Assembly (NCBI GenBank): GCA_914767715.1 | Contig: OU612065.1 | Coordinates: 24,366,001 to 24,430,000 of the forward strand | Length of the DNA stretch: 64,000 nt | Reading direction: 5' to 3' | Origin: Membranipora membranacea | Taxonomy: Eukaryota > Bryozoa > Gymnolaemata > Cheilostomatida > Membraniporidae | In this document: piece after piece, positions 1 to 64,000 of the stretch | Layout of the letters: each line of letters starts with the position of its first letter | Position numbering within the stretch: position 1 is the stretch's first letter | Notes under the pieces: generated by a model | Databases searched by the model: none | Seen by the model: only the letters and a program-made list of their open reading frames with translations | What the model was told of the DNA's origin: nothing | Translations under genes and position numbers: made by a program

Positions 1-652
1 AATTTGGTGTGACGACCCTATGTAAATTTCATTAATTATTGGCCGGAATATGTGAGGTACTCACTGAATTGACTCAAACGATACACATGTTAATAAAGAA
101 GTCTCGATGTCATGGATGGATGTGTGGAGTGTACCCTCAAACTGATGTTTTGCTCAATAGAGTACCACCAGAGACTATAGATTTGTTAGCAATTAACTTT
201 GGTCTCTGGTGCCACTCCTTGTTTGTGTGAGACATGGGTATGGGACAAAATCAGAACATTGACGAGAGATTATTATTATGATTAAGATGTGATTACAGGT
301 AAATATTGCCAAAATGTTGCACTAGAGCAAAACGGTCAACTGCTGAACATAACAAAAAATTTGCAAATCCAGACAGCATTATTATCTTCAATAATTGAAC
401 AAAAAAAAGGATCGTCAAAAACCGGGCCTCGAAGCCTTAGTCAGTAGGTACGTTGGAATGTGTTGGCTTGGCTGGCTTGGCTCGGTACCATATCAATGCT
501 TTTAGCAACTATTGTGGTATAAATCCTTACAAGTTTACAGCTAAGTAATTATGCTTGGCATTTTCAATTACGTTAACTTTAAGTATCTCGAAAGTTTCAA
601 CTACAATGCAACAACATCAACACATGCAACATTAATCTTAGGCGAAACATTA
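1..652. other. Left edge, no gene recognised
   Basis: No exon with convincing splice sites or family similarity is seen on either strand. Short open frames (for example 39-230 on the plus strand) have no recognisable domain. The minus-strand 3' untranslated region of the LIM-only gene should run into this stretch from 652 downwards, but I see no clear AATAAA on the minus strand. Confidence 0.5.
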
Positions 653-3600
653 CTAGTTAACGGCATCTACGATGCCTCCATGGTTTTGCTGAGGGTTTTG
701 TGTAGATTCTAAAGTGTTTTGCTGTATGTTCAGGTTTAAGTGATGATGTTTATAGCTGTCGTAATTGTTATTGTTATTGTGATAACCACTTAATGGAGGA
801 TTTTCCGATGTATTATCTCCACTTTTTTCCTCGCTGTGATTCTCGCATACAATTCTACTGCCGTATAAGTAAAATCTGTCTCCAACACAAAACCTGTAAA
901 AGGGAGACAAAATGTGGTCAAAATTTCAGTTTATAGTACAGCAAGCTACAGTTTATACACCTTGTGTGGCAAATGAATCTTCTGTGCGGTACTCAATAAT
1001 TGCAATGTAAAAATACTGTACCTCAGTGGTTTTACTCTAAAAAAGTTAATATTAGCTAGGGTTTACATTAGCTATTTTGGTGGTGACTTACTGTTAGCTA
1101 GCACCAATTTATCCAGCTGAGATTATGAATAAAGGTATGAGGTATGAGTCAAGTTAATGTCAGCTAGCAATAAATTTTGTTATTCCCCCTGATTCCATGC
1201 ATGTGAAAAATGGTGAGCTTTTCCTCATGTAACTACGTATTCTTTTTGGGTAATATTACTGGTTTACAATATTACCTTAGTTTACAGTGCTGACAGGCAA
1301 AGCAGTCCAAATGATAAACATGTTCTTTGGCTCTCATAACCATCTCAAATGCTGGAATGGGCTGTAAGCACGCTGAACACTGCCCTGGTGTTCCAAATAA
1401 CCTGCAATATATAAAACGTCTTCGATGAAATAAGGGGCAACATAGATGCAGCATTTCAAAACTCCAACCTGAAATTTGAACATACTGCTGCTGGAGACTG
1501 CTCCCTATAATAACACAACAACAATTTCGATTTGGCAGTCATCGTTGTTGAAACCCAGTAGATCGGTTTGGAATATTTGTATAAATTTCCGACAGCTTGA
1601 ATAGTTCCTTTTTTTTTCTCAAATTATGTTGCCTGCTCGCTTTGGCCGCATTATGATGGTTATTTACTTTGAAAAGCACATCAGAAACTTCTGCAAATGA
1701 AGTGAAATCGAATGAATTAATCTTCGTTCGCCAAGAGCTGTGAAAGTTTGATAAACAGTGCATATTAGCAGAAGAATTGCTGTTGCAAATTTATTTTAGT
1801 AATTTCGAAGCTAACAAAGATTAGCTTTTCTGGCAGTAATAACATGGCATTTCCACACCATGAAGTGAGTTTCCTTTATGAGATATGGTGTCCCGTATAC
1901 AACATGTAAAACATCACTCAGACTTGACACATATCATAATTAGGTGCAATGTCAGCGCAGATTTATTCAATATGTGTCATTTTACATATAAATTAATTAT
2001 TGCAGATAATCATACTTTAAATGAAAAAAAAAAACATTATTAATCAGGGAATGGAAGGCAATGAAGAAATTATATGTGTCAGAAGATCGGTCCATACTAG
2101 ATCGTGATTAGTGGTTCAAGCTATTGGATTGTGGAGCCAAATTGTGATTCTAAGATGGAAACTTGGAAACTTGGATTTTAAGATGGAAACTCGACTTATC
2201 ACCAAACATGTGAGCTGTGAAATTTCACGCTGACACATTTACACTGGTCATGATAAGTTTCCTGTTGCATTTATGTGGCTGATTCATAAATATAGTTTCC
2301 TATTAAACATGCCCCGGCAATTATATAGAGAGGGTAGGAAGGAACCTCATATTTCATCTTTATCTGACCGGGTATGTTTGAAAAATATGAGACCTTCTTT
2401 TAGGACTTGAATAATCGTTTGACTTCTGCTTATCGCCTTTTTTTTATTCTACTTGAAAGTATAAGTGGTAGTAGAACAAATTAATTCAAGTGCCAACAGA
2501 GTGGATAAAAAAGATTTCGCCGAATATTGAATTACCTCACTTACTGGATGTATTTTCCGCGTAACAAAAAAATCGACTCCAACATCTGAGCAACAAATTT
2601 CAGGGAATTTGGTATCCGACTGTTTTTGTTTCAAAAATTGCAATACTACATAAATATACAGAGACTATAAATTGAGAGCAGTGTCCCCTCAACAAATAAG
2701 CAAAATCTAAACTCCGCAGCATCTGATGGTATGTGAAGGATGTTATACTATTGCAATCTGGGTACTATCTTTTTCAATTCCAATAAAACATTCATTTACA
2801 ATTTTTCCTCCTTTTTTTCCTTTTTTGTTTTTTCTCCAAAAATTTGCAATAGTTTCTTTGGTATGTTATGTAAAACATCCGACCAATAATAATCCTCATT
2901 TTGGATAATTTAAGGATGATAAGAGTATGGGGGGGGGGGGGTTATTCATTGCAAGGGTTGGTGATTAGATAATGTGGGGGGGTGGTCATTCATTGGAGGT
3001 ACCCACCTGAGGTAGTCTTGTTTGCAGAGGAGAAGATTTGCCTTAACAAAAAGTGATGATCCGACTTCACCGAGCCTACAGTCACAGCAGGAGCACTTCA
3101 GACAGTCTTCATGCCAGACCCGATCTACGGCTCGCAGCAGATACTTTTCTGTGATCGGCTAAAATTGATCGTAATAATAACAAAATGCATTTGTTTGAAT
3201 AGATATTTTTTTATGGGAATATTAAATGTCGGAAATACTTTTTTATAGCTGAAGAGCGAGTTTACCTGCTCATTGCTGACATATCCTACATATCCTAAAT
3301 GAAAACAAGGAGTTTTCACAGTGAGTTCAAAAATCAAATAAGAAATAAATATAAATATTTTCAATTATTTCAAAAATAAGAATGGATAAAAAATAATTAA
3401 AAGTTTATTGTTTGTCGTAGGTTCTACCCTATAGATTCTATCACTTGGACTTGCACCAAACTGCAAAGGTTGCTGTCAGGGCTGACATCTTCTATAAAGG
3501 AGTAAATATTAGCTAGAGTTTAGTTTAGCTAGTTCTGGGGCGACTTAATGTCAGCTAGTTTCAATTTTCACAAGCTAAGGTGGGAGCTAGCCATAAATTT

Positions 3601-3832
3601 CATCATTTCAAGCATCTGAAAAACTGGGAACAGTTCCGCTGCCAAAACTTTATTCCTCTAGGGTAGGTTTTATTTAAATTTATCCTACCTGGTTACAGCC
3701 AGCGCAGAGATTTGTGTTGCCAGGGCTGACAGCAGCAGCCGCGTTACCACCGGATATTATAGACTCTATGTGACCATTCATACTCTGATGTTGTTGACAG
3801 TCCCCTGGCTGTGTTCCACTGTTAAGCTGCAT
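653..3832 (-). CDS. LMO1/3-like: LIM-only protein, LMO1/LMO3-like, four coding exons
   Basis: Exons in transcript order are 3832-3689, 3158-3007, 1401-1276 and 893-653. All have GT/AG borders and in-phase joins, giving 220 residues. LMO proteins have two tandem zinc-binding LIM domains and act in the nucleus as adaptors, bridging LDB proteins to bHLH and GATA factors; they do not bind DNA themselves. LIM1 runs from about residue 40 (CAGCNQ, then WHEDCLKCSCCDCRLGEVGS in exon 2) and LIM2 from about residue 101 (CSACLQPIPAFEMVMRAKEH in exon 3, RFCVGDRF in exon 4). The joins DYLR/LFGT and KLR/FCVGD match LMO1/3 closely. The final LIM2 zinc ligand appears to be His (CENH) instead of the usual Asp. 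The start is taken as the ATG at 3832; an in-frame stop lies upstream and a second ATG is at 3781. Unlike vertebrate LMO1/3, there is a tail of about 65 residues rich in Asn, His and Gln. Confidence 0.88.
1045..1170. repeat. Short inverted-repeat element, family D (copy 1)
   Basis: Lies in the last LMO intron. It starts with GTTAATATTAGCTAGGG and ends with GTTAATGTCAGCTAGC, with further GCTAGC-type motifs inside. Similar AGCTAG/TTAATGTCAGCTAG blocks occur at 3499-3600, 17196-17267 and 63078-63125, so this looks like a small dispersed MITE-type repeat. Confidence 0.5.
1402..3006 (-). other. Long LMO intron 2
   Basis: An intron of 1,605 bp between the LIM1 and LIM2 exons. It contains a run of about 11 G at 2931-2941, a second G-rich stretch near 2975 and a local direct repeat of the ACTTGGA type near 2158-2175. 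No further exon is recognised inside it. Confidence 0.6.
3499..3600. repeat. Short inverted-repeat element, family D (copy 2)
   Basis: In LMO intron 1. It contains AAATATTAGCTAGAGTTTAG and TTAATGTCAGCTAG, followed by GGAGCTAGCC, the same motifs as the copy at 1045-1170. Confidence 0.5.
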
Positions 3833-6800
3833 ATTTATTCTAAGAACAACAACAAAAACAAGCTTAAGATATGCAATGCCAAGTCACCTTGCAACAGAAA
3901 GAAAGGATTGGCCCAGAAGTTGCCCATGGACAATGCAGGCATGAACTCTGAATACACCTTGATGAAATGCAAATTTCTTTTCTTGCGTACTTACGCCACT
4001 TCCCTGATTTCATGGACATGGTTGCTTTTCGGGTTATTGGCCTACAGGCTTTTGATATATTTAATATGATTACTATGGCTGAAAACATTGTAATGTCAAG
4101 GCCAGATGCCCCTGTTACTTTCTTCTTCTTATACACTTTTTATTTTGCAGACAATATCATCCTGGTTGGCTGTTTTACATAACATGTCAAAGAAATTAAA
4201 GCAAAATTTAGCGAGGGGAAAGAAAAAATTTTTTGGGTCCGATATGAGATACAGTTCTATGTAGTGCTGAGTAGATTAGGAGTTCTGTTATTGAAATATC
4301 ATCGCAAACTGTGCAGGAGAGATAATACCAGTAGATTGTTATCAGCGCTTGTTTAGCACAAATTAATGCTAATTGGCCTTATTCAATCAGAATTATACAA
4401 AACATAGTCTTTAATTAGTTTTATATCTTTGTTAATTAAGTGGTTTTGAGATCACATAATTTGAGCTTTGTAGATTCCAGGGGCAAGCTAATACTCTCCA
4501 AGTTAAACTTTTCAGGATGGTGAGGTTATGATGTGAATAGCAGGCTCAGGAAAAGCTTTAGAAAGTTAAGCAGTGAGAATGCTGTCTGTAGTCAGCACAG
4601 TGAGATGCTTATGAATGTACTGACACAAATGTAGTGTCCAAATTGCTGTTGGCCGACTTTTTGCCATTGCATTGTTTCATAAAAATCTTTGATATTTTTG
4701 ATTTACCAAGAAAAATTTCAGTGCCTATTTCAGCTTCATTTTTTAAGATGAATGTAGACTGTCTGCCATTGCAGTTTAATATGAAAACCTAAAATTGTGA
4801 TACTGGTGTTTTGTGACATTTACCAAATGCTGTTCTACTGCAGGGGTCTACTCAACAATGGATACTTCAGCTGCTTGATTACCGGTTTGCATCTCACAAA
4901 GTGACTTAGGCAAAGGGCTAAAGGAAAGTGTCTTGCACACTGTTTTGTAAAGATATTTGCCTCTTAGTGTCTAACCCTATGAATCTCATGGCTTATTCCA
5001 AAAGTTTATAAATTCTGAATTTTCAAGGTTATTTATTTCATATTGTTAACTTCCTGCAAAACAACAGAATATGACTTTGAATTGACCTGTGTAAAACCTC
5101 CAGCAGAAAATTATTAGACTGCTAATAGTTTTAAAAATATGAGAGGCAGGCATCTAATATATTGAAATTTATACTCTGGTACCACGCTTTGTCTAGTAAC
5201 AGGAATGATAATCATTTCCCAAGGGAACAGAAGAATCTGGATTAACCTTTAGCATAAATAGCTCTGCTGTCTATTGAACGCTGAGAAAGAATATCAATTT
5301 TTGTTTAAAAGAAAACATCATACAGTCTTTTTTCCTTTGCAACTCTGATGAGCATTGAGTACAAGTTCGATTGATGTCAATATTTCAAAGACAGAAAAGG
5401 AAAAATGGTCATCAGTCAACAAGAGTCGTTTGCTTATGCGACAAACTCGTTTCATCATACATCTCCTTGTTGTTGCATTTCCCTTTTGAAGATTACCTCG
5501 GTGGTTAAGCATGCTGCAGTTCATTTATGGTGCTTGATCACAAGGATAATTATGGTCTAGTGTGGTGAAGCAAAACAGGAATGGTTGCATGAAAATGACA
5601 TGTTGTTGCAGTTGATGGTTCAATAGTGTTGTTTGCATAGAGAAAAGATTGAAAATGGAAATTCAATCATGATAATATCATTGGTCCGGAGCTCAGCAGA
5701 AGAGCAAAATACAGCGAGTTTGCAGACTTGTTTTTACAATAGAGTATGCAGAAAAGAGTGCGGGATAGAACGGTGCACGCAAGGACTGGGAGAACCTTTG
5801 GATGAAACAGGACCTTGTGGTTTTAACCAACAACAGTTACCTGATACAATACAATTGTTTCCTAATTCCACTCACCTGTTTATAATGCTGAGGTTGTCCA
5901 AACGCCCAGCTATCTTTTATCTATCTCTGTTAGGATGTGTCTGTGTTGGGAAACCTATATCGTAGTGTTATGCCAGCACACAGAGCTTCCTATGATCCTT
6001 ACAGTTTGATGGTTCAGACTTGATTAGCATTGGCATGGAGATGCTGCCATACATATACAAATCAATGAAAAGCTGCCGCGCATAAGCAGCAGTTAAATGA
6101 TGAGAGCTGAGTTCACAGCTTGCCGTAAGAGTCCAGATAGATTATTAATATTAGCTGACTGCGTTCTATCATTAATACCAACACCGGGTAATATTGGAGA
6201 TCAAAACGTACATGCAGTTTGCCGTGTTCAGAACCAATACAACGGAGGTACTGCAGCAACGGGGTTGATATCGCGTCGGCATGTATATAAATGAATAACA
6301 ATAAATACTATTCTGCTGCTGTTGGCCATTAATTCGACGAAAGGCACTGAGTAATCAGCAGTAAATTGTTATTTGCATGCTTACTAATTATAAAACTGTT
6401 ATTATAGATAAACTAAATGAAAAGTATAGGAAGCTATGTACAATATCTGGGTTCACATCTCTTCCATAGCCATAGCTAACTTATTCGAGATGAAATGGCT
6501 GTAATGGCACTAAATTTGAATCAAAGGAACTAATCTTCACAAGTACAATAGCAAAGTAAACCTTTCATGCAGCCTGCTACAGCTTCAACAATGTAGTCAT
6601 TAGTGTAATGAATGCTTTCGAAATGGTGCCAATTAATTGGAGGGAAATTAAAAGCCATGTCATCCATGTGATGGCTCTGTATGTTGTCTAGACATTTTCA
6701 CAATGAAGGGTGTTTGCTGTTTGAGCTGTTCTTATCAAACAGTTTATGCTTCTGCATGGAAAAAATTTGTTTGACTAGTCAAATAGTAAAAGCAATTCTA

Positions 6801-8675
6801 GATGGCTATTTATGGAGTAAAGTTTCTAATTATCTGTGAAGGCATTTCAATCTGTGACCTACGTCTATCTAAGGAGCTGGGGTAGGATTTGAAAGGATTT
6901 CGTTTCCGGTGGAGGGTGTGGGGGGAGGGGCACGGCGAAAGGTTTGACCTCTGATCTCTGTTACAAACTTTTATATCAAATATCACCCGTGTTGCTTTTT
7001 TTAAAGACAAGGGCTGAATCTTTTGCCACAATTTAATGATTCACAGATAATTACTATTATACAAGACTTGATTTATTTTTTCTTTATAATTCATTTATCA
7101 ACTTGCCAAATTTTGATGAAGAAATTTCACAAAATTTATTTTGCAGTGTGTGAAAGTCCACAAAATTTTTCCACATCTGTCTGTTCATTTTCATATTATG
7201 TTGCTTGCCGGCCTGATGACTTTGCCATGACCTACCAAATGAACAGTACACTTGTTATAATCTTTGTTCGGATAGTTTTTTTAAAAAGTAAGCACAAATT
7301 AGGTACAGAGGAAATTAAATTGTGGACATTATCTTCGAGTCCAAGACCCACATACAAGATGGCCCTTTCATATTTATAGCTAATGCCCTACATGATGGGT
7401 TAGAATGCGTCAGATCAATCTTATACCGTACCAAGAAAACATTGCCTCTTATCTACATCAGGAAATTACTATCAGCTTTGCAGCAATGGCAGTAATTGGT
7501 GTCAGGGGAAATTCAATCTAAGAAATTACAAAATCACCGTTGCAACCAAAATTAAAATTATTGAATACTTCTGCATTGCAATCTAAATCTAGCCTCTAAT
7601 ATTAGTTTTCAATGCTCAGCTAGATTCGCAATCAGGCTGACGCCTCAACAATCATTCTAGATCCACATACAAAATCCAATCTAGATTTTATTATGTTTAC
7701 AAATTCGCAGTAGGAGAATATCACATTGGCACTTTACAATAATTATAATTATTATAGGCAAGAAATTAATTTGGCCAGAGCCAGAACATATATGGGACGG
7801 TTGATTGGTTCACTAATAAATAATACAATCACACAATTATTTTCATTTGGCTAATTGATTACTATGCTGACACATGTGCACCAAAGCTGCTGCCTGCCTG
7901 CCACTGTATTAAGGTATCTGACAGGCATCACTGAATCAGGAAGCTTCATCGGCCGCAAACTACACTATCAATCCGAATCATGCTGCCAACCTGAACAATG
8001 TGTAATGGTATACCTCATACATGGGGACTGACATAGACATGTGTTTTGTCGTAGGGCCTGACATAGCACATTTACCACAAGATCGGACCAAGTCTCTTTG
8101 AACAATCACGGTGTAGCCCCTATTTGTCAAGTCATATATGTTGTCAAGCTTAGGTACATCATTCTATCATATATAGGACCTGTTCATATTGTATATATAT
8201 TGTAGTATATTATACAGATAGAATAAATAAAATAAAATAATGAGTAAAAGAAAGGGAAAAAAAAGTTTGGGTGATCATCACCTAGACAGACAACTGTCTG
8301 ATGTTATTCTGAGTTTGAGCAGAACACTGCTAAGTTTGAGCAAAGTTGAATGGACGGATATCGATATCATTGTAAACACTCAAATCAATACCAACATTGT
8401 GATACATATCTGACTCTGAACCAATGTTAAACAGCAGGCATCATTTTATCAAGAGCTAAAAAAAGATGGGTTGTTTGCTTTGTCATAGTACGTGGTTCAT
8501 ATGACTCGTACTTGTCCTGTTTTAGAGCCAAATCAAATAGTACAATTTGTTTTGCAATATAATCAGGAAAACAAATAACAATCAAAATATAATATAATGG
8601 TGGAATTATTATATTATTTTCGTTATGATGGTATTTAATCAGTCACTCTATCTATCTTGTACATTGACTTCCACT
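3833..8675. other. Intergenic region between LMO and dynein genes
   Basis: No gene recognised in 4.8 kb. It must hold the LMO promoter/5' untranslated region (right of 3832, minus strand) and the dynein 3' untranslated region (left of 8676, minus strand). Open frames of up to about 120 codons (for example 5633-5965 and 7023-7379, plus strand) lack domains, convincing splice sites or conservation that I recognise. A family B repeat lies at 4134-4206, and an AATAAA-rich run on the plus strand lies at 8221-8241. Confidence 0.5.
4134..4206. repeat. Short element, family B (copy 1)
   Basis: Shares CACTTTTTATTTTGCAGACA, AATATCATCCTG, then TTTACATAACATGTCAAAG with copies at 26755-26806, 29023-29095 and 30261-30318. 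The ends (ATTTGGCA in other copies, and TGCCAAA) are inverted relative to each other, as in a MITE. Confidence 0.5.
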
Positions 8676-11600
8676 TTATACTTGGAGAAGTAGAGCCACG
8701 CCTCCAAGGATCCATTTAGCAGCCTTCTCTTTAGTCTTCAGGTTGAAGGTCCACACATAGGTAGGACCTCTCTGCTTGGTTTTATACACTGGACACTCGT
8801 AGATGTTTCTTGTCTCCATCCTGTCAACTGGGATGGCCTTGATGAATATGACAGGCATGGCTGGTGCAAGCTCCTTAAGTCTCGCTTCACCGATCATACC
8901 AGTCTGCGTATCCCAACGTGCACCCTCCATAAACAGACCATGGACGTAGGCACCCTCACGGGGAGGTCCACTCATGTCCTCTCGAGATTTTTTAGTTACG
9001 TCACATGATAGAGCCATCTTATCCAGGGGCCATTCGTTCTTACGGGCCATCTACAAATGGAAAACAATATCTATTAGTAGTGAAATGATAAATGCAATGA
9101 TGGAAACTCTGCTTTTTAACAGCGAAGAAAATAGGCACGCTTGTTGGATTGGAGGACGCAACATCTAAAATTATTGACCAATTACCACACGGCTCAGGTT
9201 GTAATAATTTATCCATATTACATACCTGTTGCATAATGGCAGTGAGGAAGGACTGGGGGTTGAAGAATCCAGCGAGCCACACGGCAGCAGGAAGTTGGAA
9301 GTCGCTGACCCACGTCTCCAGCTCCTTGATTCTCAGCAGCAGATCAGCGTACCACTGTGAGAGTCCAAAGAGTGAGGGATATGCTCTCTTGGCCCAAGCC
9401 TCAGGCATTCCATCGAGGTAGAGCGCATTACCCAAGTCCTCCATGTCACTGGTGATAGTAAGCTCACCCTATCAAGAGAAAAACACACTGTAATGATTCT
9501 TGCTCTTGATGAAGATGGAATTGTGGAAAACAGTGCGAAAACAAAACTACATATCACTTCACTTAATGAGGATCCGGTTCAGGATCCGAGTGAGGAATCC
9601 GTGTAGTACGGGCAGCAGCAGTATAACATATGTATGATGAGCTAAAATAATTATAGAAAAGCTCTCTACTGTTTTCTGAGCACTAAGCCTTGATAGGAAA
9701 TCTGGCTGGATATGAGGATAATGCAGACCATCTACTGCCTCATGCCACAAGATCATGCATTGTTTGGCTGTGAATTTTCTCATTTTGCAAAATTCATGTC
9801 ACACCATAGACTAAAGTACCACACCTTCTCATGTTAATACGCCCTTTTTGGCACAAACACTATGGAAACTTGTCAATACCAACACCCGTAGATCACAAGA
9901 ATAATGGAATTTTTTTTAATCATCCGTTCTAATATGGAACCATTAATCATTGCTAGAATTCGCACCTTGAGACCCAGGTCCAGCTCTTTGAGGGATCGTT
10001 TCATCTCATTGGTGAGCGTGTTCATACGCTCACACTCCTGGAAGGCTACGATCACGTACGGAGTTCTCTCCTCCGGTGGTACTTTGTTCATGATCTCCAG
10101 CATGTTGAACTCGTCAGGCAGCTTTTCGCTGATCTCATCAAGGATTGACTAAAGCAAACAGCAAATAGGAAATTAGACATAAAATTGAATAATACTATCC
10201 GCGGTAAGGGGGCATATGTTATGGTATAAACCGGTTAGTTAGAGTGAAATGGGATGAGATTGTCTTTAAAATGGGACCAACAGCAATTTTTTTAACACTT
10301 TTATTGGAAGTCTATTTCATTCCAGTAGTTCCAATAGCTGAATGTTTGCCGAATAGTGCCGATAAAAAAAGTGGAAAATGAAACAAGAGAGCTTGAGGAT
10401 GAAGATAAGTTGAAATGAAGAGAAGCTAGTATCAACAGTCTCACCTTGATCCTCTCATCCTTAGTCACACCACCACTAGCACCTGCTCCGGCCTCTCTCG
10501 GCTGCATCTCAAACACTGTTCTGAACAGGTTGTCAGAGTTGGTTGTAAGGAACTCAATCTCAGCATTAGGATGGAGACCATACAGGTATGGACTCTCCGG
10601 TGGCAGGCACTCATCAATGTAGGCGTGGTAACCCTTATAGTCTGAGTTGGGTGGTACTGGGAATCCTGGAGCCAAGTACAGCTCACCCTCCAACTGTAAG
10701 AGAAGCATAATTATTTTATAATGTAGTTTTTTTTCTAAGTGTTTATTGTCTTATAATTACAAGAATAGTAAGGTTTTTAAAGACTGACTAAAATTTACAA
10801 AGAGGCTCATCAGATAGTTCGAAACTAGAGTTATGACAGCCCCGTTCAGCACTGTAGTCCTCGACAGCAGAACTGCGCCGCCAAGAGAACAGAAGTTAAT
10901 TCATTACTTTGAAAAAAACCCTTTACCCTGATATACGCAATCAAATAGACAGTTGCACTGAATGCTGAATATTATCTAGCAATGAAGCTTAGTTTGATAA
11001 ACTGAAAATTTCTCTCAAATATTTTTCATTTCCTCCTGCCAAACTTAAACCGGGATGACAGTTGGTGGCAAGTGATCTTCTGCTGACAGGCCCTGCATCA
11101 TTGATTACGTAAGCATCGGTATCGTATTCTATTCTTAGCGCTTTGAATGGCACAGACCGCATCACGATGTAAAGCTGTTTAATTATTAGCCAATGCAGGC
11201 TTGACGGGTTGGAATGGAGAAGCGTTTTTGATTGTGCGTTGATTACCAGAAACTCAAGAAAAGATGAAATAATCCCAAATACAATGTTCTCATTAGTCGG
11301 AGATAATTGCCCAGTATTTAACAAATCTTGTTATACCAATGCTTATAATTAGGTGCCAACCATATTGCTTCAAATATAAACCTACACTTTTCAGGCCTCA
11401 TTAGCGGCAAAACAATATTTTTACACTAATGCATCTGGGTGCAAATAGAAAACGCCTAATTTCTGCCCAGCCATACTAATTGTAAACACCATTATTATAG
11501 ATGTTCATTACTTAAAACCCATATCATTAATACATTTCATCTCTTCTTCTCGCAAATTTGCGCTACCCTTTCCGAAAGTTGGCCAGGATTTTGCTATGTA

Positions 11601-14600
11601 AATTGGGTGCAAGTAAAGCTATCTCCACAACAATAACAGCGAGAAGTACAAGCTGCAAATCAATCAAACAAAATGATTACTACCAATTGATCAGCTAATT
11701 ACTTATTTATATCCCTGGACAAAGATTGCATTTTACTGAATTGTCATTTACTGTGGGAATGACTCTGACGTCACTCCCTCAATATTCTCAGGCGATGTTA
11801 ATATACTGCTGATATCCCTATTCAGTTTTTAACCTTTGTAACGGATGTGAAGTGCACCCTATATACCATACCGAGTTACATCAGGGAGTTTCGTCCCAAC
11901 CTTCCTGGTCACATAAATTAATAAAAGCATCCTGAGTTGCCTTACCAGTAGAACAGAACAGACGACTCCCAATGAATTCATGGTGAGAAGGTCACAACCA
12001 AAAGGGGTTTATAACCCAATCGGACAATTAGAGTGAAATGAATAAACGTGCTGATTTCTCGATGTTATTTATTTGTTTAAACTTGTATGTAACTTACCAT
12101 ATCTGAATGCATGTACTCCTCTAGATATGTTCTGCACAGTTTTCTATCCCAGTCATCTGTGATATGTCCACCGTACATAATCTCTCCAAACAGGTATCTC
12201 AAATCCTCCCAGGGTACCTTGGCATTAGCCTCCAGGTAGTTATACAACACCATAGCACTGATCGTCAGATCTCCGGTGTTGTATGGATACACACGATTCC
12301 ATCCTGGTGGTACAAAGGTTTATCGGTGATAAACAAAGAGCGAGATGGAAAAACTACTGCTCTTAGTTAGAAATATGTCAGACATTGGAGTATCTGTGTC
12401 TGACGCCTAGCATTTTTGTGCCAAAAGGCATTGGAAACAAGGAGTCAACAGCTACCTAATGGAATAACTGCTCTCTTACCTTGGGGACCGAACTTTCTCC
12501 TCTCACATACAACAGCATGGAAATAGCAGAGGGCGAACAGAATGGATTTGAACTCATTCTCTCTGGCACACATCTCCATAGTGTCCTGGTTAAAGTTATC
12601 CAAAGCTTTGTGCAGATTAGCCTGCATACCAGTGGGAGGCTCATTTGTGATCTTGATAGCTGACTCAAGGATACCCTGTAATCATATAAAACAGTATAAA
12701 ATATTACAACAGCTGGTCAGGCAGTGCGCCTCTAATTTCGTAAAAAAAAGATACATACAGTACAAAATTGTAATACCCGAGTTATCATACAGGGATATGT
12801 CAAAATAAATTTTAATTTTTCATTGGGGCCGACTTTGGAGAGTTTAAGGAAAACTGCATCATGGGATTTCCCTCTATAGCAAATATTAATGTACAGACAA
12901 ATGCGAATACCAATACTAATTCAATTGCTGATGATAATGCTAATACAAATGCAAATGCCAACCCTAATGCTAATGTTAATGCTAATGCTAATGAAATGTT
13001 ACCTGTGGGATGAGATGATAGGCTGGATCACCGGCTGGTTCAGCAGAGATATACACTCTGTATGACTCATGACCAGTCATACCAGACTCCTCAAGCTTCC
13101 TCTCCAGGGTGCTCAACCACTTGGCGACCAAGTGAACATTCTGTGTGGGGAATAATAGACCAATATAGTAATACCATCAAGATTTGCGAAAGAAAAGTGA
13201 GTCAATAGAAAGCTAGTAACTAAGCTAACAAGATTGATTATAACATTTTTCTCAAACCTCACTACCATAGTGTAACGAGAAAAATCTTGATTGAAGCAAG
13301 TATCAGATGATACTTCAATCAAATCAATTGAGTTAAATTAATTAAAATGTAATTTAATTCAATTCAATTAAATCAATCATACCTGCAGTACGACCCAGTG
13401 GCCTTCTTTAGACCCAAGATCCATAGCCTGTTCAGCAACGATTTCCTGTCCTTGTCCCAGTGAGATATTGATGAAGTTGTTATTGTCAAAGGTGAAGCCT
13501 AGTTTTTTACCCAAGGCTTCCACATCCTTCAGGGGGTCGACACCAGGAGACAGAATGAAGAACACAGGTGTTCCTGGGCCTGTCTCCTCATATGATTTGG
13601 CAAACTCAATAGCTCTACCTGAAACCACATAGAAATATTATTTATTACAAATAATGGCTCAGCAGAAAACAATTGTTTTAATTTGTGATTAGCTGTTGAA
13701 CACGTGAATGGTCGGCTGCAAATGGTAAAACATCAGCAATTGTGGGCTTTTTTTGGAAAAAATTGATTCTGTTTTTATGCTAAGTATGAAGTCGAGCTTT
13801 TTTTTGTAATCTGTTTCCTTCCAATGCAACACCGATTTATTTATGTTGCTACCAGTACTGGGTGTCTTGAACTTACCCTCAACGTATTTGGTTCCAAGCA
13901 TCTCTGAGACGAAGTCGGTGATGGCATAGCTCATACGATCAGGACGTAGGGCTCTCATCATGCACAACTTCTGCAGAGAAGATTTGTTCTTCCATTCCTG
14001 TGGGAACTTTTCTTTCTCAGGGCACTCAGACTCAACAAACTTCTTCCATCTTTTAGCGGATCCCTCGATGTCACGATCCAGGTTTCTAAACTCTTCCATA
14101 CCAGATAGAGCCTTGATACCTCCCCATCCATTGTGGGAGAGGAAATCTACTGGTGAGCTGACATTCTGCTGAGCTGGGAACCTCAGCAAGAAGTCCAGCT
14201 CTACTGGGTTAATAGCCTTCGATACTAATAGAATCTAAGTGAAGATACAAAACAAAATTGTAAGCTCATGCTTACATGTTCCTATTGTTACGTATTATAT
14301 TATCTATTTGGGTCAGGCTGTCCCCCCCCATCCCCGTAACTGGGCACGAGCCTAGCTACAGGATACGAATTAAGCAACATTAACTTCTCTAGCAATAAAT
14401 GGGAAGACAATTACGCATACTATGATGTATTCAATATTTTTGTTTGAACGAAATAACATCAATGTATAGCGTCTAGAAAAAATTACAATATTGCCCTTTG
14501 TAAAAGCCATGAGAGTGAGTTCATTGCATAGAGGGTCATCTCAATAAACATAATAATATAATTAATTATATAATATGATAATAATATATAGATACTTACT

Positions 14601-15956
14601 GTGAAGCACATCTGAGTGACAAAGATAAGTTTGTCTTTCTCAAACAGACCTCTGCTGGTGTAGTTAAACACAGAGAATGTGATGGAGTCGATCAGGTTAA
14701 TCACACGATTCTTCACATCTTCTGCAGCCTCAGCCTTCTCGATAGACATACCGAACACAATACTGAAAGCCTGAAATAAATGTGATATTATTTATGAAAA
14801 GAAGAATACATTTTATTTGCGATAGATGGAGATCCCCAATGGTGAAACTTGGTCTATTATTGTTATGATAACATGTTTTTATTGAGGTTTTTTATATAAT
14901 ATATAAGTATGTTATAAACAAACAAAAATAACAACTTTTGTTCAAGTCATGGCGCTTATGTTAATACACATTCAGTTATGAGGCAGAATTTATGGTGGAA
15001 AACACTGCACGATCTTGGCACGATCTGTCTTTTTGATCACTAATTCCATATAATTGCACAACAGTTACATGCAGAAGTTGGTGTTATTTTTTAAGTGCCT
15101 ACCTTGAGAGAGAACTGGTACATGGGATTGATCTTGAACAACTCGTTCAGGATGAAGTAGAGCAGAGAGGCTCGAGCAGCTGCTGGTCTGTAGTGCTCCC
15201 TGGCCTCGTTAATCTTCACTTCAGTAATCTTAGCCTGTTCTACCTTCTCTGCGATCTCAATAGCTGTAGATTTTGTTGTCTCCAGATTCTCAACCAGAGC
15301 GGTATCTCCGAGGAAATCTCCCTCTGTGAAATTAAACCGATAACATTGTAATAACAAGCATAAACGACCAACGCTGGCAAGTGCTCTGATTAGAATCTAA
15401 CCTTGCTCAATTCACACTATGAGTGAGGGATCCTTGAAAGGTATTGACAGCCACCTTCACCGGAAAGGCTTGCATATATTTATATGAATTCATGGATTAG
15501 TGATAAAATACACAGTATGGCTATTTGTGGAGAAATTACATCAATATATAACTTTGAGTCCGTAATTGGATCTAGCTAAAATTCTGGCAGCTTTACCATT
15601 ATGCATTGACTGATGTCCCAGGAACCCAGGCAAGCTACTTACAAGGGGTCGGCTGAAGGGTTACTGAACTTATGGCGATCTCGATACCATTGTTAAACAG
15701 AGAACTAAATCCATTATCATGTGCTGTTTTTCTGATGAAGAATGAATTTTCTCAAACATTGCCCTTCTGGTCGTCTTAGACATATTAAATATCGCAGCTC
15801 ATGGGGCAAAGACTGTTTTCTGAGGCAAATGTGCATCACACTTAATGAGATTCTTTTTTAAAAAGTCCATAGTTCCATACACTGGTAGCAAGCTCTTATT
15901 ATGACAAAGTATATGCATCCATTTTTCGCAACATTTAATGTTTGTGATAGCTAATA

Positions 15957-16047
<91 letters not shown>

Positions 16048-19000
16048 GAATATATATCAGTGCTTGCAAGTGTGCGCGTAATTGATTTTAGTTCTCACCT
16101 GCGGCTGACAGCCTAGCCAGCAGGTCATCCTCAAGCTTCTTCAGCACAATCTTGAACTCGTTCTGCTGTCTGGTGAGGTCTGATTTCAGCTGCTCCAGAT
16201 CTGGTCTCTCAACAGCCACCACCTGTGCCAGAAGCTGGTCTTCTAGACCATCTTTGGTAACAGTGAAGTTGATCAGGGTGGTCTGGGCCTGCATCTCAGG
16301 TTTGTAGTGAGGGTTGGCAAGCTACAATGAGGGAGAAAATCTGTAAATACTCTATATAATACATATTCTGGTTCACTAGCTACTTTCAGGACCATCTTGT
16401 CATGCTTTATTCAGAATCGATAGCGTTTGTCTTCCTTTCTGTGAAACCTGGTTAAAATGACTTCAACATTGAAGCCGTATAACATTCAATGCCTTTTCAC
16501 ATGTCTGGGAAGTGATTTTGATAAAGAGATTTAATTGGCTTCGACAGCCTTCTGTGTCATTAAATTTAGAAATCTGCAAGTAATATTTGTTCAGCTAAGA
16601 CTAGCCTGGCCGGCTTTAAGTGTCACATGCAGTTATAATTAGCAGATGTCTAAAAGTGCTAATGCTACAATATTTCCACTCGCTTTTACCAAAATAATGT
16701 CGAAATTTCTGATTTCTACACTCATCCCTGACTCATATTTATATATTTGTTGACAGGTTACAACTTGATTTGCGTCATCTCACTAACCTTGGTCTGTAAG
16801 ATGAGTTTGAAGGCTTTGTTGTACTCGACCTCCTTATCTCCCATCTTGATGTATCTTCCCTTCTTAATGAGATTACGTCCCAGAAGTGGGTCCAGTACAG
16901 GGTCAATGCTCTCCTCGATATTCTCAATAAGCACAACATCTCCAGACATTACAGCATGTTCAATTCTGTCCAGATATCCTTTAGAGCCAAGTCTGACTGT
17001 GATCAGATTTTCAGCGTATCTGGTCTTCACCCATTTGATACCCTAAAAGAGATATGGATAAGGAAATAGTGAGAGGTATGAATCTCCGAATGGGGCTGCA
17101 CTAATGAAAATTAAGATTTGGAGCAGTAAAGTATTCGCAGAAGGGAAAGCTCGCCGTTTTGCACATGAGTGAAATGGTGACATTTGTGGCTACCTAACAT
17201 TAACTACCCCTCTAGCTAAAATCAGTGCTAGCTAATATTAAATCACCTTCAAACTAGCTCAACTAAACAAGAAGAACACAGACAAGATAAAAAAAAACTA
17301 ACCTGAAGCTGAGGATCGATCATCAGTGGCCACCTCTCACAGTTACAGAGGATGGTGGCGTTCTCACTGGACATACGATCAGATGGCAGACCCTCGTTGT
17401 TCCATGAGGCAATCTGTGCATCATCAGTCAACATGGTCAGTGGATCAATTCCTGGTGTGCAGGGTATGGGTACCTACAAATTGGAAAATATTAAATCAAT
17501 GCTGTGCTTGCGGTAAAATTGCAAATGACAAAAAGCAATACGGAAACCATCGCCATAGATTAAGGTACATGTGCTTCTTGCAATAAAGGTGATTTTGCGA
17601 GCATGTCTTGCCAGTAGGGAGTGGGGGACAGAGAATAATTTCCACGGAAAAAAACAATTTCAACTGTTTAAATTTTTTTTTTCCGTGGGCGTTTCACACA
17701 CATTAAACTTATATTTAAGAAGTAGCGGCATTTGTCCTGTCATGCTTACGTGCTACATTATTAGCAAGCAGCGATATCAATATCAAGTAAAAATTCAGTG
17801 CGTTTGAATTTTTCCCATACCGAAAAAAACAATAATGCAATGCATTGCTTCCACTTTTACAAAGTGGAATGCTACCAAACACCATAAAAGCTAGCAACTA
17901 CCATAGATAAGGGATAGATCAATTCTGATCCAATTTGCCTGCATTTCCAGTCTACTGGTGAGCCGGCAGCAACTCTAAGGGGAGCAACTCCAAATGCATG
18001 CAAAGTGGATCATACTTGATCTAGATAAGGACAATATGAAAGGTTTTCTAACATTGATAACCTATTTAAATAAAGCTCTAGTTGTTTGATATGCTATGTT
18101 GGAAGTTTGTGAAATATCCAGGTTACTAAGGTAATTGGCAAGGCTGCCTTGCATAACGCTAAAGAAATGAAGAAGGGTCCTCTTTTGTTGCAGAAAACCC
18201 AAGAAAAATTAATAACAGATTTTTACGTGGTTACTATTATCGAACATAGCGTAAGCATAAATGAATGTGCCTACCCCTGTTTTATCCTGAAAGAAACACA
18301 AACAGCAAATGATTAGGGTGCATATAGCTCAACTCAAGGAGTGCAATGTAATTAAGTTTTTTGTAAGAAATTGTATTTTATTTGATGATTATGATGAACG
18401 CTGGCTAGTTCATACAGACCGCCATTCAGGTTGATTAATGGCAATCACATAGCAAAAGCTCCAAGTTAAAACGAGACCAGCCCACAGCAGAGCTTTCTTC
18501 AGGGATGTTTTTTAAGTTTCTCATATTCTGTGGATAGAGCTGTTAGTGTAACAAATTGTTTTTTCTGGTTAAAGGCCGCGATTGGTTACTTACAGAAAGC
18601 TGCTTGAGATATGGCAGCCACTGGCTATCCATCAGGTCCAGTCTGTAACTCTTGATGAAACAACCGACATAGGACACAAAGGCTGTCGTGAGTAGCACAT
18701 CTCCGGGTAGAGTGGTAGCCTGTTGTTTAAATGCCTCAACAGATTCAGCCCAACGTACATTCTCAGAGGCTAGACCTCCCACCAAGCGGTTAGCCAGGCT
18801 AAAACACCATGAGTAGAAGTGTTAAAATAAACATGTCATCAAATCAAGAATAAAGGTGCAATAATTAGACATCGGTAAACCATCTAGGGGAGCTCCCTTC
18901 TTATCCTCAAGTTGAGCCTGATTAAATTTTTTTCCAATCTTAAGAGGAATGAGGAATGAGATGCTTGCCAACAAACAAGGGTGGTTTCATGCTGCAGGGG

Positions 19001-22000
19001 CCAGCAATGAGAATGTTGTACTAGTGAAGGCCTCAAAACTGCGCTGGACTCATGTATTCCAGCTAAAGGCACTGACAATGTTGACATTATTAAGGACGTA
19101 CTTGATGGTTCTGTTGGTGTTGTCCGCCATCTCTTGACATCTTAGTTTCTCAGATGTGGCTCTTTCAAAGTCAGCAGTCAGCTTTCCAAGAGTCTCCTCA
19201 AGACTTCTGATCTTAGTCTGGATAGTATCTAGCTTACTCACGGCAGCAGCCAGATCAGCATTAGCGGCAGCAAGAGCGTTTCTCTTGGGCTCGACGTCAC
19301 AGAATACTCGGTAGAAACTGAAAAATATCATGGCAGTGAAGAGCTAGAATAGCATACTAAATAAGGGGATCTTTCAATTACAATGTGCATGCTATACTAA
19401 AGCAAACTATCACTATCACATGGCTCAAAATTATCAATCACTTGATATTTCGATTGGACAAAATCGCTCCTAATTCACTCACTCAGAATGTATTTAGTTG
19501 CATCAATGAGTGAGCGATTTCTGAGCTAGGCCCTTAGCAGATTGCAATTTTGGCTGATTTTAAGTTAAAGATTCCCCTGGCTCAGAACATCATGAAAGAA
19601 TATCAACTGTAGCACATGTTTTATGAAATGTATGACATAATATTATGAGCTTAGCTCTGAACAAATAACTTAGCATGTGAATGAAGCGAACGTAATAATA
19701 AACAGCTCAGCTACCCTACGTCTTATTCCAATTGCCCACAAAGGTTGACAGAATTATGTGTTTGGAAAAACACAGAGGAAAGATCCACTCATTTAGTTGC
19801 GGTTTTTAACAGTGCCTAAACATATCTAAGACATAATAAGATAGAGTTTGCAGGAAAAGACCACTCATTGACAATCTACCATACTATCATAGCTTTACAT
19901 TGCGTACAAAATGTCCAAATACCGTAGTAATTTTATCCTAGAACATACATAATGGTATTTGTCTACTTACGTCACAATATTGATGGCCCAGGCGCAGAGT
20001 CCAGCAGCTGCAATGGACTTAGCCTTAATAAAGTCAGGGTCGAATTCAGGGTCTAATAGAAAAGGATCTACAGCCTTGAGACACGCGTCGGGGATGTTCT
20101 CTTTGTCATAGTTTATCAGCTGGTCTAAGAAACCGTCCACCTAACACACATTATTTGATAATAACTAATTGTTTGAGCAACATAGAATAGCAGCTGGCTA
20201 ATACACACAAGTCAGATACGGGATTTCAGACCAAGTTAGGTTATAATTTTCATCTAACACGATGATCCAAATGATCCAAATGATCCAAATGATCCAAATG
20301 ATCCAAATGATCCAAATGATCCAAATGATCCAAATGATCCAAATGATCCAAATTTCATTGGCACATTTTACCCGTTATCTGACCTGTGTGGAGCTACAGC
20401 CATTAAATGAAAGGAACACTGAACTATAGTAAGCTGAAACACTGTAACACGCAGCATAGAGCTAAAAGATATAAACTGAACTATAGCTGCGAAGTAGCAA
20501 CTTCTACCACACATACAGATGTATCGGAGAGTCATCAGAGGTTGTCAGAAATTCACCAGGTATGACTTCCATAAACACTATTTTTCTTTCTTTTTTCTCA
20601 ATTTGCAAAAGTTATCATCATGGTCGGATCGTGCCGAAGAGATTAATAGTAGCAAAGAAATAATCATAGTAAATTAATTTTAATTTAATTAAGTTATCCA
20701 TGTTTTGGTGGGTGAATTGCTGACAATGCATCCGTGACCTCTGAACTCTGCTGCATGTTCCCCAGTTACTTACGCCACAATATTAATGGCCCAGGAACAA
20801 AGGCCGGCAGCAGCGATTGATTTTGCCCTGATGAATTCTGGCTCAAACTCAGGGTTACTTAAGTATGGTTCCAGGGCTTTCAGACTGGCGTCTGATATAT
20901 TTTCCTTGTCATAATTGACAAGTTGGTCTAGAAAGTCCCCGACCTGTTAATCATCGCAAATAGTCTTAAAAATTGAATTTTAAAACATTAAAATCTTGAT
21001 TTTCATGGCAAGAGATAATTGCTTCCAAAATTAATCATTAAATTATCAACAGGTTTATATAAATGCAAAAAGCTACAATAAGCTTTATCTATAATTAAAT
21101 ATTCAAAATTATTCAAGGACCCAAATGAAATTCTTACTCACCTTAGCCATCATAAGTTTGGCAGCCTTCCAACTCTTGTCCTTTGGTACCTTACCACCAG
21201 GTGCCAGTAAGCACATACAGGCCCCTAACACTGTGACGACAGCTGAAGGTGGTGACCCGAAAGATTTCAACTCAGTCAAATTACCCTGTAATATAAACAC
21301 AGATTTTTTGTCAATAAAAGCCATCATTGGGTCGAAGCTATAATCTTCTAAATAATTGGCTATATAGCTCTAAAGATGGAACATTTCTCAACGCTTACAA
21401 TAATATCATTATTACACCTTTTTAATGAGGCTTCCATAAAAGTATTATAATGATATAAAAGATACCTAACGGCAATAAACTGACAAATACTTGTTGGTGG
21501 AAAATATCCAATTTGTACTTGATTTGTAGAACGGACCTTGTTGAGTGTGTTCAGGGCTTCTTGAGCAGCAATAAGAGCAGGCTCAGCCTTAGCTAGATCA
21601 GTCTCACAAGAGATCTGCTTCTTTGTGACCTCTTCCTTGATGACGTTGACCTTCTTCTCTTCACCGTCAGCGAACTCCTTCTCCTTAGAGACTTTCTCTG
21701 TCTCAGTTCCGACAATCTGAATCAGCTTATTGGCGTCTTCGTTCTTCTGTGTAAGCTCTATCTCCTGAGCGGCAAGCTTAGCTTTCAGATCATCTACCTG
21801 TCCAGCTGCAAGTAGATAAAGTTTTGAGTATGTCAGGCAGATATTCAGAAATAAAACAGTTCAAAGGCAGATTGGCATGGTAAACAATTTCAATATATTA
21901 CTGGGCATGAATTATCAATGGTGGAAACAGTGCAAAACTTCCATAAGGGAAGGTTACTAATAGTCCCCGCCTTAAAATGTCACTATGTACAGGAAAAAAT

Positions 22001-25000
22001 CAGTAGAAAAACAAAACCAACAGTTTGACTCATACAGCATGCAGCATTAAGACAAATGGACACGGCGTTTCTGATTGGTTGAAGCAGACAAACCTGTAGA
22101 TCGGAGTTTCTCCAGACCGTTCTCAAGACGCTGCATTTTGGCGGTCAGCTCATGATTCTTGGCTGACAGGAGATTGAGGTAGAGAGCGATTTGTTCAAGG
22201 AAACTCTTAGGCGTGGTGTAATTGTATCTCTTCTCATTCTGTAGATACATTTGGGATGCGTGGTTCACAGATGTGTGGACATAAGCCATGAACTGTGAGA
22301 CGGAGTCCTTGAGCTCTTCTGGTAGATATTCACTGCTATCGATGAATCTTCTGCTCACAGACACCAAGGCATCTTGTGGCCACTCGTGGAACCAATCGAT
22401 GCTTGTACAGTTGACGACTCCAGGGAACTTTCTTCCTCGGACTCTCAATGTACTGCCGACTGGTGAGAAGCACAATACCACCTTCAACATACGCCTGACA
22501 CGCTCAATGAAGAACTTCCAGCAGGCTTCTCTCGTATCCTCAATCCCCTGTCCCTTGACCTCATTTCTGACACCGTTGATGCAGTTCTCGACATCATCAT
22601 CTGGTAGAAGGTCAGCGACCTCACCAGTGGACAGCAAGTCATTTACTAACACCAAGAACTTCTCATCTGTCACCTAAAAACCATAAGATCACCGATTGCA
22701 AACAACTCATTATACCATTCCTTTTTGGCAGTCGGACGATTGTCATTGATATGAAACCCGCGACATGATATAAGCGCAACGCCAAATTGAAGTTTCAAGG
22801 CAAAACATATGTCTATGAGTGCAATGTATGTAATTTAATCAAAGTATTATCTTGTGGGATTTCTAAATACTAAATTAGATAGAAAATATATTCACATAGC
22901 AGATGACTGCATTAATAGACCACACAATTTTGTGATGCAGAAAACAGACAATTTTATAATTATTAGCATTATTACTATTGCTAAGTCTTTTAATTCTTTG
23001 TATGAGCATACTACAGACATACCTGAGCATCTGTCATCAGGAACATACAGCCGACATTCTTCACACCAGCCTTAATGTAGAGTGCGGCCAGATCGATCTT
23101 CAGATCAGCAATACCGTATCCCTTCCTGATAGTAATCTGGAAAGGCTCCAGACCAGTGATAAACCCAGCAAGACGAGCCAGAGACTGCTTACCAGATCCT
23201 ATCAATCATAAGGTGATAAATTGTAACATTTGGTTTTTTTTCAACACTTTTATCGGCAGTCTGGAATGAAATTTCTATAGTGAATTTCAATAGTGAAATG
23301 TTTTCCAATTAGTGCCAAAAAAAGGAAAAGGAATAAACCAAAAACGTTAAAATGAATTTAAAAAAATTTAAACACAACAATACATACAACAAAATTAGCA
23401 TCCTTAGCCTTTGCTGTTTTGAAATGGCTTAGAATATTACCGCGAGTCCTTATCTTCTTCCAAAAACTCGTGCCCAAATATCAATCAACGAACAGTGGTT
23501 TTAACTTACCTCCAACACCAACGAGCAGAGCATTTCCTCTGGGAGACTCCAGGATTCTGCTGATTCTGCAGATATGCTCCATGGCATCCTCGAACAACAC
23601 CAAGTTCATGGCAGCGTTCAGCTCATTGTAGTTATCAAGCGCTTCAAGCAGCAGCTTGTTCAGTGTGGGCCAGTCAGCCACCAGCATATATTTGGGATCT
23701 CCGATACCTAGAGAGAAGAAGTTGAGGGAAATGAATACATATGCAACATTAGTTTTACACAGATCATATCAATCTCAGTTCTCATAGTTGTGCTAAAATG
23801 TGAAGTCTGTGAAACCTTGCACCCTCCCCAGTCCATCACACATGAATCATTTGCATGCATATTATAAGTCGAGGGGGCAACTCTGAATGTAGGTAAACTG
23901 GATCAATTTGTTCTAACACCATCTTACATATAACAGAATAATCACTTGACCAGCATGCAAGAATATAAATTATAGACAGTGGATCTGTGATAATCGTAGA
24001 GTCACTGAGTGTTGACTACTAGATTGCGATGGACAAGGCAGTTGATGTCATAGACTATGTATATGTCCTACATGATAAAAATTCATATTTTACAGATGTC
24101 ATGAATCATTATTAATACATACCAAATTTCAAAGAGCTTGCTGTAACAATTGTATTTATGAAAGATTTTGTGGAAGTTCAACATTGGAGACTTAGAGTTA
24201 CAAATGGCTACCACAATGCATACGTCTCAATCCGATAGCACAAGTTCGACAAACACACCCTTCAGACCTAAACTCATATATCCACTATAAACAGGTTATC
24301 GGGTTGACATTAAGAAGTATTTACCAGTAGCAAAGTGGCAGTAGATGAGTGGTGCTTTCTTGAACACATCATCAGGCTCAATATCCTCAAAGGACTTTTT
24401 GAATACATCTCGCTGAGTTTTGCGGAAGAGCTCAATGTCAGTTGTGTCCACCATCTTATCACCATAAACTCTCTGAGCCTCATGAGACCAGATGGTTAGC
24501 AGGTCAGTTGTTGTCTTTACAGACTCTACTGTACTGAACAGCACACCCTGTTGAATAGAGTTAAAACATTAAATTATACACATGAATTAATAAATTCAAT
24601 AAATATTTTTTAATTTATTTTTAAATAATAAATACTGAGTTTTTGAATTTTGCCTTGTTTAAAACATGACTTATTACTTATTGCTGACATTTCAATAGTG
24701 TAAGGGAATCAAAATATAGATTATCTTGATTCGGGCTTACAAGAACTACTCCATATTGGATTAGAATAGATCACTGGGCTTTGCAAAGAAAGAAAGATGG
24801 AGATCTGACAAACCTGGAAGATATTGGAGAGATCTCTCAAATTGAAGATGTAGTGGAACTTGATGGCTGTTGGGAGGAAGGTGGAGGTCATCTTGGAATG
24901 AAGGTCAAGGGCACCGCTGACAACGTTAGGTACAAACTTGATAACCTGCTGATTCATTCCACCTTGTTGCAGATGCTAAAATAAATCATAATCAAATTTT

Positions 25001-28000
25001 GTTACTAGGAGGCATTACTGAATAGGAAATTACTTGGAGTTGTAAAAGTGTCAATATCAAAATGCAATTTGCAATTAATTTCTAGCTTTCATTAATTTAA
25101 TTAATTTCTAGTGTTCCACATTACACATACATAAATTTGAAATAGGTGTGAGGCGAAGCCAGTGAGGAAATACTAATTTTCTTCTACATCTAGTTTTGAG
25201 TAAGATTTGTATTGTTTTCCATCGAAATCAGAGCAGATCATTCACATAACTCACCTGTGAGAGAATGCTGCAGTAGATGGTAGCCAGAGCATCACGTCCA
25301 GGGAACGAGAGAGCAAACACACAGAAATGCCTCTGTAGACGGGGGTTGATGGTGAATGAACCGGCTGTGGGGTTCATGCAGGACACATACTGAGTGTTAT
25401 GTACATCCTTCTGCGATAGTTTCTGTCGATCATACCAATGGCTGTAATCCAGATGCTGCCTGATCAGAGTATGTGGCTGTACTGTGAAGTATTTGTCAAC
25501 CTGTATAATATAACAATAGACATATAAAAACGATAAATAAATATTTTAATAATATTATACAATTAAAATTTAACATCATGGTAGTTTCCTTATTGTTGCT
25601 GTCAGTTGGTTTGAGATATAGGTTGAATCAAGGAGTAAGAAGAGTATTGAGCATGGGTTGAATGAAAGATCTTTTTGGAAATATTATTATTTAACGTTTT
25701 TTTATTATTTATGTTATTATTATTTCTATTTTTTATCTTTATTATTATTACATGAAGAATATAGGCAATCATCGATTAGAAAAAAGGGTTGATCACAATT
25801 TCTCAATTAAAAACAAACAAAATTCTTTCAGTTGTCTTACCTCAGGCATGTTCATGTCATCGATGAAGTAGACCAGTCTCTTGTTACCGGGTGGTCCGTA
25901 GTTACGTCCAGCCTTCTTCTCTAGAGGTTTCTCCAGAACCTTCTGCAACATCTCAGATGTGGTGTAAAAGTTGAAGGGTACATTGGCAATGTTGAAAGAC
26001 TCGGGCAGACCGGCGAGTTTCTCGCTCATCAGTACAGATTTACCAGAACCGGCGCTACCGACCAACATGACTGGTCGTCTCTTCTCAATCAGCAGATCCA
26101 TGAAGAATTTAGTTCTGCTAGTCTCAGCAGTGTGTACCAGGGCAGACTATAAAATAAAAATATCACTATAACAGACAAAGTTCCTTGCGAAATGTGACAT
26201 ATAATACGAACAGTAATAGCTACTGAAATGAAATTTATGCAAAGAAAATGGCAGCTATGGTGAACAACCTATATATTTGCCTCATTAGTGAAACAGCCTT
26301 GCATATTTCATTATATTCAATATTATTATCACTATTGTCCATCATTTTTTATTTGTACCATTTGCTTGCTTGACTTATTTTAGTTGTAAGCCACATCTTA
26401 TTACCTGTAGAGGAATATCAGGGTCAAGTTCGAATTTGGTCACAATCTTAGACCAGGGCTCAAACTTGTGAGTAGAGTTGTCGATGTAGTAATCGAATAC
26501 AGTGCCAGCTGAGGGGAACTTGATTGTCTTGAACTCATTGGCCCACCACTTGGTGAAGTCGACTCTGTGATCTGTGAGCTGATCCTGGAACAGGCAGGCA
26601 CCAAAAGCCCAGACACAGCAGAACACAAAGTATAACTCATACAGCTCCTTGGGACAATCCGGTGGTGTATTCTCTGCTACCAGCATTACCTGTAATCAGA
26701 TATGGAGGCTTATAGAAATACGTAGAGTGATATATATATATATATATATATATACTATTTTATTTGGCAGACAATATCATCATCTTTTCCATAACGTGCC
26801 AAATAACGTGATAAGTTTGACCAATGAACTAAACTATCTTAGTGCATTGGTCTGATGTAAAATAGAAGTTTACTCACTTTAACACTTTACACAGCAAATT
26901 TATTTTGGTATATGAGATGATCAATAATCCCTAGAATCAGTTTACTCAGCATAGAACGTGCCTATTATAACACTGATTAACACCAATGTGTATGTAAAAG
27001 GGGGGGGGGGGGGGTTTTCCAACATCAACACGGGTCATGAGTAAAAGACAGTGTGGGTTGTCATGATTGTTATTGAGAGTAATGTATAAATAATTGTTAA
27101 ATTGCTGATCACAAAACTGATATGAACAGGTGATTGCATGATATGAACAGTGTTGACCTACCTCAAGCAGATAACACAACATCTGGATGTGAGCAATCTC
27201 AGCGATGGGTGTGATCTTCTTGAATCTTAGCTTCATGATATCCAGGCATGGTGGCACATACTTCTCAAACAGAATGGTAAGGTTAGCCTTCTCTGACTGA
27301 ACCTCACGGGTGTCAATCCATGAGTTCACATATCTAAAGTGGGAAAATTATCAAGATTGAATAAATGTGATGATTGCTCATCGTTATTCTGGAAGCTTCA
27401 ACAGCATAAAACAATATTCCATTCTTAGCTATACTATCCATGATGATGATGATGGTGGCGATGATATTAACTTTATTTCAACCTTCAAAATCCCCACATG
27501 ACAATCTTGAAGGTTGAGTGACCACATAGCAAGGTGTTACCTAAAGTGTAATTATTTTTCTAAAGTGAGAAGATTAAAGGGATTAAATTTTGTTATTATG
27601 ATAGCTCATCGTTATTCTAGAAGCTCCACAAGGATAAAACAATGTTCCTAGCTATGTGGATTTAGTGACCACATAGCAAGGTGTTACCAAAAGTCCAATT
27701 AATTTTACAATTTAAACTAAGCTGTTCACACTTACGGGTTCCAGCCGAGATCCTGTGGGTTAATGTAGAGGATACCAGCACGTGACACTGTGGCCGGTGT
27801 GGCTGTCTTCAGATGTGAGATCTCAAACAGAAGTCTCATGGAGGGTGTCAGTGGGATACGCTCGTTAGAAGCCAAGGTCAGCACCTAAAGGCAGATAAAT
27901 GAAACTTTGAATAGAGGAAGAAGCAACCAAGTTCATTCAACCAGTTATTACACGCAAGAGACCTAGAGATGAAATATAATCTTCTTTCAACCTCAATATA

Positions 28001-31000
28001 TATTATTTCATCAGATTTTAAATATGCTAGACAATAATCATGATCGAATTGTGTTCTCCATGAGGAGACAAATCATATCTAAAAGAGAGCACAGAAAGGT
28101 GTCATATGTCGACATCATAAAAAAATTTATTGACGCAAGTACAATCACAGCTACTTGTACTGCTTTTACCTTGTTGTCATCCATGACAGTGTTGAGTGAC
28201 TCAATCCACATAGGATCAATATCACCATCCAGTACGATCCACTTCGGTCCGTCGTGTGTGATGTTAGCCAGATCTCTCATAATCACAGAGAACAAACCGT
28301 CCTTCCACTCACGAGTAGATGGGTTGATAACTCCAAACAGCTCGTCATTAGTGACAGCTTTGGGGTTGAGATCTTGAGCGATTGGTTTCATCTTCTGCAT
28401 CTGGTAGGTTTTGCTGAGTGTTTTCCAGACCATAGATTTACCAGTTCCGGCATTTCCAATGATGAACACGGAGTGACGCACCTACATTGTACAATAAATC
28501 CAATTGACAAATGTTCACAAAATCAGACATAATTCAAAAAATGATAAATCTGAATGCTTGTTTATGATTCTTTTTGTGGCAGATAATGCATTTTCACATA
28601 ATCATGTTATGTTGTCATATTATTTCTTTCTTTTTTCTTATCACTTTTATTGGCAGTCTATTTCATTCCAGTAGCGGAATGTTTTCCGATTAGGCCGAAA
28701 AAAAGAGGAAAAGGAAAACAATTTCAGTAGTTCACTTGTGAATGGACATACCTCAAACAATTCCTGAAGCTGTACAACTTTGAGGATGAATCCTTCCTCA
28801 GGCTGAAGCTTGAGAGCCAGAGCTCCATTTCTCAGCTCCTTCTCAAACTCCAGATTCCTCTTACGTGGCACATCGAGAGCAGGGAACAAGTCACCAATCA
28901 GACCCATGAAAATAGGTACGTCATCTGTCACAATCTTGGGTGTGTTGAAATCTCTTAGAGCTCTCATCAATACCTGAAACAAGCAGCATGATCAGTTTAC
29001 TACTTATGCCCCCTCATATCTACACTTTTCATTTGGCAAACAGTATCATCCAGAACGGATGTGTTTTATAACTTGCTAAAGAAATTGAGACAAAGATAAT
29101 TAATATCAGTGGATATTGAAATTGCACACAGTTCACAACATGAGAATACAACACAAAGCGTCCTTTTCAACAAACAAAAAAAATCAATGATTGGAGTTGC
29201 CCTCCTTGTTTTCATGTGCACATAGCACTGATTGTATGACAGACAATTTTATCTTGTTAACGACTGTACCTGGTCCTCAGGTCTGTCAGGATCACTTCTC
29301 TTCAGAGCACCAGCCACCACAAGTACAGACTTGATAGCTCTCAGACCCCAATCGTAATGGTCTTGTTTGGAGAGCAGCTCTCGGCACAATGTGTACAGAG
29401 TGATGAACTTTCTGGCAAGTAAACGGGCATCTAAGAAACCCTCAGCGACCAACATAATCTCACAAATCAGCTCAAAGTCAGGCACAACCATAGCACATGG
29501 TCTGAACAGGGCCTTAAGGTTCTCTGGCAATTCAGCACGTCCAGCATAACCTGCAAGAGGGAAACAAACAATTGATCAAAAACTGCTTTAACTGGACTGG
29601 ACATCTAACACACAGTGATTTTGAAAGACTGCATTGGATACAATACAATACAATATGATTACCTGAAGTCCTCAGGAATTGGCACCAGCAGTAAATTGGG
29701 AGTGGAAGTATTGCAATTTTCGAAGCATTGCTATTATGACGATCATAGAGAAAATAATAGGTATAAAACATCTACCCTTTGGATATTCACCAAAAGTATG
29801 GAAAATGAGTCTCTCAGTTTCAGTTCTCACATACAGTTAATGTATCATTATCATACTACTTTATCATACAAACCTGGATTCATTGTGATGAAGAGTCCGA
29901 CTGTTGGAGTAAGGTTGATGTCTTCACCAAGGAAGGAGAATCTCTTCTTCTTGTCTCTGATGGCATCCTGGATACATTTGACCTGGACAGCCACCACAGA
30001 CAGCACCTCTACGGCGATTCTGTTGAACTCATCAAAACATCCCCAAGCTCCAGACTGGGCTAGACCCTTGTAGATGTTTCCGATAGACTGTGGAACAAAA
30101 TAATCAGTGCCAATGTTATCATGCATATTGAGGGTAACATACATGGCAGCATTTTATAGTATTTTTAAATCGGATCAGAATCAGACCAGCAATTGAAATT
30201 GTCTTTCTCTGGTAATTGCTTTGCATAACTGTAGACAAGATTTACTTCCTATTATATATAGATCATTTTATTTGGCAGATAATATCATCCTGTTTTCCAT
30301 AAGAAATTAAGGCAAAAGTTGGGGAAAATTTGAGTTAACAGTAAAATGTAAAATGTCATGAGCAACATAAACTATAAGCAAATAAATCTAACCTTGTAGT
30401 CCATCTGTTCGGAGCAGTTGAACACATATACCATGATGCCAATAGCTCGTCCCAAATCTTTAGTTGTCTCTGTTTTACCAGTTCCGGCAGGCCCAGCAGG
30501 TGCTCCGCTCATTGTCAGATGGAGAGATTGTGTGAGTGTGATGTAGCACCTGTCAGTTAGTGGTGTTATGACAAGACGTGGTGTGTTACCCAGGTACTCA
30601 TATGAATACTTGAACTGGGCATCACAGATATTGGCATAACAATGCCTGCCAGTCTCATCCCACCTATGTCTTAGCTGTGACAGCCACATGAAAGCTGCAG
30701 CACTGTCAATCTACAGATGAAAAAATAACATTGTATTGTTTATGACATGTCCTGTTTATGACAAAACAGAGGGTTGGCTGCCCCTAAAGAGGGACGCAAG
30801 TTGCCCGAAGTCCTCATAATGAGAGTGTGATATATCCTAGAAAACTAGAATGCATCCTAGAGGTGAGGCCATGGAGGACCTCCTAATCTTGAGTATACAG
30901 CAGGCTGCCAGAAACTGAAACAGGCACTAATCGCCCATTGGCAGTGACACTTTGATCTTAGCCAATGTTCGATGTCATACTATCATATCATTCATATCAC

Positions 31001-34000
31001 CATATCAATTTTTTTACATTTGCAGTTCTGGTGATGTGCAGTACTGATAAATTATTCATTTTTACTCTCCAGGTTCAGAACCTTACCTTGTGAGTAATCA
31101 TCTTAGCGACAACATCTCGAGCGTGCACATCAATGGTACAGATGGTCATAATCTTCTGTCTGTCTCCCTGAGTAAGCTTAGAAATCAGCATGGAAATAAG
31201 CTGATTTAGCTGAGTGATCTGTTTCTTGTTGTAGTCTTTGAGGGCGTTCTCATAACCCTCCTCGAGTCTGGCAAAGGCAATGTTGACCTCAGTTGTCCAC
31301 CAGACCTGAGTACCACAGAGGGCCACCTGAGCAGGGAAGTCAAACAGCCAAGCCTCTCTTGGCTTCTCTTCATAAGCAACAACAGCTTCTGCGAACTCAC
31401 TTCTTACACTTTCCACCATGTCGTCAAGCAGACGATTCAGCCAAACCTCAACCTATGAGTAAATTATAACAATGCTAGATTTTATGAGGCATTGCTAGAG
31501 TGCATAATATATTCACAGGACAGTTCTGGCCATCATAGAATTTGGGTCAATTTGTATACATAATCGGAGTCCAAAGATTTTACAGGAATGCTGAGTGCCG
31601 CTTATTTTCATGGGTGAAGCTATTTCAATGACCGCAAAATAAGGTACAGAGAACACCTCAAATACAGAGAAGACCTCAAAAATAGTCATACTGATTCCAT
31701 ATGAGAATTCTGTGTGTCTGAAGCAATTCAAGTTTTCTTACCTGACCATCACAGTCACAAATATGAGCTAGGGTTACTTCTTCTCCGTCCTTACTGAACA
31801 TAGAAGTAGCGTTCTTACTGCACACCTCTCCTTTGTCATCCTTCTCAAACTCCAGGGCTGCCATGTTATCAAACAGCTTAGTCAAATGCTTAGCCACCTG
31901 CAAACAAAATATTTTGTGATCGTTATAGGCAATTTTCCCTTTTATGATACTATGAACAAGTGAACTTTATCATTCAATGTACAAAAATATTTAATATCGT
32001 TGTGAATTGAGAGGTTTCCAGAAAATCACCATTAGGCAATAAATTGAGTGAGTTCACTATGAGCTAGTGATAGCAAGAAATTATATAGAGTATATAATCT
32101 TTCTGAATAATCAGTTAATGTCAGTACAGTAGCATGATGTGAGTACAGCTATTTTCTATTACTTACAACCACAGGGTTGTTTCCATTTGATAGAATGTCG
32201 AGCAGATCAGCAGAGGATACGAAGTAGAACCTGGGGAAGGCGAGTCGCTTAGTCTCCAGGTATTCAGCCAGAGCTTTCTCACAGATACTGAGGTCAGACT
32301 GAATCTGTTCCAGTCTCTCATAGAGACGAGGTTTGTTTGTAGCCTCGACAACATTCTTTGTTCCTTCGACCTCATTGATTAGACCCTGAAAGAGACAAAT
32401 TGTTTACATTGTAAACAAGGCTTTGAGATCAACGGTCAAGCGTGTGGCAGAACTAAACACCATAACCATCTGCATCTACAGCAACCACAAATCACACTCT
32501 TTAAGATACCAGTGATATGTGATATCCAACAAATTTACCAAATTTTGATCGAGCCTTAGATGGGTGAACAAAGATCAATAGCCACAAGATATAGTTGTGA
32601 GAAAACGTAATAGAATAGACTGTATACCTTGAATGAGCTATCAATCCTGTCAAATCTGTCAGAGTCATCAGGCAGCTGTCTTCTGATATCCTCAGAGCCG
32701 ATGAAGATACTCTCTAAATGAGACCAAGTTCTCTGCACCTCAAACCAGATTGTGATAACCTGGAATCATGTAGGATATAAACTAAATTGATTTTTCCTAT
32801 TCATAAACAAATATACATATGTACTGTGAGCAGCAAAAATGATGTATACAAAACTAGGTTGACAACAGTTGTTCCTCTAGTCCCTGGACTATCTAGCTGT
32901 TCTCTTGCTTTCTATCATATATATTCTTTTTCTTTTCATCACAAGCATTCTTTTATATCTTTCCTTTCAGCAGTATAAAAAAAGAAAATAAAATGTATGT
33001 GTAGCATGAGGATATTTAAAGTCAAGCTATATACCTGATCAGCATTACTGAGCTTCTTCTGCCAGCTGCTAACTTGCTCCTGGAAGAAGGCGATATACTT
33101 GCTGGTGAGCATGTTCTGTAGTTGTACTTGATTGTCCTCAAGAGTCTCAATGAGCTCCTCAGAAGCACCCAGCAGAGTGACTTTAGTTCTCGGATGTGGG
33201 TGGTGATCAAACTCCATTGTCTTCCATGTTACATCCAGCTCTCTAAGTACCTTCTCCATACCCATCTCCTTTACGGCCTTGTCCACAATTCCTCTGACCT
33301 ATGAAAATAAAAATTAACAGTTTAGACACCATATCAAACAGGGTGGGAGACAAAAGACCTGTAACAAAATCTGCCTGTACCAAAAACACCAGACAGTATT
33401 TCAGCCTTATGAATTATAGTTGGTCATCAAGACAAGGTAAGATGACTTGACCAAATCCACATTGTAGCATTGTAGTGTCATCCAATGTGGAAAATCAAAC
33501 CACTATGGTGCCTCAGTTTTCGGAGTCTTTTAAACTCACCTCATCCTCAAACTCGTGGAGGTTGAGTGAGACCAGATCACTGAGAGTTGTGCTCTCATCC
33601 ATAGTGAACTTGACACCGGTGGCCTGCATAAGCTGCTGCCAATGTCGGTCTCTGATAGCTGGGTTCTGCAGCTCAGCGACAGCACGCAGTGATGTTATCA
33701 TGTTCTTTACAACATTTTCTACCCCGCCATATGTATCCCAAGCTCTCATCTCTTTGTCCAGTGATCTGACTTCCTACAAGATTAAAAACATTATTTTAAT
33801 ACTTCATGTGAGGGTTAAAATAAATCTTATCTTACCTTATCTAAGATAGCATTTATAAATTCGTTAAATTAGATCAGATGTACAAAGATAAACAAAAATC
33901 TTGAGTTTTATAATGAATTCAATTCAAAGCTTGAACCTTTTGGTCCCGGTCAAATCAGGGCATGCCTATAAATTATGTATATACATGAACATGGATTATT

Positions 34001-37000
34001 GTATCATTGTTCGATTAAGTGCTGAAGTAATAAAATTAAAATGCAGCAGGCTGTAATGTATACCTTAGCAAACTTCTTGCAGTCCATGTCCATCTGCTCG
34101 ACATTGATTGACTCCCAAGGAGTTGTCTTCCAGTCCTCGATAGAGCTTCTCACAAGATATACATAATCCCAAAGGATTTTCAGCATCTTAACCTCCTTTC
34201 GGCATGTCTTCAGCTGCTTGAAGTCAGGTACATTGACCTAATAACAAAGAGATCTGTACTTAGAGAACTGAACATGTTTTACATAATACCTGCAATGGAT
34301 TTCTTGTGTTGAAGTGGTATAAGCTTGTAGAATGTTGTATATCAGTAAATATTTTCAAGGAAATACAGTAGTAGGATTGAAAAAAGAGCGCAAGAGAGGA
34401 ATAAAGTGAAGTGAAATAAAGCATTGAAGATAGATTGTCAGTTTTTTGTTTGCCTACTTTTGCTGTCATCCATTCTGTACCAGAAAATGTGTGCTTTGGG
34501 TATAACACATTTGTGCTCAAAATAATATTTTGCCAATCTAAGCTAAGATTACAGCTTAAATAACCAATAAGTGGTTCCTTTAAAGAACCCTTCTCATACA
34601 TCCAAACACAGAAAAAAACTCAAGTGTGTTGAGTTTGGGACAAAAAGTTGGTGAAATTTCCTATACATAAGTCTTACCTCGACCTACACATGACACAAAA
34701 CACAAATAGTACACTCAATATAAGTCACAGTCTGTGTAATCTCTGCCAAAACCAGGTAGCACTCAGCAGTGAACCAACTAGCTAGGAGTATGCGATGTTT
34801 TGGACTTGGTTTTGTTTCAACCATAGCCACATATAATAATCTGGCTATGGTTGAAACAGATTATGAGCAACTTTTGACCATTACAACAATCAAAGTATTC
34901 GAGTTTAAAGGCCATTACAGGTCTTGTGCGCCATGATCAAATCAAACAGCGTCTTGAAAACTTCCTTATGACAGTGCATCACAATTGGACATTGTGTACT
35001 TGCTGACAAAAGAGGTCACCAACAAAAACATGCTGTCAACATTATACAGTTACATTACAGAGTATTTACAACGCTTTCACTTACCTCAAACAGGGCAGCG
35101 CTCTCATTGAGAGCAATCATCTCCTTCTCCATGGCATGTATTGTCATATGCTGTACATCGAGCTGTTCGTATGAATCAGGACACTCATAGAAGAAAGGTC
35201 CGATGGCTCTGAACTGCTCTCTGAATGTATGCTGCTGTACGTCGAAGGTAGCAGTCTTACGTCTGATGTTAGCCACCTCGTTAGTCTGTAGAGGAGCCAC
35301 TTGCTGCTTCACTGTGATAGCAATCTTCTTAGTGTTGTTCCATTGCTCAGGTAGCTCTTGCAGCTGCTGGTGAACCTGGATTAATTGATAATAATGTTTC
35401 GTTAAGACCCAATCAGACATGAATAAGAAGGAACCTGGCCTTACATACATTAAGAGATTTCTTTTTCTTGACAATTTTATTGGCAGTCATTTAATAGTGA
35501 AATGTTTTCCAAGAAGTTCCGAATAAAAGGGGAAAAGAAAACACGAATGACATCATTATGAAAATATTGTCAAATTTGATGAAGATTGAATACACCCAGC
35601 GCTGTCAAAATTGAAAGTTCTTTGCTGTTACTCCTTACACCCTTATTATATTGTAGTCTAAACTTTCCTACCTCCTCAGGCATTTCCTGGTTGTAAGTCT
35701 TGAGAAGCTCGATTGTCTCTTTGAGTGGCTCAAACATCTCATCAGTGGCTGCCTGTCTGTCTCTGACAGCGATCAGGTGACCCATACAGCCGGTCAACCC
35801 TTCATAATCTCCCTCAGCTACCTCGGTCTGCAGACCGCTATCTGTGGCCTGGATGAAGGCGCTCAAGTCCTTCAAGCTGTGAAAAGATAAATGAAATTAT
35901 TGTTAAGAGTCAGCAAAGTGAAAAGATTTGACCAACATTGTATCTATCAATGAGCAACAATGGTAGTGGTAGTCAGTGTACTATCTCATTATTGTTAATG
36001 ATAACGTGTTAACCAAATTTAGTTAATCATCCCTCTACAGAATACTGAAGCGATCATCTCACCTGTTGGTAACATGATCAATGAGATGTTGTTTGAACAT
36101 GAAGCTCCATCTCTTGATGATATTGAGAAGTGCCTGCTTGAATGGATTGGCATCAACTCTGAACCAGTTCTCAAAGATATGGACTCCCTGAATCTCCTCG
36201 ACCTCATCGTAAATCTTCTCATATGTGTCGACCTGAAGCAAAAAGAGGGAGATTATCAGCTCATTATACAAGACAGGTTGATATATATTGATAGTTGGTT
36301 GGTTGATAGGTTGATCTTACCATCAACGGCATTGACGAATCTTTAAGCTCGAGGTAAAGAGTTATTCACCTAACATCAACGAGGAGACAATTCTGCATAA
36401 TCACACATTTAACTTTCATTCATTGTTTATTTATACATGAATAAAATGTATAAAGTACAAAACAGATATTCTACTTGAAGTGGCTAATGAATTAAAAGTA
36501 TTTATTGGTTTAAATTTCCTTACCTGTTCCTTGAATTGGTCGAGAGTTGGTGGGCATTCTGGTACTCCATCCTCAGCGTGAGCCTCGATCTCCTCAGCAG
36601 TAAGTACATGGTTATACAGCAGGAACTGCCTCATGAACTCATTCCTATCATCCACCCACAAGTAGGCGTATGTATCAAATGAGTTTCTGTATTCACATGC
36701 CTTGTTCATAATACCTATAAAACGACAACCATTTATTTAGAAAACCTTAGTAACAATTCCCAACAAAGGAGAAAACGGACTTGTATGCAAAGATGTAATG
36801 AGGTAAATACGGGAAAAAATTGCATGGCAGGCTCAGATACCTTCTGTATAGCACAAAGTACAATAGATTGGGTATAATCGTAGCTAAGTATAAAATTGTA
36901 TATATGTATAATAACATAATATAGTACATAATATAATATATAATATTAGTAATTCGTATATAATATTAGTAATTCGTCTCACCTGTGACTCTCTCCATGA

Positions 37001-40000
37001 GCTCAGTTCTCATCTCGCTGAGTTCATCCATCTCCTCGAGATCCTCCTGATAGTGAGATACTCCAGTGTGTGTAGCCAGGCGAGGTATCAGTGACGCCTG
37101 CTTATACACATCTCCTACTAATCCATCTACCAGGTCATAGTAACCATCGGCGATACCGTAATCCAGAGAAGGATGGAATATCATATCAGGAATCTGAAAT
37201 AGATAGGGCAGATTGCTTTGTATTCAATCCTGTAGAGGTAACAGTCCAGTAAAAACATCTCTGATCAATACCTTATAATTTGCCTGAAATAATACCATTG
37301 CAGTGTCAATATTTTGAATTCTTTGCAGAAACACCACTTCACAACACCACATCTTGTACTTATTTTCAAACGATTTTGTGACATGCCTTTCTATGACAAA
37401 AATCATCCCATTGACCTTACCTGTAGCTCAAGCTTAGCCTCAAACAGAACGTCTTGGCTGGCTCTGGAGACATCAGTGTTCTCCAGGAAGTAAGCCAGAC
37501 TGCAGTGGATAATATTGAAGAATCCGTCGACAGTTATCTCATCTACATAATCCACATAAGCCTTCCAGGTGTCTGAGCTCTCATCAGCTTTGAACAGATC
37601 TAAGTTCTCCTGTAACGAGAAAAAAATTCAATATTATATTACAAATATTGTTTTAATTTGCCATATCAATACAGAGGGCTTAAGTAGATTAAAGGGTTCG
37701 TTTAGAGCTCTGTAATCAAGCAATGCCGCCAAATCATATCTTTACAATACTGATCTACAGGTTCAACACTGTAAAAATACCGGTTTATTTTTTTACAATA
37801 TCTACATCATGTTATTATTATTATTATTGTTATTATGCAGGAGTATATTATTTTGAAATGTTTAATCAGCGTACCTTGACGAGAGCGTGGATCTTGGTAC
37901 CGACTTCCTTGATCTCATTGTATCTCTTAGTGATTCTATCGTTCCTATCATCCAGGCTAAGCATGTGGTCAGTCTTAGTATCCTTCTTTCTCTCAAACAG
38001 AGCCAGTTTGTTCCATGTCTGCATGAGCTTAGTGATATTCTCCACATTATCTTTAGCTTTCTGTACTCTCTGCTCCAAATCGTGAACCAAATCACGAGTC
38101 TGCTCAATGTAGTCCCATGCACCTGATAATAGAGAGAACGACCATGAAGTATGAGAATTTGGGTGATGTGGACAAGAGATTCAAAACTGACCAATTATAT
38201 TGCATAGATTTTAGAATGCCATATTGCAGAATATGTTTACTAGATTCCATACACCCTATGATCAATTATCATTATTATTCTCACGCATTTACAATTGCAT
38301 TTAATTATTACACATAATATTATTTACACATTGATAATCACATATTTATACACGTTATTATTACACTTACTATCATTAGTCCAGTTGAGGGCCTTCTCTG
38401 CTTGCTCGAGCTGAGTGTCGATCTCTTTGAGCTGCTGGTCGATCAGCGGATACTCGACCTCCAGTATGGTGGTCCTGACCTTGTTGTACCATGCAACAGT
38501 AAGGTCAAGGTTGGCTCTGAATCTACGGAATATCTCGTTCTTAGCGAAGAGCTCAGCAGCGTCAGCGGGGATGTCCTCAGAGGCTCTCTTCTCCAGATAA
38601 TGTACCTCACGCAGCACAGCCACAAGCTATCAACATTAAATGCAGTGTTACAATATAATTCATATGCAGCAGAATAGGGAATAAGTCAAGAATATATCTA
38701 GTTAGGTTTTGCCAGCATAGAAGGTAAGAGAGCGTATTAGTGAAGATCAAAGCCTATAAATCAATTTGATCATGGACAGAGGCTAACAGGAAATTGCAAT
38801 GAGGAATTTTTAGTACCTAGTGAGGTCAACTAGTTATTTTTAATTTGCTTTAATTATAAACTTTTAGAAAACCTCAATAAATAAATAAATAAATAAATGA
38901 ATAAATAAATAAGTGGGGTAATGCAAATTGGGTTGCGCCTGAATGTTACCTGTGGGTCAAAGTTGACAGCGATGAGTTTTGACTCCTCATTTCTTGTAAG
39001 CAGTGGCTGCTGGAGATTGAATGAACAAGCTTCAGCGACACCAGCAGTCCATTCAGCGTAGATACTAGACTCATACCTAAACAAGGGAAGCAATCAAGTT
39101 AAAGTGCTGTAGAACGTAATTAAGTAGTATTTGGTCAAAATTAGAATAATTTCATGTGATAACTGAAGTCAATTTGAATAAGTGTAGATCTGTACTAATA
39201 CTTACTCTGAAAGCAGTTTCAGCATCTCCTCATACTTGATGAACATCTTCTTGGCTTCAAGACTCTGCATGCATGGATGGTCTACATGTTTGAAGCTACC
39301 CATTGGTACCTCGAGTCTCTGCCTCAACTCCTGGGCCCATCTCAGTCCTCCGTATACCTAAAGAGTAGGCAATATATTTATTGTATTGCATAAAGAGTAT
39401 AAACTATGTTAAAGAGAGAGAAGTTAGATTCAGTAATAACATCAATAAGCTGATGACATCAGCATCATCATTTTAAAATATCTTTGCATAAACTATGTGC
39501 CTCAATGGATATAAGATGGCTCTTTATCCACTGTAAATCAAGGATCCTTACCTTTGGGAAGTTCTGGTGAACTGGTGGCACACCATCCGTGGAGATCCTC
39601 TCCATTTGTTGGTCATAAATGACTTTCGAGTAGTCTAACTCCTCGTCCATCATCACTACCAGCTGGGGGTAGTATGGGTCAAATATCTCCTTGATAATTG
39701 GTCTCTCAAGCAGTCCGCCGAAGATATCAACCAGCTTGAAAAGTGAAGAGATACCAGATTAGATATAATATTACCAATAACGCGTACAATATCACATGTA
39801 ATTATGCAAAAGTTCCGCACCAGGCTTAAAAGAGTCGATAGTTGAATATTCAATGAGTATTATGGGGAGCTATGTAGATCAAGTTTGCCTACATTCGGGT
39901 TTGCCACCCTTCCAGTAGGGGGAAGCGATTCCGAATGCAGGAAAACTGGACCAAACTAGGTCTAGGAGCTATGTATCAGAGCAGTTGTGAATAACTAGCT

Positions 40001-43000
40001 TGCATGATTGATTTCAAATATTGTGTTTAGACATACTCTGAAGGCGCTCTCTAGTCCCGAACAGTCCTCGTAACCCTGACAGATGATAGAGGCCAGACGT
40101 CTGTCCAAGTCATGAATATGTCCAGTAAACTGATCGTAGTCATCTATAAACTCCTGCTCATTCAGATCCAGAGCATCGTATGACTTCTCACCAAACACCT
40201 AATTAAAGGATAAGAGTGAAGGGTATGTAAATTTCAGTTATTCCTTTGAAAATGAAATCTAAAAAAATGAGAAAGTTATAACAATGACAGGACAGGCTTA
40301 GATTGAGAAGTTCAGGGCTCCGACAATCACCCGCTACCAGAGAGGACAGAGTGGAGATAGGTGAGCGTAAGTGAGCAATTTGGGAAAAAAAAAGTGTGAT
40401 TGATTGATTGTACCCAGCACCAATAAGATTAATCTGTAGAATCGCCAGATTTGCTAATAAATGTAACATGGTAAGTGAGAACGTATAATCGGAGAAGTTC
40501 TATCACAGAGAGTAAGGATCCTTATTTTGTTATTTTATCTACTATATGCATCATGCAATGAACTAGAAAATTTGGTTTCATGCTACACCATCACCAAATC
40601 TCAGTTACTTCTGCAATCATGCAGCAGCTAGAGTGTTATTCTAGGCTACCTGATACACTATATTTCAATGAATAAAGTTTTGGAGCCAGTAAAAAATTAT
40701 GAAATCAAGATCAAATCCCTACCCAGTATACATAAATCAAGTTTGAATTTTATCCACAGGCATAACAATAATAATATAATACTATTATTATAATTATTAT
40801 GTCTATGGTTTGAATAAGATAGTATAGATTAGAATAGGACAGATTGGCTAATAAAATAACCGTACCGCATTGCTGGTCGGGAACGATCTCTAAGTAAGCA
40901 AGCAAAGTATATCAACTAGTTTCAGTAAAACGATTATACAATACATAAAAAATTTAAAACAAGCATTATTTCCATTTGTGATCGTCTGGAGTACAAAAAA
41001 GGTACAAGAGTTGTCTGATTTGTATTGTTACTCATAGATGACAGGAATATGCCTTGGAGTGCAACATTCATAAACATATAAATGTGTATTTATATGTTTA
41101 ATGTTTCACATAACATCTAATATTATATCGACTCCTTGAGTTTGTTTTGCACATATGGCCTTAGCTGAGACTCATCAGTAAATTATGCTTATCCTAGAAC
41201 TAACCTTATACAATGCTTGAAATTCTATAAACATGGATTCGACTTGAGAGGAGAGTTGTTTGCCCTTGATTCCACCAAATTCTATTTTCTCGAGCTTCAT
41301 AAACTCATTGGCAGTGTCCAGCAGAGTCTAAAACAGAGACCATATACGTCATATACATAAGATTTAATATGTCAGCTGTATATGAAAAACAAGTTCTTCG
41401 TTTCTAAACACAATGAGGCCAAAGCCTCTCTTCCATACAATTATCCAGTGTGTGGCTACGCTTATTGGATATGCCTGTGACAGAGGGTGAAATTATGAGA
41501 GTTGTCATAAATATATATTTCAGACCCTTCAACACACATCATCATTGTCATGTGTGGGCCAATGTCACATCTCTGTGTCATGGAAGGTATCATGATCATT
41601 CATATTTGCCTTTTTCTCTTTTTCTCATATCTCTATGGATTGGGAGATACCAATTAAGAGATGAAAATATAGGTTGTTTCATGCTGCACAAACACACTCA
41701 CTAACCTTCAAGGTGTTAACTCTCTCAACAAACTTGTCAAATCTGGCAAACACAAGTGGAGCAGCAAACTCCCACTCGTTGACTTTCTCTCCCTCCTTGT
41801 AGTAGGTTCTCAGTTTAGCTTTGTGTTCTTCATAGCTTGCTCGGAATGCGTTGAGCGTCTTTAGACAGCTGCTTACCTTGACGACCACCTCTTCTAGCTC
41901 TCCAGTGAACAGCTCATTGGAGGATCCAAGGAATGCGTAAGCCTGTGAAAAACATCAAGATGTGAAAATAGTTAAGCTCGAAAGGGTCTTGCGTCCAACC
42001 CCTTGGTAGATGAAGGCATTGAATAGCAACATTTGTTGGTCTAGCAAATAACCTGATGCGTCTATATCTAGACATCATAAAACAGAATCTCGAATTCTGG
42101 AAAAACCTCCACACAAAAATAACGGAACATCTACTTTTCCTTTTCATTTCATTTGAAGGAGCTGAAGCTAAAAACAACATCACATCTGAGTAATGAAGTT
42201 ACTAATTTGTTAATTGTCTCCACCTACCTGCTGTATGAACAAGTTACAGAGTTCCTGGAGCAGCACGATAATTCTAGCTGGGGAGCTGTAGAATTTACTG
42301 TGGACCCAAGCGAGACAAATGCAATGCATCATGGGATTGATACTGGGTATAGCCTCATCAAACTCAGACTGGAATAGAAAAAACCGCAAAAGTTTAATAC
42401 AAGGGGGTCATCGGCACGATGCGATTGATACATAAAGGCTAGTAATAAAAATCTTGTTGAAATGACTAGAAATATGTGTCATAAGTAGAGCTACATTATT
42501 CCAACATCTGAGTAAAAGCCAATAACCAGATATTGATGTGGCTTTCGTTCCAATGGATGAGTGAATCATTTCATTTAATAAATTAATTTGAATTAATGTG
42601 TTTAAAATGTCTACAAACCTGCTCAAAGTCTTCAAAATGGCTCATCAGTGGTTTGAGATAGAGGTTGATATCCTGAGCCTCAGTCAGGGCGTTAACCACA
42701 TCAGTGAACAGAGTCTTGAATGATGGATAGTAGGAACTCTGTGTCTTCTCAAGTAATTCTGCCATTTTTCGTACCTGATAACCAAAGAACAGGTCATGAT
42801 AGATTGACGTCATTATAATGAGGTAAAAAACTGCATGATAAAACTGTGATGGATTCTCAAGAATGTTCAGCATAATTTTGTAGCATGATATAGACAAGAC
42901 TTATTGTGATGGCACCAGATAAAAGACAGACAGTCTCGTGTATATCCAATTAAATATAATATAATATAATGGCTCGATGCTTAGCCATTAGTAGAACATA

Positions 43001-44654
43001 CTTTGGGATTTCGGAGCTGATCGTATATACACTCTAGATTCTCGCTTTTGTCCTTCCAAAAGTCTACCTCCATGCGAGGAGTTGGGTTGAGACCATCAAT
43101 GAGGGGCTGAGCGGAGTCTCTCTTCAGCACATCTCTGATCTGGTGTGACCAATCAATGATCACAGACTCAATGGCATGAATGAGCTGTCTGTCATACCAC
43201 TCACTGAAATTTACAAACTAGAATTAGTAATTGATGTTTCAAAGTAGCCATAGGGTTTTTCATAAAACAAAGAGGCAGTGGACATCATTTGTGTAATAAT
43301 CTTTGATAGCTAGGGTTTGCGGCATATTTCATAAGTTATTGGTTTTATTTGAGCCTAAAAAGATTTAAATATAAATAACACTACAAAATAAAGATAACCA
43401 TTTGATAGCTAGGGTTGGTAACATGTTTTATAAGCAACTCCTTGGTTGCGCTTACTTTAATTTGTTTACACAAGAGTTGCTAGGCAATATGCTTTATAGC
43501 TGACTCAGCTTACAACAGTCTATTATCAAAAATTCAATTGCCAAATGAATTAGATTTAAATTAATGCAATAATTCTATTTTCTAAAGGAACAAAAGAAAA
43601 TAGCGACAGAGTTAGATGGAAATTCAATGTACAATTTTTCGACAGATACCATACCTTTCATTCCCTCTATACCTTTGATTTTTTCTAAACCTTAATATAT
43701 ATGAATCATCAATAAATGCAAACTCATGAATTTGCACTGTTTCATAATGAACTTGGGGAATTCGATAGGAAGGAACATTGCTTGCCATATTGGAGAAATC
43801 GGGTGCAGCACAACATAAGAAATACACTTACCGTCCGCCTTCATCCATATCCTGTCCAACTTTTTCAGTTCCGACTGGAAGTGGCAAGAGGGTCTTGCCG
43901 TTCACTTGGCCAGAAACGACATACACGTTACTCTTCAGTGTGTGAACGTGTCTGCGAACATCCTGGGAAACAACTGCTGGCCACTGCTCATGATTCTTCT
44001 CATTGGTTAGAAGTGGAACCAGAATCTACGTAAATAAAAATGGATATAGAGTGCATTGATATGATAGGAGCTCACTTTGTTTAGATATTTGGTTTGATTG
44101 TGGATACCAAAGTTTTATCGATGATCAAGATTCTCAACTATGCAAGGTATAGAATAAGAGCCATTTGTCGCATATACAACAATCCTTACGTGTCAGAGCA
44201 GGTGTCATGGGATCCAATTCCGCTTGAGCAGTAATTTATTATCATCTCGACTTCATTCAGTTAATTAAAACTTCAATTACGAAGTGAAACATACCTCATC
44301 GACAAAAGCGGACAGCTGCTCTAGAGGTGCATAGGAAAGATCTCCATAGTAGAATGCATTTCTGAGGTTTGCATCTTTTGAAATCAGATCTTTTGCCTTC
44401 CTCACAAAATAGCATGCTTTGTTCCTGAGGGTGGTAGGCCAGTCATATGTTACAGACAAAGCACCTCCTCCAGCAGCTTGGATGATCATAACCATGTGGT
44501 CAGCTTTCTCAAAGAATTCCATGAACATCATTTTATTCTCCTCCAAACTGTACATTTTACTGAATTTGTCACCTTTGAGCCTCAGTGTCTTAAGGACATA
44601 GTCTGCCATGAACTCAACACGAGCATCTCCGAGCTCAAGTTCTGCTGCAGCCAT
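8676..44654 (-). CDS. DNAH17: Axonemal outer-arm dynein beta heavy chain (DNAH17/9/11 class), complete
   Basis: The force-generating heavy chain of ciliary outer dynein arms, which walks on the neighbouring doublet microtubule using ATP. My model has 60 exons per transcript (61 counting an alternative pair), all with GT/AG borders and consistent phases. They sum to 13,416 nt, or 4,471 residues; human DNAH17 is about 4,460. All expected parts are present: tail, linker, AAA1-AAA6, stalk with microtubule-binding domain, and C-terminal domain. P-loops are GPAGTGKT (AAA1, about residue 1854), GNAGTGKS (AAA2, about 2135), GSAGSGKS (AAA3, about 2462) and GVGGSGKQ (AAA4, about 2807). The C terminus ends in the class-typical [16 protein letters not shown]. 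The start is the ATG at 44654, in good context (CAAGATGG); the frame is open further upstream but only from a GTG. Residue choices favour DNAH17 over DNAH9 and DNAH11, but orthology among the three needs a tree. I see no frameshift or missing key motif. Exon coordinates are in the sub-entries below. Confidence 0.95.
10296..10373. repeat. Short inverted-repeat element, family A (copy 1)
   Basis: In a dynein intron. One end reads CACTTTTATTGGAAGTC and the other AGTGCCGATAAAAAAAGTG, approximate inverted repeats, with a middle of the type TATTTCATTCCAGTAG and GAATGTTTGCCGA. Related copies are at 23245-23325, 28642-28707 and 35471-35535, all in introns of this gene. Confidence 0.6.
10694..12097 (-). 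other. DNAH17: Largest dynein intron
   Basis: A 1,404-bp intron between exons 56 and 57. No extra exon or RNA gene is recognised. An open frame at 10989-11324 (minus strand) has no family signature. Confidence 0.6.
12898..12995. repeat. Degenerate (AATGCT)n-like microsatellite
   Basis: Repeated AATGCTAATGCT-type units with many substitutions, about 98 bp, ending just before the donor of dynein exon 54 at 13003. Confidence 0.8.
15957..16046. repeat. (AATC)n microsatellite, about 22 copies
   Basis: Near-perfect tetranucleotide array in the intron between dynein exons 49 and 50, about 50 bp from the exon 49 donor at 16099. Its near-perfect state suggests it is young or length-variable. Confidence 0.95.
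17196..17267. repeat. Short inverted-repeat element, family D (copy 3)
   Basis: In the intron before dynein exon 48. It contains CTAACATTAACTACCCCTCT, CTAGCTAAAATCAG, GCTAGCTAATATTAAATC and ACTAGCTCAACTAAAC. These are the motifs of the 1045-1170 and 3499-3600 copies on the opposite strand. Confidence 0.45.
17915..18024. repeat. Terminal-inverted-repeat element, family C (copy 1)
   Basis: In the intron between dynein exons 46 and 47. The left end is TAGATCAATTCTGATCCAA followed by TTTGCCTGCATT; the right end is GCATGCAAAGTGGATCAT then ACTTGATCTA. The two ends are approximate inverted copies. The same ends occur at 23840-23920, 39875-39965 and 58441-58530. Confidence 0.65.
19971..20140 (-). 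other. DNAH17: Alternative dynein exon 44a (microtubule-binding domain, version A)
   Basis: The downstream copy in transcript order; 170 bp with acceptor GTGTTAG before GTGGAC and donor AC/GTAAGTAG. The peptide begins [20 protein letters not shown] and ends [13 protein letters not shown]. In other beta heavy chains the matching segment forms the later helices of the microtubule-binding domain, leading into coiled coil 2. Joining it after copy B would shift the frame and give a stop after five codons, so one transcript can use only one copy. Confidence 0.92.
20262..20353. repeat. 9-bp minisatellite (AAATGATCC)n, about 10 copies
   Basis: A perfect array of a 9-bp unit in the 633-bp intron that separates the two alternative microtubule-binding-domain exons. 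The right-hand unit runs directly into unique sequence. Confidence 0.95.
20774..20943 (-). other. DNAH17: Alternative dynein exon 44b (microtubule-binding domain, version B)
   Basis: The upstream copy in transcript order; 170 bp, 56 full codons plus two bases, about residues 3201-3257. The acceptor is TTAACAG before GTC and the donor is GC/GTAAGTAAC. It enters in phase 0 and leaves in phase 2, exactly as copy A does. The peptide begins [20 protein letters not shown] and ends [13 protein letters not shown]. Compared with copy A it differs at 14 of 56 residues, including Pro to Ser and Cys to Ser in the PDAC/SDAS stretch. No stop or frameshift is present, so it looks functional. Confidence 0.9.
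23245..23325. repeat. Short inverted-repeat element, family A (copy 2)
   Basis: In the intron between dynein exons 39 and 40. The ends are CACTTTTATCGGCAGTC and AGTGCCAAAAAAAGG, with GAAATGTTTTCCAATT near the right end. Confidence 0.55.
23840..23920. repeat. Terminal-inverted-repeat element, family C (copy 2, decayed)
   Basis: In the intron before dynein exon 39. The right end GAATGTAGGTAAACTGGATC resembles the other copies; the left end is degraded. A GGGGGCAACTC core is shared with the 17915 and 58441 copies. Confidence 0.45.
26730..26753. repeat. (AT)n microsatellite
   Basis: Uninterrupted TA dinucleotide run in the intron before dynein exon 34, directly next to a family B element. Confidence 0.9.
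26755..26806. repeat. Short element, family B (copy 2)
   Basis: Contains TTTTATTTGGCAGACAATAT, then CATCATCTTTTCCATAACG and TGCCAAATAA. The ends are inverted copies (TTATTTGGCA and TGCCAAATAA). Confidence 0.55.
27000..27014. repeat. Poly-G run
   Basis: About 14 consecutive G in a dynein intron. Such runs are often length-variable or prone to assembly error. Confidence 0.8.
27366..27715. repeat. Diverged intronic tandem duplication
   Basis: Two units in the intron between dynein exons 32 and 33. Each has GCTCATCGTTATTCT, then AAGCTCC/AAGCTTC and ATAAAACAAT. Each ends with GACCACATAGCAAGGTGTTA. The first unit spans about 27376-27545 and the second about 27602-27695, so the middle differs in length. 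Confidence 0.7.
28642..28707. repeat. Short inverted-repeat element, family A (copy 3)
   Basis: In the intron between dynein exons 30 and 31. The ends are CACTTTTATTGGCAGTC and TAGGCCGAAAAAAAGAGG, with CATTCCAGTAGCGGAATG inside. Confidence 0.6.
29023..29095. repeat. Short element, family B (copy 3)
   Basis: Contains CACTTTTCATTTGGCAAACA, GTATCATCCAGAACGG and TTGCTAAAGAAATTGAGAC, in the intron between dynein exons 29 and 30. Confidence 0.5.
30261..30318. repeat. Short element, family B (copy 4, truncated)
   Basis: Contains ATTTTATTTGGCAGATAATA, TCATCCTGTTTTCCATAAG and AAATTAAGGCAAAAG. The TGCCAAA end has been lost by a small deletion. It lies in the intron between dynein exons 27 and 28. Confidence 0.5.
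31087..35375 (-). other. DNAH17: Dynein exons 19-26: linker region
   Basis: Exons: 35375-35085, 34237-34064, 33773-33540, 33298-33035, 32759-32628, 32385-32167, 31897-31742, 31452-31087. They encode the DHC_N2 linker, the mechanical lever that sweeps across the AAA ring. Well conserved stretches include [20 protein letters not shown] (exon 21), [20 protein letters not shown] (exon 22), [16 protein letters not shown] (exon 23) and [17 protein letters not shown] (exon 26). Confidence 0.9.
34813..34858. repeat. Perfect 17-bp hairpin
   Basis: TGTTTCAACCATAGCCA and its exact reverse complement are separated by 12 bp, in the intron between dynein exons 19 and 20. It may be a miniature foldback element or a structured intron segment. 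Confidence 0.75.
35471..35535. repeat. Short inverted-repeat element, family A (copy 4)
   Basis: In the intron between dynein exons 18 and 19. The left part is ACAATTTTATTGGCAGTCAT, followed by GTGAAATGTTTTCCAAG and GTTCCGAATAAAAGGGG. Confidence 0.5.
38876..38912. repeat. (AAAT)n microsatellite
   Basis: About nine AAAT units with one substitution, just 3' of dynein exon 11 on the transcript strand. Confidence 0.85.
39875..39965. repeat. Terminal-inverted-repeat element, family C (copy 3)
   Basis: In the intron between dynein exons 8 and 9. It starts TAGATCAAGTTTGCCTACAT and ends GAATGCAGGAAAACTGGACC then AAACTAGGTCTA. The ends are approximate inverted repeats. Confidence 0.65.
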
Positions 44655-45426
44655 CTTGTGGCAGGTTTGATTTTCACCACAGCTCTCAAAAGGGTGAATA
44701 GGATTTTTCACTAGAATATGTTATTCTGTAAAAAAGCAACTTTCCTCCATGCAGAAAGATTTGCTTTGTTGTATGTTGGCAGGGAGATATATAACGCAAA
44801 CTCACGTTTTGTCTCATTCGCCTAAAGTAAGTAATATGATTGGTCTTTCAGTGTGACCTACATATCACTTCTCTCTCGCCTTCTGCGCCATCAACGCCAT
44901 TACCCGCGACAGCCGAACATATTCGAGAAAACAGGTAAATCTCATCATATCTCGTCTTAGATACATGCCTTTCACAGGGTAGCTATGGACCAGATTGTGA
45001 AGAATATCCAGCTTTACCAAAACACATGTGAACCAATGCCTTATGTTATGGAACGGTTGATATTATCTAGTTTGAACATGATGAGCTGTCTGAGCATGAT
45101 GGCAGTATTGTTGGTATGTTTAATGCGGCAATATGTGACCTTGCAACTCCAAAGTGTAGCTTGAATGAAACACTCATGCCTTTTTGTTCTGATAACATAA
45201 CCTTTAACCCTTGGAATGTTAATTGGCGGGAACTGGGCAAGCAGACAACAGGAGAAGACAATCACTTAACAGCAAAGTGTTTTCCTTAATACATTTTCCG
45301 TCAACTAAGTGTTGCACGTTTATGACAGTGATGGAATATCGATCAACAGCCAATTATCAGCGCCTACCCTATTACATAACCATAATACTTTATAATTTTT
45401 ACTTCAGGATCAGACAAGGGGTCTAG
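44655..45426. promoter_or_regulatory. Divergent intergenic region between dynein and BANP start codons
   Basis: About 770 bp separate the two start codons, which face away from each other, so this stretch must hold both promoters and 5' untranslated regions and may act as one bidirectional promoter. The part at 44870-44940 is locally richer in C and G (CGCC, GCGCC, CCCGCGAC). I find no full TCTCGCGAGA element (the reported BANP site) and no convincing RFX X-box. The function is inferred from position only. Confidence 0.5.
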
Positions 45427-48400
45427 ATGATGTCAGACGGGCATTTAGAGGCTCCATCAGACTGTGTGGTGCTCTTTGATCATCAGGATAGTATTCAACA
45501 AGCTGCTGCAGCTGTTGGTGAGTAAGAAAAGAATGATAGCATCTACATGAAAACTTGAGTGTATTATCTGTAAAGGATCTTCCTGACCTATGACTACTTT
45601 AACTGACAACCGAAGTTCACCACGATATACAGAAATTTCATGATAAAATAATAACCCAAGTTCTGGTTATAGCTATAAAATATTGCCTGATTTTAAGCTG
45701 AGTTAGTTCCATCTGATGTCGAGTCTGATCGTATAGAACCTCCTGCCAAGAGAGCCAGAGAAGATGAAGTATTCACGGAGACAATTACGATTGACTGGAA
45801 TGATGACAATGTCAAGGTAAACCTAAACTTCCTCAGTAAAAAGTCTTCTGATATATTGCTATTTCACCACTTTACAGGATAATGTTGCCAAAGGTTCACA
45901 CCTTTTGTGTTACAATTGACTGGAATGATGTCAATGTAAACCTAAATATCCTTTATGTATATGAATGAATATAAATGGTTTTCTTACCTATCCAGACTTT
46001 CTGTGTTACAAATCTCACAAAGCTTTTCGGCAATTCAACCGCCTTCCACTTTGAGATATCTCCTCCGTCCAGGAGGCTGTCGGGAGAGGGCAGGAGTAGA
46101 CTAAGAGATATCTATACCATTTCCAACAGTCAACAATGTACTATATGTAAATATATGTTTTGTAGCAAACATTGTATAATGTAAACAGAGCCCTGTCATT
46201 AAGATTGGAAGAACTGGAGAATAAATATGAGATGTTACTGAGAACAGTGGGACAGCTCTCAAAGAAAGTGCAGCAAGTTGAAGAAAAAGCGTAAGTTCTG
46301 CCATCATATGATCTCCTACACACAATTTAAAACAATTTAATAGCTATTGTACTTTCTTCTGCTAGCCTAGGTGTTGACGCTAGTTCTCAAATTTGTGTAG
46401 GTGGTAGAATATATGTTTAATATGTTCATCGGAAGTTGAGCTTTCTTTTGCAGAGTTCCGGTGACTATGCGGGGACGTGGTACTCCTGTAGTAGTAGGAT
46501 TACCTCAGTCAGCGGCCTCAGGTGTACCTCCTATTAAAAACGCCGGTATAGCACCTGGTAGTAACGTACAACTGATCACACTCAACACTGAAGGTTTGTT
46601 GGACTTGTCAATCTCTTATTTGTGCGGTAATGAAATCATCAAAAAAGTTTCAGAACCTTTGCAGAGTTTGTAAAACTTGACTTAATGGCTCCAGAATTTT
46701 TAAATGTGTTGATCATTCAATGCAATACTTGAATACTGTATGGTGCTGTTTATCCCAAGCCCCCTGGTTGAATATCGTATCTTTGTAAAATCGGTAGTTG
46801 TCCACCAAATGTAAAGGAGGACATAACTTCAAATTGTCACCCAACACTTACCGTTTTCATTTCAGATGATTTTCCAACTGGTGTCTGGCTTGGAGATGAG
46901 AATAACCCAGAGCTTAGAGTACGAGTAGCAGTTACACCTAGTGACTTACTGCATATTCACTCAAACTGTCGAACGCCTGAGAAAATGGCCCTTACACTGC
47001 TGGACTATCTGTTTGATAGAGATACTCAAGCTATTTCTAATCTCTCTGGGACAGGGAAGCATGGGAAGAAGCAACTTGACCCTCTAAAAATATATGGTAT
47101 AAGGTGTAAGTAATATAACTGTTTTCAACATACTCACATATAATGTACAATTTTATTCCTTTGAATTATTCTTTATCATTTTAGATTCTGATGTCATTTG
47201 GTTATGTTCTGGCAATAAGTGCAAACCATTTCATTACAGATGTCCTATGGATAGCAGTAAAGTTTTATATTATTTTATAATTGTATATTGTAGTATATTA
47301 AGTTTTTGTGTATATATATATATATAGCATATATGTTTTAATGTTACCAAAATATAGAATATCTTAAGAAATGTTGACTGCTTCTTTTTCAGGTCACCTT
47401 ATTCACCGTTTTGGAATCTCAGACCCAGTGTGGCATAGAATTAGACTAAACATAGACAGTAAATGTAGAACAGCATATAGGCGTAAAATTAAAGGACAGT
47501 CTATGGCTGTCAAGGGATTCAAGGATGACGACAAAGATGTCAATGAGTATATCACGTACACAACAACCGGTATTCATGATGATGACGGGGAACTTAGTAT
47601 TCAAGAGGTGGGTACACTGTTCTGATAAATATTTGCTGGAATTTGAAAGTGGTTTGTCATCGATCAATTGATTATGCAATGGGTAAAGTTGATAGTAGGT
47701 ACTGTATTTGTAACTCTAACTCGACATGAGGTGCTTTCCTAAAAGGTAGATAGAAAGTTAACCGTCGTGGAAACCATGATGATGGTATTCAATCCCTTTT
47801 CTATATTGACTATCACAAGATTTTGTTATAATCTTGACCCATTTTGTAGGGTGTCAGCTTGGATGGGAATGGAGGTCTACAGATAATTCATGCCACAGAA
47901 GAACAACTAGCACAGCTTCAACAATCACATCAAATACATATTCTAGATGATGGACAGGTAGGTTTGTATTAAAGGCTAATCTAATCCTGCTTCCATTTTG
48001 CTTCGTACCTTCCCTCATATCCTGTCTTGACAAGCTTTGATAAAATTTGCCAAGACATGCTTCTATTGTTGTAACTGTGCTTACGAAAAGATTTAACCTG
48101 CAGAGTTGAAATATGTATCGTTTCTGTTCCACGAATATAACTGCTCATCATCTATCAGATCATTGTATTTCATCGATGATCAAAGTAAGGATGATTTGAT
48201 TCAGGTACCTGCTGAGTTACTGCAGCAGTTACAGAGTCAGCCTGGTACAGTGGTAGCTACTTCAGCTGCTGATAGTGATGGTAGGATACAAATCTCTGTG
48301 AGCGGGTTAGAAGGCACTGCTGGAGTGGTTAGCCATCCGACAGTGGAATATGATGATCCTAGTGACCAACTACAGGTATGATTATCTTTGTTCATTTAAA

Positions 48401-48750
48401 GTCCCATTGAATTATCTTCAGAGTAGGCATTTATTACAACACCTTATTGAGGTTCCCATCTAAGAATTTTATGAATAAAAGGAAATAATAACTTGTTGAC
48501 CTCATAAATTTGTTGTTACCACAGGGTGTGTGCTACTGCATTTAATTTAATTGCTGAGGACTAAAACCGAGTTCTATCTTCTTACTCGTCTGATACTCTC
48601 TTACCTGAAGAATTGTGGTATTGTGTATAATTTGTTATCAAAGTATGGAAATAATCAGTATTGCTTTTTATATTTTTCCAGGTTCATGAACATGAAATTG
48701 GTGAAGATGGAACTGATGTTGTCAGTGCTGTTGCAAACCATCTATCATGA
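45427..48750 (+). CDS. BANP: BANP, BEN-domain nuclear transcription factor, nine exons
   Basis: Exons: 45427-45517, 45707-45816, 46166-46290, 46454-46593, 46866-47105, 47393-47607, 47850-47957, 48205-48375, 48682-48750. All are in phase and give 422 residues. BANP (also called SMAR1) is a nuclear protein; in vertebrates it binds CGCG-containing promoter elements and activates housekeeping genes. Exon 3 encodes a short coiled coil (ALSLRLEELENKYEMLLRT). Exons 5-6 encode the BEN domain (about residues 156-300), with near-identity to BANP in MALTLLDYLF, ISNLSGTGKHGKKQLDPLKI, YGIRCHL and IDSKCRTAYRRKIKGQS. The junction TGT-CAC fixes the exon 5 donor at 47105. The C-terminal part is Gln-rich and acidic, like the activation region of BANP. 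A TAG immediately precedes the start ATG in frame. A possible poly(A) signal ATTAAA lies near 48816. Confidence 0.92.
45905..45955 (+). repeat. Partial duplicate of BANP exon 2 end with its splice donor
   Basis: TTGACTGGAATGATGTCAAT followed by GTAAACCTAAATATCCT repeats, with few changes, the end of exon 2 (TTGACTGGAATGATGACAAT) and the intron start GTAAACCTAAACTTCCT about 120 bp upstream. It lies inside intron 2 and has lost the AAG before the donor. Confidence 0.75.
47303..47326. repeat. (AT)n microsatellite
   Basis: TA dinucleotide run in BANP intron 5. Confidence 0.85.
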
Positions 48751-49545
48751 TTACTGGATACAGGCCTCGTTTCTTTCAAAGTGGCACCTGCAATAGTATT
48801 GTATTTTGACTCAAGATTAAATACCAAATTCCTGAACTCGTAAGGACATTTGCCAGTTTTCATTTACTTAGAATTCAGCTCTGATAGTCATTCCATTTAT
48901 ACACAGACAGTACAATAACATGCGCTCATCCATGGGCGATAAAGAATTGTGGATAATTATAGCAATTTTTCTTATACCAAAGATCATGCATGTAGCGACA
49001 GGCAGAACTAACTGGAGTGCCCAGTGTATATGGATATAATAAAAAAATATACAAAAAATTAACCTCACGATATTGTTGCTGACATGAAAATTCTTCACAC
49101 AGTTTTAGTTTGATAAACTATGATTCATACAGGATGTGTCTAAATCTGCCCCTTCAGATGGCATATGAAGATAGTTTGCAATAAGCTCACAAAGGCAGTT
49201 TCTGTTCTAGCTATCTATTTGGAGGTAATACTTTGCTGGATTTTATGAAAACGGATTTATTTATTTATTTATTTATAGAGGTTTTCTTAGAAGTGTACAG
49301 ATAACAAAAAGTATTCTATTATAGGTAACTTGTTGACCTCTGAAGACAGCAAAAAAAAACATATTACGTTTACTACCAAAGTTAAACACAGAGTTAATTA
49401 TAATTAATAACATGTGGCATTACATACTGGTTATGAGGTAACAAAAGTATTGAAGAATAATAAGATCGGATAATAGTGTTGCAGTTAGGGAGCTGATTAG
49501 CCGAAGAATTAACGGTTTGGAAAATAAGAAATATATGAAAGAATG

Positions 49546-49854
49546 CTAAAGATATAAATCTATGAGTTTACTGTATGATGTTCCTGTTAAATCATAAGTC
49601 AGAAGAGTTTTAGCTGATTTATCTTTAAGTGGATATTGGTGAAGTAAGTTTAAAAGGGCTGATTTTCCAAAATTTGTTCGGAATGAGGGTTTAATAATAG
49701 TGCAGTTGCTTCTCAGACAACGCTGATGCTTTCGGGACTTTTGAACTAGATTAAGGATATGCTTAGAAGCTTTGTTTTTTGCAACTTTTTTATGTGTAAA
49801 ATTATGAAATAGGTATTGTTGCCTACTTAGTAGTGTGGGTAAATTTAAAAGCAA
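49546..49854 (-). pseudogene. Possible tail of a decayed non-LTR retroelement
   Basis: A 102-codon open frame on the minus strand, basic and His/Lys/Arg-rich, ending in a stretch like FRTNFGKSALLNLLHQYP. It loosely resembles the region after the reverse transcriptase in some LINE elements. No catalytic motif is visible, and the upstream minus-strand sequence to about 50040 is interrupted by stops. It could equally be a chance frame. Confidence 0.25.
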
Positions 49855-50557
49855 TCTACCAGTTGTGACAGAAAATTTCTTGGGAGCAGATACAATAATT
49901 AATAATTAATTAATGAGTTACATAGCTGTTACATTTTTCCATAATATGTTTGTTGGTATATCTACACATAGTTTTGTAAAAATTGTCACCCCATGTATGA
50001 AGAAAACACAACTTTGCACAAACATATTAGTCCGAAGGTATAGGTTGGCTTTGTGACTGTCACAGACATAATTGTTAAATATCAATGTTTCATCATAGGA
50101 ATGAAATACTTTGTGTCAATGATTTCCTGGTATTTCCTACCTCCAAATGAACAAGGTCACAGATATTGATGGATTAAAATTAAAGAACATAAGAAGTGCT
50201 GAGGACTGTGCAGCCCTCTGGGTATCTTGGATATTTCTCAACCACTGTCAAGACTAGCTGACCAAATAGCTGTAAAACATATTCAGCTGATCACACAAGT
50301 CTATGATCAGTCCTGTGTCAACTTCCACAGTCCCCATTTGAGGTTTATAGATGGGACATTCATCGGATCATTCACTTCAGTGGTTCTTACAAGTTGTTTA
50401 GTTTGACTTTAAGTTAGTGTTATAGGGCAATGAAATCCAATAACTAATAATTAAAGTTTATTCATGCGACTTGGTGTCCTCTGTTTCCTGAGGAGACTCC
50501 TTGAGCGACTGTGACCAAAGGTATCTGGATTTACAAGCATGTATACTTTGCAAATAT

Positions 50558-50583
50558 CTGTCTTGACAAGCTTGTCAAGACAG
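50558..50583. repeat. Perfect 26-bp palindrome
   Basis: CTGTCTTGACAAG followed directly by its exact reverse complement. A related half-site CTGTCTTGACAAGCTT with a looser second half occurs near 48021 in a BANP intron. Confidence 0.8.
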
Positions 50584-51107
50584 GCTACAAAATATCAAAT
50601 TCCATGATTAGCCACCCATAACATTGATTGATTGATCATGGAATAGACATTAGCAAAGTTTACATGCATCTAGGTACCTATCTATACCCCATGATATTCT
50701 GACATCGGATTCCATTGCTTTGTTGGTAAGCTGCGGTATTGGATCATTACACCCCATGGATTGAAGACCCTTCCTGAGTTGATGTTGAGTAGGATGTAGG
50801 CCTATTGCATTGACAATATGAGTGAACATATAATGGCACCTGACTGTGTGGCTTGTCATCCTTGTTAATTATCCGGCTTTTTAGAAATATGAAAATAATT
50901 ATCAAGGACCCAAATGGGTTGTCAAGGCAGGTTTTAACGCATGCAGTTTTGTTATACTTAGATATGCTATATATTTTGTTGTTGTCTGCAATTGATTTCT
51001 CTCAGGACAGCAACAAACTTGCCTATGGTATGCAACTAAATAAACTACTATCAATGCGTTGAGTGGGGCAAAACTGTCTATTTTAGAGTGTCATCCGCTG
51101 TGCAGCA

Positions 51108-54100
51108 ATGAGTGTGCGGAATTTCCGGGTACACGAGAAGAGGGATGGAGCATCATACAGTGTCCTTCTCGACTCCCGGCTGAAAAGTGAAACACTGATG
51201 TTTGAATCTGGGGCGCTGGCAGAACTTAGTAAGATTATATATATTATTGGAATGCTTACCGTATGGAAGTACTTGGCGTCAAAGAAATGTTAAGTCCCTA
51301 TTTGAAAGCCTTGATAGGTCAATATAGAAAGGATCACGTTACTTTGGTATATGCATGACTTGCAAATGTACTCCTATTTTATACATATTTCAGCGTCTAT
51401 TGAAGTTGAAGAATTGCGGAAACATGTGCCTTATACTAAAGTACTTGATGCATATGGTTGTCTAGGAGTTCTACAGATTGGTAAGTTGTCACCTGAAAAT
51501 TAACCAAAATATTCCAGCCGCCATGTGAGACATAACCATTGATGATCAGGCTGTTTTAATTTTAAAATAGTAGAAAAATTATTTCATCAAATGACTGTTT
51601 TATGCCAAATTTTGAATCTGCTGTTAATACATCAAGGTGGTAGGCCTTCACTCCCACATAAGAGTGGATAGCGAAGCTCTCTAAGTAAACAGCTTTTACG
51701 TGCATGCTGACAAAACGGATGTCTCAAATCTACTATGGAACTTCATCTTATTTTTTCAGAGCGAAGTTCACACTATTTAGTGATGGTAACCAGCTGTGTA
51801 TCTGTTGGTAAGATTCAGGACTCGGAAATCTACAGAATCACTGCAACCAGCTTTATATCACTTCAAGGTCATGACGACGGACAGGCTTCTGGTATGTAGA
51901 AGGCAATTATTTCCTCCTTTATTTTCATGATAACCTAATGTACATACAATTGCATACATGTGACAATTAGTTCCTCCTTTAATTCCGTGACATTTCATTT
52001 CATGATGAAGCTCTACCCTACATACATTCATATGAGTATGTAGGAGAGAGTTGATTATCTTCAAGTCGGCTAAGTTTCAGAAATATGAGCCTCAGACAAG
52101 TCCTTCATTTTATTGTGCATAGTAGCTCCTCCAATCACGATACCTTTAAAGCATCTTCTTATCTATCAAAATTATCACATTGTGTAATCATATCCATTCT
52201 GCATAAATATGCAAATCTCTACACAATGTCAACGCAGGGTGTGCACATAACCTTGATCATCGAAGCATTGTATTCTTAAAGTTATATATTATGCTGTATT
52301 ACGCCGGCTGTCTTATCTTTATGATGTTGTATCATGGCAGTGCAAACAATGGTGACATGTGTAACCAGCCAAGATACATCTTCATGTACCATCATAAGTG
52401 TTGACATTATGTTCTACTGTTTGGAACTTTTATTATTGACATCCCTCTCATGTCAGACACATGATGCTAACACTGAGTAATGGTCCTTACTCTCTGATAC
52501 TAGCTTGATGCAGAGCATTTAAAATCAGATCAAACTTAGTTGGAATTTTATCTGATTTCATGATGAAGTTGCATGGCCTCTGACTCATGTTGACCCCTAT
52601 GATTAACTAATAATTATGAGGATGACAGTTAAATGGCCATAATATAAGGATGACAGTCTACATAAGCTCATGGTAATAAAATTCACTTGTTACCACTGAA
52701 AAATAATCCTACATGACCAATAAACCTTGTGGACGCAGAAAGACAAACTGTTATGCTTGGCCATTCCAATTGTTTTTCATAATTTTGCAGGAGTACAAAA
52801 GCTGTTTAATTCAGGGACATACTATTTTGCTATGAGTAGCGGAGGGGCCAGGTATGACCTCACGTTGTGCTCCCAGAGGAGGCTCCAAAAACATGAGACA
52901 GACAATCGGTTCTTTTGGTATGGCAGTAAACAAATATTATTGTTGATGCAAATTATACTTAGTTTCAATAAATTTTATTTATTGAAACTAAGTCAATTTT
53001 ATTGTTGAAGAGTATAATCAGAAATCAATACGGCAAAAATCAATGGGTTAAACCTTACCGGCTTTACTAAAAAGTAAAGTTTCCTGGAATCTATCAAATG
53101 CAATCTTTCATGCTTTTTGGATCTAATATGTTCATCATAGATTGAGTTTATCCTCTTGCGTATTTATTTTCCAGGAACAGATCTATGTTTATACACTTTG
53201 AGCGCTACGGTGTACAATGTGACGATTGGTTAGTGAAGTGTATATGTGGTGGTATGGAGATTAGGACTATATACTCTGGTAATAAGCAGGCTAAAGCTTG
53301 TCTCATCTCCAGACTGAGCTGTGAGAGAGCCGGCACAAGGTTCAATACTAGAGGCACCAACGATGATGGTCATGTAGCTAACTTTGTCGAGACTGAACAG
53401 GTCAGCAAACAAATCATTTTGAGCATATATAGCATATATAGCTATATTCTATTTCTGTAATTAGAAATTATCTTCCCACTTTTGATCCTTTCAAGGAGTG
53501 GGTAATTCCGTAAACACTTGCGTCAACAACTTGTAAACTCCCCGCTCCCAGTTTTTACACTTCTGAAGTGAAAAACTTTCAATTGTGATTGAACCTCCCC
53601 TAACTAACTCAATGATTATACGTGTACTATTTTCCTGTTCAACCATTGTCATATTATTATGATATTTTGTAGATGATAGTTCTGGATGATGTCATTTCCT
53701 CATATATACAGATAAGAGGAAGTGTCCCGTTATTTTGGGAGCAGCCTGGTGTCAATGTAAGTTATTGATATGTATCTTAGGCTATCTCTGCCAATTAGCT
53801 GTTCCGAAATGGATCCTATCTGGTTTTTTCAATACTCCCTATATCATAGAATACTACCATAGCCCTATCTCTAAGGCCTCAAAAACAAAACAAAGAAGGG
53901 CCTTTTAGACTAATAAGTTATGCTTAGGGTTATTTCACCACTCAATATATCACCCTAGACTCAGTATATTATGATTACAACTATGAAGTGATGTATGTTG
54001 TATGACTAATTGGCAGGTTGGCTCACACAAAGTTAAGTTCTCTCGTGGATATGAAGCCTGTGCTCCTGCTTTTGAGAGACATTTAGAAGGGCTGCGGAGA

Positions 54101-57100
54101 CATTACGGTCGCACATCGTTACTGAACCTGCTAGGCAGTAAAGAGGGAGAGCACATGCTATCTGACATGTTCAAGGTAAGTAAGATTTAGTCCCCATAAA
54201 TAATTGGTTGTTTACAAGTAGTTGTGTTACCTCCAGGAAAGACATGGGCATATACTTCAGAGGAATGTTAGTTATGCACATTATATTGTACCGTAATACC
54301 TCACCTATAAGGCACGTGACTTATATATGAAGGCGCCTATAAGAGAGGAGCATATAGGCGCGGCTATCTTTGAAACATTTTTATATTTGCTTTGGCTGAA
54401 TAGCTCAGTGGTAGCAACGTCTGCCTTGAGAACGTGATGTTGCGAGTTCTAATCCCACTGAGGTCAGCTTAGGGTGCCTTATATCTAGAGCATTTTTATT
54501 TTTTCTGAGGGAGGCGCTTCACTTATAAGTCCGGTGCCTTATAAGTGAGGTATTACGGTATAAATATTTCATAACAAAATCAATGCATTGCTTGCCCTGT
54601 TGTTGAAAAATGAAATGCTTGCTGTGAATAAAATGTGATGAAATGTACTGTGAATAAAGTCAATTCTTATTTAATAAAGATACCCAGGGGATCTTATATT
54701 TATAAATATTAAATTAGTTAAAAACAAAATCTCTCAACATTCTTTTGTTTCAAAACTGAATGTTAATGATCTCTCCTGTGATTGCAGAACCATCTGAGAG
54801 CTTCCCAATTATGTAAGGATGTACCCTATTTATACTTTGACTATCATTCTGAGTGCCGAGGTCACAATACCAAGAATTTGGAGAAGATTCGGCGCCACAT
54901 CAGCAATGACCTCATCGAGTTCGGACTGTTCCACTATGACGGAAGTACAATCACAAGGTGAGCAACAAAAATCTCTATATAGATACCAATCAACATCAGA
55001 TTTTGTGTCAGGAGTTTTTAATGTACCTAATTGGTCGGCCTAATCCCATGGCAGTATTTAGGATATATATGTTGGATTTCATTTAGCTGATTTTTTTTTT
55101 GGAGTGTATGTATATAATATATATTTGGCCTAAATTCTTCCAATTTTCTTTAACGATAATCTTATATACGTGTAGCCGATTAATTTATCCTACCTGAATT
55201 ATATGTTGGTTTCAGTTCTGCCTTTGTTTTTAGGCAACAGAATGGGTGTTTTAGAACAAACTGCGTCGACTGTTTGGATAGAACTAATGCAGTACAGACA
55301 TATATAGGCCTGATGGTTAGTACAGCACTAGTCTAAGTGCTCAGACTCCAAGGCGCAGGGAGTTACCTGCTCCTTGGCGTCTGAGCACTTAGACTAGTAA
55401 AACACCATAAACAGTTTGATACATTCAAGCATTGTGGCAGTGTCAAACATCAAGTTTTCTATACCACACAATAGCCTGGTTTCACTTGTTTGGCAAACAA
55501 AAAGAGTCTCAAGATATGGAATTGCCTACCCACTGATTTGGCAATAAAGTAATCTGGTTGATATTGCTTGTCAAATGTGTTATAATACCGGCTGACATTT
55601 TATCTCCGACTATTTTCTCTGCAGGTTTTATCTCAGCAGCTGGAGATGATAGGGATATCAGGTAAAGCACAGATGGTTGGAAGGTTTGAGGAGATATATA
55701 AGCAGATCTGGCCTGTTAATGGTGACCATATCAGCCGAATATATGCTGGAACTGGCGCTCTCACTGTTGGCAAGTCCAAGGTAACGACATGAGGTTTTAT
55801 ACATATATTCGTTTGTGCAGTTGGCTTGCGATGCAACTTTCTATAGATCTACTTCTTTGGTCAAATTTAACTCTATAGTCTTTCAACTAGCGGATACCCT
55901 ATATAACAAAAAAAATCAGTCAGAGATAGCTGCCATAACAGCAATGTACTCACTTGTATGCCTGCAGTAAACTCAAAGTCTGCTGAAAAACATTGACATA
56001 GCAATAAACATTAAATAACCGTGCCAAATTTTTTGTGCATACATAGTTTTGCAAGAAATTTATCTTGAGATTCGTTATCAAATTTTTTCGAAGGCTATCC
56101 TTAAAGAATGCATATCTTATCCTTTTAGTATCGAGATGTCACTACCTCAGCCACTAGAACCATTCAGAATAACTTTCTGGACTCCAGTAAGCAAGATGCC
56201 ATCAACCTGCTACTGCTGGGCAGTAAAAAGAGAACTGTACTAGATGACGTAGCGTACTCTCTCAACCTCACTAATACAATGCATGGTAAGAAAGAGGCAT
56301 AAAACTTTCAATTATGCTCATCACATATGAGTTATACTCACCAAATTCCACTCTCCCAGCACCAGAAGACGGAACAACTACAAACGCAGACAAAGAGATC
56401 AAACTTGATCTATCAGTATCAAAAAAGTCTCGTAATGACCTTATTTAGATGCTTGCTGTGTCGGTTCCTTGGCAGGGAGAGTTTGGGCTGACCTTGTGAG
56501 TTCAGGTGAAAAATTAGCATGATTATATATATATATATATATAACATTTATATATGTACATCATATGTATACATTATGTTAATGTACTTGCTATTCAATG
56601 CCAGGCACCTGGTGCCACAGGAGTCGTGGGTTTGAGTCTCACTAGGGGGGCTTTCTTGACTGATTGTTCCGTCCCCCAGAACACCCCAGTGAATATACTT
56701 CCTGTTTAAATATAAAGATGTCAAGTCTTCTCTTGTATTACCCAGCATCCAACAGTTTGGTGGAAAGACTGGTGTACAAGCACAGAGAATATACATCTGA
56801 AGAGAATATAAGGGTCTGCTTAGCTACCTGGAATGTTAACGGCGGTACCCATTTCAGGAGTATAGCCTTTAGGAATGATAAGCTCACAGACTGGTTACTG
56901 GACATGTATGCAAACTCCATGTTGTCTTCCCCTGGTAAGTATTTGGTACTGAGTCTACATATGATGCAAAAAAAAAAAGATTTTGAGATCAAGAACAATG
57001 TCTGGTTATATACCATTCATGGTGCATAAGATTAGTTGGATGAAGCCATCATAATTAAATTTTGAATGTGCTTTTATTGTTTGAAGTTGTGCTCGGGTTA

Positions 57101-60100
57101 CCTGTCGTTTTGTTACCTATTGTTGGCCACACGTCATCACTATGAATATCTTGGGTACATTCGCTGACCGACTCTATTTCTTGTATTATAACAGAAACCT
57201 GCGATCCAGAAGGAGATGTAAATGTTGATACGGATATATTTTGTATTGGATTTGAAGAGATAGTCGACCTCACAGCCAAAAACATCACCAATGCCAGGTA
57301 CTACAAATATGCACAGTGCATAGTAAATTTTTTTCATGTTATTACCGTTTCACTATGAACCATTCCATGTTGAAAGCTATGTTTGATCTCAGCATGTCAG
57401 TGCCAATTATTGATTCCAAACTGTGTTTCATCTGATCATAAAAGGTTTTTTTATATATAGTTTATATAAAGTTAAAAAATTGTTCATTATTGAGTGTAAG
57501 TATAGAACGTATAATAATTTTCAATATATATTATAGCACATCAAACCAGAAGACATGGGGAGCAGAGTTACAGAAGACTATATCTCGAGATCATAAGTAT
57601 ATTCTCATTAGCAGTCAACAGCTTGTCGGTGTCTGTCTGTTTGTATTTGTCAGGCCACATCTCGCATCTGTTATCAGGTTGGTGGTATTTCAGGCATGAT
57701 TCAGTGTTTTATTCATCTGAGCACCTCCGAGTCTTCATTCTGATCCAAATAAACTGTTAATTGAGACAAGGAATATTATATATCAATACTTTAATCGAAT
57801 CTAAATGCGCTCTAATGTACCATAATTCAGACTTCGTTTTATAAGGACAAAATTGGGTAGTCCCTACCCCTATAGGTTTAAACTATCTGGAGTGCAATGC
57901 ATGCTGGAATTCTCAAATAAAATGCATTGTTAATGGGTAAAACTCGAGCTGCTTAGCTTTGTTCTGTGAAAAATTCCTCCCTGTCTATATGTTGTGCAAT
58001 GTCACGGATTGCTTTAAGCCCCAACCCACACCAGGACAACCTCATGAAGTGTACCGCATTATCACTTACACTATTATGATTATATACCTCACACATATAT
58101 ATCGTCTGATTTATCAGAGATGTGAGTGTGGATAGCGTCAAGACCGGATTAGGAGGTGCTGCCGGGAATAAGGGAGCTGTCGCTATCAGGTTCTTATTAC
58201 ATAACACCTCTATGTGCTTCATAGCAGCTCACTTTGCAGCCGGCCAATCGGGAATCAAGGAAAGGAACGAAGACTTTACCGAGTTGTGCAATAAAATCTC
58301 CTTCCCCATGGTAAGTAGGTCAAATGACGTTATGCTGCTGGCGTCATTACGTCATTGTTCTGTTGTGCAAGGTATATAAGCTGATAAGCTGGTGACACCA
58401 TGACCAAGATAGTTTCTGAAGTTCTCACCCCGTTAACCGAGTTTAGTCTATTTGCCTGCTCCCCCGCCACTAATCCCGCCGCAGGGGAGCAACTAGTATG
58501 CAGGAAAACTGGATCAAACTTGTTCAACTCCCCCCCCCCCCATGTGAAAGTTGAATTTGTCACGTCATAGTTAATGGACCTGAACCTAAGGTGTTATCAA
58601 TGCAAACTTTCTATATTTCAAGGGTGGAAACCTGAAATGTCATGACTACGCATTTTGGGTCGGAGATTTTAACTACAGGATAGATCTGCCTAAATCAGAA
58701 GCTGAGATGCTGATAAAGGATGGAAACTGGTCAGCACTGCAGGCGGCAGATCAGCTGGGACATCAGAGAGCAGACGGAAATGTAAGCATATTAGGCTGAG
58801 CGTAGAATAGTTTGTTAGGGAAGAAAATTCAAGTCAATAAAATAAAAATTAGTTCAAGGCACAGATTATATTAGATTGTATTATATATTTTTATGTTTTA
58901 TAATTTGTAATTATAATATGAATTAAAACAATCAATGCAATGCAGTCCACAATCTATCATAGCATATAACTTAGATTTCATTAGGGTTATGATACCAACG
59001 TTGACCGATAATGTGAGACTAATTTGATGACAGTAGCCAAACCGAATCTCATACTAATTTAATTAAAGTAAACTACATTATGTTTGTAAATGTGTTGTGG
59101 AATTCAATGTGAAGCTGATATTTCACTACAGATGAATTTAAAGTTTTTCTTCATTTTTTTCTACCAGGTCTTCCAAGGTTATGAGGAGGGAATACCTAAC
59201 TTTGCTCCCACATACAAGTATGATCTCTTCTGTGATGATTACGATACCAGCGAGAAGGCCAGAGTGCCGTCCTGGACAGACAGATGTCTGTGGAAGAGAA
59301 ACAAACTGATTGGAATAGACGAGTCTAACTGGAACTCGGGGAAATTAAGGGTTTACAACAGAGCTGAGCTTAAGACCTCTGATCATAGGTAGGAATATCA
59401 GGGTCAGATACAAAATCTAAATTTACAACTGAAACTTTGATGGCAATTAATGCTGACTGCAGTAGAAATGAAGAGAAAGTGCTATTCACATATCAATCTT
59501 TTGTTCAACAGTTTTGATCAAGAACAATTAACTGATGCTTTTGGGTCATCACTGGTTATTGCGGTCAGCATTAAAATGTCTTGAGGGCTTCACAGCATCA
59601 ACTAATTTCAGCACCAGATTCATGATCAGCTTGACCCTATGTCACAGCCATTATATATGACCATCAATTTGATTTCCATTTTATTTCAGGCCTATAGCAG
59701 CGTTATTAGATATAAAAGTACTGAAGGTGGATAAGAAACTCAAGGATAGAGTACAGGAGGATGTCGTCCAGGAGCAGGGACCTACAGACGGGACTGTTAT
59801 CGTGTCAAGTATAGACAACACCATGTTATCTGATGAGAGTGCCGATCAGGTCATGGAGCTATTCGCTGAGATTGGGGAAATAATTTTAGTCAGGTCAGTG
59901 AAGGTGCAAACTTCAATTATTTTTATTTTAATAATTTTTTTAATTAAAATTTTTAAATGTTTAAAATTAGGCAAGATTACTAAAAAAAAAGTGCAACGAC
60001 TTGTTGGTTCGTTTGTTCAAAAGGTAAATCTAATAGCTGTGCCTTCATTTATTATTGCAGATTTGTCGAACATGAAATATTCCTAACCTACACAACAGGG

Positions 60101-62138
60101 AAGCTTGCGATATCTGCTGTCGAAAGGTTCAACAACCATAAGGTATATATATAGGATTAATCTAATGTTACTCAACGTCATAGTAGCCACCATTCTGTGA
60201 CATGGATAGTAGCCATGTCACAGAATGGTTGCTATTATGAGCAGCAGCTTGCAGTCCGGATGGATATTTTGGCCTCAGCTGACTTGCAAATTATTGGACC
60301 AGGACTGTCACAGCTCCAGTTTCCAACTATTCAATCGGCCCCTTATTTTAATTTTTTATTTTAAACTCGTTGCATGTTTAATATCAATGACATAAGTAAG
60401 ACATAAGTAATACAAAAAGTTTATATATAATACTTCACCCCAGGCCCTTTCTTGATTGGTGATTTTGTTTTATCCCGATAGCTGTCGGATACTGTGATAA
60501 GTGTGAGGTTAAACATGCCAGTGTGGCGAGACAATGTGAAGAATGAGCTAAAAAGAGACACAACTGTGGAGTCAACTTTCTACTCAGCTGTCACAAACGA
60601 TTTGCTTGGCGATGACTTCAAACACAGATCAATGAGCTTTGATGTTGATGGTGAGCTGACTATTACAATTTTATTCTGGTAGTGAATAAGTTCAAGGACA
60701 TTTGTCAAGAAACAAAGATAAAAAGGATGCCAATTGCCAATCGAATAAATTATAAAAGTAAGTGTTTGAACAAGAAGGACACACAAAGGTTTAAGATACA
60801 AGATTTATAAGATTATTGCAATTAAAATGGTACTATCTGATGGAAAAAAAAAATTGAATAAAAATGCTCGTAAGAAGTCAGTTTGGCAAAAGAAGTAGAC
60901 AAGTGTATGCATCTTCCCAAGCTAGTAATTCTGTCCCAGGACAACTTGGCATCTATGCTTTGTATTATACTTCTTCTTGTGTAAAGTAGTTTCTCACTTG
61001 AATGATTAGTCATCTATCTCAGTTTTTCTTCCATTTGCACAATACTTCAATGATCTCTTGCGCGATTCTTAATTAGATGAATATGATGATGATGCAGAGG
61101 TCAATGAATACGGAGACAGCTCAGGACAACCTTCACCTTCAATCACACCTGTGGCATCCGGTAAGTCCTCCAAATTACAAGCTTCTTCTTTATTTCGCAT
61201 TCTCTGGCATTTTCTTAAGGATTTCTTTTTTCTTCTGACTAAACAGCCCTTCAGCTGAACTCAATCTCTTATTGCAGTAAAATGCAATGCACACATTTTT
61301 CTCATCCTTTATTACATATTTTATAAATATGTGTGTATATGTCATTTGTTTGTATAAAGGGCGCAACACTCCAGACAACTTGCTAGATGCACCCATAGGA
61401 GCCCCTATAGCCTCAGCTCCTGCCCCAGTAGAGAAAAAGTTACCACCAGCTCGTCCCAGTAAACCACCTGCTCGACCGCCTCCTCCTAAGAAGACAGGAG
61501 CTCAGGCCATACCCACATCTGGTACAAAGCAGACCATGAGTGGAAGCAGTAGCAGCAGTGATTTACTGACAGGGTCACCACCTCCATCAGCTGATAGTCT
61601 ACTCATGGTAATAACAGACAACTGTGTGTGGATCTCTTGGTCAAAAACTACCATTTCATATTATATTTGTATTCCAACATCTATGATTTGGATTATTTCT
61701 AAATCAACTGATAATAGTAGAAAGAATATTTCCAATAAATCATAGCAAGGGAAAATATGTAGTAAGCAGTAGCAGTAGGCAGTAGTAGTAGCAGTAAGCT
61801 GACATGAAAAATTCAATGTTTTATAATAACGAGTATCATAGTACTGAATTCAATGAAATAAGATCAGACAGGTCGATGGTGGAGTGTTGCTATGAAATAC
61901 CACCGGCCTTATTTTTTAGGGGCATGCTGGTTTGTGGCATTTGAAAAAAACTTTTGCAAGAGTGTTATGAATGCTATAAACTTATACATTGTTTTTATAT
62001 CTCTAGGCCCCTTCAAGCTCTGAAGGTCAGTCAGATCCATTCTCTACCAATGCATATGACCCATTCAACACAAAAGCTCTCAACATCGGACCTCCAGGTG
62101 AGCGGATTATTACACAAACAACCTCAGCCCTTCCCTAG
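51108..62138 (+). CDS. SYNJ1: Synaptojanin, inositol-phosphate phosphatase (3' end unresolved)
   Basis: Synaptojanin strips phosphates from PI(4,5)P2 and other phosphoinositides to uncoat endocytic vesicles. Exons: 51108-51228, 51394-51480, 51760-51891, 52791-52917, 53175-53400, 53673-53756, 54017-54175, 54788-54957, 55234-55315, 55625-55780, 56129-56285, 56746-56934, 57195-57297, 57537-57677, 58118-58310, 58623-58781, 59168-59388, 59690-59893, 60061-60142, 60482-60650, 61077-61160, 61360-61607, 62007 onward; at least 1,128 residues, all joins in phase. The Sac1 domain has the CX5R motif CVDCLDRTN (exon 9). The 5-phosphatase has [35 protein letters not shown] and TSDHR. An RRM-like domain follows, then a proline-rich tail ([17 protein letters not shown]) and two DPF motifs, which in the family bind SH3 proteins and AP-2. 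An in-frame TAG lies 27 bp before the ATG. Exon 24 either splices at a good donor at 62098 or reads into a stop at 62136-62138. Whether it is SYNJ1 or a pre-duplication single gene cannot be told. Confidence 0.93.
51899..52000. repeat. Direct repeat pair in synaptojanin intron 3
   Basis: GGCAATTATTTCCTCCTTTA and GACAATTAGTTCCTCCTTTA, about 60 bp apart, each followed by a similar TTTCATGA/TTCCGTGA stretch. Confidence 0.6.
52958..52992. repeat. Perfect 16-bp hairpin
   Basis: CTTAGTTTCAATAAAT and its reverse complement with a 3-bp loop, 40 bp downstream of synaptojanin exon 4. Confidence 0.8.
54289..54560. mobile_element. 272-bp terminal-inverted-repeat element with tRNA-like core
   Basis: Inverted ends of about 27 bp, TACCGTAATACCTCACCTAT on the left and the reverse complement of the same sequence on the right (ATAAGTGAGGTATTACGGTA), with weaker inversion continuing inwards (GTGACTTATATATGAAGGCG and its partner). 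TA at both outer ends is consistent with a mariner/pogo-like TA target. No open reading frame, so it is non-autonomous. It lies in synaptojanin intron 7. Confidence 0.75.
54394..54470 (+). pseudogene. tRNA-like sequence inside the inverted-repeat element
   Basis: Begins GGCTGAATAGCTCAGTGGTA, matching a polymerase III A box. It has a near B box (GAGTTCTAATCCC) and can pair GGCTGA with TCAGCT as an acceptor stem. The anticodon loop CTTGAGA would give UGA (serine). However, the anticodon and T stems have mismatches and there is no long variable arm, so I read it as a tRNA-derived relic or SINE head, not a working tRNA gene. Confidence 0.5.
55327..55398. repeat. Near-perfect 33-bp hairpin, family E
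   Basis: Arms ACTAGTCTAAGTGCTCAGAC plus CCAAGG and GCAGG parts match their reverse complement at 31 of 33 positions, with a 6-bp loop. It starts 12 bp after the exon 9 donor of synaptojanin. The outer arm sequence recurs at the ends of the 62135-62251 element. Confidence 0.85.
56360..56448 (+). CDS. SYNJ1: Candidate alternative terminal exon of synaptojanin (Sac1-only isoform)
   Basis: Follows a good acceptor (CCACTCTCCCAG) and stays open in the phase left by exon 11 for 28 further codons ([14 protein letters not shown] onward) before TAG at 56446-56448. Joining exon 11 to it gives a 529-residue protein with only the Sac1 domain. It cannot be an internal cassette, because it contains a stop and no in-phase donor. 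No poly(A) signal is obvious just downstream, so it may be a chance frame. Confidence 0.35.
56524..56542. repeat. (AT)n microsatellite
   Basis: TA dinucleotide run in synaptojanin intron 11. Confidence 0.85.
56590..56700 (+). repeat. Possible tRNA-derived SINE fragment
   Basis: Contains a B-box-like GGGTTTGAGTCTCAC near 56628 but no clear A box upstream. It lies in synaptojanin intron 11, and no second copy is seen in this window. Confidence 0.2.
58441..58530. repeat. Terminal-inverted-repeat element, family C (copy 4)
   Basis: In synaptojanin intron 16. It has TTTGCCTGCTCCCCC on the left, GGGGAGCAACTAGTATG in the core and GCAGGAAAACTGGATCAAAC then TTGTTCAAC on the right, like the copies at 17915, 23840 and 39875. 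Confidence 0.6.
60179..60239. repeat. Near-perfect 27-bp hairpin
   Basis: CATAGTAGCCACCATTCTGT and onward pairs with the downstream copy at 25 of 27 positions around a 7-bp loop. It lies 36 bp after the synaptojanin exon 20 donor. Confidence 0.85.
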
Positions 62139-62251
62139 TCTAAGGGCTCTGGTGGCTAAAATTGCGAGTTTTTGTCATTATATTATCAAAGGAATTTTTA
62201 ATAACGTTATACCAAAAAAGCGCACTTGCAGCCATCTGAACACTTAGACTA
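62135..62251. repeat. Inverted-repeat element, family E
   Basis: The left end CTAGTCTAAGGGCTCTGG, GGCT is an imperfect inverted copy of the right end AGCCATCTGAACACTTAG, ACTATG. The outer sequence matches the arms of the hairpin at 55327-55398. The TAG that would end a read-through of synaptojanin exon 24 is formed by its first bases. Confidence 0.55.
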
Positions 62252-62253
62252 TG

Positions 62254-63596
62254 ACATCAGATGGGGAGAGTTTTTAAATTGGTAGTTTTAAAACTCTCTT
62301 GTTTCTAACATTGGTGAACTGATTCATATAGTGAGCCCTTGGGTGCTTAGCCTGTTATGACACGCCTTGTCTGAAAAGGTTTTTTCTAGACAAGCAATAA
62401 ACTGATGTTGTTAGTTTTTACCATGACATCAGTAAATTAGATAGGCTTTTTGTGCATGATATAGATGCTGTAAAAACTAGTCCGGAAAAGGGTGAGTAAG
62501 CGCAAACCAACAGTCCTTCTACCCTTATCGCATGAACTTTCAACATACCATTTTTTATCTTAATTCAATGCATGGACGCTGTGTTGGAATAATAATCTGC
62601 ATCGTGTTGTTTGTGAAAACTCAGTATGTTTACGTCAGTAAAATCACCTTTTTTTAATCATTACAAACTTTGACCATATCAGTGAATTAATTTGAATAAC
62701 AAGCAGCTATATTTGAGTAATATGGCGTTGCTATCACTTGACTCTAGAAAGTGTTAGCATAAGATTAAAGTGATGCCATTCTCGCAATGGTAAAAATGAT
62801 TCACCGATCTGAATGAGGGAGTAGCTAGTATAGTGCTAGGTATCTTTGAGATACACTTTCCGCGACAAACAGCTGGTTGGCTATCATTGTAACAGTTGTT
62901 TTTCTATAGAGGATATGGTAATTTCAGTGATGGTAGTTTTACGGTAATGGTTATACCCTCAAAGAGAAAAAATTCACATTTCCCACAGGCACAAAATAGT
63001 TAAAATGTATGCTTGGCAAACTTTTACTCAACATCATTACTTTATTTAAAATCCTACCTGAGCCAGTAAAGATTGGGGCTCCCCAAGCTAGCCAAACTAA
63101 ACTCTAGCTGACATTAAGGTAATGTCAAAGACCGATCCGAATATCAACATATCATATACCGTTAGAAAGCTGCCGAGCTACTGAAAATGAATACCTGAAC
63201 AAAAACTTGATTGGATGACGTTGTGTCATTAAAGGGAGGAAATGAGGCAGAAAACGCTGTTTTTGTCGAAGCAGATGGAGGAGTCAAATTAATTGTGAGA
63301 AATTTCAAAACAGGTGGAATGTATACTTAGAGATTGAGTTCATAGTAAAATTTGATTTTCTTTGATATATGACTAGTCTAAACTGACTTTTTACGTCACG
63401 CCATACAACGCATTTTTTTTGTGAAGCTGTGAAAATATGTGAAATTTCAATCATTAATTCAGAACAGATCATAGGCTCGAAACAAAATTAATTATGATTT
63501 TCCCTTAGAGTACACTTCAAATGTCATACATATTGACTTTTAACAAATTAGCTTGCATATTGCGAAAACATTGGACTCTCGAATACACCTGATATT
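62254..63596. other. Right flank, no coding exon firmly recognised
   Basis: No exon with clear synaptojanin similarity. One candidate acceptor (GGTTTTTTCTAG) at 62389 would add codons for D, K and Q and a TAA at 62398-62400, overlapping an AATAAA at 62396-62401. The acceptor sits in a small hairpin (CTTGTCT and AGACAAG). A family D fragment is at 63078-63125. Confidence 0.4.
63078..63125. repeat. Short element, family D (copy 4, fragment)
   Basis: Contains AAGCTAGCCAAACTAAACTC and TAGCTGACATTAAGG, matching the ends of the other D copies. Confidence 0.45.
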
Positions 63597-64000
63597 TTTC
63601 GCAACTTTTGCATAACGTCAAATGTGCTGTCCAAATGACCATTATTGTGGCCAAACAAAGTTTTTTTGAAAGTTCTCACATACGAAGCCGCTTTTATTAC
63701 CCATGGTGCACGCAGGAAATGCCAACAGATTTTTTCACTGCATCTTCGTTTTTCTTGAATTTAACGCAAAAGAATGGCCAAAAACACCTCAAAAGTCCCA
63801 AAAAATAGCTGTTTTTTGGCATTCTTTTGCGTTAAATTCAAGAAAAACGAAGATTCCGTTAAAAAAGCCTGTTGGCATTTCCTGTGTGGACCATGGCTAA
63901 TGAAAGCGGCTTCGTATGTGAGAACTTTCAAAAAAACTTTGCTTGGCCACAATAATGGTCATTTGGACAGCACATTTGACGTTATGCAAAAGTTGCGAAA
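63597..64000. mobile_element. Long palindrome (about 190-bp arms) reaching the window edge
   Basis: The left arm, from TTTCGCAACTTTTGCATAAC, and the right arm, ending with its reverse complement at 64000, match almost base for base across about 190 bp around a loop of roughly 23 bp near 63798. The arms contain no conserved protein; open frames here are mirror images of each other. It looks like a foldback or MITE element, and the right boundary may lie outside the window. Confidence 0.85.

Follow-up and report, generated by a model that had tools for sequence, protein, structure and literature searches.

We found that a predicted outer-arm beta dynein heavy-chain gene of Membranipora membranacea carries two tandem exons, A and B, which very probably encode alternative versions of the tip of the motor and are likely used by mutually exclusive splicing, so that one gene would give two motors. 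Mutually exclusive exons are already known, including one in cytoplasmic dynein and many in myosin, and the axonemal dynein tip is an unusual and informative place for them. The features that carry the argument are collected in Table 1, where the positions are those of the window, that is, the whole stretch of 64,000 nucleotides that was analysed.

Table 1 Features of the dynein gene around the exon pair
Feature	Position	Strand	Description
DNAH9/11/17-type axonemal dynein heavy-chain gene	8676..44654	(-)	ATG at 44654, stop ending at 8676; ~60 exons, ~4400 residues
Upstream exon	21142..21285	(-)	Ends ...MMAK, phase 0; presumably the end of coiled coil 1 and the start of the microtubule-binding domain
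Exon A, 170 nt	20774..20943	(-)	First alternative for the latter half of the microtubule-binding domain
Intron A-B, 633 nt	20141..20773	(-)	GT-AG
Perfect 9-bp tandem repeat ATGATCCAA, 10.2 copies	20262..20353		Inside the A-B intron
Exon B, 170 nt	19971..20140	(-)	Second alternative for the latter half of the microtubule-binding domain
Downstream exon	19102..19317	(-)	Entered in phase 2; presumably coiled coil 2

The layout of the pair agrees with the original prediction, which had described two tandem open exons of 170 nt bounded by GT/AG sites. Both exons are open, are entered in phase 0 and left in phase 2, and have AG acceptors and GTAAGT donors (GTAAGTAA for A and GTAAGTAG for B). The peptides are identical at 42 of the 56 codons, the same number on our recount as had been claimed, and the codon completed at the junction with the next exon is Ala for A and Thr for B. 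When both exons are included, the frame runs into an early stop after ...NIVAWTVS, and when both are skipped it runs into another early stop after ...LMMAKFLPSIL, while the protein continues with A alone or with B alone. In this way we reproduced both stops that had been predicted for joint inclusion and joint skipping, and also the claim that only one-at-a-time splicing yields a full protein. The frame is guarded by the exon length of 170 nt, which is not divisible by three. The same arrangement is common in human genes, where the exon length is not a multiple of three in 377 clusters of mutually exclusive exons (60% of 629) and joint inclusion shifts the frame just as in the A/B pair (PMC5740500).

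For the splicing itself, no device that would enforce the exclusion was observed other than the frame shift. Incompatibility between U2 and U12 spliceosomes is not indicated, as all sites are GT-AG and none of the introns has a U12 signature. Docking/selector RNA pairing was also rejected as an enforcer: among the three introns, no pairing stood above 30 dinucleotide shuffles per pair, and the best duplexes (-30.1, -26.3 and -35.0 kcal/mol, with z of -0.66, 0.49 and 0.50) were no stronger than the shuffles. The A-B intron is 633 nt long and steric hindrance is thus not indicated either. With no intron pairing and a long A-B intron, the exclusion is supported by nothing beyond the frame. The tandem repeat inside this intron may be variable between individuals.

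The splice sites of the pair had been called good in the original prediction; GT and AG are indeed present at both exons, but the word is generous, as most other sites of the gene score higher. Using a matrix trained on the same gene and counting the rank from the weakest site, the acceptors of exons A and B take ranks 8 and 3 of 59, and the donors take ranks 4 and 14 of 58. The acceptor of the downstream exon, which is not marked as alternative, is also weak (rank 2 of 59). Weaker A and B sites fit regulated exons, which is a modest point. We propose that the ordinary U2 spliceosome would pick one of the two exons, given GT-AG sites throughout, and that the choice may be helped by the weak splice sites together with putative regulators. 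Transcripts with both exons or with neither would be frameshifted and would presumably be removed by nonsense-mediated decay.

The differences between the two exons bear on whether both are coding. Exons A and B are identical at 116 of 170 nt (68%) and differ at 54, and the 53 differences that fall in the 56 whole codons are distributed over first, second and third positions as 9, 5 and 39. By the Nei-Gojobori method (NG86), 36.75 synonymous differences are found on 36.67 sites, which is saturated, and 16.25 non-synonymous differences on 131.3 sites, which gives a dN of 0.135. When an equal number of random changes was placed on A, none of the 5000 draws kept 42 residues (the maximum was 32), and 4173 draws contained a stop. 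Saturated silent sites at a dN of 0.135 indicate that the pair is old and has been maintained as protein for a long time, although the test is pairwise and would miss a copy that was lost very recently. Both copies bear the mark of protein-level constraint. Such age and constraint argue against a pseudo-exon, an allelic artefact and a recent duplication. The identity of A and B (42/56) lies within the range found between animal lineages, with a median of 38 and a 5-95% range of 32-46 among 58 non-redundant relatives. The same differences are informative about a poison exon, in which B would be coding and the addition of A would silence the protein through a premature stop followed by nonsense-mediated decay, or with the roles of A and B exchanged. 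Joint inclusion does yield an early stop, and weak sites suit regulated inclusion; however, a pure poison exon needs no protein-level constraint, yet third positions account for 39 of the 53 coding differences, and the encoded peptide is retained as a dynein tip. We regard this explanation as very unlikely, although a poison effect may accompany the pair as a by-product.

To date the duplication, exon A was placed in five ways on a fixed species tree using the 56 residues. The placement with A and B as sisters was the best, and the AU p values of the five placements (0.65, 0.62, 0.24, 0.24 and 0.17) rejected none of them, so that duplications before and after the split from Lingula both fit the 56-residue data.

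No comparable pair was found elsewhere in the gene model or beside the other dynein tip exons identified in the genome. When B was searched against the window by tblastn, A was matched at 1.3e-26, and when each of the 61 model exons was searched against the window, no other clear duplicated exon was found, the next-best non-self match having an E of 0.005 over 22 residues. A search of the 339-Mb genome with A gave 11 scored matches at exon level, namely A, B and nine others with 31-47% identity (E 7e-8 to 0.56), which we read by eye as dynein tips. None of these nine other tip exons has a tandem copy of itself within ~4 kb, and the best other match near them (E 0.006) is antisense to the exon itself. 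As the next match after A and B is only 47% identical, the search suggests that the assembly has only one DNAH9/11/17-type gene. It is extremely improbable that the assembly has set two alleles or two paralogous genes in tandem: nothing positive speaks for such an artefact, 68% nucleotide identity and saturated silent sites far exceed allelic difference, the intron flanks of A and B (100 nt on each side) show no similarity beyond 8-base words, and no second gene of this kind was found in the genome. One dynein tip-like exon lies on the contig of the pair at a distance of ~200 kb (G000:C1:24166669-24166755, loci L011 and L020; 41% over 29 residues, E 0.31), and it apparently belongs to a different heavy chain.

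The class of the gene and the place of the pair within it were examined with a gene model. Dynamic programming on codon usage and splice-site matrices gave 61 exons and 4396 residues. Alignment with 27 relatives (4 of them partial) revealed four discrepancies of at least 4 residues, of which the first was read as a wrongly split first exon that is actually one open exon, the second as an exon of ~41 amino acids missed by the model, and the third and fourth as a false 20-amino-acid exon near 18286 and a 6-amino-acid gap; the region of exons A and B is untouched by all four. For the stalk, DNAH17 and DNAH9 were the best solved relatives with exon A (7.5e-86 and 3e-81) as well as with exon B (3.6e-86 and 7.3e-84), followed for both isoforms by the 'outer dynein arm heavy chain beta' of 7kzm, which bears out the DNAH9/11/17 class that had been assigned. 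The location of the pair in the microtubule-binding region also holds, as the Pfam 'MT' microtubule-binding stalk domain (PF12777) was matched with 336.7 bits by isoform A and 340.8 bits by isoform B. In a tree of 15 full-length proteins made with a short search, the gene groups with animal 'dynein beta chain, ciliary' proteins and forms a set of three with the brachiopod Lingula and the annelid Owenia (SH-aLRT 99), whose internal order is unsettled and which is nested in a set of eight lophotrochozoans (SH-aLRT 100). The best whole-chain identity is 75% among the 120 proteins listed of 1857, and the identity to Lingula is 77% over aligned columns, so that none of these proteins is the bryozoan's own. 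We predict that the gene encodes an outer-arm beta heavy chain. The nearest named relative, a protein of Lingula anatina (P0003), is labelled isoform X2 and has two cluster members.

Comparison with relatives distinguishes the two copies more closely. We compared 137 relatives, consisting of the 120 listed of 1857 and 17 from two further searches, and from them 58 non-redundant representatives with pairwise identities of <90% over this exon. Conservation is strong in this half of the microtubule-binding domain: 20 of the 56 columns are conserved in ≥90% of the 58 relatives, and B keeps all 20 of these columns and A keeps 19. Residue 2 of the exon is Asp in all 137 fetched relatives and in exon B, and it is Gly in exon A, which has an Asp one place later; Asp at this residue is not universal, as alignment with the outer-arm beta chain of 7kzm shows Asn there. 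The closer copy is B for 39 of the 58 representatives and A for 10, with 9 ties, and for all 137 relatives the numbers are 54, 25 and 58, respectively. A and B differ at 14 of the 56 sites, and B and Lingula differ at 10. No consistently faster copy was found when the relative rates of A and B were compared over nine outgroups (changes counted on A:B were 9:3 for Lingula, 5:4 for Owenia, 2:7 for Lineus, 7:3 for Saccostrea, 5:4 for Pinctada, 8:4 for Tegillarca, 4:5 for Biomphalaria, 3:6 for Ptychodera and 6:3 for Nematostella). An A-like exon was not found in other species, with no match to A above 76% among 47 matches from 233 candidates and 16 from 202, but this absence is weak evidence, because a second full-length isoform would be concealed where database entries are clustered at 90% identity. 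Among the proteins compared, one of the butterfly Iphiclides podalirius (P0134) has a kinesin domain (PF00225) in its database entry as well as dynein domains and is perhaps a gene-model fusion.

These comparisons bear on an alternative that we consider unlikely, in which one of the two exons, A or B, would be a relic, whether decaying or simply unused, and the other copy alone would be spliced. The Gly of A where 137 of 137 relatives have Asp, together with its weak donor (rank 4 of 58), means that A could be losing function, and its acceptor is weak as well and B is the copy closer to 39 of the 58 representatives. However, saturated silent sites with a dN of 0.135 would not result if one copy had been drifting for most of the time since it arose, A has lost only one of the 20 strongly conserved columns, and the relative rates against the nine outgroups are mixed and not uniformly against A. 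Two functional tips chosen by mutually exclusive splicing remain our preferred reading of the pair.

If both tips are made, they would differ in a limited way. Nine of the 14 substitutions between A and B are conservative (BLOSUM62 >0), and the others are at positions 2, 3, 17, 20 and 29. Thirteen of the 14 are located within residues 1-39, and only Ser/Ala at position 50, plus the junction residue, comes later. A low-confidence AlphaFold2 model of exon B alone (25 rows, mean pLDDT 62.8, pTM 0.29), to be taken as a rough guide, has helices at 2-9, 18-28 and 35-55. Cryo-EM of dynein tips showed that the domain is mostly rigid on binding while H1 moves, and that H3 and H4 are further from the microtubule surface than an earlier model had placed them; its authors also cite previous work which concluded that H1, H3 and H6 must make contact (PMC6629372). 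Because the substitutions are mostly mild, we infer that a tuned difference is likelier than a new binding surface, with a direct change of microtubule contact as a less probable alternative. The two tips would probably differ mildly in the hold on the microtubule or in the transmission of binding, perhaps with the different track affinity or tubulin preference that had been suggested originally, and the A and B motors may be used in different cilia or flagella.

Compared with known systems, the pair has several distinct features. First, the cytoplasmic dynein SmDHC1 of Schistosoma mansoni also has a mutually exclusive exon, but it is cytoplasmic and not axonemal, and codons are split at each end of its exon but at the 3' end only in the A/B pair (PMC3228551). 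Second, mutually exclusive exons in arthropod muscle myosin heavy chain (relay helix and others) likewise tune the mechanical element of a motor, but several clusters are found per gene, whereas the dynein here has one pair, in the track-binding domain (PMC3228551). Two other reports come near: a skipped-exon event, whose exon is not placed, is described for Drosophila Dhc93AB (PMC13423992), and splicing patterns of human DNAH9 are correlated with YBX1 (PMC6634061). In the passages of open-licence literature that we searched, we found no mutually exclusive pair described in an axonemal dynein heavy chain or its tip. In the main text of the human survey of mutually exclusive exons, 'DNAH' is absent and 'dynein' occurs once, in a reference title (PMC5740500); the text of PMC3303723 has no dynein, and the searched passages of PMC3824068, PMC10335707, PMC11270918, PMC10886578 and PMC3583065 have no axonemal heavy-chain exon pair.

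If our reading is true, specialization of the outer-arm beta chain would be reachable by splicing instead of gene duplication. In vertebrates, DNAH9, DNAH11 and DNAH17 have roles in different cell types. These genes likewise provide several outer-arm beta versions per animal, but from separate genes; in contrast, one gene was found here, with the difference restricted to a single exon. We also propose, as a tentative and rather doubtful extension, that this one gene might build two outer-arm types through an exchange of tips by splicing, as the separate DNAH9, DNAH11 and DNAH17 genes do in vertebrates (for example, for sperm flagella and epithelial cilia), and that the A tip, without the Asp of all 137 relatives, might be a naturally occurring form that engages the microtubule differently. 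Alternative tips maintained by selection in a motor that is otherwise identical would offer a natural experiment on the relation between tip sequence and the behaviour of axonemal dynein.

Several other features of the window were observed. A dispersed element of ~85-100 bp with 70-80% pairwise identity is located in introns of the dynein gene, at 10287-10383, 23234-23333, 28627-28720 and 35458-35543, and short direct repeats (77-89% identity) are located at 27333-27706, in the intron just upstream of exon 27333-27162. On the forward strand, 56664-61745 contains open frames that resemble synaptojanin, as we take it, and of the three given to Pfam, only 59673-60086 was matched, by DUF1866 at 2.7e-11.
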